From IMG/VR virus record IMGVR_UViG_3300032297_000372, positions 27,614 through 91,613 of that record: 64,000 bases of DNA; one strand, given 5' to 3'. The notes beneath the pieces were generated by a model. That model saw only the letters and a program-made list of their open reading frames with translations. It did not search any database and was not told where the DNA came from. This document shows positions 1 to 64,000 of the stretch, piece by piece. The DNA is from a virus. A program made the translations under genes and the position numbers. Numbering within the stretch: position 1 is the first letter of the stretch; each line of letters starts with the position of its first letter.

Positions 1-5
1 TGAAA

Positions 6-443
6 TTAAATACCTAAATCCTTTTCCGTTATTACTTTAAACTTCCAACCTTTATCTATACAGTATTCATTAGCGTATTTCCACTTAGCCTGATTTACCG
101 CATACGTCATGGCTTCTTTAATAAACTTCTGAGTTTTCTTTCTTTGGGTGGGCATTCTGGTCTGAACTTCTGGTTTTACCTCAAGTACATATGTGGTAAT
201 CTTGTTATTTTTATCTCTTACCTTAATAATAAAGTCTGGAAAGTACCGATGAACTCTACCGTCAACGGGATTTAGATAAGGAATGACCAACTCTTCAGAA
301 GCAAAGTAAACGATGTCTGGATGGTCGTCCAACCACTTTAGGACTAGTAGCTCCCATGAGCTTCTGTAGATCACATTGTCAGGATCACCAGCATACTTTT
401 GCCTATTTTTTACTTTATATCTTCCTTGTTTATAATGTGCCAT
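6..443 (-). CDS. gp4: Head completion nuclease, gp4-like
   Basis: The 145-aa product matches the T4 gp4 (gp50/4) head-completion family in length and pattern. That family trims or seals packaged DNA ends before tail joining. A PD-(D/E)XK nuclease signature is visible: Glu31 in an SSWE motif, Pro69-Asp70 in a YFPDF strand, and Glu88-x-Lys90 in LEVKP. This is the TnsA-like arrangement. It is the only minus-strand gene in the window and diverges from the gp48-like gene across 56 nt. No TATAAATA motif was found on its own strand in that gap, so its promoter is unclear. Assignment rests on motif and neighbourhood; the nuclease activity itself is inferred. Confidence 0.8.
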   Translation of the reverse strand: MAHYKQGRYKVKNRQKYAGDPDNVIYRSSWELLVLKWLDDHPDIVYFASEELVIPYLNPVDGRVHRYFPDFIIKVRDKNNKITTYVLEVKPEVQTRMPTQRKKTQKFIKEAMTYAVNQAKWKYANEYCIDKGWKFKVITEKDLGI

Positions 444-467
444 TTGCGGTAATTTAGAAATTTGTAG

Positions 468-475
468 TATAAATA
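468..475 (+). promoter_or_regulatory. T4-type late promoter (TATAAATA)
   Basis: A perfect TATAAATA lies 24 nt before the ATG at 500. This is the T4 late-promoter -10 consensus recognised by the gp55-type sigma factor. It is in the only divergent intergenic region and is the natural start for the long rightward late operon. Confidence 0.75.
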
Positions 476-499
476 TAGGTATTCAACCTAGGATTATGT

Positions 500-1759
500 A
501 TGCCAATTTTCAATCTTTTAGATGTTTCCGTTCAGGACAGTAAACGAAACCTGGAGGTAGCATCATCTTCAAATTTCGTTGGTGATTATAGTACATCATC
601 TAGAAGATATCCTATCGATGTTGGTACAAGTTCTGACAAAGGACATTATATGGTATTTCATATTAATGTTCAGAAAAAAACTAAGTACAATCAAGATTAT
701 GAATATTCTTCTGACGAGCCAACTATATTTGCTTCAAGAGCGAGAACAGCAGCAGAAGCTGGAACCTCTACAAGCGTGGCGGATGCTGGTGGACAAGCAT
801 TAGAGACTGGTATTAAACTTGCTGAAGGTACCGGTAAAGCAATACAAAACTATACTTCCGGTTTAGTTAATAACGCAGAGTCATTATCAGCTAAACAAAA
901 AGCAATGGCTGGCGGAGCAATCGACACAGCTTCTTCATTTTCTTCAGGCGCTTCTAGTTTTCTAAAAGAATCACGTTCGAATTTAAATCAAGCTGGTTTT
1001 ATGAGAACGATTAGAAGAACTAAAGATACTATTGCATTGTACATGCCAGATACATTGGCATTTACACAAAATCAAAATTATGGTCAAGTTGGATTTGGTG
1101 GAGGACTTCTTGCTGCAGCTGCGGCAGGTGCATCAGCATTAAATAGATTTAAAGGAATGCCTGCTGATAAAATTGCCAATGAACTTGGACAAAACTTAAC
1201 TCCATTTTTGGCAGCAGCATTACAAGACCCTCAATTAAAAGCATTAGCTACTGGAGCGTTTGGTACAGTTGTTAATCCTCAATTAGAAGCAGTTTATACT
1301 ACACCCGATTTTAGAAGTTTTAGTTTTGAATTTATGTTTTACCCAAGATCGCAAAGAGAAGCTCTAGAAGTGCATGAAATTATTCGATTGTTTAAATTTC
1401 ACCAAGCACCAGAAGTTCTCTCATCTAAATTTGCAGGTGGTGTTGGTGGTTTCTTTTTAGTACCACCTTCTGAATTTGATATTCAATTCTATTACAACGG
1501 TAGAGAAAATCCAAACATACCTAGAATATCTACATGTGCATTAACTAGCATGTCTGTAGATTATTCACCGAATGGTTTTGCTACATATGAAACATTGTCA
1601 TCGAAACCTACCGTAGGCGGTACAGGTACGCCAGTTGCTATGAGAATGAATTTGCAGTTTAAAGAACTCGAAATACTCACTAAGTCTAATTTTAGAAAAT
1701 CTGAAAACCAACAGAATCAAGATGCTGGAATAACTCCTATTCCGAATAACTTTGCGTAG
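500..1759 (+). CDS. gp48: Baseplate tail-tube cap protein, gp48-like
   Basis: The 419-aa protein probably caps the baseplate hub and starts tail-tube polymerisation. The C-terminal half (residues about 270-405) carries the pattern shared by T4 gp48/gp54 and tube-like proteins: an FxFEFxFYPRS strand, a conserved PPSEFDIQFY segment, an IPRIStCALTSMSVDYSPNG segment and a final LQFKELEILTK strand. Residues about 90-160 are Ala/Ser/Gly-rich and look helical. It is followed 5 nt later by gp53, as expected for a baseplate cluster. It could instead be the gp54 equivalent, since only one such gene is visible here. The family is fairly sure, the exact T4 number less so. Confidence 0.72.
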   Translation: MPIFNLLDVSVQDSKRNLEVASSSNFVGDYSTSSRRYPIDVGTSSDKGHYMVFHINVQKKTKYNQDYEYSSDEPTIFASRARTAAEAGTSTSVADAGGQALETGIKLAEGTGKAIQNYTSGLVNNAESLSAKQKAMAGGAIDTASSFSSGASSFLKESRSNLNQAGFMRTIRRTKDTIALYMPDTLAFTQNQNYGQVGFGGGLLAAAAAGASALNRFKGMPADKIANELGQNLTPFLAAALQDPQLKALATGAFGTVVNPQLEAVYTTPDFRSFSFEFMFYPRSQREALEVHEIIRLFKFHQAPEVLSSKFAGGVGGFFLVPPSEFDIQFYYNGRENPNIPRISTCALTSMSVDYSPNGFATYETLSSKPTVGGTGTPVAMRMNLQFKELEILTKSNFRKSENQQNQDAGITPIPNNFA

Positions 1760-1764
1760 AAAAA

Positions 1765-2412
1765 ATGGCAAAATTTTACAAATACTATCCTAAAACACAA
1801 TATTATATTGATGAAGAATCCACTTCGGTTGATACTTTAACCAATCTAACAACGTTTTTTAGTTTCGAACAGGATTTTAAAAATAATTCAGTGGTGTTTG
1901 ATACGTATTCAGTACAAGAGAATGAAACACCTGAAATATTAGCACATAAGTTTTATGGCTCATCCGAAAAACATTGGATTATTTTATTGATGAACGATAT
2001 AGTTAATCCATTATCAGATTGGCCTTTACCTTCTACTAGTTTAGAAAAGTATATTGATGTTAAGTATCGTGCAGCTTCTTATGCCAATAATTCAAATGTT
2101 GGTACAGGCACAACTTGGGCAAGAACTAACACTTACGGTTATTTTGTAACCGAGTCAAAGAAAAACTCTAATAATCAAGTTGTCGATTCAGTCACATATC
2201 AAGTGAATGCTGCAACTTATGCTAATACATCAACAAACACATCAACATATACATTACAGAGTGGTGATGTATATACATTCTTAGTAAGTAAAGAAACTAA
2301 AACTTATTATCAATATGAAGATGAATTGAACGAATCAAAACGAGAGATTAAAATATTGAAACCTGATTTTGTCGGTACTGTAGATCAAGAATTTCGTAAT
2401 ATAATGACATGA
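1765..2412 (+). CDS. gp53: Baseplate wedge protein gp53
   Basis: The 215-aa protein (T4 gp53 is 196 aa) has the gp53 hallmark near residues 44-90: a VQENETPEILAHKFYG segment followed by WIILLMNDIVNPLSDWPLP. The first part is LysM-like and the second is typical of wedge gp53. In T4, gp53 bridges adjacent wedges during baseplate assembly. Residues about 105-185 hold a Ser/Thr/Asn-rich insertion (GTGTTWARTNTYGYF onward) that accounts for the extra length. The gene overlaps the next ORF by 4 nt (ATGA), which suggests translational coupling with the hub gene. Confidence 0.85.
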   Translation: MAKFYKYYPKTQYYIDEESTSVDTLTNLTTFFSFEQDFKNNSVVFDTYSVQENETPEILAHKFYGSSEKHWIILLMNDIVNPLSDWPLPSTSLEKYIDVKYRAASYANNSNVGTGTTWARTNTYGYFVTESKKNSNNQVVDSVTYQVNAATYANTSTNTSTYTLQSGDVYTFLVSKETKTYYQYEDELNESKREIKILKPDFVGTVDQEFRNIMT

Positions 2413-3752
2413 GTGAAACTACAATAACACAACCTTCGCAGTTTGTTATAGAAGAACTTTCTATAATAACCAAACGAGAGCAAATACTTGATATTACAGC
2501 AATGTATGTTGAGATAGATATTTTTGACAGCATCTATTCACCATGTATTACGGGTAGCATTCTTATACAAGATTCGGTTAACTTGTCTGAGAAATTGTTA
2601 TTCGATGGTTCTGAAGTATTACGAATGAAGATTAGTAAATCTGAGAACTTTGTGTCGATAGAAAAATCATTTAGAATCTACAAACAAAGTGAGAGGAAAA
2701 ACGTATCACAAACAAGTGAAAGTTATATTCTGTATTTCTGTTCAGAAGAGTTGGTCTTGTCTGAACAAATGAAACTATCAAAATCATTCACTACAACATA
2801 CTCTGAGGCTGCACTTAGAATAATGTCTCAGTATTTGGGAATAACGGCAAAGAATTTAGGTGCTTTTAAAGATTCACAAGGTATTAGAAAAATATCTATA
2901 CCGACTTTGACCCCATTAGAATCGATACGTTGGTGTGCATCTAAAGCCTTAGATGAAAATCTTTCTCCGTGTTTTTTGTTTTTTGAAAATCGAGATGGGT
3001 ATAATTTTACCTCATTGAATCAAATTTACAGCAGACCTAATATTGTCAATGTCAATCTTACAGTAAAAAATTTAAGTGATTCAACTCAATTTGAACATTT
3101 GCGTGGTGTTAAACATTTTGAAGTGAAAAAACAAAATAACTTTTTAGACAATGTTAGAAAAGGTGTATATGCTGGTACATTTATTGGGTTTGATCCATTA
3201 ACAAAAACCATAACTGTGGAGAATTTAGATTATGCTGACCATTACAATACTATTCCTAATCATCTTAATAAGAGTCCTTTATTAACAGAAATAGAGAATC
3301 GTGTAGGTTTAAAAAATACAGAAATGTTTAATTCCAAAATTGTAATTCATCCTTTTCAAACATCGAGACGAGATAGTTCTTTTATTAAAACCGGTGATAG
3401 TGAGTCTATTACATTTTTAGAAATGACCGAAAAGATTAAGTTTCAAAGATCCGCAATATTCGACTCTTTGAATACAAGACAAATAAAAATGGTATTAAAT
3501 GGTGATTTTGATATAACATGTGGTAGAAGTATTGGTGTATTTGTTCCCACTAGAGGTTATAAATCAGAAGATGAAGATTCTTATGATAAATCTTTAACTG
3601 GAAACTATTTAATAACTGCAACTAGGCATATACTTAAAGCAAAAAATAACATGCATGAAGTGGTCGTTGAAGCTGTAACAGATTCGACTAATTCTACTGA
3701 AAATAAAAATGCATATTATTCTAGCTCACGTATGCAAACTATATCAGGTTAA
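2409..3752 (+). CDS. gp27: Baseplate hub protein, gp27-like
   Basis: The 447-aa protein is placed directly before the OB-fold/spike genes, where the hub ring (gp27 in T4, 391 aa) is expected. The N-terminal segment (residues about 10-110) has short strands of the type IFDSIYSPCITGSILIQDS and a later ESYILYFCSEELVLSEQMKLSKSF. This pattern recurs in marine T4-like hub proteins with a duplicated tube-like fold. No enzymatic motif is visible. Its start overlaps the end of gp53. The gp27 call is inferred from position, length and strand pattern and needs a structure-based comparison for confirmation. Confidence 0.6.
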   Translation: MSETTITQPSQFVIEELSIITKREQILDITAMYVEIDIFDSIYSPCITGSILIQDSVNLSEKLLFDGSEVLRMKISKSENFVSIEKSFRIYKQSERKNVSQTSESYILYFCSEELVLSEQMKLSKSFTTTYSEAALRIMSQYLGITAKNLGAFKDSQGIRKISIPTLTPLESIRWCASKALDENLSPCFLFFENRDGYNFTSLNQIYSRPNIVNVNLTVKNLSDSTQFEHLRGVKHFEVKKQNNFLDNVRKGVYAGTFIGFDPLTKTITVENLDYADHYNTIPNHLNKSPLLTEIENRVGLKNTEMFNSKIVIHPFQTSRRDSSFIKTGDSESITFLEMTEKIKFQRSAIFDSLNTRQIKMVLNGDFDITCGRSIGVFVPTRGYKSEDEDSYDKSLTGNYLITATRHILKAKNNMHEVVVEAVTDSTNSTENKNAYYSSSRMQTISG

Positions 3753-3754
3753 AA

Positions 3755-5119
3755 ATGGCTCACGATTATAGACTTAATAATTTTTGGTACGGTGTTGTTG
3801 AAGATAATAAAGATCCTTCAGCTTTAGGAAGAGTTAGAGTTCGTAGATTAGATCAAACACCTGATCGACAACAACTTCCTACAGGTTCTTTGCCATGGTC
3901 TGTTGCTTTTGAAAATTGTTCATTACAATTAAATGATTTTGTTTATGGTAATTATCTTGATGACACAGGCACTTTAAACGTACAAGGTAAATATACCGGT
4001 GAATTGTCTTTGCCGGCTAATGACACATCAATTAATATTGTTAATAATTACTACAAAAAAGTTTGGCAACACTATCCAATCGCAATGCAAGAGTTGTATA
4101 AAGCTGGTGTTCCTAGAGATTTAAATTGGCTGAAACTTAGGGAAGATTTGCATAGAGATCCTGTTGGATTAGTTATCTTCGAAAAAACGCTTAGAAAAGT
4201 TTATGAAGAAATTGATACAACTGAAGATAAGAAAAAGTCGAGATATGATTACATCAAAAATGTTTTAAATAATTATTCCACTTACAAATTTAATGACATT
4301 CAAATAAAAATATTATTATCGAGAAATGAAAATCCTGGTTGGGGTGTAACTCCTTCTATTGCTGAAGCACTCATAGATCCAACATCACCTTACGGAACAA
4401 TTACAAGTGCATCTCAATTTCATGGTTGTGGTGCTATTGCTCCATTAGCTTCAGCTGCCAAAAGTATGTCTAGTACATCTGACCTAGATAGAGGTAATGG
4501 AAATCCAAATAACAATCCTGCATATAAAGGTTCAACAGTTGAATTAGCAGATAAAAATAGAGTGCATGTTTGTAGTATATCACAATCAACAAAACAAGCA
4601 ATCTATGAATTTGTTTTATTAGTTCGACAAGCTGTTGCAGCAATACGTGATAAATTAGAAGCTGCTTTTGCTAGTGAGTCTGCATCTCCATTATTGCAAA
4701 CTATACGAAATAAAATACGAAAGTTTGCTAGAGAATTAAAACGAATTCTAAAACTTGTAAAGATAATTAAGAAGTTAGTTACGGCAATACAAGAATTGAT
4801 TAAACTTGCCGCAGAAATTTTAAAATGGATATTATCTTTACCTGCGATTCTTGCATCTATTGTGGCTCAGTGTGCATCTGAATTGATTTCAGAACTCAAG
4901 TCGGCAATTGCTGGTGGTATTGTAAGTGGTATTGTGAGTGATACACAACCTCCAACAATTATAGATAGATTCTCCGATTCATTTCAAAACGTGCAAGATC
5001 AATTTGATGCTACAGCAAATGCAACACAAGATTTTTTCAATGGAATATCTTCACCAGATGTAGAATCGGATATATTATCTCAAAACATGACTACTGATTT
5101 AACAACCTTTCAAGCTTAA
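3755..5119 (+). CDS. gp5: Hub OB-fold protein, gp5-like without lysozyme
   Basis: Residues 8-30 (NNFWYGVVEDNKDPSALGRVRVR) match the start of the T4 gp5 OB domain. No T4-lysozyme-like catalytic segment follows. Residues about 110-185 are instead a charged helical stretch, and residues about 290-390 form long hydrophobic and cationic helices rich in Leu, Ile and Lys (for example LKRILKLVKIIKKLVTAI), which could be a coiled coil or a membrane-active segment. In T4, gp5 joins the hub, digests peptidoglycan and ends in a beta-helix needle. Here the needle appears to be the next gene. The OB-fold call is good. The function of the remainder is unknown. Confidence 0.72.
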   Translation: MAHDYRLNNFWYGVVEDNKDPSALGRVRVRRLDQTPDRQQLPTGSLPWSVAFENCSLQLNDFVYGNYLDDTGTLNVQGKYTGELSLPANDTSINIVNNYYKKVWQHYPIAMQELYKAGVPRDLNWLKLREDLHRDPVGLVIFEKTLRKVYEEIDTTEDKKKSRYDYIKNVLNNYSTYKFNDIQIKILLSRNENPGWGVTPSIAEALIDPTSPYGTITSASQFHGCGAIAPLASAAKSMSSTSDLDRGNGNPNNNPAYKGSTVELADKNRVHVCSISQSTKQAIYEFVLLVRQAVAAIRDKLEAAFASESASPLLQTIRNKIRKFARELKRILKLVKIIKKLVTAIQELIKLAAEILKWILSLPAILASIVAQCASELISELKSAIAGGIVSGIVSDTQPPTIIDRFSDSFQNVQDQFDATANATQDFFNGISSPDVESDILSQNMTTDLTTFQA

Positions 5120-5128
5120 TATAAAATT

Positions 5129-6058
5129 ATGACAATTAATACCAATACATATCTTGACAATAGACCTGAAGGTATTGAAACGTGGATTGAACCCGAATCT
5201 CAATTAAAATATTCTAAACATCCTCACAATAAAGTTATAGCACAAACACCATCAGGCAGTTCATTTCATATGGACTCAACACCTGAATATGAACATCACC
5301 GAATACAACATCGATCAGGTTCTTATACAGAAGTGCAGAATGACGGTACTGAAGTACATAAAATTGTAGGTGATGGATATGAAATTATATCTAAAAATAA
5401 AAATGTATTAATTAAAGGTTATTGTAACATTACCATTGAGGGTAATTGTACAATGCATGTTAAAGGTGATTATGTCCAACGTATTGATGGAGATTTTTTC
5501 CAAGAAATTCGAGGAGATTCCACAACATATGTTGCTGGAGATTGTTCAGTAAGTTCTTCCGGTGATATGGATTTATCTGTAGGTGGTTTGTTAAGTGATA
5601 TAACACTTTCATCATCTGAGGGAGTTCAAGTGCATGGTGACTTAGATGTAACAGGTAAAATTGCTACTAAAAGTGACATACACGCTGAAAAAAATATTAC
5701 ATCATCACAAAAAGTAACTTCGATTATGGGTCTTGCTACTATGGGAGGTTTAAGTATAGGAGGAATTCCGGCAGACTTAAATACTCCAGCCCCTGGTTTT
5801 ATTGTTGGAGCAATTCAATTGGATGTTCCTACGATTAATGCAATTAACATTAAAACTGAGGCTTTAGAAACTAATTTTATGACATGCACATCATCAATCG
5901 CAACTGGTTCTTTATTTTCTCCAGGAATTGTTGATGCTGCTATCATAGCTGATTTGGGCGGTACATTGGGTACTCTAAGAAGTAGATACAATTCTCACTT
6001 ACATGGCGGTGTAGAACCAGGTGCTGGGTTTACAAGTGCCACCACAGCAGCGGCTTAA
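5129..6058 (+). CDS. Baseplate central spike, gp5 C-domain/gpV-like beta-helix
   Basis: The 309-aa protein begins with a region typical of needle proteins (KHPHNKVIAQTPSGSSFHMD and HHRIQHRSGSYTEVQNDG). From about residue 70 to 155 it runs through short repeating strands such as VLIKGYCNITIEGNCTMHVK, the octad-like pattern of the gp5C triple beta-helix. The C-terminus has a small domain ending RYNSHLHGGVEPGAGF, in which SHxH could bind metal as in spike tips; that is an inference. It lies 9 nt after the OB-fold gene, so gp5 appears to be split into two polypeptides. It likely forms the membrane-piercing tip of the tail. Confidence 0.75.
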   Translation: MTINTNTYLDNRPEGIETWIEPESQLKYSKHPHNKVIAQTPSGSSFHMDSTPEYEHHRIQHRSGSYTEVQNDGTEVHKIVGDGYEIISKNKNVLIKGYCNITIEGNCTMHVKGDYVQRIDGDFFQEIRGDSTTYVAGDCSVSSSGDMDLSVGGLLSDITLSSSEGVQVHGDLDVTGKIATKSDIHAEKNITSSQKVTSIMGLATMGGLSIGGIPADLNTPAPGFIVGAIQLDVPTINAINIKTEALETNFMTCTSSIATGSLFSPGIVDAAIIADLGGTLGTLRSRYNSHLHGGVEPGAGFTSATTAAA

Positions 6059-6067
6059 GGAAAATAA

Positions 6068-6883
6068 ATGAGTGTATCTAGTAGAGTACCTGTTAATTTT
6101 GATACTGATAAATTTGGTGATATTATTACCATCAGTGAAGCAAATCGCAAGTATTTAAATCTAAACATAACTAGCGTTGCAACTTGGCAAAAAGATGATT
6201 TGGCCAATAATTCTGTTAGTAGAGATGATTATTTCTTTAATCCTGTAAGTGCAAACGTAGGATCCATGAGCGCAAATGTAATTTCTATTATTGCAATTGT
6301 TAATAATGATCCTAGTAATGTTTTTCCCACAATACCTACAGAGATTGCAGGATTGTCTGCTGCTGCAAATGGATTGTTTAATGAGATAACTTGTTTCACA
6401 GAACATACAAATAGAATGTCAGGTTTAACCGCAGCCAACTCTATATCAAATGTATTTTATCCAGATCAATCGATGGTAATATCGACAACTACATCAGCAT
6501 TCAATATTGTTGCTGGTTCTGATGGTGTTACTGATAAATCTATAGTTATGGGTGCTTTTACTAGTTTGTTTATAAATGATGAGATATCATCAAATGCCAG
6601 AATCTTAGGTTCTGATTATGCAAATATAGTTTCTTCAATTGTAGGTATTGTGAGTACTATGAACGCAGGAGATATTACTGCAATTAATGTACATATTAAT
6701 ACAGCAAATACTTTGTTAAATCAAAGAAGAACTGCCGATTACAATCATTATTTGGCTTGCAAGAGTTTACAATCTGATTATTCTTTCTTAAATAGCATAA
6801 AAAATACCGTTTCGGCAGGTCAAAGTTTAATGGTTAATTTGACAGGAACTCAAAAATTAAAGGATATTCTGGCAAATACCTGA
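6068..6883 (+). CDS. Uncharacterised baseplate-region protein
   Basis: I do not recognise this 271-aa protein. It is rich in Ser, Asn, Ile and Ala, has no signal peptide or enzymatic motif, and appears mostly helical in the second half (residues 160-265). A GGAAAATAA sequence precedes the ATG. It lies between the spike gene and gp25, transcribed in the same direction with spacings of about 10 nt on each side. This suggests a baseplate or hub-associated virion component, possibly one occupying the niche of the T4 hub accessory proteins. The function is not shown by the sequence. Confidence 0.55.
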   Translation: MSVSSRVPVNFDTDKFGDIITISEANRKYLNLNITSVATWQKDDLANNSVSRDDYFFNPVSANVGSMSANVISIIAIVNNDPSNVFPTIPTEIAGLSAAANGLFNEITCFTEHTNRMSGLTAANSISNVFYPDQSMVISTTTSAFNIVAGSDGVTDKSIVMGAFTSLFINDEISSNARILGSDYANIVSSIVGIVSTMNAGDITAINVHINTANTLLNQRRTADYNHYLACKSLQSDYSFLNSIKNTVSAGQSLMVNLTGTQKLKDILANT

Positions 6884-6894
6884 ATAAATAAGAC

Positions 6895-7299
6895 ATGGCA
6901 CTCGTAACTACCCAAATACCGCAGAGATATAAAGACTTGGATTTGAGCTTTACTGCTCATCCAATCAAAAAGGACGTCAATACGTTTGTCGATGATACTG
7001 CTATTATCAATTCGATTAAGAACTTAATATTGACAAACCACTACGAAAGACCTTTCAATCCAGACCTAGGTTCAAATGTTCGTAAGTTGTTATTTGAAAA
7101 TATAGATGCCGTGACTGCAATTATGATAGAACGTGAGATAACTCAGACTATCGCAAACTTTGAACCTAGAGTAAATGTAATTGGAACGACTGTAATACCA
7201 GACTATACAAATAATGGTTTTACCGTACAATTATATTTCAGTATAATCAACCGAACAGAGCCAATAACAATTAATTTCTTCCTAGAACGAGCACGATAA
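6895..7299 (+). CDS. gp25: Baseplate wedge protein gp25
   Basis: The 134-aa product is a clear member of the gp25/GPW family (T4 gp25 is 132 aa). It has the NHYERPFNPDLGSNVRKLLFE segment at residues 48-68 and the EPR motif at residues 90-92, the signature of the sheath-initiating wedge core. In contractile tails gp25 bonds to gp6 and gives the first strand for sheath polymerisation. Its stop overlaps the gp6 start by one base (ATAATGG), so the two are probably coupled in translation. Confidence 0.95.
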   Translation: MALVTTQIPQRYKDLDLSFTAHPIKKDVNTFVDDTAIINSIKNLILTNHYERPFNPDLGSNVRKLLFENIDAVTAIMIEREITQTIANFEPRVNVIGTTVIPDYTNNGFTVQLYFSIINRTEPITINFFLERAR

Positions 7300-9374
7300 T
7301 GGCAAATAGATTAAAAGTAACGGAACTTGATTTTGACCAGATTAAGACCAACTTAAAAAACTTTTTAAAACAACAAAGTGAATTTACAGATTACGATTTC
7401 GAAGGTGCTGGTCTAAATGTTCTTTTAGATATCTTAGCATATAATACTCACTACAATGCGTATTATTTAAACATGATTGCTAACGAATCTTTCATGCACA
7501 CCGCATTATTGAGAAATTCAGTTGTTGCTCATGCTAAAAAATTAGGTTATACTCCAAGATCAGTTGCAGCCGCAAAAGCAAATATCGACTTCACCGTTGT
7601 TACTGCCTCATCTACTCCAGAATCTTTGACTTTACCTAGAGGTTATAAGTTTATTTCGAATGCCATCGATGGTGTTCCCTATACGTTTGTCACATTAGAA
7701 GATGTAGTTGTGCAAAAAACAGCAAACAATTTTGTGTTTGGTGATTTAGATATTTACGAAGGGCAATTAGTAACTTATGGGTTTACTCACAGCGAATCAA
7801 GTAATCCTAAACAATCATTCAATCTACCCGATGCAAACATTGATACCTCTACATTAACTGTAGTTGTACGTCAGTCTGTTTCAAATACACAATCGTCAAT
7901 CTATAGTTTAGCTACGGATATTTTATCAGTAACATCCACATCTGAAGTTTATTACTTACAAGAAAGTCAAAACCAAACTTATGACATTTATTTTGGTGAC
8001 GATATCTTAGGTAAAAAATTACCTGACGGTGCAGTTGTAACTGTAAACTATCTAAAAACAAGCGGCCAAAATGCAAACAAATCCTCAGACTTTGTTGCAA
8101 CTCAAGCGTTAAATTCATATTCAAACTTTAATATCGTTGTCAATTCTGCCGCATCTGGTGGTAAAGAACGTGAGACTGTTGACGAGATTAAATTTGCCGC
8201 ACCATTACAGTTTACTTCACAGAATCGTGCAGTAACAAAGAACGATTATATTAAATTAATACAACAAAAATACCCTTACTTTGATGCCGTAAATATTTGG
8301 GGTGGTGAAGAGAACGAACCACCAGTTTATGGTAAAGTATTCATATCAGCAAAACCTGCAAATGGGTTTGAACTAACAACAACCGAAAAAGAACATGTTG
8401 TTGAGAATGTACTTAAACCAATCAGTATTTTAACTGTTCGTCCTGAAATTATCGATGTAGATTATAATTTTATTAAAGTATATTCTACTATTTACTATGA
8501 TCCAACAAAAACTCTATTGAATTTGAACATTTTAGAGAACACGGTAAGAACAAAGATACAAAACTTCTGTACATCGAACCTAAATAAATTTAATTCATTG
8601 TTTAAATCTTCTGGATTAAGAACATCAATTGATTCTTCGGATAATTCTATTCTTTCTAACGAATTAGAGATATTCTTATCGAAAAGATTTAATCCAACAT
8701 TAAATGCTAGTAACGATTACATATTAGATTTTGGTGTAGAATTATCAAGAGGTACAACACTAGATAACTTCTACTCATCACCTAACTTCACAATGATGGA
8801 TGAAAATGGTGTTCAGAGATCGTGTTTCTTTGAAGAAGTTCCATCATCATTTACTGGTGTTGAATCGATTACTATATTGAATCCAGGTATTAATTATACC
8901 TCAACACCTACAGTTGAAATTGTTGGTGATGGTACAGGTGCTACTGCTACAGCAGTGATTGTAAATTCAAAATTGCAATCGATTAAAGTTAATACTCCTG
9001 GTATTGGTTATACCACAGCTATTGTTAGAATTACTGGTGGCGGTGGTATTTTAGGAGAAGCTAAGGCTGTATTGGAGAATAGATATGGCCAAATTAGAAT
9101 TTCTTATTTTAAACCAGATGAAGTTACTAATCAAAGTACAAAAAATGTTTTATTACCTTTAGCAAATGGTGGCGTTGTCGGTTCTATAGATTATCTATTA
9201 GGTAAAATAACCATAAATGACTTTGCTCCTTTAGGCATAGATAATGCATTAGGTATAATGACTATTAACGTTAGACCTAAGTCGTCAGTATTTTATTCAC
9301 AGAAAAATAAAATGTTGGCTTTTGACATAGAAGACCCGACAAGTGCAGTTGTTACATTAAAAGCTATAAAGTAA
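7299..9374 (+). CDS. gp6: Baseplate wedge protein gp6 (J-like)
   Basis: The 691-aa protein (T4 gp6 is 660 aa) begins with the gp6 pattern of a helical N-terminus followed by LNVLLDILAYNTHYNAYYLNMIANESFMHTA-like text at about residues 43-72, then AHAKKLGYTPRS. A central region reads TVDEIKFAAPLQFTSQNRAVTKNDY, the conserved J-domain segment. Gp6 dimers link the wedges into the inner baseplate ring. Residues about 520-590 contain a glycine-rich beta module (INYTSTPTVEIVGDG and GIGYTTAIVRITGGG) that also occurs in three neighbouring giant proteins and looks like an acquired insertion. Confidence 0.92.
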   Translation: MANRLKVTELDFDQIKTNLKNFLKQQSEFTDYDFEGAGLNVLLDILAYNTHYNAYYLNMIANESFMHTALLRNSVVAHAKKLGYTPRSVAAAKANIDFTVVTASSTPESLTLPRGYKFISNAIDGVPYTFVTLEDVVVQKTANNFVFGDLDIYEGQLVTYGFTHSESSNPKQSFNLPDANIDTSTLTVVVRQSVSNTQSSIYSLATDILSVTSTSEVYYLQESQNQTYDIYFGDDILGKKLPDGAVVTVNYLKTSGQNANKSSDFVATQALNSYSNFNIVVNSAASGGKERETVDEIKFAAPLQFTSQNRAVTKNDYIKLIQQKYPYFDAVNIWGGEENEPPVYGKVFISAKPANGFELTTTEKEHVVENVLKPISILTVRPEIIDVDYNFIKVYSTIYYDPTKTLLNLNILENTVRTKIQNFCTSNLNKFNSLFKSSGLRTSIDSSDNSILSNELEIFLSKRFNPTLNASNDYILDFGVELSRGTTLDNFYSSPNFTMMDENGVQRSCFFEEVPSSFTGVESITILNPGINYTSTPTVEIVGDGTGATATAVIVNSKLQSIKVNTPGIGYTTAIVRITGGGGILGEAKAVLENRYGQIRISYFKPDEVTNQSTKNVLLPLANGGVVGSIDYLLGKITINDFAPLGIDNALGIMTINVRPKSSVFYSQKNKMLAFDIEDPTSAVVTLKAIK

Positions 9375-12300
9375 ATGTCTATCAATTATCTATCACCTCT
9401 AGTAGAAAAACAATTACCTGGATTTGTCCGTGAGGAGAATCCAAACTTCGTCACATTTTTGGAGAAATATTATGAGTGGATGGAGACTAGTGGTAAACCA
9501 ATATACGAAAACTATAATTTATTAAACGCTAAAGATATTGATTTAGCTAATGATTATTTTATAAAACAAATTAAAGAAGAATTATTGCCTTCTTTTCCGG
9601 AAGAGATTCTATTAGACGATGTTAAGTTTCTAAAGACAATTAATCAATTCTACAGGTCAAAAGGTACACCAGATTCTATTAAATTTTTGTTTAAAGTTCT
9701 TTATAATGAAAACATAGACATTTATTTCCCTTCTAATGACATTCTAAAATTATCTGATGGTAAATGGGTATTGCCATTAGCATTACGAGTTGAAACTGCC
9801 GATCCTAATATATTCAACTTAGTAAAAACTCAAATACGTGGTACAACTTCAGATGCTACGGCTATAGTTGAGAAAGTAGTAAGCTCTGTAGATAGAGCAT
9901 TGGGTATTCAATACATCGAATTATTTGTTTCCAATATTAATCGTTTATTCGCAACTGGTGAAACATTAACTGCATCTTATTTTGACGGTGAAGATACTAT
10001 CACCGTTAATTCAAAACTCATCGGTTCTTTATCCGAAATCAAAATTGATCCTAAGAATCGTGGATTGTTTTACAAAGATAATGATCCACGTGGACTGTTT
10101 TATTATCCAGAAGATATTGAAATACAATACGGCGGTGATCCGGTAACTTTTGTTGGTGGTTTAAATGAAGAAGAAGGATCGAAAGCTCAACCTGCTGAGG
10201 CGGTTGTTGGTGAAGTTCTAAAAGGACAAATTAACGAGATCATCACCGTAGATGGTGGTTTTGGTTTCCGTAGATCGATATACCCCAATACATCTATCAT
10301 TGATTTTAAAGGTGGATTTGCTTCTGGTAGATTGGGTCAAGAATCTAAAGCAGAAATTATTTTGGTTGATGAGAAGAATTATCGTACACTCAATGTTAGT
10401 AATATTGAGATACAATCATTTTTTTCCAATACAATCAACTCGATTGATAATGTTGCTAATAACAAAACTATCAATGAGATCACTACAAAACAATCTTTAA
10501 ACTTATATTCAATCGCATTCTTATCTGCGGTTTCTTCTGGTGGTGGATATAGCTCTAGACCAGATATTGAAACATATAGTTTATATAATGAATCCATAGA
10601 TGATGAATTAGTTATATCTTCTGCATTTGTTACTCGCAAAACTAACATCATACGTGACAGCACACAAGATTTAACTCAATCGTTAGAAAAAGGCGATTTA
10701 ATTCGTTTGTTTGTTAAGAATAGATTTGAACAAGTAGAGACTGTACAAGAAGTAACATCGAATACCTTGACGATTGGTAGTTCATTTGAAACCAACATCA
10801 ACAATCTTCAAGTTTATAAAGTACATAGAAGAAACTTAACTCAATTAGGTTCTTTAGGTAGAATTCGAGTTGTCAATGGTGGTAGTAACTATAACGTTGG
10901 TGACTATTTAATATTCACTTCAAATGGCCGAGGTTATGGCGCAAATGCACAAGTAACTCAAGTCTTTGCTGGTAATAACGGTATTAAAGCTGCCGAATTC
11001 AATGAATCTTCTGCCTATGTTAGAGGTGGTGAAGGTTATACACTTGCAGATTTACCAACAATAACTATCAATAGTGTAACAGGATCAAATGCTCAGTTGG
11101 TTATTCCTGAGATATTAGGTGATGGTGAGAAAGTAGAATTATCTACAAGTAGAATTGGTGCAGTCTCGAAGATCAAGGTTATTAGTTATGGTTACGATTA
11201 CACTTCAGCACCTATAGTATCTTTAAGAAATGCAGATTTATATCTCAGTAATGTAACTGAAGGACTTTTATTTACATCTAATTCAAGAGTATATCAAGGT
11301 ACATCAAATACGAATACAACATTCGAAGCTTATTTTGATAAGTATGTTACAGGTAATTCACATGTACGTATTTTCAATTACATTGGTACTTTTGATGATA
11401 CAAAACAATTAAAGTCATTTGATAATACGATTAGTGCAGACATTTATGATTATGTTTTCTTCGGAAACGGTAAAGCGAAGGCCACTGCTAAATTTGAAAA
11501 CGGTTTGATTCGTTATCCAGGTATTTACTTGAATGAAGACGGTCAACCAAGTTCAGAGAAAAGATTCCAAGATGCCAATAAGTATCATAATTTTTCATAT
11601 GTTATTAACACTGAAAACGACTATAAGAAATTCTCAAAAACATTATCGGATGTTTTACATCCAGCAGGAACAAAATCTTTTGTAACTCGTATAAAGAAAT
11701 TCGATAATGATGTTGCTAGCTTAATAATCACAAGTAATAATTATATAACTACTCCCTTGTCTAATACATTTAACGTTTTTGTCGGAACAGGCATTGCTGT
11801 GGTCACAGGCAGTTCAGCCAATGTCAACTTAGCATCTTCAATTTCTGTTGGCGACACTATTGTTTTCCGTAATCTTTTAAAGACTTTAAACGGTACAGTA
11901 TCATATGTTTCTGGTTCAAATACCATAACAGGTAATGGTACAAACTTTATCAATGACATTTATGATGGTCAAGTAATTAGATTAGTTTCTGGAAATAGTG
12001 AAGTTGTGGCTTATGTCACCAATGCTAATTCAATAATAACACAGAATACTTTAACGTCAACTGTATCAAACGGAACTATTTCTCTATACTATGATGAAGT
12101 TGATACTGTAACTTTTGTAAACTCGAATACTATTTTCGTATCTACAATATTCCCATCTAGTGGTTCTTTTGTTTCTGCTAATCTGAAGATAGACCTTGGT
12201 GCAGCATCATCGTTACGTGATATAAGAATTAGTACTGATATTCCTTCTATAAATCTTTATGCTGGTGAAGCAAATAACTTCACACCTGTTACTGCATCTG

Positions 12301-15300
12301 GTGGTATTGGTGGTATTGCCGGATATTTAATAAGTCCTATATTGCCTGATGGATTAGTATTGATTTCTTCTAATGGTAATATTCGTGGAACACCTACAGT
12401 AATCAGAACTCCAACAACATATACTATTACTGCTTATGATAGAAGAAGTCGTGGCGCAAATGCAACATTTACTTTAGGGGTTACACCACAACCATTAGTA
12501 GCTTTACGGTCAATTGCATCTCGAACAATAAGTGCTAATACATTAGCCACAACATTTAGACCAGTAATACCATCTGGCGGTTATGGTAGTGTCAGATATA
12601 CCGTTACTCCATCATTACCATCTGGAGTAACTTTTGATACGTTTACAGGTAATCTTGGCGGTATACCTTCAGTATTAAGAGCTGCTAATACATACACTAT
12701 AAGTTTAGTTGATGATGTAGGTCAAACTTCAAGTAATACATTCTCACTAACTGTAAACGCATTACCAGTAATAACATCAACAATAATATCATCTAGAACA
12801 TTAACTGCAAATATTAGCAACGCATTTACACCTATAACTGCCACCGGTGGTTATGGTGGATTAACTTATAACATTGCGCCAAGTTTACCAACAGGATTGA
12901 CATTTGATACTGCTAATGGATACATCTTTGGAAATACTGAGACAACTCTAATTGCCAATACATTTACTATAACTGCAAATGACGGAACTGGTCAATCAAC
13001 AAGTAATACATTTAATTTAACTGTAAGTTTACCAACACCAATAACAGCAAGTCTGATTATTGATACTAGAACATTAACAGCTAACATTGCTAATTCGTTC
13101 ACACCTGTAACTGCAACTGGTGGATATGGAAACTTGACCTATAGTATTTCGCCAAGTTTACCAACAGGATTAACATTTAATACCTCGAACGGTTATATTA
13201 CTGGTGTTACTTCAGTATTGTCATCTAACACATCATACACTATAAGTTTGGTTGATGAATACATACCAGTTCAAACAGCTTCTAACACATTCTTCATGAA
13301 TGTAGCTCCACCTGCGTTAACAAGTACTATGGCATTAGTAACTCGAAACTTGATAACAAATAGTGCGAACAGTTTTGAAACATTAACAGCTTCTGGTGGT
13401 TATGGTCAAATAACTTATAGTATTAATCCTGCTCTGCCGTCAGGACTTTCACTGAATACATCTAACGGTTTCATATCAGGAACTCCATCGGCGAATACAA
13501 ATTTAACAACTTACACCGTAACTGCTAATGATGGAGTTGGTCAAACAACAAGTAATACATTCACAATGAAAGTATATACTCAGTTATTGACTAGATCATT
13601 GATCGCATCTAGAATTTTAAATACTAATGTTGCTAATAGTTTCTTACCAGTTATTGCCGTAGGTCCATCTACATCAGGCGGTAGCGCAAATGCCTATTAT
13701 TTTGATGGTGCCAATAGTGGTTTTGTAATAAGAGACTGGTATAATGCTTATCAAATATTTGAAACTGATAACAGTCGTGTTGATGATTTTACAGTTGAAT
13801 TCTGGATTAAAGCAAATGCTGCAAGTCAAACCGCCAACGCTACTATAATACAAACTGATTTTAATTATAAAACTCAACTAGAAATTGCAGTTGGTTCTGA
13901 TATTACTGGTGGTGCAGGTAGAATATCATTCTCACCTCTAGCCATAGTAGAAACTGCTAATAGTGGTTACTATGGTGAACCTACTGGTTTGAAGATAAGT
14001 ACACCTGGTAATTACTTAGATGATATATGGCATCATGTTGCTTGTGTGAGATATAACGATACAGGTTACATATATGTTGACGGTGTGTTAGTTGCTAATA
14101 GTGCTGCTGGTGCTTGGGATGCGGCCGCACTATATCCTGACGATTATTATTTTGTAGGTTCTGATTTTTATATTGGCCGAGCAGGTCGTTCTGGAGTCTA
14201 TCCAGAATTTGAATTACAGGCCGATAATACTTTTGCTGGTTATTTAAGTAATTTTAGAATTTCAAATACAGCAGTATATACAACTACATTTACTCCTTCA
14301 ACAACTCAATTAACCAGAACAGTAAATACTGCAATATTATTGAATCAAACAACAATTGTCAATAACGGCAGCGCCAGCTTTGGTAGCATTGCTGCTAAAA
14401 CCGTATTACCAACAGTTACTACAGATACGACTGTATTCAGCGCACCTAGCGTTAATTTAACTACAGGTGTAACTTATAGCATTGCACCAAGTTTACCAAC
14501 AGGTTTGACATTTGATACTGCTAATGGATTCATTACGGGTAATTCAGCTCAAACTGTAATTGCTAATACTTACACAGTTTCAGTTAGTGATGAAAGCGGA
14601 CAGGTAAATAGCAATACATTTATAATGAGTGTTGTACCTACTTTAGTTCTGAATACAGGTATACCATTTAAGTCATTGGCAGCAAATAGTGCAGATGCAT
14701 TTACACCAGCAAATGTTTCTGGTGGTGCAACACCATACACATATAGCATTACACCAAGTGTACCTACAGGTTTATCGTTCAACACATCTAATGGTTATAT
14801 TAATGGAGCTGCTTCGGTATTATCAGTTAATACCAGTTACACAATAAATGTAACAGATTATCTCTCACAGACAGTTTCAAATACATTCACCATGAATGTT
14901 GCAGCTTCAGCCTTAACAAGTACTATGGCATTATCGTCTAAGAACTTAACAATAGGCATTGCTAATAGTTTCAACACATTAACAGCTTCTGGTGGTTACG
15001 GAACAATAACTTATAACATTGCACCTTCATTACCAGCAGGTTTAACATTCAATATTTCAACTGGTCTAATATCTGGAACAGCATCAGCTAATACAAACTT
15101 AACAACATACACCGTAACTGCTAATGATGGAGTTGGTCAAACAACAAGTAATACCTTCACAATGCAAGTGTATTATCCTTTAGCGACTAGAACATTGGTT
15201 GCAACTAAAACTTTAAATACTAATGTTGCTAATAGTTTCTTGCCGATCATTGCAGTGTCGGGTTCAACATCCGAAACTTCAAACGTATATTATTTCAACG

Positions 15301-18300
15301 GCACATCACAAGGTCTCAGATTACCAACTACAAGTAATTTAGATTTTGGTTCTGGTGATTTTACAGTTGAATTCTGGATGAAGGCTGGAAGCAGTCAAAA
15401 AACTTATGCAATGATTACTGATGCACTTGGTAGTAACGATAAAGTTGGTATTGGTGTTGGTATAAACGATGGTAATACAGCAGGTTACTTACGATTTAGA
15501 GCACAATCTTCGGCCGTTAAGATTTCAAGTACAACATACGTTTTAGATAACCAATGGCATCACATTGCTTGCGTTAAGTCTGGTAACAATGGTTATGTAT
15601 TTGTTGATGGTGTATTAGAGACAAGTACTTCTTCATGGTCTGGTGTAACTAACGCATCATTAAGTGATGGCCAGATTGGTCGTTCACGTTTTAGTTCTGG
15701 TACCTCTAATGATAACCAATATACTGGTTATATTTCTAACTTTAGAATTATTAAAGGAACTGCTTTATATACCAGTTCATTCTCGGTACCGACAACCGTA
15801 CCAAGTGCAATTGCTAATACCCAATTATTACTCACCAGTGCCAATGGAGCAATCGATAGTAGTAATAACGGATTTACATTAACGGCAAAAACAGTATTAC
15901 CAACAGTTTCTACAGACTCAGAAGTATTATCTGGAGCGAGTTTAAATTTAACTACAGGTGTAACTTATAGCATTTCTCCAAGTTTACCAACAGGATTAAC
16001 ATTCGATACTGCTAATGGATTTATCACTGGTAATACGGCACAAACAATAATTGCCAATACTTACACAGTTTCAGTTAGTGATACTTCCGGCCAAACGGCA
16101 AGTAATACATTTATAATGAATGTTGTTCCAACACTAACTGTGACTACAGGTATTTTATTCAATTCACTAATAGCAAATTCTGAATATGCGTTTACACCTG
16201 CAAATGGAGTTTCTGGTATAACTCCATACACTTATAGCATTTCTCCAAGTTTACCAACAGCATTAACATTTGATACGGCTAATGGTTATATTAGTGGAAC
16301 TGCTACCGTATTGTCATCTAATACCAATTACACAATAACAGTAATTGATGATGTTTCACAGATAGCTTCAAATACATTTACTATGAATGTTGTTAGTCCG
16401 GCATTAACAAGTACTATGGCATTATCTTCTAGGAATTTAAGAACAGGTGTTGCTAATAGTTTCGAAACATTAACAGCTTCTGGTGGTTACGGAACAATAA
16501 CATACAGTATCAGTCCAAGTTTACCATCAGGACTTTCACTGAATACATCTAATGGTTTCATATCAGGAACAGCTACATCGAATACAAGTTTAACAACATA
16601 CACCGTAACTGCAACTGACGAAGGAAGTCGAACGACAAGCAATACATTTACAATGCAAGTGTTTGCAGAGTTATCCACTGTAACATTAGTTTCTTCTAAA
16701 CTGTTTACAAATGTTTCTAATAGTTTCGTACCAGTTATTGCAGTATCTAACTATACGATATCAAATACAACAAATTCAACTGCAAATGTTTATAGCTTTG
16801 ATGGCACATCACAAGGTCTCAGGTTACCAACCACAAGTAATTTACAATTTGGTTCTGACGACTTTACTATTGAATTCTGGATGAAGGCTGATAGTATTCA
16901 GGAACCATATGCTACCATTATGGATGCTACCAACGATAACACAGGAACTGGTATTGGTGTTGGTTATAATGGTACTGGTACTCCTAGTAAGTTAAATTTC
17001 TTTGGTCAAGGTTATGTTGCACCCACATTATCTAGTACAACTACTGTTACAAATAACGTATGGTACCATATTGCCTGCGTCAAATCTGGTAGCAATGCAT
17101 ATTTGTTTGTTAACGGTGTACTCGAAGCAAACTCAATCGGTGGATGGTCTGGCGTAAATGCTGCAACAATGAGTGATGGCCAGATTGGTCGTTCACGTTA
17201 CGGTTCTGGTGATTCGAATGATAACACATACACTGGTTTACTATCCAATATTAGAATTATTAAAGGAACTGCTTTATATACCAGTTCATTCTCGGTACCG
17301 ACAACCGTACCAACTACAATTGCTAATACTCAATTACTATTAACTGGCGCTAACGCAGCAATCGATAGTAGTAATAACGGATTTACATTAACGGCAAAAT
17401 ATATATTACCTACAGGCATCACAGATTCATCATTCTTAGTTGTTGCTGGTGAATCACAAAATGCAACCGTGAATTTAACTACAGGTGTAACTTACAGTAT
17501 CAGTCCAAGTTTACCTGAAGGAATAATATTGAATACATCCAATGGTTATATTAGTGGATACGCATCAACAGAAATAATTGCTAATACTTACACCATAACT
17601 GTTAATGACGTTACTGGACAAACAGCAAGTAATACATTTGTGATGAGTGTTATTTTACCAATAAGTACCACGACCATAGTCTCTAAAACATTAACAACTA
17701 ATATCGCTAACTCATTTACACCTGTAACAGCTGAAGGTTATGGCAATGTAACATATAGTATTTCACCAACTTTACCAACAGGATTAACATTTGATACTGC
17801 TAACGGTTTTGTAACAGGATCAACAGAATTTAATACGAACTTAACAACATACACTGTAACTGCAAGTGATGAATTAAGTCAAACCGCAAGTAATACATTT
17901 ATTATGAAAGTTTATCAAACTTTGACAGCTTACACATTGATACCTTTTAGAAGTTTTGCTCCAAATACAGCTAATAGCTTCTTACCGGTTAGTGTATTGT
18001 CGGGAACATCAGAAGGTTCTGCATCAGTAAATGTGTATTACTTTGACGGTGTAAACAAAGCCTTTAAATTACCAGCCACAAGTGATTTAGCATTTGGTTC
18101 TAGTGATTTTACCATTGAATTCTGGATGAAGGGTTCACCTATTCAAGACTACTATGCTATTATTATGGATGCAGGTTATTGGGGTAGTGTACTCAAAATA
18201 CAATTTAATGAATCCACTCAAGACGGTTCTATAATATTTAATCCAGATCAAAACTCAGTAGGTCCTTTAGCATCAACAACACTATTAAACGATGAAACTT

Positions 18301-21300
18301 GGCACCATATTGCTTGTGTTAAATCTGGAAATAATGGTTATTTGTTTGTTGATGGTGTACTAGAAGATAGTGCAACTGGTTGGAGTAGTATAAATTCCAC
18401 AATGAGTGAAGGTATAATTGGTAGATCAAATTATGCAAATGCTACTCTTAGTGATAATGCATATACAGGTTATCTCAAAAATATTAGAATATTAAAAGGT
18501 ACAGCATTATACACAAGTACATTTACACCTCCATCAACAGTAAGCGCAATCGCAAATACAGTTTTATTAGTAAACGGATCAACAATTACTGATAGTAGTA
18601 ATCTAGCTTTATCATTCACTGCAATTACTGTACTGCCTAGTATATCTACAGAAACAATAGGAGCAACATATGAAACGGGCAATTTAACTTACAGTATCGC
18701 ACCAAGTTTACCAACAGGATTAACACTCAATACTGCTAATGGATTTATCACCGGTAATACAGCACAAACAATAATTGCCAATACTTACACAGTTTCAATT
18801 GGTGATGAAATTGGACAATCATCAAGCAACACTTTCGTAATGAGTATTGTAACTCCATTAAGCATGAGTACAAGTGATACTGAATTATCTGTTGGTATTG
18901 GATCTAGTTTTAGTTCTACACCTGCAACAGCAACAGGTGGTGTTGGAACAATAACTTATAGTATAGACGGATTAGGTGGCAATACTTTACCTTACGGATC
19001 TACGATAAATTCATCTAATGGTAGAATTTCGGGATTAGTCGCTGTCGAACCTGGAAGAGCAGCTAATGCATATCCATTATTAAGTACGATTAAAGTAGTT
19101 GCTAATGATAGTTCTAGCCAGCAAGCTTCAAGTGCTAATATACAATTTACTGTTCGTGGTCCATCAGTACCAACATCAATTACAAGTAGAGCTGTTCGAA
19201 GTGTTATAGCAAATACAACATATGCATCAATCAATATTGGTGTAGTGACTGGTGGTTTAGGAGACCTGAAGGGATACATTGTACCTGTATCTCTTGGAGA
19301 ATCAAATGCTGCTCTGCATCCATTAGCGTTCTCAAATGCTGTTCCGGGTATGACATGGACATTTGATCCTGCATCTAACACAGTATTCGTTTCAGGCACA
19401 CCAACAAAAGCAATTGGTTTCCAATATGGTGTAACAAATAATTTCTTAGGTATACTCATCGAGCCATCAACAACTAGAAGTTTTTATATTCAAGGATTCG
19501 ATGGAACTAGAAATAGTGGTAAAGGATTTAATAGTAGTTTCGAGTTCAACGTTCAAGCATCACAATTCTATGCTAATACAACAACATCAGTTGTAGTGTT
19601 TAATACGAAAACCTCGAATACATTTACACCTATAACCGTATCTGGTGGTTATGGAGTAAATGGAAAAATAACATTCGCATTATCTGGAAATACATTGCCT
19701 GCTGGATTATCATTCAGTAATTCTAATGGTGCAATTACAGGTACAGTTTCAAATGTTTATGTTTCGAATACATTTACAATAACTGCTAATGACGATTCCT
19801 TCCAATCAGCATCGAATACATTTACATTACGAGTTGATGCTAGCCCATTAGGAACCATATTATCCGAATCAACAAAAACTCTTGCGTTAAATACTGCAAC
19901 GAATTTCACAGTGGTAACAGCAACAGGTGGTGCTGGAATAATAAGCTTTGCTTTAAGTGGTAATACTTTACCTAGCGGTTTAACATTTGAAACTTCTAAC
20001 GGTGCAATTATAGGTACACCAACAGTTCTATTAACTGGAAATACCTATACAATTACAGCGAGTGATTCTGTAAGTAATACATCTGCACAAACTTTTGTGT
20101 TGATTGTTGAAGAGCCAGTATTTAAATATCAGTTAGCTGATGGTGGTTGGATTGCTGATGCTTCTCCTTTAGCTTCTCCAATTTCTTTAGCTACAGTAAG
20201 TCAAACTGGATCACCAACTACAACCAATTCTCCGACAATCAGTACAGATACACCAGCGACTGCGAATGCTTATAGTTTAAATACAGTGTTTACTAAGTTA
20301 TTCTACTCAGGAACTAATACTGGATACTTCTTAAATACCGCACCAAATCCAGCATACACATTAGGAAATAGTGATTTTACTGTTGAAGCTTGGGTTAAAT
20401 TAACAAACTCCACTTTTGGTCGAGAACAGTTATTGGTAAGAAAAGGTACATTATGGGATTATAGTATGGAAGGTGGTGATCCTGCTACCGCTACCGAATT
20501 TACAACATCAAATTCAACAGCAATAGTGAGACTGTCTGAGTATGGTTCTAGGAACGCACAATTCGATCCGTTCTTTAATGTAGATGCATATGATAATTAT
20601 GATATAGCAACTTATAGTGGAAAATGGACGCATTTTGCTTTAGTATTTAAGGCTAACACATCAGGCACTACTATTTCAGGAACTAATGATGTGGATGCGG
20701 GTACAGTAACAATCTTCCTCAATGGTCGACCATATTATACTGAACTTGTACCTTACGCATATGGTGACAATACCATACAAGTTACGGATCCTAGTTTATA
20801 TAATATTGATTTTGGTGGAAATACAGGATTTAATTTTGCACAAACATTAGGTAAAATTTATAAACTGAAAATAAGTGATAAAGTTGTTTATCCTGTTAAT
20901 GAATATTTCACACCTACGCCTGATTATGGTGTAGATTCTAATACATTATTCTTCCTAGATGTTGCAGATTCAAGTAATAATTACTACACAAATGCTAATA
21001 ATTATACTTCGCAGATTAAACTTGTTGATTTTGTGGCTAATACTATGGTAAATCTCGAAAATAATAATGAAGATTCTTTAGCTAATACTATTACTTTAAG
21101 TGCAGATATACCTTCTGGAGGAAATATCAGTAGTAATAGTTCTCAGACTACAGCTAATGGAAGTGGGTTTGGTTGGTTTATCCAAAACTATTATTATAGT
21201 TATCTTAATAAAGCTGTTTATAATGTGTATAGTCAGAATTGGACAGTAGAATCATGGTTTAAGTGGTCAACATCAAATTTTGCCAATACACAACAACAGG

Positions 21301-21815
21301 GAACTTTATCTCAAAGTTTTAGTCAATTCGACTTAGCAACATCCTCCGCCACAGGAGCAAATGCTAACGGTGTAATGTCTTTATCAATATATGATGTGAC
21401 AACTGAAGCAGGTTCAAATAAAGGTAAAACTTACACGATGGAAGGTATATCATATAACTACGAAACCGCTGATAATACTTGGCATCATTTGGCTTTTGTT
21501 TATGAATATCCTAATCTTTGGGTTTATATTGACGGTCAACCTAGATCAAATGTTATAACAAACAAACAAGATATTAATCTAAGTACTGGAGTAAGAACAA
21601 CAAACAACAGTATCAATCAAGAAAATACGAGAATGAATACGGATGGCTCCGCACTCAACATTGGTATGTTCCCAGGCAAAATCTATAAGTATCGATTCAG
21701 TAATACTGCGGTATATACTGGAAATACATCATTTACACCTTCAGCATCATATGGTGTAACTCCAAATACAGTATTCATGTTAGGAACTAGAGAATATCGT
21801 GATTACAATGTATAA
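9375..21815 (+). CDS. Giant baseplate wedge/adhesin protein with He_PIG and LamG-like domains
   Basis: This 4146-aa protein starts right after gp6, in the position of gp7. Residues 1-130 (LPGFVREENPNFVTFLEKYYEWMET, then KTINQFYRSKGTPDSIKFLFK) look like the N-terminus of marine gp7-type wedge proteins. Residues about 480-640 hold glycine-rich GY/NY beta modules. From about residue 965 to 3580 there are roughly 18 Ig-like He_PIG modules with the pattern GGYGxITYSIxPSLPxGLxxNTSNGxIxG. Six concanavalin/LamG-like domains (FTVEFWMK, WHHIACVKSGN, VDGVLE, YTGYxSNFRI) lie near residues 1435-1670, 1965-2175, 2465-2675, 2880-3090, 3630-3860 and 3930-4140. The first four interrupt He_PIG modules. It probably combines a wedge anchor with a long surface-binding arm, perhaps recognising glycans. 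The gp7 assignment is inferred from position. Confidence 0.75.
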   Translation: MSINYLSPLVEKQLPGFVREENPNFVTFLEKYYEWMETSGKPIYENYNLLNAKDIDLANDYFIKQIKEELLPSFPEEILLDDVKFLKTINQFYRSKGTPDSIKFLFKVLYNENIDIYFPSNDILKLSDGKWVLPLALRVETADPNIFNLVKTQIRGTTSDATAIVEKVVSSVDRALGIQYIELFVSNINRLFATGETLTASYFDGEDTITVNSKLIGSLSEIKIDPKNRGLFYKDNDPRGLFYYPEDIEIQYGGDPVTFVGGLNEEEGSKAQPAEAVVGEVLKGQINEIITVDGGFGFRRSIYPNTSIIDFKGGFASGRLGQESKAEIILVDEKNYRTLNVSNIEIQSFFSNTINSIDNVANNKTINEITTKQSLNLYSIAFLSAVSSGGGYSSRPDIETYSLYNESIDDELVISSAFVTRKTNIIRDSTQDLTQSLEKGDLIRLFVKNRFEQVETVQEVTSNTLTIGSSFETNINNLQVYKVHRRNLTQLGSLGRIRVVNGGSNYNVGDYLIFTSNGRGYGANAQVTQVFAGNNGIKAAEFNESSAYVRGGEGYTLADLPTITINSVTGSNAQLVIPEILGDGEKVELSTSRIGAVSKIKVISYGYDYTSAPIVSLRNADLYLSNVTEGLLFTSNSRVYQGTSNTNTTFEAYFDKYVTGNSHVRIFNYIGTFDDTKQLKSFDNTISADIYDYVFFGNGKAKATAKFENGLIRYPGIYLNEDGQPSSEKRFQDANKYHNFSYVINTENDYKKFSKTLSDVLHPAGTKSFVTRIKKFDNDVASLIITSNNYITTPLSNTFNVFVGTGIAVVTGSSANVNLASSISVGDTIVFRNLLKTLNGTVSYVSGSNTITGNGTNFINDIYDGQVIRLVSGNSEVVAYVTNANSIITQNTLTSTVSNGTISLYYDEVDTVTFVNSNTIFVSTIFPSSGSFVSANLKIDLGAASSLRDIRISTDIPSINLYAGEANNFTPVTASGGIGGIAGYLISPILPDGLVLISSNGNIRGTPTVIRTPTTYTITAYDRRSRGANATFTLGVTPQPLVALRSIASRTISANTLATTFRPVIPSGGYGSVRYTVTPSLPSGVTFDTFTGNLGGIPSVLRAANTYTISLVDDVGQTSSNTFSLTVNALPVITSTIISSRTLTANISNAFTPITATGGYGGLTYNIAPSLPTGLTFDTANGYIFGNTETTLIANTFTITANDGTGQSTSNTFNLTVSLPTPITASLIIDTRTLTANIANSFTPVTATGGYGNLTYSISPSLPTGLTFNTSNGYITGVTSVLSSNTSYTISLVDEYIPVQTASNTFFMNVAPPALTSTMALVTRNLITNSANSFETLTASGGYGQITYSINPALPSGLSLNTSNGFISGTPSANTNLTTYTVTANDGVGQTTSNTFTMKVYTQLLTRSLIASRILNTNVANSFLPVIAVGPSTSGGSANAYYFDGANSGFVIRDWYNAYQIFETDNSRVDDFTVEFWIKANAASQTANATIIQTDFNYKTQLEIAVGSDITGGAGRISFSPLAIVETANSGYYGEPTGLKISTPGNYLDDIWHHVACVRYNDTGYIYVDGVLVANSAAGAWDAAALYPDDYYFVGSDFYIGRAGRSGVYPEFELQADNTFAGYLSNFRISNTAVYTTTFTPSTTQLTRTVNTAILLNQTTIVNNGSASFGSIAAKTVLPTVTTDTTVFSAPSVNLTTGVTYSIAPSLPTGLTFDTANGFITGNSAQTVIANTYTVSVSDESGQVNSNTFIMSVVPTLVLNTGIPFKSLAANSADAFTPANVSGGATPYTYSITPSVPTGLSFNTSNGYINGAASVLSVNTSYTINVTDYLSQTVSNTFTMNVAASALTSTMALSSKNLTIGIANSFNTLTASGGYGTITYNIAPSLPAGLTFNISTGLISGTASANTNLTTYTVTANDGVGQTTSNTFTMQVYYPLATRTLVATKTLNTNVANSFLPIIAVSGSTSETSNVYYFNGTSQGLRLPTTSNLDFGSGDFTVEFWMKAGSSQKTYAMITDALGSNDKVGIGVGINDGNTAGYLRFRAQSSAVKISSTTYVLDNQWHHIACVKSGNNGYVFVDGVLETSTSSWSGVTNASLSDGQIGRSRFSSGTSNDNQYTGYISNFRIIKGTALYTSSFSVPTTVPSAIANTQLLLTSANGAIDSSNNGFTLTAKTVLPTVSTDSEVLSGASLNLTTGVTYSISPSLPTGLTFDTANGFITGNTAQTIIANTYTVSVSDTSGQTASNTFIMNVVPTLTVTTGILFNSLIANSEYAFTPANGVSGITPYTYSISPSLPTALTFDTANGYISGTATVLSSNTNYTITVIDDVSQIASNTFTMNVVSPALTSTMALSSRNLRTGVANSFETLTASGGYGTITYSISPSLPSGLSLNTSNGFISGTATSNTSLTTYTVTATDEGSRTTSNTFTMQVFAELSTVTLVSSKLFTNVSNSFVPVIAVSNYTISNTTNSTANVYSFDGTSQGLRLPTTSNLQFGSDDFTIEFWMKADSIQEPYATIMDATNDNTGTGIGVGYNGTGTPSKLNFFGQGYVAPTLSSTTTVTNNVWYHIACVKSGSNAYLFVNGVLEANSIGGWSGVNAATMSDGQIGRSRYGSGDSNDNTYTGLLSNIRIIKGTALYTSSFSVPTTVPTTIANTQLLLTGANAAIDSSNNGFTLTAKYILPTGITDSSFLVVAGESQNATVNLTTGVTYSISPSLPEGIILNTSNGYISGYASTEIIANTYTITVNDVTGQTASNTFVMSVILPISTTTIVSKTLTTNIANSFTPVTAEGYGNVTYSISPTLPTGLTFDTANGFVTGSTEFNTNLTTYTVTASDELSQTASNTFIMKVYQTLTAYTLIPFRSFAPNTANSFLPVSVLSGTSEGSASVNVYYFDGVNKAFKLPATSDLAFGSSDFTIEFWMKGSPIQDYYAIIMDAGYWGSVLKIQFNESTQDGSIIFNPDQNSVGPLASTTLLNDETWHHIACVKSGNNGYLFVDGVLEDSATGWSSINSTMSEGIIGRSNYANATLSDNAYTGYLKNIRILKGTALYTSTFTPPSTVSAIANTVLLVNGSTITDSSNLALSFTAITVLPSISTETIGATYETGNLTYSIAPSLPTGLTLNTANGFITGNTAQTIIANTYTVSIGDEIGQSSSNTFVMSIVTPLSMSTSDTELSVGIGSSFSSTPATATGGVGTITYSIDGLGGNTLPYGSTINSSNGRISGLVAVEPGRAANAYPLLSTIKVVANDSSSQQASSANIQFTVRGPSVPTSITSRAVRSVIANTTYASINIGVVTGGLGDLKGYIVPVSLGESNAALHPLAFSNAVPGMTWTFDPASNTVFVSGTPTKAIGFQYGVTNNFLGILIEPSTTRSFYIQGFDGTRNSGKGFNSSFEFNVQASQFYANTTTSVVVFNTKTSNTFTPITVSGGYGVNGKITFALSGNTLPAGLSFSNSNGAITGTVSNVYVSNTFTITANDDSFQSASNTFTLRVDASPLGTILSESTKTLALNTATNFTVVTATGGAGIISFALSGNTLPSGLTFETSNGAIIGTPTVLLTGNTYTITASDSVSNTSAQTFVLIVEEPVFKYQLADGGWIADASPLASPISLATVSQTGSPTTTNSPTISTDTPATANAYSLNTVFTKLFYSGTNTGYFLNTAPNPAYTLGNSDFTVEAWVKLTNSTFGREQLLVRKGTLWDYSMEGGDPATATEFTTSNSTAIVRLSEYGSRNAQFDPFFNVDAYDNYDIATYSGKWTHFALVFKANTSGTTISGTNDVDAGTVTIFLNGRPYYTELVPYAYGDNTIQVTDPSLYNIDFGGNTGFNFAQTLGKIYKLKISDKVVYPVNEYFTPTPDYGVDSNTLFFLDVADSSNNYYTNANNYTSQIKLVDFVANTMVNLENNNEDSLANTITLSADIPSGGNISSNSSQTTANGSGFGWFIQNYYYSYLNKAVYNVYSQNWTVESWFKWSTSNFANTQQQGTLSQSFSQFDLATSSATGANANGVMSLSIYDVTTEAGSNKGKTYTMEGISYNYETADNTWHHLAFVYEYPNLWVYIDGQPRSNVITNKQDINLSTGVRTTNNSINQENTRMNTDGSALNIGMFPGKIYKYRFSNTAVYTGNTSFTPSASYGVTPNTVFMLGTREYRDYNV
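15742..15804 (+). repeat. 63-nt perfect direct repeat, copy 1 (LamG2 end)
   Basis: This stretch is identical base for base to 17251-17313. It encodes the end of the second LamG-like domain (RIIKGTALYTSSFSVPTTVP). Synonymous positions are preserved, which points to recent duplication or gene conversion within the giant gene. Confidence 0.9.
17251..17313 (+). repeat. 63-nt perfect direct repeat, copy 2 (LamG3 end)
   Basis: Second copy of the repeat at 15742-15804, in the same position of the third LamG-like domain, about 1.5 kb downstream. The distance equals the period of the larger LamG plus three He_PIG super-module. Confidence 0.9.
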
Positions 21816-21853
21816 TATTAAAATACCTTTGAAAAAATTAAATAAATAGAACT

Positions 21854-23194
21854 ATGTCAACTATAATAACCACAAATTTTTCAACTGAAATCGCACAACA
21901 ATTCTATAATCTTATGGATGTTAGTGCTAACGATTATCTTCCTGATGATAGAAAATCATACCTCTATTGTGCTGTGGGTAGAGAATTGCCATGGAATGAA
22001 GGACAAGAAATTGAGCCAACACCAGGTCAATCGACAAGAGATTTAATTGAATACTATGATGAAGGTATTGTCGCTAAGCGAATGACATTAAACGATGTAA
22101 GTTTTGTTATTCCTAGAATTGACTGGACTTCCAATACAGCATATGCACAATATGGATGTACTGTATGTCCTATTAACACCAATTTTTATGTATTGAATTC
22201 TAAACGACAAGTTTTTAAATGTTTAGACAACAATGGTGGTATAAATTCTACGTATGAACCTGAGATTACTTTATCAACCACTTCATTAGAAGAACCTTAT
22301 TTTGTTACAGGTGATGGTTATAAATGGAAATACCTATACACATTAACCACATCACAACAAGAAAAATACTTAACCGAACGTTGGATGCCGGTTACATACA
22401 ATAGATTCGTCAGAAATGCTGCTATTAATAGGAGCATAGATATTGTAAGAATTACAAATGCTGGTAATAACTATGTCGATGGTTCTTTACAATCAATTAT
22501 AAGTATCGATGGTGATGGTGGCGGCGCTGTTCTAAGAGCAAATGTAATCAACGGACATGTCTCAGAAATAATTATACAAGACAGAGGTTTAGGTTATACT
22601 AAGGCAAATTTAATATTTACTGATGTTGCCGGCGGTATAGGTTCAAATGCTGCAGCTAGCGTAGTGTTATCACCACAAAACGGTCATGGATATAATCCAG
22701 CACAAGAATTATATGCAAACACCATCATGTTTAATGTTGATTTTGATGGATCGGAGTCTGGAGTTTATCCAGTAGAAAATGATTTTCGTTTAGTTTATAT
22801 AATTAAAAATCCTTATAAAGCCGGAACATTAGAACTTGCAGATTCAAACATATACACTTTGTACACAAAAGTAGATGTTTCACCAGGTATTGGTGATTAC
22901 AATGATGACGAATATGTTTTCCAAGGTGATTCTTTTGATGAAGCAACTTTTAGAGGAACTGTAATTTCATTTGATGAAGCTGCAAATCAATTATATCTAA
23001 ATGATATAAGAGGCACATACAATAACAACATACCACTTAAAGGCAATCTAAGTGGTGCGATTAGAATTGCTTTAGCAAAAACAGATCCGACATTAGCATT
23101 ATATACTGGTGATATACTGCATGTTTCAGAGATAATACCGATTTCTAGAAGTGAAAACCAAAAAGACAGAATAAAATTCATACTAAGTTTTTAG
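21854..23194 (+). CDS. gp8: Baseplate wedge protein gp8
   Basis: The 446-aa protein matches marine T4-like gp8. It begins with a short segment that mentions a conserved RELPWNEG motif, followed by DIIEYYDEGIVAKRMT-like and NDVSFVIPRIDWTSNTAYAQY text (about residues 65-97), then YKWKYLYTLTTSQQEKYLTERWMPV (about residues 155-180). T4 gp8 has 334 residues. The extra length comes partly from an inserted beta module (residues about 195-275: VRITNAGNNYVDGS and GLGYTKANLIF), similar to one in gp6. Gp8 dimers are peripheral wedge components that bind gp7 and gp10. An AATAAATA sequence lies only 5 nt before the start codon, too close to serve as an ordinary promoter for this gene. Confidence 0.83.
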   Translation: MSTIITTNFSTEIAQQFYNLMDVSANDYLPDDRKSYLYCAVGRELPWNEGQEIEPTPGQSTRDLIEYYDEGIVAKRMTLNDVSFVIPRIDWTSNTAYAQYGCTVCPINTNFYVLNSKRQVFKCLDNNGGINSTYEPEITLSTTSLEEPYFVTGDGYKWKYLYTLTTSQQEKYLTERWMPVTYNRFVRNAAINRSIDIVRITNAGNNYVDGSLQSIISIDGDGGGAVLRANVINGHVSEIIIQDRGLGYTKANLIFTDVAGGIGSNAAASVVLSPQNGHGYNPAQELYANTIMFNVDFDGSESGVYPVENDFRLVYIIKNPYKAGTLELADSNIYTLYTKVDVSPGIGDYNDDEYVFQGDSFDEATFRGTVISFDEAANQLYLNDIRGTYNNNIPLKGNLSGAIRIALAKTDPTLALYTGDILHVSEIIPISRSENQKDRIKFILSF

Positions 23195-23207
23195 TAACGA
23201 GGAATAA

Positions 23208-26200
23208 ATGACAAAACTTTTCAATTTTGACCCATATAACGATGATTTTGATGAAGATAAAAACTTCATGCGTCTATTGTTTAGACCGGGTTATGCATTA
23301 CAAGCAAGAGAACTAACACAATTACAAACCATTTTATCGAGTCAGATTGAAAAGTTTGGTAACCATATCTTTCAGAACGGTAGTCCAATTACTGGCGGTA
23401 AAATCTCTCTTGATGATAGAGCTAACTATGTTATTTTAGAAACTCAATATTCAGGTGCAGATATTTCTTTAGATTTGTTCCTGAACACAACTGTTGTCAG
23501 TTATAACTCAACTAAAAATGTTCGTGCTAAAGTTATTGCTATTGATAATAATACCAATACAACACCTGTGATGATTGTTAAGTATTTGAGTGGTGATAGA
23601 TTTGCTGAGACTGATGAGATAAAAGTTGTAGGTCAAAATTTATTTGCTCAAGTTAGAGCCAATGATGCTGTTGGTCGTTCTTACGTTGCCAGCATTCAAG
23701 AAGGTGTTTATTTCTTCAAAGGACAATTTGTCAAAGTTGTTCCAGAATTTCTAGTATTAGAACCATTCTATCGTGTAGGTAATAACTCTACTGTTATCAA
23801 CAAACAACCATCATACAAAATTGGTATTGAATTCGATGAATTGGTTATCGATGAAGTTGATGATGCTTCTTTATTGGATCCTGCACAAGGATCATTTAAC
23901 TATCAAGCACCAGGTGCTACTAGATTTAAAGTCGATACTCGTTTGTCTAAGAGAACATTAGATTCTGCTGACGAATCTTCATTCTTTGAAGTTATTCGTT
24001 TAGTTAACGGTGTAAAAACTAAAGAGATTGATTATCCAATTTACAGTGAATTGGAAAAGACATTGGCTCGCAGAACATTTGAAGAATCTGGTAACTATAC
24101 TGTTGATCCTTTTGTTCTTTCAATGCAAGAAGATTGGCAAGATCCAGCAAATAACAATGTTGTTAATGCTGATTATTTTTCTGCTATTCTCGATCCAGGT
24201 AAAGCATATGTTGGTGGTTATGAATTTCAAACAATTGCACCAACAGTATTAGGTATTCCAAGAGCAAGAGCTACATCTAACGTTTCTGATTACGATGTGC
24301 CTACTTCATATGGTAGTTATGTTTTTGTTAAGAACGTTTCTAAAACATTAGATGTTACTTCTTTCCCACAATTAGATATACATTGCGTTTCAGCTGAAAA
24401 AATCGATACATCATCTACAGCAAAATATGATTCTACTAAAATAGGAACATTACGTGCTAACATGTTGAAATATGATGATGCAACATCTAGAGCTGATGGG
24501 CTAACTCATATTCACAGAATGCATGTGTTTCAAGTTAACACATCTTCAATCATAGGTACTACTGCGGCATCAGCATCTACAAATACTGTAGTTAAGTTGC
24601 CAACTTCATTTACTGCTAATGGTGGTATTAACGCATATGCAAATATGTACTTTAGAATCACTGATGGTGCTGGTCTTGCAGTTGCACCTATTCTGATTGA
24701 ATCTTCTAACAATGCTAATTTGACAATTACATTGCAATCTGCATTACCTTTTATTCCTGCATCAAATGCTTTCTCTATTGATGCTGACTTTTATAGAGCA
24801 GAAGGTTTTTCGGTTAAGAGTGGTACATCATTAACATTCTCAGCAAACGTTGATAGTTCATCAAAAGATACAGATGGTTTCTCTTTAATTACTGAAAAGA
24901 GTAGAGAGAATGCTGTATTTGATTTGCCATTTGAAGCTATCAAACAAGGCACTATTGATAATTTCGATTTCTATGCCACAAAATTATATTCAAATAAAGT
25001 TTCTAATTTAGGCGGAACAATTTCTTTCGCACCTAACGGTACAGATACTTTTGCTTTTGCTGGTTCAGCTGGTGTTTTAGGTCAAACAACAATTTTGAAT
25101 AACATTATTTGTTTTGTTCGACCAGAAACAAATGCGAACGTTCAATTTGGTATCTACCCAAATACAATTTTAAGTTTAGCAAATTCAAACTTCACCGTTA
25201 CTGCTGTTGGTGATGGTTCGTTGACATTTGACATTAGAGTTCCTGCAACTTATGTTGATTTCTTAATTAAGACTAAAGTTAATAATGCAGAAGCTGGTGC
25301 AACTGGTGCTATTCGTTCTAAGACACTGCGACCATCATTAAGTGCTGCTGAAGATTTGCATGTTAAAGTTCCTTACAATTTAAAACCTGCTGGTACAGAT
25401 TTAGAAAGATTAACATCATCAAATACAGGAACAGTAACAACATTTACTGGTGGTTATGTTTTTGAAACTGTTGGTGCTACATTCTTTGACACAACTAGTG
25501 CGATGGCAGATTTGAAAACACCAGGTAAAGCAGTAAGTTTACAAGTACCTGATATTTTCGAAATCGTTAGAATTACCGACTCACGTACCAACACCACAAA
25601 TGTTACAACTGCAATGTTGACGAGTGACGACCATGATGTCACATCACACTATGAATTTGATAATGGCCAAAGAAGAACACATTACGATCACGCTACTATA
25701 CGTCTAAAACGTGGTTATAGTTCGCCTATCGGATCAACTTTATTGGTGCAATACAAATACTACGCACATGGGTTATCACCACAAAATAGTGGATTGTTTA
25801 CTGTAGATTCTTATCCAGGTGATTATGCTGATATTCCATTATTTAATGACAAAGAGGGTAATCGATTAATTTCAGCACGAGGATTTTTAGACTTTAGACC
25901 TACGAGAGCTATTGCAGGAACAACAATTGCAAACGGTGTTAATGCTGATCCGGATGAAGTTGCGGAATTATCTTTTGAACATTATCTATCACGTATCGAT
26001 CAAATCGTTGTTAAACCTTCAAAAGAAATTGGTGTAATACAGGGGCAACCAGGTGTTAAGCCTGTACAACCTACCGTATCTGGTGATGATATGTTGATAT
26101 ACACACTGTATATCCCACCATATACTGATGATGTAAAAGTAATTCGTGCAGATTTCAAAAATAACCGTAGATTCACCATGAGTGATATCGGTGCGTTTGA

Positions 26201-29200
26201 AAATCGTATTAAAGGTTTAGAATATTATGTTGCTCTGAACGCACTTGAGAAAAATGCAAATGATTCAAAAGTTCTAGATGCCAATGGTTTAGAAAGATCG
26301 AAATATGGTATTCTAGTAGATAACTTTACTTCAACAGATGTACAAGCATCTTACAGTGATGTTAGTTTTGACAATCGTTGCTTAGTAGAAAACGGTGAGT
26401 TGAAACCAGCCTCATTAATGCGTACATTTAAATTAGATTTTGATGAAGATGCTTCTTCTGGTAATTATGCTGCTGTTGGTGTAGCCGATAAGAAAACATT
26501 AATGTTGGCATATTCAACAACAGAAATGGTTAAACAACCTTACGCTACTAAAACTGTTCCTGTTGCTGGTGCCATTTATGGTAACTTTAACGGAAAGATG
26601 AAACTTTTCCCAGAATTTACCATGGAAAGTGACATCGATAAAACAGCAAGAGTTACATTGAATTCTGTTCAAGGATTAGAAAATGCATTTAATTTCGTTA
26701 ATGAGGCATTTCAATTTATAAGTGATGCAAATCCTACATGGGTAAATGATGCTAACAATCCTTTCGCAAAAGTTGTAGATTCTAAATGGTTCGAAACAGT
26801 ATCAACTGTTACTAATCAAACCGTAGGCCTTGGTGGTAATGTTTTTGGTAATCAACAAATTACTACAGACCGTGTTTACATTTCAAAAGGCGCCACACTA
26901 AGTCAAGAACAATTTGGTGTTTCAACCAGCGAAACTAAAATTGGCGATTTCGTTACTGATGTTTCTATCAACCCATATTTGAAGCCTAGAGCTATTACAT
27001 TTATCTCTAATGCTCTTCGCCCATTCACAAGATTCTATTCATTCTTTGATGGTACAGCTGTAGATAACTTTATCGTTATTCCTAATAAAGTATATTTGGG
27101 TGCGAACACAGAATTCTCTGATGGTGAGGTAGCACTTTTAGCAAATAATACTGGTGAATTAGCTACTCAATTGAATAGTTGGTTGGCTGGTGGAACAGCT
27201 TTCAATTTAGTTCGTGTAGTTAATTCAATACCGGGAACAAATACAGTTTCAATTGTTAATGAAACTGGTTTAGCATTAACTGGTAAATATCTAAAAGGAT
27301 TGACATCACTAAAAGAAGGTTACATATCTACTTTAGTTGAACATAAGTCTGGTATAACACGAACCTTAACATCAAATACTATTACATTAGCTTCAGATGC
27401 TCCTTCTGTTAATATTGCTGGTAACACAATATACTTCATACACGAAGCCTCAACTGAAGAGGGTAGAGGTTCTTCTTATACAATTACAAACTATAATACA
27501 ACAACTAAAGTTGCTAATATTTCAGGTACACTCAGTACCACAGATGCAGCTTCAAATAGTTGGATATATTCTATAGGTACAAACATAACAAATAAACATG
27601 GAGATATTGCTGGTGTATTCTACCCACCAGCAGCAACATTCCGTACAGGCGAAAGAAAACTACGATTAACAGAATCATTCAACAACACTTATGATTTAGA
27701 TTCTATTTCATTTACTGAAAAGACTTTTGTATCTTCAGGTGTAACTGTTAACAAAACAACTTTAGTTGATACAGTTTACAATGTGGATGTTGGTGTTAAA
27801 GTTGTAGGTACAGCTACTTCAGCAATCTTACAATCTACCGCTTCTGAAAGTAGAATTACAAGTACATGGCGAGTTGACCCATTAGCACAAACTTTCTTTG
27901 TTGATCCTTCAGTATATCCAAATGGATTAACAATGTCTAGTGTTAATGTATTCTTTAGTTCTAAAGATGATGATTTGCCCGTATCAGTACAAATCCGACC
28001 TACAATTAATGGATTACCTTCTTCCGATTTCTGGTATCCTGAATCTGTTGTTGTTAAAAATCCTAATGATGTTACTATTACTTCAGCTCCTGATGCGGAT
28101 GATTTAACAACATCAACTGAGTTTACTTTCCCTTCTCCTGTTTTCTTAAAACCAGGTCTGTACGCACTAGTTGTATTGTGTGATAGTCCTGATTACATAG
28201 TATGGACAGCAGAAAAAGGACAAACAACCACAGGCGGTCAGTACGTTTCAATTAATCCTTATGTTGGTACATTGTACAAATCTCAAAACTCTATGGAATA
28301 TGTTCCATATATTAATGAAGATTTGATGTTTGTTTTGAATAGATGTGTGTTTACAACAGATCCAGCAAACTTCGTATTAAGAACTCCAAACTTTGATAGA
28401 AAGTATAACATCGATAAGTTTAGATTGCTTGATCGAGGAATATCATTACTTTCAAATGAAGCTTTCTCTGCAAGTTATTCTTTCATTTCTAAACCTGTAG
28501 ATGGTGTTAAAGAAACGGTATATAGAACTATTGAGCCAAGAGTAACTTACTATATGGGTGACGATACAAAATATGCTATTGGGTATAGAAGAAAAGAAGT
28601 TCAGAATTCTGGCGATTTCATGATTAAATATCAAATTTCTACCAATGATCCTGCCGTTTCACCGATGGTATCTTTAGAAGCTATGCACTTAAATGCATGG
28701 GAAAACTTCATCGACAATGCTGAAATTAATGAAGAAGATTTTAATATCATATCACCAGGTTCTGGTTATGCAAATTCGAATACAGTTACAATCTCATCAA
28801 CTACAGGTTCGGGTGCTTTAGTTTATCTGAATGTTGATCCTAGTGGTAACGTTTTAAGTTTGAATGTTGCTGCAAGCGGTACAGGTTATTTGGATGACTT
28901 TAGTATTTCAGTTCCAGTAACTGCTTCAAATGCTTCTATTGTATTGAATAGTGAATATGATAGTTCTGGCGGTCCATGTTTAGCAAGATACATTACAAAA
29001 CCAATTACTCTTGCTGATGGTTTTGATGCTGGCGATATAAGAATATTCTTATCAGCAAATAAACCGACTGGTACAGAAGTTACTGTTTTTGCTAAAATTC
29101 TATCTTCATCTGATAGCACTCCATTTAAAGATAGAGGTTATCAGAAATTAGAATGCTTCAATCCAACAAACTTTGCTACAACTAAAGAAAATGAATTTAT

Positions 29201-29375
29201 AGAATATGAATTCAGACCTTCTTTGACAGAAGATAATATAACTTACACAGCCGATAACGGAATTATTTACGATAATTTTAAAACATTCTCAATTAAAATT
29301 GTCATGACTTCCCTCGATCCTTCAGTTATTCCGAGAGTCAAAGATTTAAGGATAATTGCTTTACCGGCAGGTTAA
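23208..29375 (+). CDS. Large DUF4815-type virion protein
   Basis: The 2055-aa product begins FNFDPYNDDFDEDKNFMRLLFRPGYALQARELTQLQTILS, the hallmark of the DUF4815 family in large marine phages. Residues up to about 370 appear to be the conserved anchor domain (including GVYFFKGQFVKV and DPGKAYVGGYEF). The C-terminal third contains STWRVDPLAQTFFVDPS and FLKPGLYALVVLCDSPDYIVW segments, typical of baseplate or fibre proteins that hold galactose-binding-like folds. A GSGY/GTGY beta module lies near residues 1845-1905. An AGGA ribosome site precedes the ATG. It is likely a baseplate-attached fibre or outer wedge component, occupying the place of T4 gp10; the precise role is not known from the sequence. 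Confidence 0.68.
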   Translation: MTKLFNFDPYNDDFDEDKNFMRLLFRPGYALQARELTQLQTILSSQIEKFGNHIFQNGSPITGGKISLDDRANYVILETQYSGADISLDLFLNTTVVSYNSTKNVRAKVIAIDNNTNTTPVMIVKYLSGDRFAETDEIKVVGQNLFAQVRANDAVGRSYVASIQEGVYFFKGQFVKVVPEFLVLEPFYRVGNNSTVINKQPSYKIGIEFDELVIDEVDDASLLDPAQGSFNYQAPGATRFKVDTRLSKRTLDSADESSFFEVIRLVNGVKTKEIDYPIYSELEKTLARRTFEESGNYTVDPFVLSMQEDWQDPANNNVVNADYFSAILDPGKAYVGGYEFQTIAPTVLGIPRARATSNVSDYDVPTSYGSYVFVKNVSKTLDVTSFPQLDIHCVSAEKIDTSSTAKYDSTKIGTLRANMLKYDDATSRADGLTHIHRMHVFQVNTSSIIGTTAASASTNTVVKLPTSFTANGGINAYANMYFRITDGAGLAVAPILIESSNNANLTITLQSALPFIPASNAFSIDADFYRAEGFSVKSGTSLTFSANVDSSSKDTDGFSLITEKSRENAVFDLPFEAIKQGTIDNFDFYATKLYSNKVSNLGGTISFAPNGTDTFAFAGSAGVLGQTTILNNIICFVRPETNANVQFGIYPNTILSLANSNFTVTAVGDGSLTFDIRVPATYVDFLIKTKVNNAEAGATGAIRSKTLRPSLSAAEDLHVKVPYNLKPAGTDLERLTSSNTGTVTTFTGGYVFETVGATFFDTTSAMADLKTPGKAVSLQVPDIFEIVRITDSRTNTTNVTTAMLTSDDHDVTSHYEFDNGQRRTHYDHATIRLKRGYSSPIGSTLLVQYKYYAHGLSPQNSGLFTVDSYPGDYADIPLFNDKEGNRLISARGFLDFRPTRAIAGTTIANGVNADPDEVAELSFEHYLSRIDQIVVKPSKEIGVIQGQPGVKPVQPTVSGDDMLIYTLYIPPYTDDVKVIRADFKNNRRFTMSDIGAFENRIKGLEYYVALNALEKNANDSKVLDANGLERSKYGILVDNFTSTDVQASYSDVSFDNRCLVENGELKPASLMRTFKLDFDEDASSGNYAAVGVADKKTLMLAYSTTEMVKQPYATKTVPVAGAIYGNFNGKMKLFPEFTMESDIDKTARVTLNSVQGLENAFNFVNEAFQFISDANPTWVNDANNPFAKVVDSKWFETVSTVTNQTVGLGGNVFGNQQITTDRVYISKGATLSQEQFGVSTSETKIGDFVTDVSINPYLKPRAITFISNALRPFTRFYSFFDGTAVDNFIVIPNKVYLGANTEFSDGEVALLANNTGELATQLNSWLAGGTAFNLVRVVNSIPGTNTVSIVNETGLALTGKYLKGLTSLKEGYISTLVEHKSGITRTLTSNTITLASDAPSVNIAGNTIYFIHEASTEEGRGSSYTITNYNTTTKVANISGTLSTTDAASNSWIYSIGTNITNKHGDIAGVFYPPAATFRTGERKLRLTESFNNTYDLDSISFTEKTFVSSGVTVNKTTLVDTVYNVDVGVKVVGTATSAILQSTASESRITSTWRVDPLAQTFFVDPSVYPNGLTMSSVNVFFSSKDDDLPVSVQIRPTINGLPSSDFWYPESVVVKNPNDVTITSAPDADDLTTSTEFTFPSPVFLKPGLYALVVLCDSPDYIVWTAEKGQTTTGGQYVSINPYVGTLYKSQNSMEYVPYINEDLMFVLNRCVFTTDPANFVLRTPNFDRKYNIDKFRLLDRGISLLSNEAFSASYSFISKPVDGVKETVYRTIEPRVTYYMGDDTKYAIGYRRKEVQNSGDFMIKYQISTNDPAVSPMVSLEAMHLNAWENFIDNAEINEEDFNIISPGSGYANSNTVTISSTTGSGALVYLNVDPSGNVLSLNVAASGTGYLDDFSISVPVTASNASIVLNSEYDSSGGPCLARYITKPITLADGFDAGDIRIFLSANKPTGTEVTVFAKILSSSDSTPFKDRGYQKLECFNPTNFATTKENEFIEYEFRPSLTEDNITYTADNGIIYDNFKTFSIKIVMTSLDPSVIPRVKDLRIIALPAG

Positions 29376-29376
29376 T

Positions 29377-29607
29377 ATGAGAGTTAGAGTAGAAGGTACA
29401 CACTTCGTTAAAGACACCAAGACAACCGCACTGTTAGCTACTAACCGTGCGGTTTTGGCCGAGAATGAAGCTAGAAAAAAATTAGGTGAGAGAATAACTG
29501 GTAAAAATGAAGAGATAAATAGTTTAAAATCTCAAGTTAATACCTTAACTGAAGATATGTCCGAAATAAAAAAGATGTTACAGATTCTCTTAGAAAAGAA
29601 CAATTAA
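29377..29607 (+). CDS. Small coiled-coil protein
   Basis: The 76-aa product starts at ATG 29377, one base after the upstream stop. An in-frame ATG at 29356 also exists but lies inside the preceding gene and is less likely. Residues about 22-75 are a charged helix (NEARKKLGERITGKNEEINS, then LKSQVNTLTEDMSEIKKMLQ) with heptad spacing that suggests a coiled coil. No enzyme motif is visible. It could be a small structural linker, chaperone or trimerisation factor for the adjacent fibre; this is an inference from position. Confidence 0.65.
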   Translation: MRVRVEGTHFVKDTKTTALLATNRAVLAENEARKKLGERITGKNEEINSLKSQVNTLTEDMSEIKKMLQILLEKNN

Positions 29608-29616
29608 AGGTTTAAG

Positions 29617-32600
29617 ATGCCAATTTCACAAATCGAAAATATAACAAGAACTAATACCATTGATGAATGGAGAATACAGACTAATAAATCTGCCTCTGAT
29701 TTAAATGATCTTGGTTTTTCATCATATGATAAAACGCAAGGTACTTTGATTATATCAAATACTGCGTCATTACGAATTACTGCATCAGGAACTCCTTTTG
29801 AGGTTGTTAATAGTGTTCTCTTTCAGAATAATCTATCGTTAGCAAATAACTTTTATCTAGGTACTGTAGGCACTCCAACAGGTAATGCTATTATTGGTGG
29901 TACAGTAAGTATTGGTGGTTCAGGTGCAACTTCATTAAATGTCGCTAATGGTGTAACTGTTGGTACAGATTTAGCGGTAACTAGAAATATTTCTGCATCA
30001 AACGCTGCTTTTAGTAATCACATAACAGTAGCAAACAACATAACAGCCTCAGGCATTCTTCGTTTACCTGGAACGGTTGCAGAAAAAGGAAATGTAATAT
30101 ATGCAAATTCTGGTTCAGCTTATATTAATACAGTTTTTGCATCAACAATTAATTCAGCAAACGTAGCTTCAGATAACGTAAGAGCATTGCAAGCAACCTT
30201 TGACGTTCTGAACCTTATTGGTTTAGGCACAATGTTAAATTTGCAGGTTTTCAATGATGCGTTCTTAGTTGATATTATTGCTACAGGTAACAGTTATTTT
30301 GATGTTGCTAATGTTCGTTCATTAACAGTTAACTCTTCAGCAAACATAGTAACATTATCTTCGAATACTTCTACGATTAATAACGCAATCTTAGGAAATG
30401 CCACTGTAACACGAGCTAACGTCACAAACATGACGGTAGACCAAACAGGTAATGTTGTAACTTTAATTTCGAATCTATCATTAATCAATACTGCAAATAT
30501 TTTAATAACAAATGCAAACGTTGGTAATATTCGTAACTTTAGTTTAGGTACTGGTAGTATTACAACAGCTGCAATAGAAAATCAAACTTTCAATGTTGCC
30601 GTTGGTAACACAAGCACAATACAATCAGCAAACATTGTTACATTACAATCTAATCAAGCGACAATCAATACTGGTAATGTAACAAGAATCTTTGCTTCTA
30701 ATGCAAATGTAAGTACAGTAAACGTTTCCTCATTAGTAGATGTTACTACTGGTGGTTTAGTTAGAGTTGCTGCTGGTGCTTCTCCAGAAACAACTGTATT
30801 GCAAGTTGCAGGTAAAACTAACTTAGCTAACGTAGTTATTGACGGCAATTTAACTGTATCGGGTGCGTTCACACAAACCGGAACTGTAAACTTCCAGATT
30901 CAGTCTTTCTTATTGAATGCAAATACGGCTACAAATCTTGATGCTTCGATTATTAATAAGAGAGCTCTAGGTGATAATGCTATTATTAATTGGGACGAAT
31001 CTGTAGATCAGTGGAAGATTTCTACAGGTAATACATACTCACAATTAAACAGAATACTCGATGCTGGTCAATTATCATCACAAGTAACTAATACAAGTAT
31101 TACTGATGTCGCAACTCCTGCTGCGGTTAACACAGTACATACGATTTCTATTACTGCAAGTCATTATGCCAATGCAGCATTCTTACAAGCAAATACTCCT
31201 AGTCACGTATCGAATAGTGCGTCTAGTTATGCTAACTCTGCATTCTTGCAAGCGAATACTCCGAGTCATGTATCTAACTCTGCGGCACTCTATGCTAACG
31301 CAGCCTTTATAGTTGCAAACACACCAACTCATGTGGCAAATTCTGCTGCTTTATATGCTAATGCGGCATTTATCGTTGCGAATACACCAAGTCATGTTGC
31401 CAATAGTGCAGGTTTCTATGCTAACGGTGCATTTGTAAAGGCTAATACCGCAGATATCAATGCTAATGCAGCTTCATCATACGCTAATGCGGCATTCACT
31501 CAAGCTAACTCTGCATTCGTATCAGCAACTAACGCTCAACTTGCCGCAGATGCCGCACAAGGAACAGGTTCAGCATCTTACGTTTTAGCAAATACAACTA
31601 CCAATACCGCTTTAGCAGGATTTGCAGTTGCCAACTCCGCAGCACTTTATGCTAATTCAGCTTTCTTGAGAGCTAATAATTCATTGTTAAGTTCTGGCGG
31701 AACAATGACTGGTGATTTAACCATGTCAGGTAGTAACTCGATCAATGCATCAAGAGCTAACATTGCTTTTGATTTATTAGGTGTTAGAACAGGTGCATCT
31801 GGTGCTAGAATTGTGATGAACTATGACATCATTCAATCTGCTGATCCATTGTTCAGAGCATCACTTGTTGTGGATAGAGGTGTAAGTCCTAACGTTGAGA
31901 TTCGTTGGAATGAACCTACAGCAAAATGGCAGTTCACGAATGATGGTTCTACTTACACCGACTTTGGTGGTAGTACCGCACCTGCCGTTGCCGGAGGTAC
32001 AAATAGACAGATTCTAGTACAGACTGGTGTAGGTGCAACAGGTTTCATTGATGCTCCTTCAACTGCTAATAGATACTTACAATGGACAGGATCAGCATTT
32101 ACTTGGGCTGAGGTACCTAGTGCAGACTTAACTGAACTGAGTGCAAGTAATCTAACATCTGGTACTATACCTGCGGCTAGAATGCCGGCAACTGGTTCTT
32201 TTGGATTTAATATTACAGGTAGCGCAGGTTCAGCATTGACTGCTGCAACAGCAACAACTGCTACAACAGCAGTCAATGCCACAAATGCAGTAAACATTTC
32301 TGGTGGTAATGTACAAAATGCTTTAGCCTTTACAGTGTTAGGTACTCCAAGTATCGGTGACGGAACATCAACATTCTATAATAGACTTTATATTAGAGAT
32401 GGCGGCACAACAACAAGTAAAACTGATCCTTCAGATACAGCAGCATTAAAAGTTTTAGGTGATATAGCTGTCTCTACTGATGTTTGGGCAACTTTGTTTA
32501 ATGGTACCGCAACATCAGCTCGATATGCTGACTTAGCAGAAAAATATTTACCTGATGCGGATTATCCTGAAGGTACTGTAATGGCCATAGGTGGTGAAAA

Positions 32601-32877
32601 AGAAGTTACTGCCGCTTCTGATGTTGACTTCAGAGCTATAGGTGTGATATCATTGAAACCTGCATTTAGAATGAATGAAAATCTAGAGAACGGTGTTTAT
32701 GTTGCACTGAAAGGTCGAGTGCCTGTACGAGTAAAAGGTGAAATCAAAAAAGGTCAACCTATTGGCACAAGTGATACTTTAGGTGTAGGTAAACTTAATG
32801 CACGTAATCATTTTGCTATTGCATTAGAAACAAAAACAACTGAAGAAGAAGGTGTAATAGAAGCATTAATTCTTTAA
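29617..32877 (+). CDS. Tail fibre protein with ANAAF repeats
   Basis: The 1086-aa protein opens with TNTIDEWRIQTNKSASDLND, an N-terminal attachment segment common in marine T4-like fibres. Residues about 90-470 are repetitive beta (NASNATV-type). Residues about 500-690 repeat the motif YANAAFIVANTPSHVANSA. A fibre module with a WNEPTAKWQFTNDGSTY motif follows (residues about 690-785). The C-terminal domain (about residues 965-1086: SARYADLAEKYLPDADYPEG, then VALKGRVPVRVKGEIKKGQPIG) resembles the beta-rich, intramolecular-chaperone or peptidase-G2-like ends of phage fibres. It is a likely trimeric fibre. It is followed one base later by the oxygenase/radical-SAM cassette. Confidence 0.78.
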   Translation: MPISQIENITRTNTIDEWRIQTNKSASDLNDLGFSSYDKTQGTLIISNTASLRITASGTPFEVVNSVLFQNNLSLANNFYLGTVGTPTGNAIIGGTVSIGGSGATSLNVANGVTVGTDLAVTRNISASNAAFSNHITVANNITASGILRLPGTVAEKGNVIYANSGSAYINTVFASTINSANVASDNVRALQATFDVLNLIGLGTMLNLQVFNDAFLVDIIATGNSYFDVANVRSLTVNSSANIVTLSSNTSTINNAILGNATVTRANVTNMTVDQTGNVVTLISNLSLINTANILITNANVGNIRNFSLGTGSITTAAIENQTFNVAVGNTSTIQSANIVTLQSNQATINTGNVTRIFASNANVSTVNVSSLVDVTTGGLVRVAAGASPETTVLQVAGKTNLANVVIDGNLTVSGAFTQTGTVNFQIQSFLLNANTATNLDASIINKRALGDNAIINWDESVDQWKISTGNTYSQLNRILDAGQLSSQVTNTSITDVATPAAVNTVHTISITASHYANAAFLQANTPSHVSNSASSYANSAFLQANTPSHVSNSAALYANAAFIVANTPTHVANSAALYANAAFIVANTPSHVANSAGFYANGAFVKANTADINANAASSYANAAFTQANSAFVSATNAQLAADAAQGTGSASYVLANTTTNTALAGFAVANSAALYANSAFLRANNSLLSSGGTMTGDLTMSGSNSINASRANIAFDLLGVRTGASGARIVMNYDIIQSADPLFRASLVVDRGVSPNVEIRWNEPTAKWQFTNDGSTYTDFGGSTAPAVAGGTNRQILVQTGVGATGFIDAPSTANRYLQWTGSAFTWAEVPSADLTELSASNLTSGTIPAARMPATGSFGFNITGSAGSALTAATATTATTAVNATNAVNISGGNVQNALAFTVLGTPSIGDGTSTFYNRLYIRDGGTTTSKTDPSDTAALKVLGDIAVSTDVWATLFNGTATSARYADLAEKYLPDADYPEGTVMAIGGEKEVTAASDVDFRAIGVISLKPAFRMNENLENGVYVALKGRVPVRVKGEIKKGQPIGTSDTLGVGKLNARNHFAIALETKTTEEEGVIEALIL

Positions 32878-32878
32878 T

Positions 32879-33352
32879 ATGATAACTATTGATGAGTTTG
32901 AGAATTTTATACAACATGATTTGGTATATGAACAAAAGTTAATTTCTATACTGGATGACCTAGGTCGACAAATTTATATTGATGATCTAGGTCAACTTCA
33001 TTCCAACTACGGTAAAACCGTAAAAGTTGAGGGTATGGAAAAATATAATGCACAAATATATGACACATGTTGTGAATTGCAATACGTATATAATCATAAT
33101 GGTGTCGTGACTTGTCATGCTTTCAGAGCTTATGAAAATTCTGCAAGTTTTGGAACTCATACTGATCCTGATGATGTTTATATACACGTTATTTGGGGAG
33201 AAAAAACTCTTCAAATAAAAGATGAAATTCACATATATCGTTCTGGTGAAAGTGTATTCATACCTTCTAATACCCCACACAAAGCTATAAACGAAAAAGA
33301 ATCTTTAATATTAAGCTTTGGTCTTGAAAAATTTCTAGTAGATAAATTATGA
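32879..33352 (+). CDS. JmjC/cupin-like Fe(II) oxygenase
   Basis: The 157-aa protein has a double-stranded beta-helix signature: His94-Thr-Asp96 in FGTHTDPDD, then GEKTLQIKDEIHIYRSGESV, then IPSNTPHKA with His134. This is the HxD...H iron-binding triad of JmjC/cupin-type Fe(II)/2-oxoglutarate hydroxylases. Residues 60-70 include a Cys-Cys pair (DTCCEL). It starts one base after the fibre stop and overlaps the next radical-SAM gene by 4 nt, so it is the first gene of the cassette. It may hydroxylate a residue on the cassette's substrate. A metal-binding cupin without oxygenase activity is the alternative. Activity and substrate are inferred. Confidence 0.68.
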   Translation: MITIDEFENFIQHDLVYEQKLISILDDLGRQIYIDDLGQLHSNYGKTVKVEGMEKYNAQIYDTCCELQYVYNHNGVVTCHAFRAYENSASFGTHTDPDDVYIHVIWGEKTLQIKDEIHIYRSGESVFIPSNTPHKAINEKESLILSFGLEKFLVDKL

Positions 33353-34407
33353 ATTGGATGTTTTATTTAAAGACCACTGAAACATGTAATTTAAATTGTA
33401 AACATTGTTTCACTAATGGCATTAATGGTCCTAAAATTTTCTGGAATGCCATAAAGATTACTGATTGGATTAAACGTTTCAGAGCATATTACCCATCTAA
33501 TTCTGATTCTATACATTGTGAATTTCACGGTGGTGAGCCGTTTTTAGTTCCTGTTCATGAAATGCGTCATGTGTGGGAAAATTGTAAAGACTTGTGGCCT
33601 GCCATGACTTGGGGAGCAACAACGAATTTAGTATTTAAGATGGATCAAGAACATTATGATTTTATAGAAGAAGCTTTCGATAATAGAATAGGAACTTCTT
33701 GGGATCCTAAAATTAGATTTGCCAATAATAAACAATATAAACTTTGGCATAGTAATGTTAAAAGCCTATTGAATCGTGGCGTAACTGTAAAACTTTTTAT
33801 AAGTGTAACACAAGATACATTAAATATAGAACCCATAGTATTGTTACGTTGGATTCGTAGGTTAGGTGTACAAGAAGTTTCGTTTGAGAGATTAACTCAG
33901 AATGGTAACGCTAAAAAATATCCTGAAATATTTCCTAACAATATTGAACAAGATAACTGGTTTCTAAAATTATACGAACAATCTGAGAAATATGGTGCCA
34001 GAGAATGGTTCGATAATGAATTTTTAGAAGTAATTTATTCAAAATTTGATACCGGATTCTTGAAAGGTGGAACTTTCTGTAGAGATTGTGAAGAAAAGAT
34101 ATTCACTGTAAATGCTGACGGTACATTATCAGGATGCCCAAATTCTGCTCCAGAATTTCAATTTGGACATATAAATGATAATCTGGAAGATGTTATAAAT
34201 AGTGAAAGAAGAATAGAAAATATATCATGTGAACGTAGTAGAGATCCTAGATGTTTTTCATGTGATGTGTTTGAATATTGTGGTGGAGACTGTCATCAAT
34301 TAGAATGGCAAAATGATGTTTGTGGAGCTCCAAAAAGTTTAATGAGATATTTAAAAAATAAACAAAAAAATAAAGTTTGGATATTAAAAAATGGCAACCT
34401 TAACTAA
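33349..34407 (+). CDS. Radical SAM/SPASM maturase 1
   Basis: The 352-aa enzyme has the radical-SAM motif C13-NLN-C17-KH-C20 for a 4Fe-4S cluster and a SAM-binding GGEP at 61-64. The C-terminus fits the SPASM consensus exactly: Cys247 x10 Gly x4 Cys263, then Cys302-x2-Cys305-x5-Cys311-x3-Cys315, and Cys325, with an extra Cys244. SPASM proteins use two auxiliary clusters to modify peptides or proteins (sactipeptide thioethers, PQQ, His-Xaa-Ser systems). It ends 17 nt inside the start of the 181-aa Cys-His-Xaa-Ser protein, making that the best substrate candidate. Family membership is firm; the reaction is unknown. Confidence 0.9.
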   Translation: MNWMFYLKTTETCNLNCKHCFTNGINGPKIFWNAIKITDWIKRFRAYYPSNSDSIHCEFHGGEPFLVPVHEMRHVWENCKDLWPAMTWGATTNLVFKMDQEHYDFIEEAFDNRIGTSWDPKIRFANNKQYKLWHSNVKSLLNRGVTVKLFISVTQDTLNIEPIVLLRWIRRLGVQEVSFERLTQNGNAKKYPEIFPNNIEQDNWFLKLYEQSEKYGAREWFDNEFLEVIYSKFDTGFLKGGTFCRDCEEKIFTVNADGTLSGCPNSAPEFQFGHINDNLEDVINSERRIENISCERSRDPRCFSCDVFEYCGGDCHQLEWQNDVCGAPKSLMRYLKNKQKNKVWILKNGNLN

Positions 34408-34936
34408 TAATATTAACCCTCAAAATATCGTTGATAGATTTGCTGATTATGTGACAGCCACAGCTAGTGCAGGAATTACATGGGGAACTAATGCTAAACC
34501 CTTTAGTCAATTTGATGCGGGTTATCTTGGAGGAACAACCGCAGGTAGACCTATTGGTATATCAGGTGGAAATATTTCTGCTGTTGGTGGAACAATCACA
34601 GCTTCAGCAATTTACAACACTCTAGTTAATGAAACCGCACAATATACTTCTATTAGAAGTTTAAGAGCTATTCTACATTTAACCGGATCAGGCAACCAGT
34701 TCGATCAAACAGCTATTGCTTATATGAGTTATGGATCGTATGGGCAGAGTATTGGTTCACCAGCAAATGCTGGCGTCTCAGCAGGATCGACAATAACTAG
34801 TAGTGGTTTAGAATCGCTTTTTAATAATTTAAGATCATCGTATAATACTGCAAGAGCAGCCACAACTACGATAACTGTTACTGTTTGTCACACATCGTGT
34901 CATTCATCCTGCCACGGTTCTAGAGGAAGAAGATAA
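34391..34936 (+). CDS. Candidate modified substrate with C-terminal Cys-His-Xaa-Ser array
   Basis: The 181-aa protein has a Gly/Ala/Ser/Thr-rich body (residues 1-160) that looks like a virion or decoration protein, with no signal peptide. It ends at residues 166-181 in CHTSCHSSCHGSRGRR. The array consists of three tetrads, Cys-His-Xaa-Ser (Cys166, 170, 174; His167, 171, 175; Ser169, 173, 177), followed by an Arg-rich tail. All three cysteines of the protein lie in this array. The design recalls His-Xaa-Ser (HxsA) proteins modified by the radical-SAM enzymes HxsB/HxsC. The gene overlaps radical-SAM gene 1 by 17 nt and the next gene by one base. The substrate role is an inference; a metal-binding tail is the alternative. 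Confidence 0.75.
   Translation: MATLTNNINPQNIVDRFADYVTATASAGITWGTNAKPFSQFDAGYLGGTTAGRPIGISGGNISAVGGTITASAIYNTLVNETAQYTSIRSLRAILHLTGSGNQFDQTAIAYMSYGSYGQSIGSPANAGVSAGSTITSSGLESLFNNLRSSYNTARAATTTITVTVCHTSCHSSCHGSRGRR
34886..34933 (+). other. Cys-His-Xaa-Ser coding array
   Basis: Sixteen codons encode three CHxS tetrads and an RGRR tail at the extreme 3' end of the 181-aa gene. Codons vary between tetrads (TGT/TGT/TGC for Cys; CAC/CAT/CAC for His), so the pattern is held at protein level and does not come from recent DNA duplication. Confidence 0.85.
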
Positions 34937-35652
34937 TGAATATTGTTGAAACTACTGCACCCATCTCGATTGAAAATTTAAAAAAATATTTTAATGACCA
35001 GACTACTTTTTTTGTTATTGATTATAAAGACAGTAGTTTAAAAGGAACAAAACTATTAACATATCTTTCGAATTTAGATATACCTTCTGACATAAACTTT
35101 ACAGGTTGTTCTAGTGATGAATGTTTTGATATGATTAAAGAATACCTACATTCTACAATGATTGTTAATATTCCTGCACTTGAGTCGGCAGTTATCAATA
35201 TATTACATCAAACTAAAAATTTAGTTCCAGTAACAGATAAAAAATTTATTGACGATAATAAAGAAATTTTAGATAAGTGGATTTCAAAACTAGAAAGTTT
35301 ATCCCTATTCAATATGCATATTATTGGAAACGGAATGTTCAAAGAATTTGTTTCTGAGTTTGAAGTCGATGCATCAACTGAATTGATCGGTGTTAATTTT
35401 ATTAGTTTATTAAAGAATGAACATTTTTATTCTTTCTATAATAATACCGATAAAAAATCATTAAAGTTTTATACACATTATTTTAATGATTACATGTTCA
35501 AAGGTAAAAATATGTATTCATATTGGGCTAATGAGAATAATCCTTTATTTTTATTGACATACGGTATTTCAGAAGGCCTTGTAGAAGGAAATTCTTATAA
35601 CTCATACAAACAAAAAACAATCGAGGAATTAGAAAATGTTACACCTGTTTAA
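34936..35652 (+). CDS. Unrecognised cassette protein A
   Basis: I do not recognise this 238-aa protein. It starts on the last base of the stop of the candidate substrate gene (TAATG), so it is likely translationally coupled to it. The sequence is rich in Lys, Asn, Phe, Tyr and Leu, has no cysteine motif beyond Cys59 and Cys64, no signal peptide and no obvious membrane helix. It looks mixed alpha/beta and soluble. Its place directly after the CHxS protein and before the second radical-SAM gene suggests an accessory role such as substrate binding. That is inference only. Confidence 0.55.
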   Translation: MNIVETTAPISIENLKKYFNDQTTFFVIDYKDSSLKGTKLLTYLSNLDIPSDINFTGCSSDECFDMIKEYLHSTMIVNIPALESAVINILHQTKNLVPVTDKKFIDDNKEILDKWISKLESLSLFNMHIIGNGMFKEFVSEFEVDASTELIGVNFISLLKNEHFYSFYNNTDKKSLKFYTHYFNDYMFKGKNMYSYWANENNPLFLLTYGISEGLVEGNSYNSYKQKTIEELENVTPV

Positions 35653-36730
35653 TAAAGTTTACTTAGAGTTCGATGATAGAATAGAAAATCATCTAGATCG
35701 AGTTGTTATTTCAGAACAATACGGAGATCAAATGTATGATCTTTTGGAAAAAGCTGTTCTTGGAAAATTAATACTATATGGTAAAAGTTTCGAAGAAGTT
35801 GTTGGTGACGACTTTTTAGGATTCATAAAATCAATAAAAGAATATGGTGATAACTCTGGTAAAAAAATCATTATTTTCTGTGATAGAACTTCATACAAAA
35901 AATTTATGGCTCATTGGTTTAGATCAACATTACCTAATTTAGATTATGACGGATTTAAAACTATTGTAGATCATACGATTTATAATCAACGAATAATTTC
36001 GAATACCCAACTATCTTCAATGTTCAGTGTTAATCTAAATTCACTATGGGAAGATTTGGATGATATCGAATCTGCGTGGGCAAACGCACAATCTGTAAAT
36101 AGAACCTCGTTGAAATCTTTGAATTTAAATCATACATATGAATTTTTATTATCAACTTATTTGTCTGGTGATAATTCACATAAAGAAGCCTTGAAAAAAA
36201 CATTGCACATGTTTTTACGCCGTTGGTTTATAGAAATGTTTGTTGACAATCGACAAATGGTTTTATTGAATCTTAATAACCATAAATTCTTAAGCACATT
36301 TAATATTGATCCTAAATTGATAGATTTAACTCGTTTAGATCCTTTAGATGTAATAGAACAATTTGAATCTTACTCCGATGATGAAATATGGGAGAGAGAT
36401 GAGAATGCTTATGGTAAATGTAAATTGGAAGGTTTGAGTGAAGAAAAATGTCTAAAGTTGATGGACACTTTATATAATGTTTTTGAAAAATTTGAGGGTA
36501 TGCAAATCGACCGTAGTGTTTTTGGAATTAGAAAATATGTTACTTTAACAACTCGTGAAAGTATAACAGATGCTGAGATGGATGACATATTGGATTTTGT
36601 TATCAATAATCCTTTCGACACTTCTCTAGTTCCACGTGTTGATTTTCAAAATGTTAATTTCACTTTAGTGCAATATTTTCTGACTCAAAAATACAATAAA
36701 AAAGATATATCGAAATATAGATTGTTGTAA
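35636..36730 (+). CDS. Unrecognised cassette protein B
   Basis: This 364-aa protein overlaps protein A by 17 nt and ends one base before radical-SAM gene 2. I recognise no family. It is acidic and mostly helical, with residues such as HMFLRRWFIEMFVDNRQMVL in the middle (about residues 190-215) and a C-terminal FTLVQYFLTQKYNKKDISKY segment. No metal or nucleotide-binding motif stands out and there is no signal peptide. Gene order suggests a partner of the neighbouring radical-SAM enzymes or a scaffold that holds the substrate. Function unknown. Confidence 0.55.
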   Translation: MLHLFNKVYLEFDDRIENHLDRVVISEQYGDQMYDLLEKAVLGKLILYGKSFEEVVGDDFLGFIKSIKEYGDNSGKKIIIFCDRTSYKKFMAHWFRSTLPNLDYDGFKTIVDHTIYNQRIISNTQLSSMFSVNLNSLWEDLDDIESAWANAQSVNRTSLKSLNLNHTYEFLLSTYLSGDNSHKEALKKTLHMFLRRWFIEMFVDNRQMVLLNLNNHKFLSTFNIDPKLIDLTRLDPLDVIEQFESYSDDEIWERDENAYGKCKLEGLSEEKCLKLMDTLYNVFEKFEGMQIDRSVFGIRKYVTLTTRESITDAEMDDILDFVINNPFDTSLVPRVDFQNVNFTLVQYFLTQKYNKKDISKYRLL

Positions 36731-36731
36731 A

Positions 36732-37784
36732 ATGCGTGATTTTATTATTGAACGTAAACGTGATATTGAACAAGAATATACTTTACATCTTTTTGAATAT
36801 TGTAATTTAAGATGTTCTTTTTGTTGGCAAGACCATGAAAATACAATTGGAATTGATACTGTAATTGAAAAATTAATTCCAATTGAAAAATTCTTACAAA
36901 CAGAAACTCGCCATTCAGTAATATTTAATGTTATGGGTGGTGAGGTTTTTGCTCCAAAAATATTCAATACCGATCTACTCAATGCCTATAAAGAATTAAT
37001 ATCAGGCATAAAACAACTTGAAGGTAAATACAATAAAAAGATAAAGTTAAATTGGGTTACTAATTTAGTTACCGATAAGATCGATCTTATAGAGTCTCTT
37101 TTATCTTTTTCAGAATCGGTCAAGCTTGAATCTAATCTCGTAACATCTTACGACCCTCGTGGCAGGTTTAATGTTAATGACTTCTTAACGTTTAAGAAGA
37201 ATATGGAATACTTTGGTAAACGTATTACATGCATAAGTATGTTGTTGAGTTCGCCTAATATAGATTACATACTTAAAGATAGAGACAATTATTTCAAAAA
37301 GTTGTATAATGAAGGTTATTACATATATTTTGATTACTATATGCCTGACGAATCTGCGGAGTTTCAATCACCTACAGATCAACAACTGAGAGATGTTTTT
37401 AGACATTTTATTGATAATTATCCCAATGTATATCCTATTAAAGATTGGATACAAAATGAAACTAATTATGCATCATGTAGAACGAGTAAATTAATACTTG
37501 CAGACGGAACGATGTGTAATTGTGGTAATTTAGTACAAGATGAAAAAGTTATAAAATTTTATTCATCTAAAATACAAAAAATGGATAACTCAGAAATTGA
37601 AAATAATTTCTTAGAAAAATATGATTGTGTTTCGTGTGAGTATCTAGATAGATGTAGTTTTGGTTGTTTCATGCAACATGATTATAAATTTAGGGAAGAA
37701 CTTGATGAGTGTGTCTATAAACTTACGCACAGATACATCGATGATGTTAGATTACAACGAGGAAGAAAAGCCTCTATCGGTTGA
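36732..37784 (+). CDS. Radical SAM/SPASM maturase 2
   Basis: The 350-aa enzyme carries C24-NLR-C28-SF-C31 and a GGE motif at residues 69-71. A preceding 20-residue extension is unusual but short. The C-terminal part has a full SPASM-like set: CRTSKLILADGTMCNC (Cys x9 Gly x4 Cys), then CVSCEYLDRCSFGC (Cx2Cx5Cx3C), and a later Cys in DECVYK. It therefore likely carries two auxiliary Fe-S clusters like maturase 1. It is clearly diverged from the other radical-SAM proteins here, which suggests a different step or site rather than a simple duplicate. Substrate unknown. Confidence 0.88.
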   Translation: MRDFIIERKRDIEQEYTLHLFEYCNLRCSFCWQDHENTIGIDTVIEKLIPIEKFLQTETRHSVIFNVMGGEVFAPKIFNTDLLNAYKELISGIKQLEGKYNKKIKLNWVTNLVTDKIDLIESLLSFSESVKLESNLVTSYDPRGRFNVNDFLTFKKNMEYFGKRITCISMLLSSPNIDYILKDRDNYFKKLYNEGYYIYFDYYMPDESAEFQSPTDQQLRDVFRHFIDNYPNVYPIKDWIQNETNYASCRTSKLILADGTMCNCGNLVQDEKVIKFYSSKIQKMDNSEIENNFLEKYDCVSCEYLDRCSFGCFMQHDYKFREELDECVYKLTHRYIDDVRLQRGRKASIG

Positions 37785-38280
37785 TGTACCTAAACATATT
37801 GAAGTTTCGTTAGATACTGTACCAATTGCATATCCTTATTTGCCACGATTATGTGGTAGGCAAGGATATGTTTTTATGTGGCATACTACACGTGACGTGG
37901 AACCAGATTTATATGATTTATCACAAAGTGTAAAAGATGAAGAACAGTGGTTTACTACTAAGGATCCAAACGGTATCGAAAAAGTTTTATCTCTTGTACA
38001 TGAATATGATGATGAAGTCGTTATTGGTTGTGTAAAATCCGCAGGTTATTTAAAACACAAGCCTAACGAATATATCAATAAACTAATAAAGAGTGCCTGG
38101 AAAGATTTAATATCTATATTCGGTCATAAGAGAATTATTTGTCCTAGCGGTTCGTATTTACAGTATGTGCATTTGTGTCTTAACCAGAAAAAAATACCTC
38201 ACACACCATATTCCAAAAAGTTAATGATGAGAAATAAATTTTATAGAGATGGTTACTATTGGATTCGAGACGGTCGTTAA
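37705..38280 (+). CDS. Unrecognised cassette protein C
   Basis: The 191-aa product is read from ATG 37705, which has an AGGGAAG purine stretch just before it (37692-37698). An earlier in-frame ATG at 37660 lies deeper in the radical-SAM 2 gene. The chosen start still overlaps that gene by 80 nt. The C-terminal half (HKRIICPSGSYLQYVHLCLNQK-like segment, then KIPHTPYSKKLMM and DGYYWIRDGR) looks like a compact alpha/beta domain; an acyltransferase-type fold is possible but not supported by a clear motif. It ends with TAATG overlapping the next oxygenase start. Function unknown. Confidence 0.55.
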   Translation: MSVSINLRTDTSMMLDYNEEEKPLSVDVPKHIEVSLDTVPIAYPYLPRLCGRQGYVFMWHTTRDVEPDLYDLSQSVKDEEQWFTTKDPNGIEKVLSLVHEYDDEVVIGCVKSAGYLKHKPNEYINKLIKSAWKDLISIFGHKRIICPSGSYLQYVHLCLNQKKIPHTPYSKKLMMRNKFYRDGYYWIRDGR

Positions 38281-38717
38281 TGATATTACATAATATTCTC
38301 ACAAATGAAGAGTGTAAATTTATATTGAATATTTTAATAGACAAATATCCAGAGCTATTACATTCGAATAATCATATTGAAACAGAAGATGAATCTTTAA
38401 ATTTCATCACAATGATACCTAAAAGTCATGTTGAAAATTTAGGCAATCCTTTGTGCCTTGTACTATTAAGTACTGTTAATGATAGAAGTGATTATGCAGG
38501 AAAAGAATGGCATGTGGATGGTGATCCTGATGAGACAAGTGTAATTTTATATTTAAATGGTAATAATGAAAGTGGTGGAGAATTTGTAACCGAAACGGAT
38601 AAGTATAAATTCGATATTGGATCGATGATAGTTCTTCGTTCTGATAAACTACATAAAGTAGAACCTTACAATAATGATAATGCAAGGATCGCTATAAAAT
38701 GGAAATTTAAATCATAG
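38280..38717 (+). CDS. 2OG-Fe(II) oxygenase-like protein 1
   Basis: The 145-aa protein is read from ATG 38280, which overlaps the previous stop; a longer in-frame start at 38259 is less likely. Residues 78-80 (His-Val-Asp in EWHVDGDPDE), then VILYLN and SGGEF, then SDKLHKV with His125 and an NARIAIKW segment with Arg136 give the HxD...H...R layout of 2-oxoglutarate/Fe(II) dioxygenases of the prolyl-hydroxylase type. It is at the short end for the family. It is followed directly by radical-SAM gene 3. A protein or peptide hydroxylase acting on the cassette's substrate is the working inference. Confidence 0.75.
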   Translation: MILHNILTNEECKFILNILIDKYPELLHSNNHIETEDESLNFITMIPKSHVENLGNPLCLVLLSTVNDRSDYAGKEWHVDGDPDETSVILYLNGNNESGGEFVTETDKYKFDIGSMIVLRSDKLHKVEPYNNDNARIAIKWKFKS

Positions 38718-39743
38718 ATGGATTTGATAATTAAGCCTACCGAAAGGTGTAATTTTAAATGCACTTTTTGTTCGAGTACAAATATAACTGAAGATAAGTC
38801 TATGGAGTTAGACTTAAATTATATCTATGAATTCTTAAAACGTTTTCCCGAAACCAATACTATAATTGTTAATGGCGGCGATCCATTAATGATGGATCCT
38901 CAATACTATTGGGATTTAATCAAACACCTGGATGAGATTGGTTCACATTCTACCATCTCTTTCACCAGTAATCTTTGGCCATTTTATAAAAATCCTAACA
39001 AATGGAAAGACTTATTTAATCATCCACGAATGGGAGTGACCACATCTTTTCAGTATGGTGGAGGTAGATTGAAAGGTGATCTATCTGAATTTACTGAAGA
39101 AGATTTTTGGAAATGTAGTAATGCGATGTTAGAACATTGTGGTTATAGGCCAGATTTTATTAGTGTTATCACTGAAGAGAATGAACATCAAGCTATCAAG
39201 AATGTAGAACTTGCTAAACGCATGAGTGTTGAATGCAAACTTAACTATGCAATGAGTAGTGGTCCCCCAGTTAAATTTAAAGGCATCATAATGGGACAAC
39301 AAGGTAAACCATATTTGCTAGCAAACATCTATGAAATATATGTTGAGATATGGAAAAAAGGATTATATCCTTGGGAATTTAACACTAAACAGATGATGAA
39401 ACGATTGAAGGGTATGAGTACTTGTTGCCCTCAAAATAGAGAATGTGATGGTGGAATTAGAACATTACAACCATCAGGAGATTATTATTCTTGTGGAGCC
39501 TTTGGAGATGATAAACAATTTCCTATAAATTTTAAACAAGAAATGAATGGGTCTAAAATTTTCCCTATCCGTTCTATTCAAGAATTACAAACCATGACAG
39601 ATGACTGTTATACTTGTCCTATGTTTGAGATATGTAACGGTTGTAAAAAAACTATTAAAGACCATAAAGATTATGGTTTGGCAGAAACCCATTGCCGTAA
39701 AATGAAAACACTATCAAATGATATTATACAATCTAATCAATAA
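38718..39743 (+). CDS. Radical SAM/SPASM-like maturase 3
   Basis: The 341-aa enzyme starts with MDLIIKPTERC; the cluster motif is C11-NFK-C15-TF-C18. A GGDP motif (NGGDPLMM, about residues 53-60) replaces the usual GGEP. The C-terminus has CDGGIRTLQPSGDYYSC (Cys x10 Gly x4 Cys) and CYTCPMFEICNGC, which is Cx2Cx5Cx2C, one residue shorter than the standard SPASM Cx2Cx5Cx3C. A final Cys occurs in ETHCRKMK. It may hold modified auxiliary clusters. Its stop overlaps the next oxygenase gene by 26 nt. The radical-SAM assignment is firm; the reaction is not known. Confidence 0.88.
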   Translation: MDLIIKPTERCNFKCTFCSSTNITEDKSMELDLNYIYEFLKRFPETNTIIVNGGDPLMMDPQYYWDLIKHLDEIGSHSTISFTSNLWPFYKNPNKWKDLFNHPRMGVTTSFQYGGGRLKGDLSEFTEEDFWKCSNAMLEHCGYRPDFISVITEENEHQAIKNVELAKRMSVECKLNYAMSSGPPVKFKGIIMGQQGKPYLLANIYEIYVEIWKKGLYPWEFNTKQMMKRLKGMSTCCPQNRECDGGIRTLQPSGDYYSCGAFGDDKQFPINFKQEMNGSKIFPIRSIQELQTMTDDCYTCPMFEICNGCKKTIKDHKDYGLAETHCRKMKTLSNDIIQSNQ

Positions 39744-40236
39744 AGGATATTATCTTTGTAGAGATAATGAACCATTTCAATTTATAGATATCAACACGAT
39801 TGAATGGACAGATAAAGGTACTATACCATTAAGAATGGTTAAAAGAACTGAGTATGTAGAACAAATACTTTCAACTACACAAAAATTTCTGGCTGAGAAA
39901 TATGTTCGACCGATATTTGGTGATTATCACATGGACTATTGCGATCTTGTCAATGGTATGGATGATAATGTTTATGAGTGGCATAATGATTATGAGGAAG
40001 GCAAAGTAAATCTTGGTATACTTTTGTACTTCTCAGATACAGATGAAGAAATCGGTAGCGGTATCGGATTTAGAAATCCTGAAACCAAAATAGAACATGA
40101 CTTTTTTTATCCAAAATCTGGTGATGTATGTTTTCTAAATCATACCACCAAATTCGAACATAGAGTAACTAAACAAAAAATACCAATTCCTAGAATAGTA
40201 GCAAGTTTCCATTATCATGTTGACTCTCTCAATTAA
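39718..40236 (+). CDS. 2OG-Fe(II) oxygenase-like protein 2
   Basis: The 172-aa protein has His89-Asn-Asp91 in YEWHNDYEEG, then VNLGILLYFSD, a YPKSGDVCFLNHTTKFEHRV segment with His148, and Arg159 in IPRIVASFHY. This is the HxD...H...R set expected for Fe(II)/2-oxoglutarate oxygenases. It overlaps both neighbours (26 nt with radical-SAM gene 3, 20 nt with gene 4), so each oxygenase in this part of the cassette is paired with a radical-SAM gene. Likely a hydroxylase acting on a peptide or protein; substrate unknown. Confidence 0.73.
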   Translation: MILYNLINKGYYLCRDNEPFQFIDINTIEWTDKGTIPLRMVKRTEYVEQILSTTQKFLAEKYVRPIFGDYHMDYCDLVNGMDDNVYEWHNDYEEGKVNLGILLYFSDTDEEIGSGIGFRNPETKIEHDFFYPKSGDVCFLNHTTKFEHRVTKQKIPIPRIVASFHYHVDSLN

Positions 40237-41146
40237 TCCTTGGTATTACTGTAACTATAGATGTGAATTTTGTTACTTAACCGAAGAACAATTATCAGAT
40301 AAAAAATTACTTGATCTTGATCGTTTATCTGAAATGCTTGCGGAAGTTTCTTCACAGTCTAAAATTATGATGGTCGATCTGTATGGTGGAGAATTAGGTT
40401 TACTTCCGAAAGATTATTGGAATTCTTTGATCGACTTACTACACATTTACGGTATATACGATATCAACCTAATAACAAATCTTTCGATGGTTAATGATAT
40501 TACCACAGATGAAAGAGTTTATACCTCGGTCAGTTTTGATTTTGAAGCACGTGAAGACTACCAAAGGGTTTGGCGAAATATGGCCATGTTGAATAAACCT
40601 TTTTCGATTTTGATGTTAGCTTCTCCGAATCTTATTATTAAAGACGTTGGTGAAATGATACAGACTCTTAACGTTCTTAAAAATTTAGAATCTGTTGAAA
40701 TTAAACCCTACAGTACTAATCAGAGTAATCAATTAAACATTAAATACAGTGAATATGAATCTTTTGTGCAAAAGTGGATTACTTATTCTGATAAAAACTT
40801 TTCATTTACAAATGAACTATTGATCGAATCTGTTCTTGATAAAACTCGAAACAGTTTTTCTGACGATCACATTTACATTACTCCAGAAGGTAAATACGGT
40901 GTTTTAGAGTTCGATCTAAATGATAATGAATTCTTTTTGGAATACGATACGTTAGACGAATATTGGCAATGGTGTGAAAAGGAAAAGCATAGAGTTGGGT
41001 TGAATAAATATTGTTCGAATTGCGATTATTACGGTAATTGTTTATCTGAACATTTACGTGAAGTGAAATCGTTGGATGAAAGTTGTAATGGATTTAAAAA
41101 CCTTATAGATTGGTATAAGAATGATCGATTCGGAATGGAAAATTAG
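40217..41146 (+). CDS. Radical SAM maturase 4 with degenerate SPASM
   Basis: The 309-aa enzyme has C12-NYR-C16-EF-C19 and a GGE motif (DLYGGELGLLP, about residues 55-65). The C-terminal auxiliary region is reduced: the strand equivalent to the first SPASM half (ITPEGKYGVLEFD) has no Cys. The second half reads CSNCDYYGNCLSEH, keeping Cx2Cx5C but with His where the fourth Cys is expected, followed by a Cys in DESCNGF. It therefore probably binds one auxiliary cluster, possibly with a His ligand. This differs from the other three enzymes and could indicate another chemistry. The ligand idea is inference. Confidence 0.86.
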   Translation: MLTLSINPWYYCNYRCEFCYLTEEQLSDKKLLDLDRLSEMLAEVSSQSKIMMVDLYGGELGLLPKDYWNSLIDLLHIYGIYDINLITNLSMVNDITTDERVYTSVSFDFEAREDYQRVWRNMAMLNKPFSILMLASPNLIIKDVGEMIQTLNVLKNLESVEIKPYSTNQSNQLNIKYSEYESFVQKWITYSDKNFSFTNELLIESVLDKTRNSFSDDHIYITPEGKYGVLEFDLNDNEFFLEYDTLDEYWQWCEKEKHRVGLNKYCSNCDYYGNCLSEHLREVKSLDESCNGFKNLIDWYKNDRFGMEN

Positions 41147-41537
41147 ACAAGAAATATTTCATCGATTAAACACAAATCATGATGATGATTTAAAATTACA
41201 TCATGTTGTTATTGATGAAGATATCATTCAATCTTCTATAAAATATTTTACAACCACAGAATTGGGGTGGGTATATCCAGCAAAAAGTTATGTTGTCGGT
41301 ATATGTTATGCGAGATGGATTAGTCATTATTTTCAAGAAAGTTTTTATGAGGTCTTAGATGACCCTTCATTATTATATAATAATGATCCTTATTTTGTGC
41401 CTTATAAAGACGATAAATATACTTATGATTGTATAATATCTCAGATAGGTCTAGACTTTGACGAATCGTGTGGTATTATACCAGATATTAAAAGTTATTT
41501 TTTGAAAGAGTTTCAATTAGATGAATCATGGGTTTAA
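41121..41537 (+). CDS. Unrecognised cassette protein D
   Basis: This 138-aa protein overlaps radical-SAM gene 4 by 26 nt and the last oxygenase by 17 nt. It is acidic and rich in Tyr, Asp and His, with no signal peptide and no clear motif. It has a central GICYARWISHYFQESFYEVL helix. The size is compatible with a small peptide-recognition or accessory subunit, like those found beside radical-SAM maturases, but no sequence match supports that. Function unknown. Confidence 0.55.
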   Translation: MIDSEWKIRQEIFHRLNTNHDDDLKLHHVVIDEDIIQSSIKYFTTTELGWVYPAKSYVVGICYARWISHYFQESFYEVLDDPSLLYNNDPYFVPYKDDKYTYDCIISQIGLDFDESCGIIPDIKSYFLKEFQLDESWV

Positions 41538-42096
41538 TGACTTTTGGCCAACTACTTTTTATCAGGGTAAAATAGAAGATGATAAAATTTTAGAAGACTT
41601 GGCTAATGAATTTTTTTCTATAAGAAACTTTGACCAAGATTATTCTGAGAAGAATAGTTTTAATTTATTCGACCTAAAGACAGACTCAATTTTAAAATTT
41701 AAAAATGATATAGTTTATCCTGCGTTTAAACTATACCTGAGTAAAGTTTTTAATCAAAATATAGATGATTTTGGTTACAAGATGAAGTCTTGGTTTAACC
41801 AGTCTAGTCTACCTAGTCATAATCATTCTGGCGCACATTTAAGTGCAGTTTTTTATATTTTGTGTAGTAACCGAATAGATGAAGGAAATATCATATTCAC
41901 GGATCCTAGAAGCAATTCGAATCGTGGATACCCGTTGAGTTTTCAAAATATTTTTGAGCCGGTAGTATATCAACCGGTGATGGGAGACTTTATAGTCTTT
42001 CCTAGTTTTGTGTATCATTATGTTAGTGCTTGTTCGTCAACTCATAGATTATGTGTCCCAGTAGATTTATTTTTAGAAAATAAAAAGGTAAAATAG
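41521..42096 (+). CDS. 2OG-Fe(II) oxygenase (Oxy_5-like)
   Basis: The 191-aa protein resembles the 2OG-FeII_Oxy_5 family. It opens with NDFWPTTFYQGKI; residues 99-112 read SHNHSGAHLSAVFY with His100 and His102 (the HxH variant common in that family), then GNIIFTDPR, GDFIVFPSFVYHYV with His166 and a HRLCVPVD segment with Arg176. It is the last gene of the cassette and is followed by 41 non-coding bases that hold a CTAAATA motif. Proteins of this family are frequent in marine T4-like phages near fibre or structural genes; their substrates are unknown. Confidence 0.8.
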   Translation: MNHGFNDFWPTTFYQGKIEDDKILEDLANEFFSIRNFDQDYSEKNSFNLFDLKTDSILKFKNDIVYPAFKLYLSKVFNQNIDDFGYKMKSWFNQSSLPSHNHSGAHLSAVFYILCSNRIDEGNIIFTDPRSNSNRGYPLSFQNIFEPVVYQPVMGDFIVFPSFVYHYVSACSSTHRLCVPVDLFLENKKVK

Positions 42097-42109
42097 ACTA
42101 CTTCGTTTG

Positions 42110-42117
42110 ACTAAATA
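42110..42117 (+). promoter_or_regulatory. Probable late promoter (ACTAAATA)
   Basis: ACTAAATA lies 20 nt before the GTG start at 42138, in the only gap after the cassette. It differs from the TATAAATA consensus by two leading bases. CTAAATA-type late promoters are reported for marine T4-like phages. It could restart transcription for the fibre genes downstream. Confidence 0.5.
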
Positions 42118-42137
42118 GACAATAAAAAGGAGTTATT

Positions 42138-42470
42138 GTGGCTGAATTTGTAGAACTGACATTAGAACAAGGTGCGACTTTTAATACTGTTATCACGGTA
42201 AGTGATGGTACTGGAGTTAGTCAAAATCTATCTGGATATACTGCCAGATCACAAATGCGTAAATCGTATTATTCTTCCACTAAACAAGACTTCACAGTTT
42301 CAGTTACATCACCTGGCAGTGGCGAAATCACCATGTCTATGAGTGCTGCTAACACCGCAAATTTAACCGCAGGAAGATACGTATATGATGTAGAGATAGA
42401 TAATGGAGCAGGTGCTATAACTCGAATATTTGAAGGTATTATAACAGTATTACCTAATGTCACGAGATAA
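42138..42470 (+). CDS. Small beta-rich virion protein
   Basis: The 110-aa product starts at a GTG with a strong AAGGAG ribosome site at 42127-42132, five bases upstream; no ATG start is available nearby. The sequence (LTLEQGATFNTVITVSDGTG, then YTARSQMRKSYYS and GRYVYDVEIDNGAGAITRIF) looks like a small Ig-like or jelly-roll beta domain, similar to the BppU-type N-domains and head/tail decoration proteins in phages. It precedes fibre genes. It may be a fibre-attachment or structural protein. The fold is inferred by eye and has not been tested. Confidence 0.65.
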   Translation: MAEFVELTLEQGATFNTVITVSDGTGVSQNLSGYTARSQMRKSYYSSTKQDFTVSVTSPGSGEITMSMSAANTANLTAGRYVYDVEIDNGAGAITRIFEGIITVLPNVTR

Positions 42471-42473
42471 AAA

Positions 42474-42677
42474 ATGCCAATACAAATTCAAGTAAAACCT
42501 CAAAAGACAACAGTTGCATCGGTCACTGTTGCACAGACAGCAAATCTTGCAATGCAACAGATATCAAATGTTGTAGTTCCTAACAATATAGCTGATGGAT
42601 TTGTTTTAACCTACGAAGCTTCCTCTGGTAAGTTCGTATTTAAAAACGTCCCTCCTGTAACTGGCGGATCTTTCTAA
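42474..42677 (+). CDS. Small hypothetical virion-region protein
   Basis: This 67-aa protein is read from ATG 42474, directly after the previous gene, and its stop is one base before the GTG of the fibre gene. Its sequence (VASVTVAQTANLAMQQISNV, then GFVLTYEASSGKFVFKNVPP) includes a motif, DGFVLTYEASSGKFVF, seen in many marine phage fibre proteins as a short trimerisable beta module. It is likely structural, perhaps a small fibre linker. Confidence 0.6.
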   Translation: MPIQIQVKPQKTTVASVTVAQTANLAMQQISNVVVPNNIADGFVLTYEASSGKFVFKNVPPVTGGSF

Positions 42678-42678
42678 C

Positions 42679-45600
42679 GTGGCTACCTCATTAGTAATAA
42701 AATATTCCGTAGCGAATAACGCTCCTGCGGCCGGCAGTTTGTTTGCAGGTGAACAGGCATATTCGTTTGTTTCTGATGTATTGTTTATAGGACATCCAGA
42801 TGGTTCTGTACAGAACACTGGTGGTTATTACTACACTCAGATTATAGATTCTAGAACAACTCAAGCAATTCCAAATACACTAGTACTAAGAACAGCACAA
42901 GGTAATATTGTAGCTAATAGTTTTGTTGGTACAGTTACAGGTAGTCTTTTCGGAACTGCAAATGCGGCTAGAGTATTAGCAAACACCATCACAATGACTT
43001 TGACTGGCGATGCAAATGCCAGAATAACAACCAATGGGTCAGGTAATAACAGTTACGTATTAACATTGAATACGACTGGAGTTGTAGCAGGAACATACGG
43101 TGGTGCATCTAACATTCCTGTGTTTACAGTCGATGAAAAAGGACGTTTAACTCAGGTAGCAAATGCTGCTATTTCAGTTGCAAGTGAAGCTTATACTATT
43201 AGTGCTTATAGTACTGCAAATAATGCTTTTCATAAGGCAAATGCTGCGTTTGAAGCTGCCAATGCAGCAACACCACAATTTGCTCAAGGTGCATATAATA
43301 CTGCTAATGCGGCTTTTATAGCCGCAAATACTCCAAGTCACGTTGCGAATTCATCAGCAGTATATGCTAATGGTGCATTTGCAGCTGCTAATAATGCAAA
43401 CGCAAGATCAATAAGTGCAGGTATATACGCTAATGCGGCATTTGCATTGGCAAATTCTTTTGGTGGTACAACCGATGCATTAGCTAGAACTCGTGCAAAT
43501 GCTTCTTTTGAACAAGCCAATGGAGCAAGTCAATATGCAAATTCGGCATTCAATCAAGCAAACATAGCATATTCATTAGCCAATTCAGTTTATGCACCAA
43601 CACTAGCAGCACTCGAAACTGTAAACCTACTTGCATCAAATCAAGCAAATATTTCTTTCAATACGGCATCGGTTAGTGCTAATGCTTCTGGTGCGTTTGA
43701 TAAGGCAAATGCAGCCTTTGCGGTTGCGAATACAAAGTTTAATACAACTGGTGGTACAATTACAGGTAACATGGTTGTTGCTGGTAATCTAACGGTCAGT
43801 GGAAATATAACGTATGTAAACACCAATGAGTTAAACATTGGTGATAATATCATTACACTCAATGCAGATTTACCAACATCGACTGCACCAACACAAGATT
43901 CTGGTATAGAAGTTAATCGTGGTAGTTCTGCAAATGTGGCATTTAAATGGAGTGAATCTGCACAGAAATGGCAGTACACAACCGATGGTACAGTTTATAA
44001 CAACGTTGCTTCTGAACTAGCAGGAATATATGCTAATGCAGCATTCGCCAAGGCTAATACTGCAATCTCTGATGCTGCTATTGCTGCTGGCGCAGCTGCA
44101 GCTGCCGAAGCTTTAGTTTCTACTGTTGATGGTAAGTTAAATGTATTAGATGCTAAAGCAAATACAATTTTTGTACGTGCAAATACTCCAAGTGGTACTG
44201 CAAACTCAGCTGCAATATATGCTAATGCTGCTTTTGATAAAGCAAACTTAGCCGATCCTATTAGAATTAATTTAGCATTTAACTCTGCAAATGCTTCTTT
44301 TGATACTGCTAACCTTGCATTATCTACAGCAAGAAATTCTTCTAATGTTGCTAATGCTGCGAGTGATGCAGCAAACAATGTTACTAATGCATATAATCAA
44401 GCAAATGCTGCCTTTAATACAGCTAACACGGCAAGAAGTATTGCTCTAGCGGCATTCGGAAAAGCAAACTCAGTTATTGATTTTGCAAACGGAAATACGG
44501 CATTAAATGTTGCGAATGATGCAAGTTCAACCGCCAATCTAGCTATTAATTTGGCAAGTTATGCTGCTAATACTGTAAATAGTGCTTTAGGTGGAACTGG
44601 TTTAACCTCATATGCAGCCAATACAGCTAATGCTGCCTTTGCTGCGGCAAACGGAAAACTATCATTAACTGGTGGTACAATCACTGGTGATTTGCGAGTT
44701 GACGGTAATGTAACTTTTAATGGTTCATCCGCAACACTTGATGTATCTACATTAAGAATTCGAGACGATCAAATTGATTTAGCTTATAATCAATCGGGTG
44801 TACCAACACAAAATGTAGGATTTAGAGTTATACGTGGAGATGAACCTCCTGTACAATTACGATGGAATGAATCTGATAATCAGTGGGAATTTACTAACGA
44901 TGGTATAACATTTAATGCTTTAGGTTCTGGTATTGCTGTTGCCGCTAATACAGCTAATGCATCTTTCATTACTGCTAATTCTGCTACCATATATGCTAAT
45001 GCTGCTTTCGTAACATCTAATTCAGCAGCAGTCTATGCTAATAGTTCTTTTATCACTGCTAATTCAGCCGCAATATATTCTAATGCCGCCTTTGAAGCAG
45101 CCAATTCAGCAGCAACTTATTCTAACTCTTCATTTGCAGTATCTAATTCAGCTGCAATATACGCCAATAGTTCTTTTAGTGTATCTAATTCTGCTGCGAT
45201 ATATTCTAATGCTGCTTTCATAGCATCTAATTCAGCATCAGTATATGCTAATGCCGCATTCGCAGCTGCAAACGGTAAGTTTAGTAGTTCAGGTGGAACA
45301 GTAACGGGTAATGTAATTATTACTGGAGACTTAGGTCTTGTTTCTAACACTATACTATTAAACTCTGATTTAGATTCTTTGGCTATTCCATTCGAAGATT
45401 CTGGAATTAAAGTCAACCGTGGCACTGCAATAAATGTAGCTTTACTGTGGAATGAAACTGTAGATTCTTGGCAACTTACCGATGATGGTGTTAACTATGC
45501 GAACATAGCATTAGAATCTGCTGATGTATATTCAAATGCTGCATATTTAACGGCTAATGCGAGTTTCTTACAAGCAAATGCATCTTTCTTTCACGCAAAT

Positions 45601-48600
45601 GCTGGATTCGAAGTTGCTAATAGTGCAGGTTTCTATGCCAACGGTGCCTTTACAGGTGCAAACACCGCAAATACAAATGCAATAAACACGAGTAGATATG
45701 CTAACAGTGCATATGCAGTTGCTAATAGTGCATCTATTTACGCTAACGGCGCATTTACATCCGCTAATACAGCAGATGTAAAAGGTACTAGTGCGGGTCA
45801 TTATGCCAACGGTGCATTCACAACCGCAAACACCGCACTCGATAAAGCCACAAGTGGTAGTAACTACGCCAACGCTGCCTTCACTACTGCAAATACAGCA
45901 GACGACAGATCAATATCAGGTTCTAATTATGCTAACGGTGCATTTACTGCTGCTAATACTGCGGATACTAAAGCTGTAAATTCAGGTCATTACGCTAACG
46001 CTTCATTTACAACTGCTAACACGGCTGATGATAGAAGTACTAGTGCTGCGAATTATGCCAACTCTTCTTTCCTTGCTGCCAATACCGCAGATACTAAAGC
46101 AACAAGTGCTGGTAACTATACTAACGCAGCATTCACTTCAGCTAACACAGCAGATGATAAAGGTTCTAGTGCGGGTTTCTATGCTAATGGTGCATTCTTA
46201 GCAGCTAATACTGCTGACAGTAAAGCAATAAGTGCTGGTAACTACGCTAATAGTTCTTTCATAGTTGCTAACGCTGGTGGTATAATTGCTGTCAGTGCCG
46301 GTAGTTACGCTAATGCAGCATTCATAAGTGCGAACACCGCAGACGCTAAAGCTGTTGAAGCAAGTAATTATGCTAACGGTGCCTTCACTGCTGCAAATAC
46401 GTCTGACGCTAAAGCCACAAGTGCTGGTAATTATGCTAATGGATCGTTTACTAGAGCAAACTCTTCTGGCGATTATGCCAACTCTTCTTTCGCTGCAGCC
46501 AATACTGCTGATGCTAAAGGTACCAGTGCTGGCAATTACGCTAATGCATCGTTCTCTACAGCTAACACGGCATTAGATAAAGGAACAAGTGCTGGTGAAT
46601 ATGCTAACAGTTCTTTCTTTAAAGCCAATGCATCTGGTACATTAGCACAGGAAGCATTTGATCGAGCAAATACGAAATTCAATACTTCTGGTGGTACGAT
46701 AACAGGTAACGTTAGTGTTACTGGCGACCTTACTGTTACTGGAAATATTTCATATTCAGGCAATGTAACTTCTGTTGCTATTTCAGGTAATACAGGTAGT
46801 TTCTTTGGATATGCTGCGAATGGATTTAATGCGTTATATGCTGGTATACCTTCAGGATATCTAACACAACCTCAGATTGTATTTCAAGTTAGTGCTAACT
46901 ATGATGGTTATTCAGCGATTGGAATTCAGAATATTAATCCAGGTCCCAACTCATCAGGTGACCTGTTTATCACAGCTGATAATGGAACATCAGTAGATAC
47001 TTACTTAGATTTAGGTTTAGCAAGTAGCACTTATAACTATGAAGGTTTTGAAATAATTAAACCTAATGATGGTTACTTTATCGTTTCTGGTAATACAACT
47101 ACTGGTGGTGGTAATGTAATTATAGGCACAGGTTTAGTAAATGATATTTTATTTACTACTAATGGATTTACAGATACAAATGTAGTGATGAGAATAACGG
47201 CAGCTAATAATGTTGTTATTCTGCCGACTGTTCCTAGTATATCAAAAACAACTGGTGCATTAACAGTTGCTGGTGGTGTGGGTATTCAAGGCAATGTTTA
47301 TGCTGATGCAATCTATACTGATAACTACTATTTCAATAATGGTACTTTGTTATCAACACTATCAAACGCTGCATTCGAGAAAGCAAATTCAGCTGGTAAC
47401 TATGCTAACTCGGCTTTTGGTAAATCAAACACAAATGCAAGTGATATTACAACAGTATCATATTATACAAATTCAGCATTCTCTGTAGCTAACACGGCCA
47501 GTTCCACATCTATTAGTGCAGGTAATTATGCTAATGCAGCATTTGCTTTAGCTAATAGTGGTGGCGCAGGCGCAACTCCATTTTACGCTAATGCGGCTTT
47601 TGTTGCGGCCAATACTGCTGATGAGAAGGCAGTTAATGCAGGTTTCTATGCTAATGGTGCCTTTACTACTGCTAACACGGCTGACGCAAAAGGCACAAGC
47701 GCTGGTCATTATGCCAATGGTTCCTTTGCTGCTGCAAACACCGCAGATGGCAAGGCAGTTAATGCTGGTAATTATGCCAATGCTGCCTTTGCTTTAGCGA
47801 ACACTGGAGGTTCAGGTGCAACTCCATTCTATGCTAATGCAGCTTTCTCTAAGGCAAATACTGCCGACACCAATGCAATTAATGCTGGTTATTATGCAAA
47901 TGCATCATTCTTAACAGCCAACACCGCAGACGATAGAAGTACCAGTGCTGCAAATTATGCCAATGGTTCGTTCACATCAGCAAACACCGCAGATGGTAAA
48001 GCAGTAAATGCGGGTCATTACGCTAACGCTTCATTTACAACTGCTAACACGGCTGATAATAGAAGTACTAGTGCTGCGAATTATGCCAATGGTGCATTCG
48101 CACAATCAAACACAGCAACAACTAATGCTTCGACCGCTGACAGTAAAGCAGTCAATGCTGGTAACTATGCTAATGGTGCTTTCTCTAAGGCTAATACAGC
48201 TGACGATAGAGGAACAAGTGCAGGATTATATGCCAATGGTGCATTTGCTCTATCTAATACAAATTCTTTTAATCTAATAGGAGCATCTAGTTATGCCAAT
48301 GGTGCTTTCGCCAAGGCTAATACTGTCGCCACAGATTCTTACAATGCTGGTAATTATGGTAATACTGCATTTGCTTATGCTAATACTGCATTAGATCAGT
48401 CTGCAAGTGCTGGTTTTTATGCTAATGGTGCATACGCTACAGCAAATACAGCTAACACAAATGCGATTAATGCTGGTAATTATGCCAATGCTGCATTCAC
48501 TTTAGCAAACACATTATCTTCTGGATCGGCAGATCCTTGGGGTAGAATACAAGCTAACTTAGCATATAATACTGCGAACACAGCAGATGCTAAAGGTACT

Positions 48601-49044
48601 AGTGCTGGTAATTATGCAAATGGTGCCTTTACTCAGGCCAATACCGCAACTACCAATGCTGCAACAGCAGATGGTAAGGCCGTCAATGCTGGTAATTACG
48701 CTAACGCTGCATTTGCAGTTGCTAACTCCGCAGCATCAGGTTCAGTAGATTCTACTGCAAGAAGTATTGCTAACTCAGCCGGATTCTATGCTAACGGAGC
48801 ATTTACTTCAGCGAACAATAGAGTTCTAAAAGTTGGTGATACTATTAGTGGTAATTTGAATATCACTTCGAATATAGTTTCAACAAGTCCTAATACCGGT
48901 TCTTTGATGGTTACTGGTGGTGTTGGTGTCTCAGGTAGTGTTTATGTTGGAAATAAAATTGGTTTTTCAAATACATCCAATGTAAGTATTGTTTATCAAT
49001 ATTACAATACATCAACAAATAGTTTAGACACGGTGTTTGGATAA
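42679..49044 (+). CDS. Very long tail fibre with ANAAF/ANTAD repeats
   Basis: The 2121-aa fibre starts at GTG 42679, one base after the previous stop; the N-terminus LVIKYSVANNAPAAGSLFAG resembles fibre heads. Most of the protein is a degenerate repeat of about 20 residues, SAGNYANGAFTAANTADAK, probably a long trimeric shaft. Four modules of the type GGTITGNMVVAGNLTVSGNI are present. The first three continue into a WNES or WNET motif followed by WQ/WE (near residues 350-440, 660-750 and 860-945). Residues about 1360-1560 hold a different beta domain (FGYAANGFNALYAGIPSGYL onward). The end (SLMVTGGVGVSGSVYVGNKI) looks like a cap. No enzymatic motif. Shares near-identical stretches with the 858-aa fibre gene. 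Confidence 0.78.
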   Translation: MATSLVIKYSVANNAPAAGSLFAGEQAYSFVSDVLFIGHPDGSVQNTGGYYYTQIIDSRTTQAIPNTLVLRTAQGNIVANSFVGTVTGSLFGTANAARVLANTITMTLTGDANARITTNGSGNNSYVLTLNTTGVVAGTYGGASNIPVFTVDEKGRLTQVANAAISVASEAYTISAYSTANNAFHKANAAFEAANAATPQFAQGAYNTANAAFIAANTPSHVANSSAVYANGAFAAANNANARSISAGIYANAAFALANSFGGTTDALARTRANASFEQANGASQYANSAFNQANIAYSLANSVYAPTLAALETVNLLASNQANISFNTASVSANASGAFDKANAAFAVANTKFNTTGGTITGNMVVAGNLTVSGNITYVNTNELNIGDNIITLNADLPTSTAPTQDSGIEVNRGSSANVAFKWSESAQKWQYTTDGTVYNNVASELAGIYANAAFAKANTAISDAAIAAGAAAAAEALVSTVDGKLNVLDAKANTIFVRANTPSGTANSAAIYANAAFDKANLADPIRINLAFNSANASFDTANLALSTARNSSNVANAASDAANNVTNAYNQANAAFNTANTARSIALAAFGKANSVIDFANGNTALNVANDASSTANLAINLASYAANTVNSALGGTGLTSYAANTANAAFAAANGKLSLTGGTITGDLRVDGNVTFNGSSATLDVSTLRIRDDQIDLAYNQSGVPTQNVGFRVIRGDEPPVQLRWNESDNQWEFTNDGITFNALGSGIAVAANTANASFITANSATIYANAAFVTSNSAAVYANSSFITANSAAIYSNAAFEAANSAATYSNSSFAVSNSAAIYANSSFSVSNSAAIYSNAAFIASNSASVYANAAFAAANGKFSSSGGTVTGNVIITGDLGLVSNTILLNSDLDSLAIPFEDSGIKVNRGTAINVALLWNETVDSWQLTDDGVNYANIALESADVYSNAAYLTANASFLQANASFFHANAGFEVANSAGFYANGAFTGANTANTNAINTSRYANSAYAVANSASIYANGAFTSANTADVKGTSAGHYANGAFTTANTALDKATSGSNYANAAFTTANTADDRSISGSNYANGAFTAANTADTKAVNSGHYANASFTTANTADDRSTSAANYANSSFLAANTADTKATSAGNYTNAAFTSANTADDKGSSAGFYANGAFLAANTADSKAISAGNYANSSFIVANAGGIIAVSAGSYANAAFISANTADAKAVEASNYANGAFTAANTSDAKATSAGNYANGSFTRANSSGDYANSSFAAANTADAKGTSAGNYANASFSTANTALDKGTSAGEYANSSFFKANASGTLAQEAFDRANTKFNTSGGTITGNVSVTGDLTVTGNISYSGNVTSVAISGNTGSFFGYAANGFNALYAGIPSGYLTQPQIVFQVSANYDGYSAIGIQNINPGPNSSGDLFITADNGTSVDTYLDLGLASSTYNYEGFEIIKPNDGYFIVSGNTTTGGGNVIIGTGLVNDILFTTNGFTDTNVVMRITAANNVVILPTVPSISKTTGALTVAGGVGIQGNVYADAIYTDNYYFNNGTLLSTLSNAAFEKANSAGNYANSAFGKSNTNASDITTVSYYTNSAFSVANTASSTSISAGNYANAAFALANSGGAGATPFYANAAFVAANTADEKAVNAGFYANGAFTTANTADAKGTSAGHYANGSFAAANTADGKAVNAGNYANAAFALANTGGSGATPFYANAAFSKANTADTNAINAGYYANASFLTANTADDRSTSAANYANGSFTSANTADGKAVNAGHYANASFTTANTADNRSTSAANYANGAFAQSNTATTNASTADSKAVNAGNYANGAFSKANTADDRGTSAGLYANGAFALSNTNSFNLIGASSYANGAFAKANTVATDSYNAGNYGNTAFAYANTALDQSASAGFYANGAYATANTANTNAINAGNYANAAFTLANTLSSGSADPWGRIQANLAYNTANTADAKGTSAGNYANGAFTQANTATTNAATADGKAVNAGNYANAAFAVANSAASGSVDSTARSIANSAGFYANGAFTSANNRVLKVGDTISGNLNITSNIVSTSPNTGSLMVTGGVGVSGSVYVGNKIGFSNTSNVSIVYQYYNTSTNSLDTVFG
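46496..46544 (+). repeat. 49-nt repeat shared between fibre genes, copy 1
   Basis: Identical to 50576-50624 in the 858-aa fibre gene, about 4 kb away. It encodes AANTADAKGTSAGNYA. Identity includes synonymous sites, consistent with recombination between fibre genes. Confidence 0.85.
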
Positions 49045-49958
49045 TGCCAACAACTATTTCTAAATTATTTCCAACAGGAGTATTACAAACAACTGTTGAT
49101 CTTGATGAGGTTACTATACCAAAAAGTGGCAGTGCAGCAATTTCCGAGTCTCCAAGGAGATACTTGAGTGTACCAGCAAATTCAGCATTTACTTTAGGCA
49201 CAAACAATCATACTATTGAGTTTTGGATGTATCAAACAAGTCGAGGAGGTTATGATACTCCTTTCTCTTATTTTGGTGGCGCAACTCAACAAGCTACAAA
49301 TAACTACTATTTAAATGTCGGAACTAATTATTTTGGATTACTCTTGGGTGGTGCTGGTAGTTGGGCAGTTATTTTTTCATTAGGAACTCTGCCTTCTTTA
49401 AATCAATGGCATCATTATGCTATTGTGCGTAACGGATCAACTTTTACCGTGTATGTTGATGGCATCAGTAGAGGTTCTGCAACCAGTTTACAAAGTATTT
49501 CGGCTCAAGGCACAGGTGGTTCAATGACTATAGGTGCATATGATAACGGAGGTGCAACGCCAATTACAGGTTACATTACTAATTTTAGATATGTTAATGG
49601 AATAGCAGTTTATACTGGTAATTTTTCTGTTCCTAAATCCTGTTTAACTAGAGTTCAAACATCTTCAGCAAACATTGCTGCTATTACTGGAACAGAAACT
49701 AAATTACTATTAACACATGCTGAAAATACTACATTATTAACAGATTCGAGTGTGAATAATTTTACAGTTACTAATAATAATAGTGTTACTTGGAGTTCAT
49801 TTTCACCACCATTGACTAAAATAAGGGTTTCTCCCACAGCAATATATTCTACCGAATTTGACGAAGTTAATCTAGATATATCTGTTGCTGAAAGAAAAAA
49901 CTATGATGGTACATACCAAGTTTCTGGTTATTTGGATGAAACTTTTACTGAATTATAA
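49044..49958 (+). CDS. Stand-alone LamG-like adhesin
   Basis: The 304-aa protein starts on the last base of the fibre stop (TAATG). Residues about 40-200 form one LamG/concanavalin-like domain with the same signature as those in the 4146-aa protein: HTIEFWMYQTS, NQWHHYAIVRNGSTFTVYVD, then PITGYITNFRYVNGIAVYTG. The C-terminal part (DEVNLDISVAERKNYDGTYQ, then YLDETFTEL) is a small beta extension. This is a plausible receptor-binding tip or glycan-binding accessory for the fibre encoded before it. The role is inferred from domain and position. Confidence 0.74.
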   Translation: MPTTISKLFPTGVLQTTVDLDEVTIPKSGSAAISESPRRYLSVPANSAFTLGTNNHTIEFWMYQTSRGGYDTPFSYFGGATQQATNNYYLNVGTNYFGLLLGGAGSWAVIFSLGTLPSLNQWHHYAIVRNGSTFTVYVDGISRGSATSLQSISAQGTGGSMTIGAYDNGGATPITGYITNFRYVNGIAVYTGNFSVPKSCLTRVQTSSANIAAITGTETKLLLTHAENTTLLTDSSVNNFTVTNNNSVTWSSFSPPLTKIRVSPTAIYSTEFDEVNLDISVAERKNYDGTYQVSGYLDETFTEL

Positions 49959-49962
49959 GTGA

Positions 49963-49970
49963 AATAAATA
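49963..49970 (+). promoter_or_regulatory. Probable late promoter (AATAAATA)
   Basis: AATAAATA lies 28 nt before ATG 49999 in a 40-nt gap after the LamG gene. It differs from the TATAAATA consensus only at the first base. Confidence 0.55.
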
Positions 49971-49998
49971 GTTAATCATTTAAACGAAAAGTACAAAA

Positions 49999-52575
49999 AT
50001 GGCATTACTTAAAGACGGCACAAGAATTTACGGAACATTATACGCCAACACCGCAGTTGTGACTGGTGGGATTAATGTTGCTCCTCAAATTGAATCATCA
50101 TTTTCGCAGGCTAACTCTGCCTTCATAGTTGCGAATACACCAAGTCATGTTGCTAATAGTGCAGGATTTTATGCTAATGGTGCATTTTTATCGGCTAATG
50201 CGGCTAGTAACTATGCCAATGGTGCCTTCACTCAAGCAAATACAGGAACTACTAATGCTGCTACGGCTGATGGTAAGGCAGTTAATGCTGGTAATTACGC
50301 AAATGGTGCCTTCACTGCCGCCAACACAGCAGATGGTAAGGCCGTCAATGCTGGAAACTATGCTAATGCTGCCTTTACACAAGCAAATGCAGGAAGCACA
50401 TCATCAACCACTGTGGGTAATTATGCTAATGCTGCCTTTGTTGTTGCTAATACAGCTGACGATAAAGCAACTAGTGCCGGCAACTACGCTAATGGTGCCT
50501 TCGCATTAGCTAATACATTATCATCGGGATCGATTGATCCTTGGGGTAGAATACAAGCAAACTTAGCATATAATACAGCCAATACTGCTGATGCTAAAGG
50601 TACCAGTGCTGGCAATTACGCTAACTCAGCATTCTCACTTGCAAATAATAAATTCAATACTTCAGGCGGTACAATTACGGGTGATGTTGCAATCACAGGT
50701 AATTTTACTGTTACTGGTTGTACTACGACATTAACAGTAAATACATTACAAGTACAAGATAATTTTATAGATTTAAATTATAATGTTGTTGGTGTTCCTT
50801 CATTAGATGCTGGTGTTAGGGTTGTTCGTGGTTCTTCTAATCCTACTTTCTTACATTGGAACGAAACTACAGATAAATGGCAGTTTAGTAATGATGGTTC
50901 AACTTATGCAAATATGGGTTCTGATTCTGCTGAGAGTTATGCTAACTCAGCATTCTTACGAGCCAATACTCCAAGTCATGTAGCAAACTCAGCCGCAATA
51001 TATGCTAATGCTGCTTTTGCTTTAGCAAATACATTATCTGGATCAGCAGATCAATTTGCTCGTGATAATTCAAATGCAGCATTTTCTAAGGCCAACACAG
51101 CAGATACTAATGCTTCAACAGCCGACGGTAAGGCAGTTAATGCTGGTAATTACGCAAATGGTGCCTTTACACAGGCTAATACCGCAACTACTAATGCTGC
51201 TACGGCTGATGGTAAGGCAGTTAATGCTGGTAATTACGCAAATGGTGCCTTCACTGCCGCCAACACAGCAGATGGTAAGGCCGTCAATGCTGGAAACTAT
51301 GCAAATGGTTCGTTCACTGCTGCCAATACTGCTGATGCTAAAGGCACAAGTGCAGGTTTCTATGCCAATGGATCCTTTACTGCTGCGAATACGGCTGATG
51401 CTAAAGGTACGAGTGCTGGTATTTACGCTAATGCGGCTTTTGAAAAAGCCAATAGTGTTACTGGTACTCCTGGTGGTACTGATACTCAAGTTCAATTTAA
51501 TGATGGCGGAACAACTTTTGCAGGAAATACTAATCTAACTTTCAATAAAACTACAGGAATTTTAAGCACAAAATTATTAACTGTTACAAATTCTGATGGT
51601 GATGAAGGTGGTGAAATATTATTAGGTAAACCTGTAACTAATTCTACAATAGCTGGTACTGGCGTAACGATTGATATCTATCGGAACAAATTAAGAATTT
51701 TTGAACAAGGTGGATCAGCTAGAGGATTCTTTTTAGATATTACTTCTGGTGGTGGCGGTGTTAGTACAGACTTAAACGCTGGTGGTTTTGGTGAAGATGC
51801 ATATGCAAGAAGCACAGCAAACTCAGCTGGAGCATATGCTAATGCTGCTTTTGCACAGGCAAACACTGGTGGTGCTGGTACAGATCAGTTTGCTCGTGAT
51901 AATTCAAACGCTGCTTTTATTACTGCAAATACAGCCGATGCAAAAGGCACTAGTGCTGGTAATTATGCTAATGCTGCTTTTGCACAGGCAAATACTGGTG
52001 GTGCAGGCACAGATACTTGGTCTAGAGTACAAGCAAACTTAGCTTACAGTACAGCAAATTCAGCTGCAGCATATGCTAATGCTGCTTTTGCGGTTGCTAA
52101 TACCGGTGGAGGTGGTGGTGCAGATGCATGGGCAAGAATACAGGCAAACTTAGCATACAATGCTGCTAACAGTGTTGCAGGTCAAGCTTCAGCTAATACA
52201 AATGTTAGAACATATACAGGTGATAACACTACAGTAGCATTTGCTGTTACTGAGAATATGAATGCTAATAATATAATCGTGTTCACCAACGGTCTAGCAC
52301 AAAGACCTGTAATCGATTATACCATAGCTGCAAACACTTTAACATTCGTAACTGCACCACAAACTGGCGAATCTATTTCTATTAGAGAATTAACCGCATC
52401 TATTGATACAACTTATGTAGCATCAAATACTTCTAAATGGGCAGGACAAGTACCTGCCACAATTCAAGTCGCTATTGATAGACTTGCAAATTCTGTTTAT
52501 GAATTAAATGCTAACACACCAATCAGCACATCAATAATTGCTACAGCAGCTGCAATGGCAATTGCTTTAGGTTAG
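49999..52575 (+). CDS. Tail fibre protein, ANTAD-repeat family
   Basis: The 858-aa protein begins MALLKDGTRIYGTLYANTAV and then repeats NYANGAFTAANTADGKAVNAG many times (residues about 35-215 and 315-475). A fibre module with a GGTITGDVAITGNFTVTG and HWNETTDKWQFSNDGS pattern lies at residues about 215-310. Another beta section follows (NLTFNKTTGILSTKLL, then EGGEILLGKPV). The end, AVTENMNANNIIVFTNGLAQ to ELTASIDTTYVASNTSKWAG, matches a fibre-terminal domain. It contains a perfect 117-nt internal repeat and shares blocks with the 2121-aa fibre. Likely a trimeric fibre. Confidence 0.77.
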   Translation: MALLKDGTRIYGTLYANTAVVTGGINVAPQIESSFSQANSAFIVANTPSHVANSAGFYANGAFLSANAASNYANGAFTQANTGTTNAATADGKAVNAGNYANGAFTAANTADGKAVNAGNYANAAFTQANAGSTSSTTVGNYANAAFVVANTADDKATSAGNYANGAFALANTLSSGSIDPWGRIQANLAYNTANTADAKGTSAGNYANSAFSLANNKFNTSGGTITGDVAITGNFTVTGCTTTLTVNTLQVQDNFIDLNYNVVGVPSLDAGVRVVRGSSNPTFLHWNETTDKWQFSNDGSTYANMGSDSAESYANSAFLRANTPSHVANSAAIYANAAFALANTLSGSADQFARDNSNAAFSKANTADTNASTADGKAVNAGNYANGAFTQANTATTNAATADGKAVNAGNYANGAFTAANTADGKAVNAGNYANGSFTAANTADAKGTSAGFYANGSFTAANTADAKGTSAGIYANAAFEKANSVTGTPGGTDTQVQFNDGGTTFAGNTNLTFNKTTGILSTKLLTVTNSDGDEGGEILLGKPVTNSTIAGTGVTIDIYRNKLRIFEQGGSARGFFLDITSGGGGVSTDLNAGGFGEDAYARSTANSAGAYANAAFAQANTGGAGTDQFARDNSNAAFITANTADAKGTSAGNYANAAFAQANTGGAGTDTWSRVQANLAYSTANSAAAYANAAFAVANTGGGGGADAWARIQANLAYNAANSVAGQASANTNVRTYTGDNTTVAFAVTENMNANNIIVFTNGLAQRPVIDYTIAANTLTFVTAPQTGESISIRELTASIDTTYVASNTSKWAGQVPATIQVAIDRLANSVYELNANTPISTSIIATAAAMAIALG
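50247..50363 (+). repeat. 117-nt perfect direct repeat, copy 1
   Basis: Identical to 51186-51302 in the same gene, 939 bp (313 codons) downstream and in frame. It encodes two fibre shaft units. The identity implies very recent duplication or conversion. Confidence 0.92.
50576..50624 (+). repeat. 49-nt repeat shared between fibre genes, copy 2
   Basis: Identical to 46496-46544 in the 2121-aa fibre gene. Confidence 0.85.
51186..51302 (+). repeat. 117-nt perfect direct repeat, copy 2
   Basis: Second copy of 50247-50363. Recombination between the two copies would remove 313 codons in frame. Confidence 0.92.
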
Positions 52576-52576
52576 A

Positions 52577-52584
52577 GATAAATA
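52577..52584 (+). promoter_or_regulatory. Probable late promoter (GATAAATA)
   Basis: GATAAATA lies 26 nt before ATG 52611, in a 35-nt gap. A GGAG ribosome site (TTTTGGAG) lies between it and the start codon. Confidence 0.55.
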
Positions 52585-52610
52585 AAAGATAATTTTGGAG
52601 AAATAATAGA

Positions 52611-55523
52611 ATGGCAAAACGGCATATATTGAAATACGTTTTTACACCAGGTAATGCTGGTGTAGGTACGATTAGAATTCCAGGTAAATACGACTTGGAT
52701 GATTTGTTACTTATTACGAATACAACAGACAACGTTATACTTTATAACTTTGCGGATTCGGCCTATGCAGGAACAACAGCAGTTTATACAACAGCTGCTC
52801 TAGATGCATTTCCTAATCTATTACAAGGCAATGGCGGTTACACTACAATCACATTAGGTGTAAATACCACAGGCCAAAGTTCTGGAGATAAACTACAGAT
52901 TTTTGTAAGTGTTGAAGATGAAAGTTTTAGACCTTATAGATTTGGTACAGACGCTATTGAACGTATGCGTGTATCGACACCACAATCTTTAATTGATGCT
53001 GACTTTGAATATGGACTTCAACCAACCAAATGGGCAGGTTACGGAACAATTAGAGGTTATCCTAGTATATACGAATTACCTGGTGTTGATCTTGTCGTTG
53101 CTACAGTTACAACTGACTACACTACAACAAGTACAACTAACAGTTTAATCAATGTAGGATTTACTACAGCACATGGTTTATATCCAAGTAATACAGGAAT
53201 TAGTGTTTCTGGATTAAATAGAGGTGTTGCAGGTTTTAGTAGAGCTGACGGTAACTTCGTAGTCAACACTGTAACAACTCCAACAAATATTACTTATTTT
53301 GCTCGAGGTATAGTAGGAACAGTAAATGGACAAAGTTTATATGGTGATGATACTGTAGCTAAACGTGGGGCATTTTATAGTGGATCAACTATACCAGTTA
53401 CCACTATGTCTAGTGATGGATTAAATCCATCAACAATAACAGTAACTACCACTTCACAACATGGGCTATTACCGGGAATGTCAATTTATGCCGCAGTATC
53501 TACAGGAACAAATCCTGCCTTTGCTACCGGACCATTTATTGTATTGACTGTTCCTTCTCCTACAACTTTTACGTATCTAGCTAGAGCTGGTGCTGCGGTT
53601 TCTGGTATATCTGGATTTACGTTATACGCTCTTTCTAATTCAAAACTTTTACATAGACCTTTTGACGGCGGCGTAACTTTACAGACAAGTAGTCCTTCAT
53701 ATGGTGCAACTGTAGTCCGTCAAAGTAAAAAATATTTTAGATATCAATCAGGTAAAGGATTTTTGTGGTCAACAGGTACTTTATTTAAACCAAACTATGA
53801 TACGTTAAATGTTCAGGCTTCAGGAACAACTGTAGGTTCTGTTATTACAGTTACCACAGATGATGCCGATCACGGTATGCAAGCAAATGCTAACATTAGA
53901 TTAGATGGTATATCAACATCTGGTTACGAAGGTTATTATAATGTAGCCTCAGTTCTTAATGACTATCAGTTTACAGTAAATGCAACAAGTGTATTAGGTT
54001 CAACTATAGCATCATTGAATGCTGTATCTAAAACTTATCTAACAGGATGGCAAGGCGCCAGTGTTCGTGCTGGTCTTTTTGATGAACAGAACGGATTATT
54101 CTGGGAATATGATGGTAACACCTTATACGCTGTTAGACGTTCTGCCACAAATCAATTAACAGGAACTATTCAAGTTGTACAAAATTCCAATCAATTAATT
54201 GGAGCTAATACTCGTTTTGGTGAACAAGTTCGAGCTGGAGATAAAATTGTTCTTCGTGGTATGACTCATTTTGTTTCTAATGTTGCTAATGCCACTTTAA
54301 TGTTTGTTACTCCAGATTATCGTGGAGCTTCTGCTAGTGGTGTTCGAGGAAGTTTAATTACTGAAACTAGAATACCACAAAGCGACTTTAATATTGATAC
54401 CATTGACGGAAATGGACCAAGTGGTTTCAACATTGATTTAAATAAAATGCAGATGATGGGTATTCAATATACTTGGTACGGTGCAGGTTTTGCTGACTTC
54501 ATGTGTCGTGGTGCTGATGGTAATTGGGTCTTCGCACATAGAATTAAAAACAATAACGTTAACAATGAAGCTTACATGCGTTCTGGTAACTTGCCAGTTC
54601 GATACAGTATTGAGAACGATAGTCCTACAACCTATTTAACTTCTGCAATGGATAATAGTCAAACAACTATTCCTGTAGCAGAGACTAGATATTTCCCGAA
54701 TTCAGGTACAGTTTGGATTGAGGGTGAAGCAATTTACTTCTCAGGTAAAAGCACATCATCTGGTCCAGGAAATTTAACAGGTTGTGTACGTGCTGCATCA
54801 ATGACTGTATATCAATTGGGCGTAACTAATACAGTATCGGGAGGTGCAGCTGCTGCTCATACTAATAATGCAGGTGTTATATTGATTAGTAATACTGCTA
54901 GTCCAACATTGAATCATTGGGGTTCTGCGCTGATTATGGATGGTGGTTATGATGCTGATCGTGGTTATATTTTCAACTATCAAAAAGCACAAGCATCTTT
55001 AACAACAACTAACCAAACTGCATTCTTAATTCGTTTAGCACCTAGTGTTTCGAACAGTCAAGTTGGTGCTCTAGGTGTAAAAGACTTGTTAAATCGAAGT
55101 CAATTACTGTTAGAAGAAATTGCAGTTTCAGTTCACGGTGCAGGATCAACACCAGGTTCAGTTATTGTTGAAGGTGTTCTTAATCCTAAAAACTTGAATA
55201 CAGCTACATGGACAAACTTAACACCAGAAGCTGCTGGCGGTCAACCTAGTTTTGCTCAAGTATCAACATCATTCACTTGGATATCAGGAACATTTGCTTT
55301 ACCTGGAGAACAAGTTTTTGCGTTTACTGGACCTACAGATACCGGTGGTGCTAGTAAAGAGGTATTAAATCTAGGAAAGTTGAAAGAATTATCTGGTTCA
55401 CCTTTAGGTGGCGACTTTAAATATCCTGACGGTTCTGATATTTTAGCTGTCAATATTCGTTTATCAGCAGGTACAGCTTCAAACTCAATATTACTACTTC
55501 GTTGGTCAGAAGCACAAGCGTAA
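52611..55523 (+). CDS. Large conserved-type virion protein before neck genes
   Basis: The 970-aa protein opens with RHILKYVFTPGNAGVGTIRI, followed by VEDESFRPYRFGTDAIERMR (about residues 103-122), text I associate with large structural proteins of marine T4-like phages, without a firm family name. It is beta-rich with repeated short segments such as VTTTSQHGLLPGM and VTTDDADHGMQAN, which look like internal repeats of about 100 residues. A region reading MMGIQYTWYGAGFADFMCRG lies near residue 615. It sits between the fibre block and gp13 and has its own likely late promoter. It is probably a fibre, whisker-like or collar-associated protein; precise role unknown. Confidence 0.62.
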   Translation: MAKRHILKYVFTPGNAGVGTIRIPGKYDLDDLLLITNTTDNVILYNFADSAYAGTTAVYTTAALDAFPNLLQGNGGYTTITLGVNTTGQSSGDKLQIFVSVEDESFRPYRFGTDAIERMRVSTPQSLIDADFEYGLQPTKWAGYGTIRGYPSIYELPGVDLVVATVTTDYTTTSTTNSLINVGFTTAHGLYPSNTGISVSGLNRGVAGFSRADGNFVVNTVTTPTNITYFARGIVGTVNGQSLYGDDTVAKRGAFYSGSTIPVTTMSSDGLNPSTITVTTTSQHGLLPGMSIYAAVSTGTNPAFATGPFIVLTVPSPTTFTYLARAGAAVSGISGFTLYALSNSKLLHRPFDGGVTLQTSSPSYGATVVRQSKKYFRYQSGKGFLWSTGTLFKPNYDTLNVQASGTTVGSVITVTTDDADHGMQANANIRLDGISTSGYEGYYNVASVLNDYQFTVNATSVLGSTIASLNAVSKTYLTGWQGASVRAGLFDEQNGLFWEYDGNTLYAVRRSATNQLTGTIQVVQNSNQLIGANTRFGEQVRAGDKIVLRGMTHFVSNVANATLMFVTPDYRGASASGVRGSLITETRIPQSDFNIDTIDGNGPSGFNIDLNKMQMMGIQYTWYGAGFADFMCRGADGNWVFAHRIKNNNVNNEAYMRSGNLPVRYSIENDSPTTYLTSAMDNSQTTIPVAETRYFPNSGTVWIEGEAIYFSGKSTSSGPGNLTGCVRAASMTVYQLGVTNTVSGGAAAAHTNNAGVILISNTASPTLNHWGSALIMDGGYDADRGYIFNYQKAQASLTTTNQTAFLIRLAPSVSNSQVGALGVKDLLNRSQLLLEEIAVSVHGAGSTPGSVIVEGVLNPKNLNTATWTNLTPEAAGGQPSFAQVSTSFTWISGTFALPGEQVFAFTGPTDTGGASKEVLNLGKLKELSGSPLGGDFKYPDGSDILAVNIRLSAGTASNSILLLRWSEAQA

Positions 55524-55542
55524 TCACTTTAAAGATAAAAAC

Positions 55543-56499
55543 ATGGCACAAATTACTACAAGAGCTGAATTTAAAAATTACTGTATGCGCCGTTTAGGTT
55601 GGCCAGTAATTCAAATTAATGTAGATGATGACCAAATTGAAGATCGTATTGATGATGCTTTACAGTTCTTTCATGACTATCATTTTGATGGTTGTGAAAA
55701 GATTTACATGAAGCATCGTTTTACACAAGAAGATATTGATCGTAGATGGATTTATTGTCCAGACTCGGTACTATTTGTGCATTCTGTTTTACCTTTTGAT
55801 GATTCAAATTCTTCAGTTAATATGTTTGATTTGAGATATCAATTAAGATTACATGATTTATATGACTTCACCTCAGTATCTTATGTGTCTTATGAGATTA
55901 CCATGCAACATATTCGTACATTGAATCTGTTGTTTTCTGGTACTCCACAATTCAGATTTAATAGATTGCAGAATCGATTGATGTTAGATATTGATTGGTC
56001 AAGAGATGCTACTGTAGGTGAATATGTAATTATTGAATGTTATCGTAAACTTGATCCTGACACTATCACCTTAACTGGAACATTAACAGGTACAAATACT
56101 TCGAATGTGATGACAGGTACAGGTACAAAGTTTGACCAAGAAATTATAGAAAATGATTTCATAACTTTATCAGATGGACAATCAGTTCAAGTTAATAGAA
56201 TAATTTCACCAACACAGATTTATATTACAGGTAATTTAACAAGTAATATTGCTTCAGTTACTATGACTAAAGCTGGATTTACAGATGTTTGGAATGATCG
56301 ATTCATAAAACAATATGCAACTGCTAAGATCAAAGAACAATGGGGTTCTAACCTCAAGAAATTTGGTGGCATTCAAATGCCAGGTGGTGTTACTTTAAAT
56401 GGTAAAGAAATCTATGATGAAGCTGTTTTAGAGATTACTAAAATAGAAGATGAGATGCAGATGTATAACGTACTGCCCAATGAAATCATGATGGGTTAA
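55543..56499 (+). CDS. gp13: Neck protein gp13
   Basis: The 318-aa protein (T4 gp13 is 309 aa) has the gp13 start, RAEFKNYCMRRLGWPVIQINVDDDQIEDRI, then DDALQFFHDYHFDG. The C-terminus (FTDVWNDRFIKQYATAKIKEQWGSNLKKF, read in parts) and ending YNVLPNEIMMG are also characteristic. Gp13 and gp14 form the neck that seals the portal before tail joining. Residues about 178-250 hold a small beta insertion (TGTLTGTNTSNVMTGTGTKF). The next gene starts two bases after the stop. Confidence 0.92.
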   Translation: MAQITTRAEFKNYCMRRLGWPVIQINVDDDQIEDRIDDALQFFHDYHFDGCEKIYMKHRFTQEDIDRRWIYCPDSVLFVHSVLPFDDSNSSVNMFDLRYQLRLHDLYDFTSVSYVSYEITMQHIRTLNLLFSGTPQFRFNRLQNRLMLDIDWSRDATVGEYVIIECYRKLDPDTITLTGTLTGTNTSNVMTGTGTKFDQEIIENDFITLSDGQSVQVNRIISPTQIYITGNLTSNIASVTMTKAGFTDVWNDRFIKQYATAKIKEQWGSNLKKFGGIQMPGGVTLNGKEIYDEAVLEITKIEDEMQMYNVLPNEIMMG

Positions 56500-56500
56500 G

Positions 56501-57448
56501 ATGGCAACAAACTTTTATTTTAATAACTTTCCTGCCAATCAAGTAACCGAGGAACAACTTTTAGTTGAAGATTTGGTTATTGAAGCAATGCAAATATATG
56601 GCATGGATGTTTATTATTTACCAAGAACATCTCGTGATCCTGACGGTGAAGATATGTTATATGGTGAAGATACTCTGAAACAATATGTTAGTGCAGTTCC
56701 AATTGAAATATATTTGGAAAATGTCACTGGTATGGATGGTGACCAAGATTTTATTTCTAAGTTTGGTTTAGAAATACGTGATGAAATTAAAGTATTAGTA
56801 TCTCGTAGAAGATTTAAACATGAAATAGGTACTGCCAATTACAATGTTGCTAGAATTGGTGGGTTAACAGCAGCTAATAATACTGCACCAAAAAGACCTA
56901 GAGAAGGTGATTTAATTTTCATACCTTTATTACGTGGTTTCTTTGAGATTACTTTTGTAGAACATGAAAACGATCAAGCAATGTTTTACACTTTAGGTCG
57001 TGGCCGTGGTGGTAATGTTTATGTTTATGCATTAACTCTCAAACAATTTGTAATGTCGGATGAAATTATAAACACAGGTCGCAGTGAAATTGACGATCAA
57101 GCATTCGACTATTATCGTAAGACGAGATTGCCTGTAACTGTAGGTTCAGGTACATATTTGCAAGGTGAGATTGTTTATCAAGGTTCAACTTTAGCCAATG
57201 CTAATGCTCAAGCCATAGTACATACATGGACTGGTAATTATGTGGATGTCATTCGAGTAAATGGTTCATTCGCTAATGGAGAATTCTTAAAAGGAAATAC
57301 CAGTGGTGCGGTTTATACTACCTATGCACCAGACGATATGTCAGTATTTGATAATACATTTGAAGATGCTACAGATAATTATAGAATAGAAACCGAAGGT
57401 GAAGGCATTATCGACTTCACAGAACATAACCCATTTGGTGAGCCATAA
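56501..57448 (+). CDS. gp14: Neck protein gp14
   Basis: The 315-aa protein (T4 gp14 is 256 aa) begins with NFYFNNFPANQVTEEQLLVE, then GMDVYYLPRTSRDPDGEDML, typical of gp14. Residues about 110-170 include KRPREGDLIFIPLLRGFFEI and EHENDQAMFYTLGR. Residues about 215-275 are a short beta insert (GSGTYLQGEIVYQG, then FANGEFLKGNTSGAVY) that accounts for the extra length. It overlaps the gp15 start by one base (ATAATG). It works with gp13 to close the neck. Confidence 0.92.
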   Translation: MATNFYFNNFPANQVTEEQLLVEDLVIEAMQIYGMDVYYLPRTSRDPDGEDMLYGEDTLKQYVSAVPIEIYLENVTGMDGDQDFISKFGLEIRDEIKVLVSRRRFKHEIGTANYNVARIGGLTAANNTAPKRPREGDLIFIPLLRGFFEITFVEHENDQAMFYTLGRGRGGNVYVYALTLKQFVMSDEIINTGRSEIDDQAFDYYRKTRLPVTVGSGTYLQGEIVYQGSTLANANAQAIVHTWTGNYVDVIRVNGSFANGEFLKGNTSGAVYTTYAPDDMSVFDNTFEDATDNYRIETEGEGIIDFTEHNPFGEP

Positions 57449-58227
57449 TGTTACATAACGAGTTTTTTTATAATAGAACAATTAGAAAAATTGTTGTGGC
57501 ATTTGGTACAATTTTCAACGACTTACAAATCATTAGATTTACTAAAGCAGGCGTAGAGAAAGAAAGAATTCGAGTACCATTATCTTATGGTTCTAAAGAG
57601 AAATACATGACTCGACTTTTGGCAGATCCAGATTTACTCAAGTCTGTCAATACGGTTGTTCCTAGAATTTCATTTGACATGACTGGAATGGCATATGATC
57701 CTTCCAGAAAACAAATAACAACTGTTAAAAACTTTGCAACTAACAATTCTGCGACAACTTTGAAGTCTCAACGTATGCCTGTACCATATACGTTTGATTT
57801 TTCGATGTCGATTTATGTTAGAAATACTGAAGACGGTACACAAATACTAGAACAAATATTGCCATTCTTTACACCAGATTATACTGTATCTGTTAAATTT
57901 AATCCTACGATGGGTGATGCTGGTACTAAAGATATGCCTATTACATTGAATTCAGTATCTAATGAGGTTGATTATGAAGGTGATATGGCTTCAACCAGAT
58001 TAATTATTTGGAACTTAGAATTTACAGCAAGAAGTTTCATATGGCCTGCCATCAAAGAAGAATCTTATATTCGTAATGCAAATTCTAATGTCTATATTGA
58101 AACTACAACAACTAGTAATGTGACGACTAGTAATGTGGCTTTATTCTTTCATACTGAATCTGATAATGCTGCGGCAATGATAGATGATGAATTTGGGTTT
58201 GCGGATACTATAACTTACTTAGTTTAA
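57448..58227 (+). CDS. gp15: Tail completion and sheath stabiliser gp15
   Basis: The 259-aa protein (T4 gp15 is 272 aa) has FFYNRTIRKIVVAFGTIFND at its start and KERIRVPLSYGSKEKYMTRL at residues about 36-55, then PRISFDMTGMAYDPSRK (about residues 71-87). These segments are diagnostic for gp15, the hexamer that terminates the tail tube and sheath and joins the neck. It lies in T4 order between gp14 and gp16. Confidence 0.93.
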   Translation: MLHNEFFYNRTIRKIVVAFGTIFNDLQIIRFTKAGVEKERIRVPLSYGSKEKYMTRLLADPDLLKSVNTVVPRISFDMTGMAYDPSRKQITTVKNFATNNSATTLKSQRMPVPYTFDFSMSIYVRNTEDGTQILEQILPFFTPDYTVSVKFNPTMGDAGTKDMPITLNSVSNEVDYEGDMASTRLIIWNLEFTARSFIWPAIKEESYIRNANSNVYIETTTTSNVTTSNVALFFHTESDNAAAMIDDEFGFADTITYLV

Positions 58228-58236
58228 TATATAATT

Positions 58237-58617
58237 ATGAAAAAATTAAATGAAAAATTATCAGAAGTTTTTGATGTGGAACCTATACAAGTTGAAAGTA
58301 ACATTGTCGAGGTCAAAGAACCTATAGAAGATGATGCGGATTTTGCTCGTCAGAATATTAGAGAATTGATAGATAAAGGTAACAAAGCAGTTGACGGTAT
58401 TCTTAATGTTGCCAAAGAATCTGAAAAGGCGAGAGATTATGAAGTCGCTGCCAATCTAATTAAAAGTCTTTCTGATTTGAATAAAGATTTAATGGAGATT
58501 CAGAAACGTAAGAAAGATTTGACAGGTAAAAAGAATGATGGTCCTATCAATGTTGATAAGGCTGTGTTCGTAGGTTCAACTAACGAATTAATGAAACTTT
58601 TAAAAGATAATAAATAG
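58237..58617 (+). CDS. gp16: Small terminase subunit gp16
   Basis: The 126-aa protein (T4 gp16 is 164 aa) has a charged N-terminus and a central pair of helices (FARQNIRELIDKGNKAVDGI, then LIKSLSDLNKDLMEIQKRKK), which are the oligomerisation helices of gp16. The C-terminus (AVFVGSTNELMKLLK) is also typical. Gp16 recognises concatemer DNA and stimulates gp17. It is separated from gp17 by a Dps-like gene, which is not the T4 arrangement. Confidence 0.88.
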   Translation: MKKLNEKLSEVFDVEPIQVESNIVEVKEPIEDDADFARQNIRELIDKGNKAVDGILNVAKESEKARDYEVAANLIKSLSDLNKDLMEIQKRKKDLTGKKNDGPINVDKAVFVGSTNELMKLLKDNK

Positions 58618-58624
58618 GACTAAT

Positions 58625-59059
58625 ATGGAAACATTAATAACACAATTAAAAACTATTCTAGGAACAAACTTTGCTTTGTATTTTAAAGCACATTCGTTTC
58701 ATTGGAATATCGAAGGTTCAAACTTTCCACAATACCATGGTTTTCTAGGTGATTTCTACGAATCTGTTTTCGATCAGACAGATACTATTGCAGAACATAT
58801 TCGTCAATTAGATGCATATGCCCCTACATCTTTAGGAAGAATGTTAGAGTTATCTGATATACCAGAAACAACTAATATTCCACCAGCACTTGCAATGATA
58901 AGTGAATTAAAGAATGACAATGATCGTTTCATCATTCATCTACGTGCAGGTATTGTTGCTGCTGATGAAGCTGGTGAACCCGCAGTTTCTAATTTCTTGC
59001 AAGACATTTTAGCTAATCACCAAAAACACGCATGGATGTTACGTAGTATTATAAAATAA
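58625..59059 (+). CDS. Dps/ferritin-like protein
   Basis: The 144-aa protein looks like a small Dps family member. Its ferroxidase residues fit the inter-subunit Dps site: His26 (AHSFHWNIEG), His38 (QYHGFL), Asp53 and Glu57 (DQTDTIAEHI). The spacings of 12, 15 and 4 are those of classical Dps proteins. Dps shells oxidise iron with peroxide and protect DNA. It lies between the small and large terminase genes, with an AGGA sequence before the ATG and a one-base overlap with gp17 (TAATG). Possible roles include iron handling for the phage's iron enzymes or protection of DNA. The family is well supported; the role is inferred. Confidence 0.88.
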   Translation: METLITQLKTILGTNFALYFKAHSFHWNIEGSNFPQYHGFLGDFYESVFDQTDTIAEHIRQLDAYAPTSLGRMLELSDIPETTNIPPALAMISELKNDNDRFIIHLRAGIVAADEAGEPAVSNFLQDILANHQKHAWMLRSIIK

Positions 59060-60693
59060 TGAATGATGGTTATCTTGGTAATGTAAACCTTAAACGGGTT
59101 GGTGTCGAACTTTCATACACAGAGGAACAGGTAGCAGAAATATTAAAATGCTCCCAAGACCCCGTACATTTTATTAAAACTTATGTAAAGATTGTTCATG
59201 TTGATAAAGGCCTTGTTCCTTTTGACATGTGGAATTTCCAAGAAGATATGGTAAGTACCTTCAAGGATAATCGATTCATCATATGTAAAATGCCTCGACA
59301 GGTTGGAAAAACAACCACAACGGTCGGTTATATGTTGTGGTCTGTTTTATTCAGCGAGAATTATGTTGTAGGTATTCTTGCAAACAAAGGTCAATTAGCA
59401 CGTGACATTCTTGCTAAAATTCAATTAGCATACGAACATCTACCTTTATGGTTACAACAAGGTATCATTACTTGGAATAAAGGTAACATAGAACTAGAAA
59501 ACGGCTCGAAGATTTTTGCATATGCAACTTCTGCTGCTGGTGTCCGTGGTGGTACATTTAACTTAATCTTCTTAGATGAGTTTGCGTTCGTACCACATAA
59601 CATGGCACAAGAATTCTTCATGTCAACGTATCCTGTTATCTCTTCTGGTAAAACATCTAAAGTAATTATCGTTTCAACTCCTACCGGATTGAATCAATTC
59701 TATAAGATGTGGACAGATGCAATTGAAAAGAGATCAATGTATGTTCCTGTTGAAGTACATTGGTCTATGGTTCCAGGTCGAGATGCGAAGTGGCGAGATG
59801 AAACTATTCGGAATACCAGTGAAGAACAGTTTAGGCAAGAATTTGAAACTGAATTTATTGGTTCTACGGCAACATTGATCTCTGGTGTGAAGTTGAGATC
59901 ACTTGCGTTTCACACTCCTGTTAAGTCGGAGGACGGTCTGGACATCTATGAAATGCCACAGAAAGGTCACATGTACGTTTCATGTGTTGACTGCTCCGAA
60001 GGTGTCAACCAAGACTATTCTACAATCAATGTGGTTGACGTAACTCAAATACCGTACAGACAAGTGGCAAAATACCGTAGTAATAAGTTGCCTTTATTAT
60101 TGTTTCCGACGGTTATCTATTCGTTATCTAAAAGGTACAATGAGGCCTTTGCTTTAATTGAAACGAATAATATAGGTCAACAAGTGGTAGATGTGTTGCA
60201 TTATGACTTAGAATACGAAAACATCTACAAAATTGAACATCACCACATTAAAGGTCAAAGTATATCTGGTGGTTTTAAACGTGCGACTTCTTTTGGTTTG
60301 AGAACCACCAAATCCGTTAAAAAGATTGGATGTGCAAACTTAAAGACACTTATCGAATCTGATAAATTAATTATTAATGACTTTGACACCATTGCAGAAT
60401 TAAATACTTTTGCTAGGGTTAAAGATTCGTATGCTGCTGAAGAAGGTAATTATGACGACCTAGTTATGGGACTAGTTCAGTTTGCGTGGCTTGCAGCGCA
60501 GAATTATTTTAGAGATAGTACAAATATTGATATTCGTAGAGTTCTGGTTGAAGAAAACAACATGAGTGCAGAAGAAGACTTATTGCCAGTTGGTATTATA
60601 GATGATGGAAGACCAGAACCTACGGTTGATAGTAAAGGTATGGCATGGTATGACGATATAAGGGGTCAAGGATATACTCCCTCAAATTTCTAA
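59059..60693 (+). CDS. gp17: Large terminase gp17
   Basis: The 544-aa packaging motor (T4 gp17 is 610 aa) has the N-terminal segment VPFDMWNFQEDMV, Walker A at residues 80-85 (RQVGKT), Walker B with Asp173-Glu174 (FLDEFAFV), and a coupling motif (VSTPTGLNQFY). The C-terminal nuclease has the three expected acids, in VDCSEGVNQDYS, LIETNNIG and YDDLVMGLVQ. It cuts concatemers and translocates DNA into the prohead through gp20. The gene starts on the Dps stop codon. Confidence 0.97.
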   Translation: MNDGYLGNVNLKRVGVELSYTEEQVAEILKCSQDPVHFIKTYVKIVHVDKGLVPFDMWNFQEDMVSTFKDNRFIICKMPRQVGKTTTTVGYMLWSVLFSENYVVGILANKGQLARDILAKIQLAYEHLPLWLQQGIITWNKGNIELENGSKIFAYATSAAGVRGGTFNLIFLDEFAFVPHNMAQEFFMSTYPVISSGKTSKVIIVSTPTGLNQFYKMWTDAIEKRSMYVPVEVHWSMVPGRDAKWRDETIRNTSEEQFRQEFETEFIGSTATLISGVKLRSLAFHTPVKSEDGLDIYEMPQKGHMYVSCVDCSEGVNQDYSTINVVDVTQIPYRQVAKYRSNKLPLLLFPTVIYSLSKRYNEAFALIETNNIGQQVVDVLHYDLEYENIYKIEHHHIKGQSISGGFKRATSFGLRTTKSVKKIGCANLKTLIESDKLIINDFDTIAELNTFARVKDSYAAEEGNYDDLVMGLVQFAWLAAQNYFRDSTNIDIRRVLVEENNMSAEEDLLPVGIIDDGRPEPTVDSKGMAWYDDIRGQGYTPSNF

Positions 60694-60696
60694 AAA

Positions 60697-60704
60697 CATA
60701 AATA
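60697..60704 (+). promoter_or_regulatory. Probable late promoter (CATAAATA)
   Basis: CATAAATA lies four bases after the gp17 stop and 46 nt before the gp18 start. The sheath is needed in large amounts, which fits a dedicated late promoter. Confidence 0.6.
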
Positions 60705-60750
60705 CAACATAAAATAGAATTACTAAAGCCTGATAAAAGGAGATTAAACC

Positions 60751-62442
60751 ATGGCATTTCAATTATCACCAGGTGTAAATGTCTCAGAGATTGACTTAAC
60801 AACGGTCATTCCCTCTGTAGCTACTACTATCGGTGGTTTTGCCGGTAATTTCAACTGGGGTCCAGTTAATGAAATTACTTCCATTAATAATGAACTTCAG
60901 TTGGTTGAGCGTTTTGGCAAACCTGACGGTAACACATTTACATCGTTTTTCACAGCAGCAAACTTCCTTGCTTATGGAAGCAATTTAAAATTAGTACGTT
61001 CGGTTGGAGCCAGCGCAAAAAACGCTGTCGATAACGGAACTGGACCGGTCATTTTAAATGAAACTGATTACATAGATAATCATTCTAGTGGATCAGGAAC
61101 ACAATTTTTCGCAGCAAAATATCCAGGCACTTTAGCAAATGGCATTCGTATCGAAATTTGTGATGCTAACAATACCGTATTTAATGCTTGGACATATAAG
61201 AATCAATTTGATACTTCACCTTCAGCTTCTGATTATGCATCTTTACAGATTCCTGGTGGTTCTTCAAATGACGAAATTCATATCATAGTTTTAGATGCTA
61301 CTGGTAAAATTACTGGTACTGCAAACACCGTATTAGAAAAATATGGATTTGTATCTAAAGCTTCTGATGCTAAAAATACAGACGGTACATCAAATTATTA
61401 TAAAGATGTTATCAATAATAAATCAAAATATTTGTGGTGGTTAAAACATCCTACAGTAGGTACAAATTGGGGTACAACAGTAGCCGCTCAAGGAGAAGCT
61501 GGTTTTGATAAGTCTGCCGAGATTATCGGATACACTTTAGCTGGCGGTGTAGATGCTGCTCCAGTTTCAGCTAATGTACAAACATCTTTTGCTTTGTTCA
61601 ATAATTCAGATTCAGTAGATATTTCTTTATTGATGGCTGGTCCATATACAGATGCAACTACAGTTAATAACTTAATTAGCCTTGTTGATGATCGTAAAGA
61701 TTGTATGTTATTTGTTTCTCCACCTTCAACAGACGTTATTGATAATGCTGATTCGGAAGCTTTAGCAATATCAAATCTAATCACTACTTTAACTCCAAGT
61801 TCATATGTTGTAATCGACTCTGCTTGGAAATATCAGTACGACAAATATAGTGACGTTTATCGTTGGATACCTTTAAATGCTGATATCGCAGGTCTATGTG
61901 CTAGAACAGATATACAAAGAGATCCATGGTTCTCACCAGCAGGTTTAAATAGAGGACAAATTAAGAATGTAGTTAAACTTTCATGGAATCCTAAGAAATC
62001 TGAACGTGATATGATCTATAAAGCTGGTATTAATCCAGTAGTTACATTCCCAGGTGAAGGTACAATTCTTTATGGTGATAAGACTTTCCAAAATAGACCT
62101 TCAGCATTTGATCGTATTAACGTTCGCCGTTTATTCTTGATCTTAGAGAAGACAATTGCTAAGGCATCACGTTCAACTCTATTTGAATTCAACGATGAAT
62201 TTACAAGAGCTCAGTTTGTAAATCTTGTAGAGCCATACTTGCGTGATATTCAAGGTCGCCGTGGCATCTATGACTACCGTGTTGTTTGCGATACAACAAA
62301 TAATACACCAGAAGTTATAGATCAGAATCAATTTGTAGGTGACATTTATATTAAACCAGCTCGTTCGATTAATTTCATACAACTCAACTTTGTAGCAGTA
62401 CGTACAGGTGTTGCGTTCAATGAAATAGTCGGAAAATTCTAA
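60751..62442 (+). CDS. gp18: Tail sheath protein gp18
   Basis: The 563-aa protein (T4 gp18 is 659 aa) begins QLSPGVNVSEIDLTTVIPSV, then GGFAGNFNWGPVNE, the usual sheath N-terminus. The C-terminal core (NVRRLFLILEKTIAKASRST, then FEFNDEFTRAQFVNLVEPYL and IYIKPARSINFIQLNFVAVR) is the strongly conserved contractile domain. A strong AAGGAG ribosome site at 60737-60742 fits high expression. It forms the contractile sleeve around the gp19 tube. Confidence 0.96.
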   Translation: MAFQLSPGVNVSEIDLTTVIPSVATTIGGFAGNFNWGPVNEITSINNELQLVERFGKPDGNTFTSFFTAANFLAYGSNLKLVRSVGASAKNAVDNGTGPVILNETDYIDNHSSGSGTQFFAAKYPGTLANGIRIEICDANNTVFNAWTYKNQFDTSPSASDYASLQIPGGSSNDEIHIIVLDATGKITGTANTVLEKYGFVSKASDAKNTDGTSNYYKDVINNKSKYLWWLKHPTVGTNWGTTVAAQGEAGFDKSAEIIGYTLAGGVDAAPVSANVQTSFALFNNSDSVDISLLMAGPYTDATTVNNLISLVDDRKDCMLFVSPPSTDVIDNADSEALAISNLITTLTPSSYVVIDSAWKYQYDKYSDVYRWIPLNADIAGLCARTDIQRDPWFSPAGLNRGQIKNVVKLSWNPKKSERDMIYKAGINPVVTFPGEGTILYGDKTFQNRPSAFDRINVRRLFLILEKTIAKASRSTLFEFNDEFTRAQFVNLVEPYLRDIQGRRGIYDYRVVCDTTNNTPEVIDQNQFVGDIYIKPARSINFIQLNFVAVRTGVAFNEIVGKF

Positions 62443-62448
62443 TAAATA
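62441..62448 (+). promoter_or_regulatory. Probable late promoter (AATAAATA)
   Basis: AATAAATA overlaps the gp18 stop and lies 21 nt before the gp19 start; a TAGGAG ribosome site lies between. Confidence 0.5.
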
Positions 62449-62469
62449 GAGAGATAGGAGAAAATACAA

Positions 62470-63015
62470 ATGGCTTTTAATGTAAACGAATTCCGCTCTC
62501 AGATGCAAGGTGACGGTGCCCGCCCAAATTTATTTGAGGTGAGTATGCCGTTTCCTGCATTCGCATTGCCTGGAACAGCACAAACAAAATTAACATTTAT
62601 GTGTAAGACTGCACAATTACCTGGTTCAACTGTTAACATGGTGCCTGTGCAGTATTTTGGTCGTGAATTAAAATTTGCAGGTAACAGAACTTTCGCAGAC
62701 TGGTCTATCACCGTTATTAACGATGAAGACTTTATCATACGTAATGCATTCGAACGTTGGATGAATGGTCTAAATAGCCATAGTCTAAATCTTCGTAATG
62801 CAGCTGCAACTTCACCTACAGGTTATACTGTTGATGGTGATGTTAAACAGTTTGCAAAGAGTGGCGAAACAATCAAAAGGTATAAATTTCTTGGATTGTT
62901 TCCAACAGATTTATCAGCGATTGATGTGGATTGGGGTTCCAACGATACGATTGAAGAATTCACAGTGAATCTTTCATATCAATGGTGGGAATCAGTTGAA
63001 GACGGTGTTGCTTAA
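62470..63015 (+). CDS. gp19: Tail tube protein gp19
   Basis: The 181-aa protein (T4 gp19 is 163 aa) begins NVNEFRSQMQGDGARPNLFE and has CKTAQLPGSTVNMVPVQYFG and KFAGNRTFADWSITVINDED segments, typical of gp19-type tail tubes. The end (NLSYQWWESVED) is also characteristic. It polymerises on the gp48/gp54 cap to form the inner tube. It is followed by a rho-independent terminator. Confidence 0.96.
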   Translation: MAFNVNEFRSQMQGDGARPNLFEVSMPFPAFALPGTAQTKLTFMCKTAQLPGSTVNMVPVQYFGRELKFAGNRTFADWSITVINDEDFIIRNAFERWMNGLNSHSLNLRNAAATSPTGYTVDGDVKQFAKSGETIKRYKFLGLFPTDLSAIDVDWGSNDTIEEFTVNLSYQWWESVEDGVA

Positions 63016-63018
63016 TAG

Positions 63019-63043
63019 AAGGAAGAGCTTTGCTCTTCCTTTT
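63019..63043 (+). terminator. Rho-independent terminator after gp19
   Basis: GGAAGAGC (63021-63028) pairs perfectly with GCTCTTCC (63032-63039) around a TTT loop; two more A-T pairs extend the stem, and TTTT follows. This is the clearest terminator in the window and separates the tube gene from the portal gene. Confidence 0.85.
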
Positions 63044-63064
63044 ATCCTATAGGATTATTATATT

Positions 63065-64000
63065 GTGGCTATAAAACTTTTTGGTTTTACTTTAGGTAAA
63101 AAAGATATTGTTCAGGTTCAACAACCTGAGCAAGCTTCTTTTGCACTTCCCACCGAATCTATTGATGACGGTGCGGTTACTATTACCTCTAATGCGTACT
63201 ATGGTACGTATGTAGATTTAGAAGGTTCGGTTCGTAATGAACTTGAACTTATTACTCGTTATAGAGAAATGGCCAATCATCCAGAATGTGAGATGGCTAT
63301 TGATGAGATTGTTAATGAAGCAATCACACATACAGAAGATGGTAAAGTTGTTGATATTATCGTAGATAAATTAAAACAACCAGATTCTATTAAGAAGAAA
63401 ATCATCGATGAGTTTGAAACAATTCTTCGAATGGTTAATTTCAGCAACTTAGCTGATGATTTGTTTAAGCGTTGGTACATCGATGGTAGAATTTACTATC
63501 ATATCGTTGTTGATGAGAGCAATCCAAAAGAAGGTATTAAAGAATTACGATACATTGACCCACGTAAGATTCGTAAGGTACGTGAGATTAAAAAAGACCG
63601 AGATCCAAAAACTGGTGCCAATGTAATCAAATCTATCGCAGAATACTATGTGTATAATGACAAAGGTACAAATACACAAACATATACTGCACAAGTTAAT
63701 AACGGTTTAAGAATTGCACCTGATGCGGTAATTAATGTCAATTCAGGTTTGATGGATGCAAAAAACACTTTTGTTATTTCGTATCTACACAAAGCAATTA
63801 AACCTTTAAATCAATTGCGAATGATTGAAGATGCAATTGTTATTTACAGACTATCGAGAGCACCAGAACGTAGAATATTTTATATTGACGTAGGTAATTT
63901 ACCAAAAGGTAAAGCTGAACAATATTTACGTGACGTTATGGTGAAGTATAGAAATAAAATGGTTTACGATGCATCGACTGGTGAACTGAGAGATGACCGT
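63065..64000 (+). CDS. gp20: Portal vertex protein gp20 (5' part)
   Basis: An open frame starts at GTG 63065, with AGGA at 63051-63054, and runs without a stop to the window end (312 codons; T4 gp20 has 524). The translation includes GSVRNELELITRYREMANHP, CEMAIDEIVNEAI, FKRWYIDGRIYYHIV, ELRYIDPRKIRKVREI and IYRLSRAPERRIFYIDVGNL, all characteristic of gp20. It forms the dodecameric ring for DNA entry and connects to gp13/gp14. The gene is truncated by the window edge and uses GTG rather than ATG. Confidence 0.95.
   Translation, partial: MAIKLFGFTLGKKDIVQVQQPEQASFALPTESIDDGAVTITSNAYYGTYVDLEGSVRNELELITRYREMANHPECEMAIDEIVNEAITHTEDGKVVDIIVDKLKQPDSIKKKIIDEFETILRMVNFSNLADDLFKRWYIDGRIYYHIVVDESNPKEGIKELRYIDPRKIRKVREIKKDRDPKTGANVIKSIAEYYVYNDKGTNTQTYTAQVNNGLRIAPDAVINVNSGLMDAKNTFVISYLHKAIKPLNQLRMIEDAIVIYRLSRAPERRIFYIDVGNLPKGKAEQYLRDVMVKYRNKMVYDASTGELRDDR

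Follow-up and report, generated by a model that had tools for sequence, protein, structure and literature searches.

The interval between g15 and g18 of cyanomyoviruses is a hypervariable region that holds 4–14 inserted genes (review, PMC2984593). Cultured phages carry quite different cargo between gp16 and gp17, the genes for the small and large terminase subunits (TerS and TerL): a phytanoyl-CoA dioxygenase and a tryptophan halogenase in HTVC008M, an F5/8C protein in Melnitz, one unknown ORF in Mosig, three ORFs in S-PM2, and one ORF in S-SSM7. Dps proteins are likewise known from tailed phages, including Salmonella phage SE131, Lactobacillus phage Semele, Synechococcus phage S-SRM01, and the 'Gratiaviridae', which share the family phrog_3636. 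Their genes occupy other genome sites, e.g., beside thyX and a polymerase or in a non-core region of the cyanophage genome. For gut and Lactobacillus phages, the authors read Dps as protection against oxidative stress or iron (PMC8008677, PMC6669764).

We analyzed a 64,000-nucleotide stretch of an uncultured viral genome (IMG/VR record IMGVR_UViG_3300032297_000372, positions 27,614 to 91,613; hereafter, the window), in which a dps gene separates gp16 from gp17. Phage Dps, usually noted as a curiosity of single genomes, here is a persistent gene at one address through large divergence. In the open-license papers searched, we found no report of Dps between terminase genes or in virions, nor of a lineage with dps fixed in this slot. 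We consider it fairly likely that dps is a maintained cargo gene in the gp16–gp17 insertion slot of an uncultured T4-like (Kyanoviridae-related) lineage, and that its product acts late as a scavenger of Fe(II) and peroxide. Dps at fixed T4-like addresses would make iron and peroxide control during infection a selectable, testable trait.

Identification and Fold of the Dps Protein

The dps reading frame was confirmed as annotated, with an ATG start (Table 1). Its product matched the Pfam family PF00210 (Ferritin; E = 1e-22, 81 bits versus a cut-off of 24.5) and PHROG 3636 (E = 6.9e-34, 118 bits), and Dps proteins headed the sequence matches in the PDB, the best being Treponema TpF1 (2fjc; 1.8e-19). 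An AlphaFold (AF2) monomer model, calculated with 41 window and viral relatives as input, reached a pLDDT of 97.2. It comprises a four-helix ferritin-like bundle (residues 2–28, 34–61, 88–115, and 119–143) with a short helix in the B–C loop (70–76), a typical Dps trait. In a Foldseek comparison of this model with solved structures, the best matches were all Dps (TM 0.94–0.96; 0.94 for Dps 1n1q). The spacing H-x11-H-x14-D-x3-E turned up in approximately 0.1% of shuffles of the protein (98/100,000), and the identification therefore rests on the profile and fold matches rather than on the spacing. The product is a Dps mini-ferritin, as originally predicted for a gene between the two terminase subunits.

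Among bacterial proteins, the tail-less Dps (PF00210; B. brevis Dps 1n1q, TpF1 2fjc, H. pylori NapA, and L. innocua Dps) share the fold (TM 0.93–0.95), the short BC helix, and the His-His-Asp-Glu spacing with the phage protein. However, even the nearest of these are only 30–34% identical to it.

Table 1. Location of dps, its neighbors, and further features in the window (position 1 is the first nucleotide of the window).
Feature	Position	Strand	Basis or remark
Radical-SAM/2OG-oxygenase cassette	32879–42096		Pfam; 16 kb from dps
gp14, neck protein, late module	56501–57448	+	PF11649 8.7e-26
gp15, tail sheath stabilizer, late module	57448–58227	+	PF16724 3.8e-67
gp16, terminase small subunit (TerS), upstream neighbor	58237–58617	+	PF11053 8e-10, phrog_445 1.5e-32
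AATAAATA, T4/cyanophage late-promoter-like candidate	58609–58616	+	overlaps gp16 end
dps, Dps-type mini-ferritin, 144 aa	58625–59059	+	PF00210, phrog_3636, AF2 model, Foldseek PDB match
His26 codon, ferroxidase ligand	58700–58702	+	invariant in 75/75 slot homologues
His38 codon, ferroxidase ligand	58736–58738	+	invariant in 75/75 slot homologues
Gly42 codon, acidic fifth ligand of bacterial Dps missing	58748–58750	+	Glu in 78/79 bacterial relatives; acidic in 19/75 slot phage relatives
Asp53 codon, ferroxidase ligand	58781–58783	+	invariant in 75/75 slot homologues
Glu57 codon, ferroxidase ligand	58793–58795	+	invariant in 75/75 slot homologues
gp17, terminase large subunit (TerL), downstream neighbor	59059–60693	+	PF03237 8.8e-28, PF17289 2.4e-13

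Ferroxidase Site and Surface Charge

The original prediction named His26, His38, Asp53, and Glu57 as ferroxidase residues at Dps spacing. These positions are right: all four residues, as well as Trp27, are invariant among the 75 distinct slot homologues, and the same spacing is found in 79/79 bacterial relatives. In Dps proteins, an acidic residue four places past the second histidine usually serves as a further ferroxidase ligand (E. coli D67, L. innocua D47). This fifth position, missing from the prediction, is Gly42 in the window protein. Its equivalent is Glu in nearly all bacterial relatives, but most slot relatives carry a non-acidic residue (Table 1), L005 with Asp being an exception; S-SRM01-type sequences have Gly in 80/80 cases. 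The phage ferroxidase site is thus pared down relative to its bacterial counterpart, and Gly42 could lower activity, which poses a precise biochemical question. As the other family features are present, we treat the missing ligand as a variation of the site and not as a ground for exclusion from the Dps family.

DNA-binding Dps of the E. coli type have a Lys/Arg-rich terminal tail or a basic surface, both of which the phage protein lacks. We looked for such a tail at both termini and found none; helix A (METLITQLK) opens the sequence, and helix D closes it. With 10 Lys/Arg versus 18 Asp/Glu, the net charge is about −8. Owing to this charge and the lack of a basic tail, DNA coating by the phage Dps is unlikely. 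Of the two late roles originally proposed, shielding of DNA and collection of iron, the former, if by DNA binding, hence loses ground, and shielding by iron/peroxide chemistry is the best reading. On this reading, the protein would assemble into the usual hollow dodecamer, whose His2-Asp-Glu sites between subunits would oxidize Fe(II), with H2O2 as the preferred oxidant, and the ferric product would be stored inside. In a dying host with failing metabolism and slipping control of iron and redox state, removal of Fe(II) and H2O2 would curb Fenton damage to the DNA and enzymes of the phage, and replicated genomes would in this way be shielded until packaging.

Gene Neighborhood and Expression Signals

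Apart from dps, the locus follows the order gp13-gp14-gp15-gp16-gp17-gp18-gp19 of the T4-like late packaging module, as revealed by Pfam and PHROG matches and by synteny in >130 relatives. gp14 and gp15 lie upstream of gp16, and gp18 and gp19 downstream of gp17. Only 7 bases separate gp16 from dps, and the dps stop codon overlaps the gp17 ATG by one base (TAATG). Given its location within the late neck/packaging module and the overlap of its stop with the start of gp17, dps is most likely expressed at a late stage of infection, along with the terminase. We infer this timing from gene order and from a weak motif, ATAAATA, which occurs 12 times on the plus strand of the window and 0 times on the minus strand, often 11–53 bases upstream of late genes. 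In 44/75 relatives, a copy also lies no more than 60 bases from dps. The copy at 58,610 was considered as a dedicated late promoter of dps and rejected; it overlaps the end of gp16 and starts just 15 bases ahead of the ATG, and AATAAATA is probably too close to serve dps. Sigma-70-type promoters were rarer than in shuffled sequences.

Conservation of Dps between the Terminase Genes

Slot-type relatives were collected in several ways. In a Dps-anchored survey, 76/76 relatives at ≥65% identity adjoined gp16, gp17, or both, within the limits set by contig ends. An alignment search added 65 dps loci with both flanks and six with one flank cut by the contig end, and 0 elsewhere. Such surveys select for Dps, and a TerL-anchored survey is fairer. 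In the latter, dps was present between gp16 and gp17 in 64/73 loci with both terminase genes visible; the two genes were directly adjacent, without dps, in the other nine, a soft count since the records are mostly fragments. All slot-type relatives are uncultured IMG/VR contigs. The gene is therefore dispensable, being absent from about one in eight close relatives. Its position between gp16 and gp17 is a conserved trait of the lineage, and as most close relatives keep dps at exactly the same place, it is probably useful protective cargo and not an odd accident. Fusions of Dps to a neighboring gene were not found at the slot loci. Some relatives carry GIY-YIG-like homing endonuclease ORFs between dps and gp17 (L022:3011-3427, L057:8439-9011, L063:5153-5725, and L140:523-1098).

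In the TerL tree, loci without dps were nested inside dps-bearing loci. Moreover, a second, divergent Dps type (~45% identical to that of the window) was found in the same slot at several places among the first type. The simplest reading suggested by this pattern is an old presence of dps with some losses and with exchange of Dps alleles via the flanking terminase genes, although recombination of gp17 could yield the same pattern. For a common origin of both slot types, the AU test gave p = 0.067. dN/dS ratios of dps in 14 close pairs (about 0.04–0.20) overlapped the range of the structural neighbors, demonstrating purifying selection.

The original prediction also held that dps breaks the usual gp16-gp17 pair. 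The gene does split the pair, but splitting is usual in this phage group, as the cargo of HTVC008M, Melnitz, Mosig, S-PM2, and S-SSM7 illustrates; the closest isolates by TerL share 54.6% identity or less with the window. Like other cargo of this interval in cyanomyoviruses and pelagiphages, dps is non-core, missing in some relatives, and replaced by unrelated genes in isolates. The site itself is hence ordinary. What is unusual is that a single gene family persists: g15–g18 cargo varies from phage to phage, whereas dps has kept its place between gp16 and gp17 through most of a divergent lineage. A gene that simply landed in an insertion hot spot and brings no lasting benefit would fit the published hypervariability of the interval (PMC2984593), the insertion of homing endonucleases at the same slot, and the nine relatives without dps. 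However, dps is under purifying selection, its active-site residues do not vary, and it has persisted for long, with one Dps replaced by another; all of this speaks against such a passive passenger, which we regard as quite unlikely.

Dps at Other Genomic Sites

If Dps has a useful function that is not tied to packaging, it should also occur at other T4-like addresses. Two such addresses were identified. In a second T4-like group, with one Dps per record, dps lies in the replication module (gp45-gp44-gp62-regA-dps-hsp20-gp43), and gp16 and gp17 are directly adjacent. This group comprises L333-L377 (L076 type, e.g., L076:8001-8438), and its Dps differs from the slot type. At a third address, dps is found directly upstream of gp13 (L569:4289-4726 and L570:4924-5355); these two records additionally hold the radical-SAM enzyme of the cassette. 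The Dps of cyanophage S-SRM01, encoded in a non-core region, is 33% identical to that of the window, the highest identity among the phage-encoded Dps described previously. Dps is thus a recurring T4-like cargo, and its occurrence at several addresses implies that any benefit does not hinge on adjoining the terminase genes.

In our tree, the slot, replication-module, and several other phage Dps formed one virus-dominated clade (support 99/95) apart from other bacterial Dps. From bacterial MAGs, the clade took in only one long-branched sequence and one phage-like contig. One phage-like contig, L228 (CAIWHI010000271.1), is part of a Bacteroidetes MAG and probably represents a mis-binned phage; it encodes a Dps 47% identical to that of the window beside phage structural genes, with a T4-like TerL elsewhere. 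Recent capture from a host was considered and rejected, as the best bacterial matches among 84,980 bacterial and archaeal genomes were about 35–40% identical, the single 47% match being that on L228, and the slot Dps falls into the virus-dominated clade.

The fixed place between TerS and TerL, together with the position before gp13 in another lineage, raises the question of a capsid or packaging role, in which Dps would be co-packaged or, while packaging proceeds, attach to DNA or to the terminase. Several viral proteins annotated as 'Prohead protease' in BFVD (A0A6J7XDU5, A0A6J7WPK9, and A0A6J7WIS1) contain a Dps-like domain that matches the Dps fold over its whole length. The predicted structures suggest that these are Dps–prohead protease fusions, which would put Dps inside the proheads of other phages. 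Against such a role stand the missing basic tail and negative net charge, the nine close relatives that package without dps, the unrelated genes that fill the same slot in isolates, and the T4-like phages with replication-module dps, whose adjacent gp16 and gp17 have no dps there. We therefore consider a packaging role unlikely. A more specific variant combines it with protective chemistry: Dps made with the packaging motor would end up in or around proheads as an iron-free, peroxide-consuming shield loaded with the DNA. The prohead protease fusions elsewhere would then be related cases, and the lost fifth ligand would mark a viral Dps tuned for protection and not storage. This variant is a long shot.

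Rubrerythrin in the Same Genome

Searching the window's own record for ferritin domains, we found a second peroxide-type diiron protein, a rubrerythrin (PF02915, 2.2e-25), outside the window and near a phoH-like gene (G000:C1:18079-18516, corresponding to L312:4080-4517). Pelagiphage Mosig encodes a rubrerythrin 68% identical to it. Among 24 related records, mostly fragments, four hold a rubrerythrin, i.e., the window's own and G007, G009, and G016, so that Dps and rubrerythrin form no fixed pair across relatives.

Rubrerythrins reduce peroxide, and the presence of both proteins points to control of peroxide and Fe(II) more than to iron supply. The finding also bears on the proposal that Dps withholds iron, depriving the host of Fe(II) so as to disable its iron-dependent functions or defense, or exporting iron at lysis. 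The biochemistry would be identical to that of the scavenger we favor, but the rubrerythrin indicates peroxide handling, and we give iron withholding only a slim chance.

The Radical-SAM Cassette

The original prediction further linked dps to a cassette with at least eight probable iron enzymes, which would need an iron supply. The count was borne out by Pfam, with four radical-SAM proteins, three 2OG-Fe(II) oxygenases, and one cupin, several of which scored below the curated cut-off. The proposed link to Dps did not hold, as the co-occurrence survey of both loci was negative in both directions. Among the 24 related records, 20 of which have Dps by PF00210 search, the radical-SAM enzyme of the cassette was found in the window's own record only (1/24), and Dps-bearing records as long as 162, 161, and 105 kb had no radical-SAM match. 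Conversely, a ferritin-family match over the cut-off was obtained in 5/24 cassette-bearing records and in none of the other 19, and four cassette-bearing records of 133–174 kb had no such match.

A close sister contig of L002, from the same lineage, is the one other case in which the cassette enzyme and a slot dps occur together, and the pairing is hence a feature of this small lineage. This contig and the enzyme content of the cassette are what favors a Dps that stores iron for the phage's own radical-SAM and 2OG-oxygenase enzymes. Given the two negative surveys and the distance between cassette and dps, we consider such an iron supply highly improbable, and a general link between the cassette and Dps is largely refuted. 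Elsewhere in the window, the tail/baseplate region contains a single ORF of 4146 codons (9375–21815) with many repeated Ig-like and laminin-G-like stretches.
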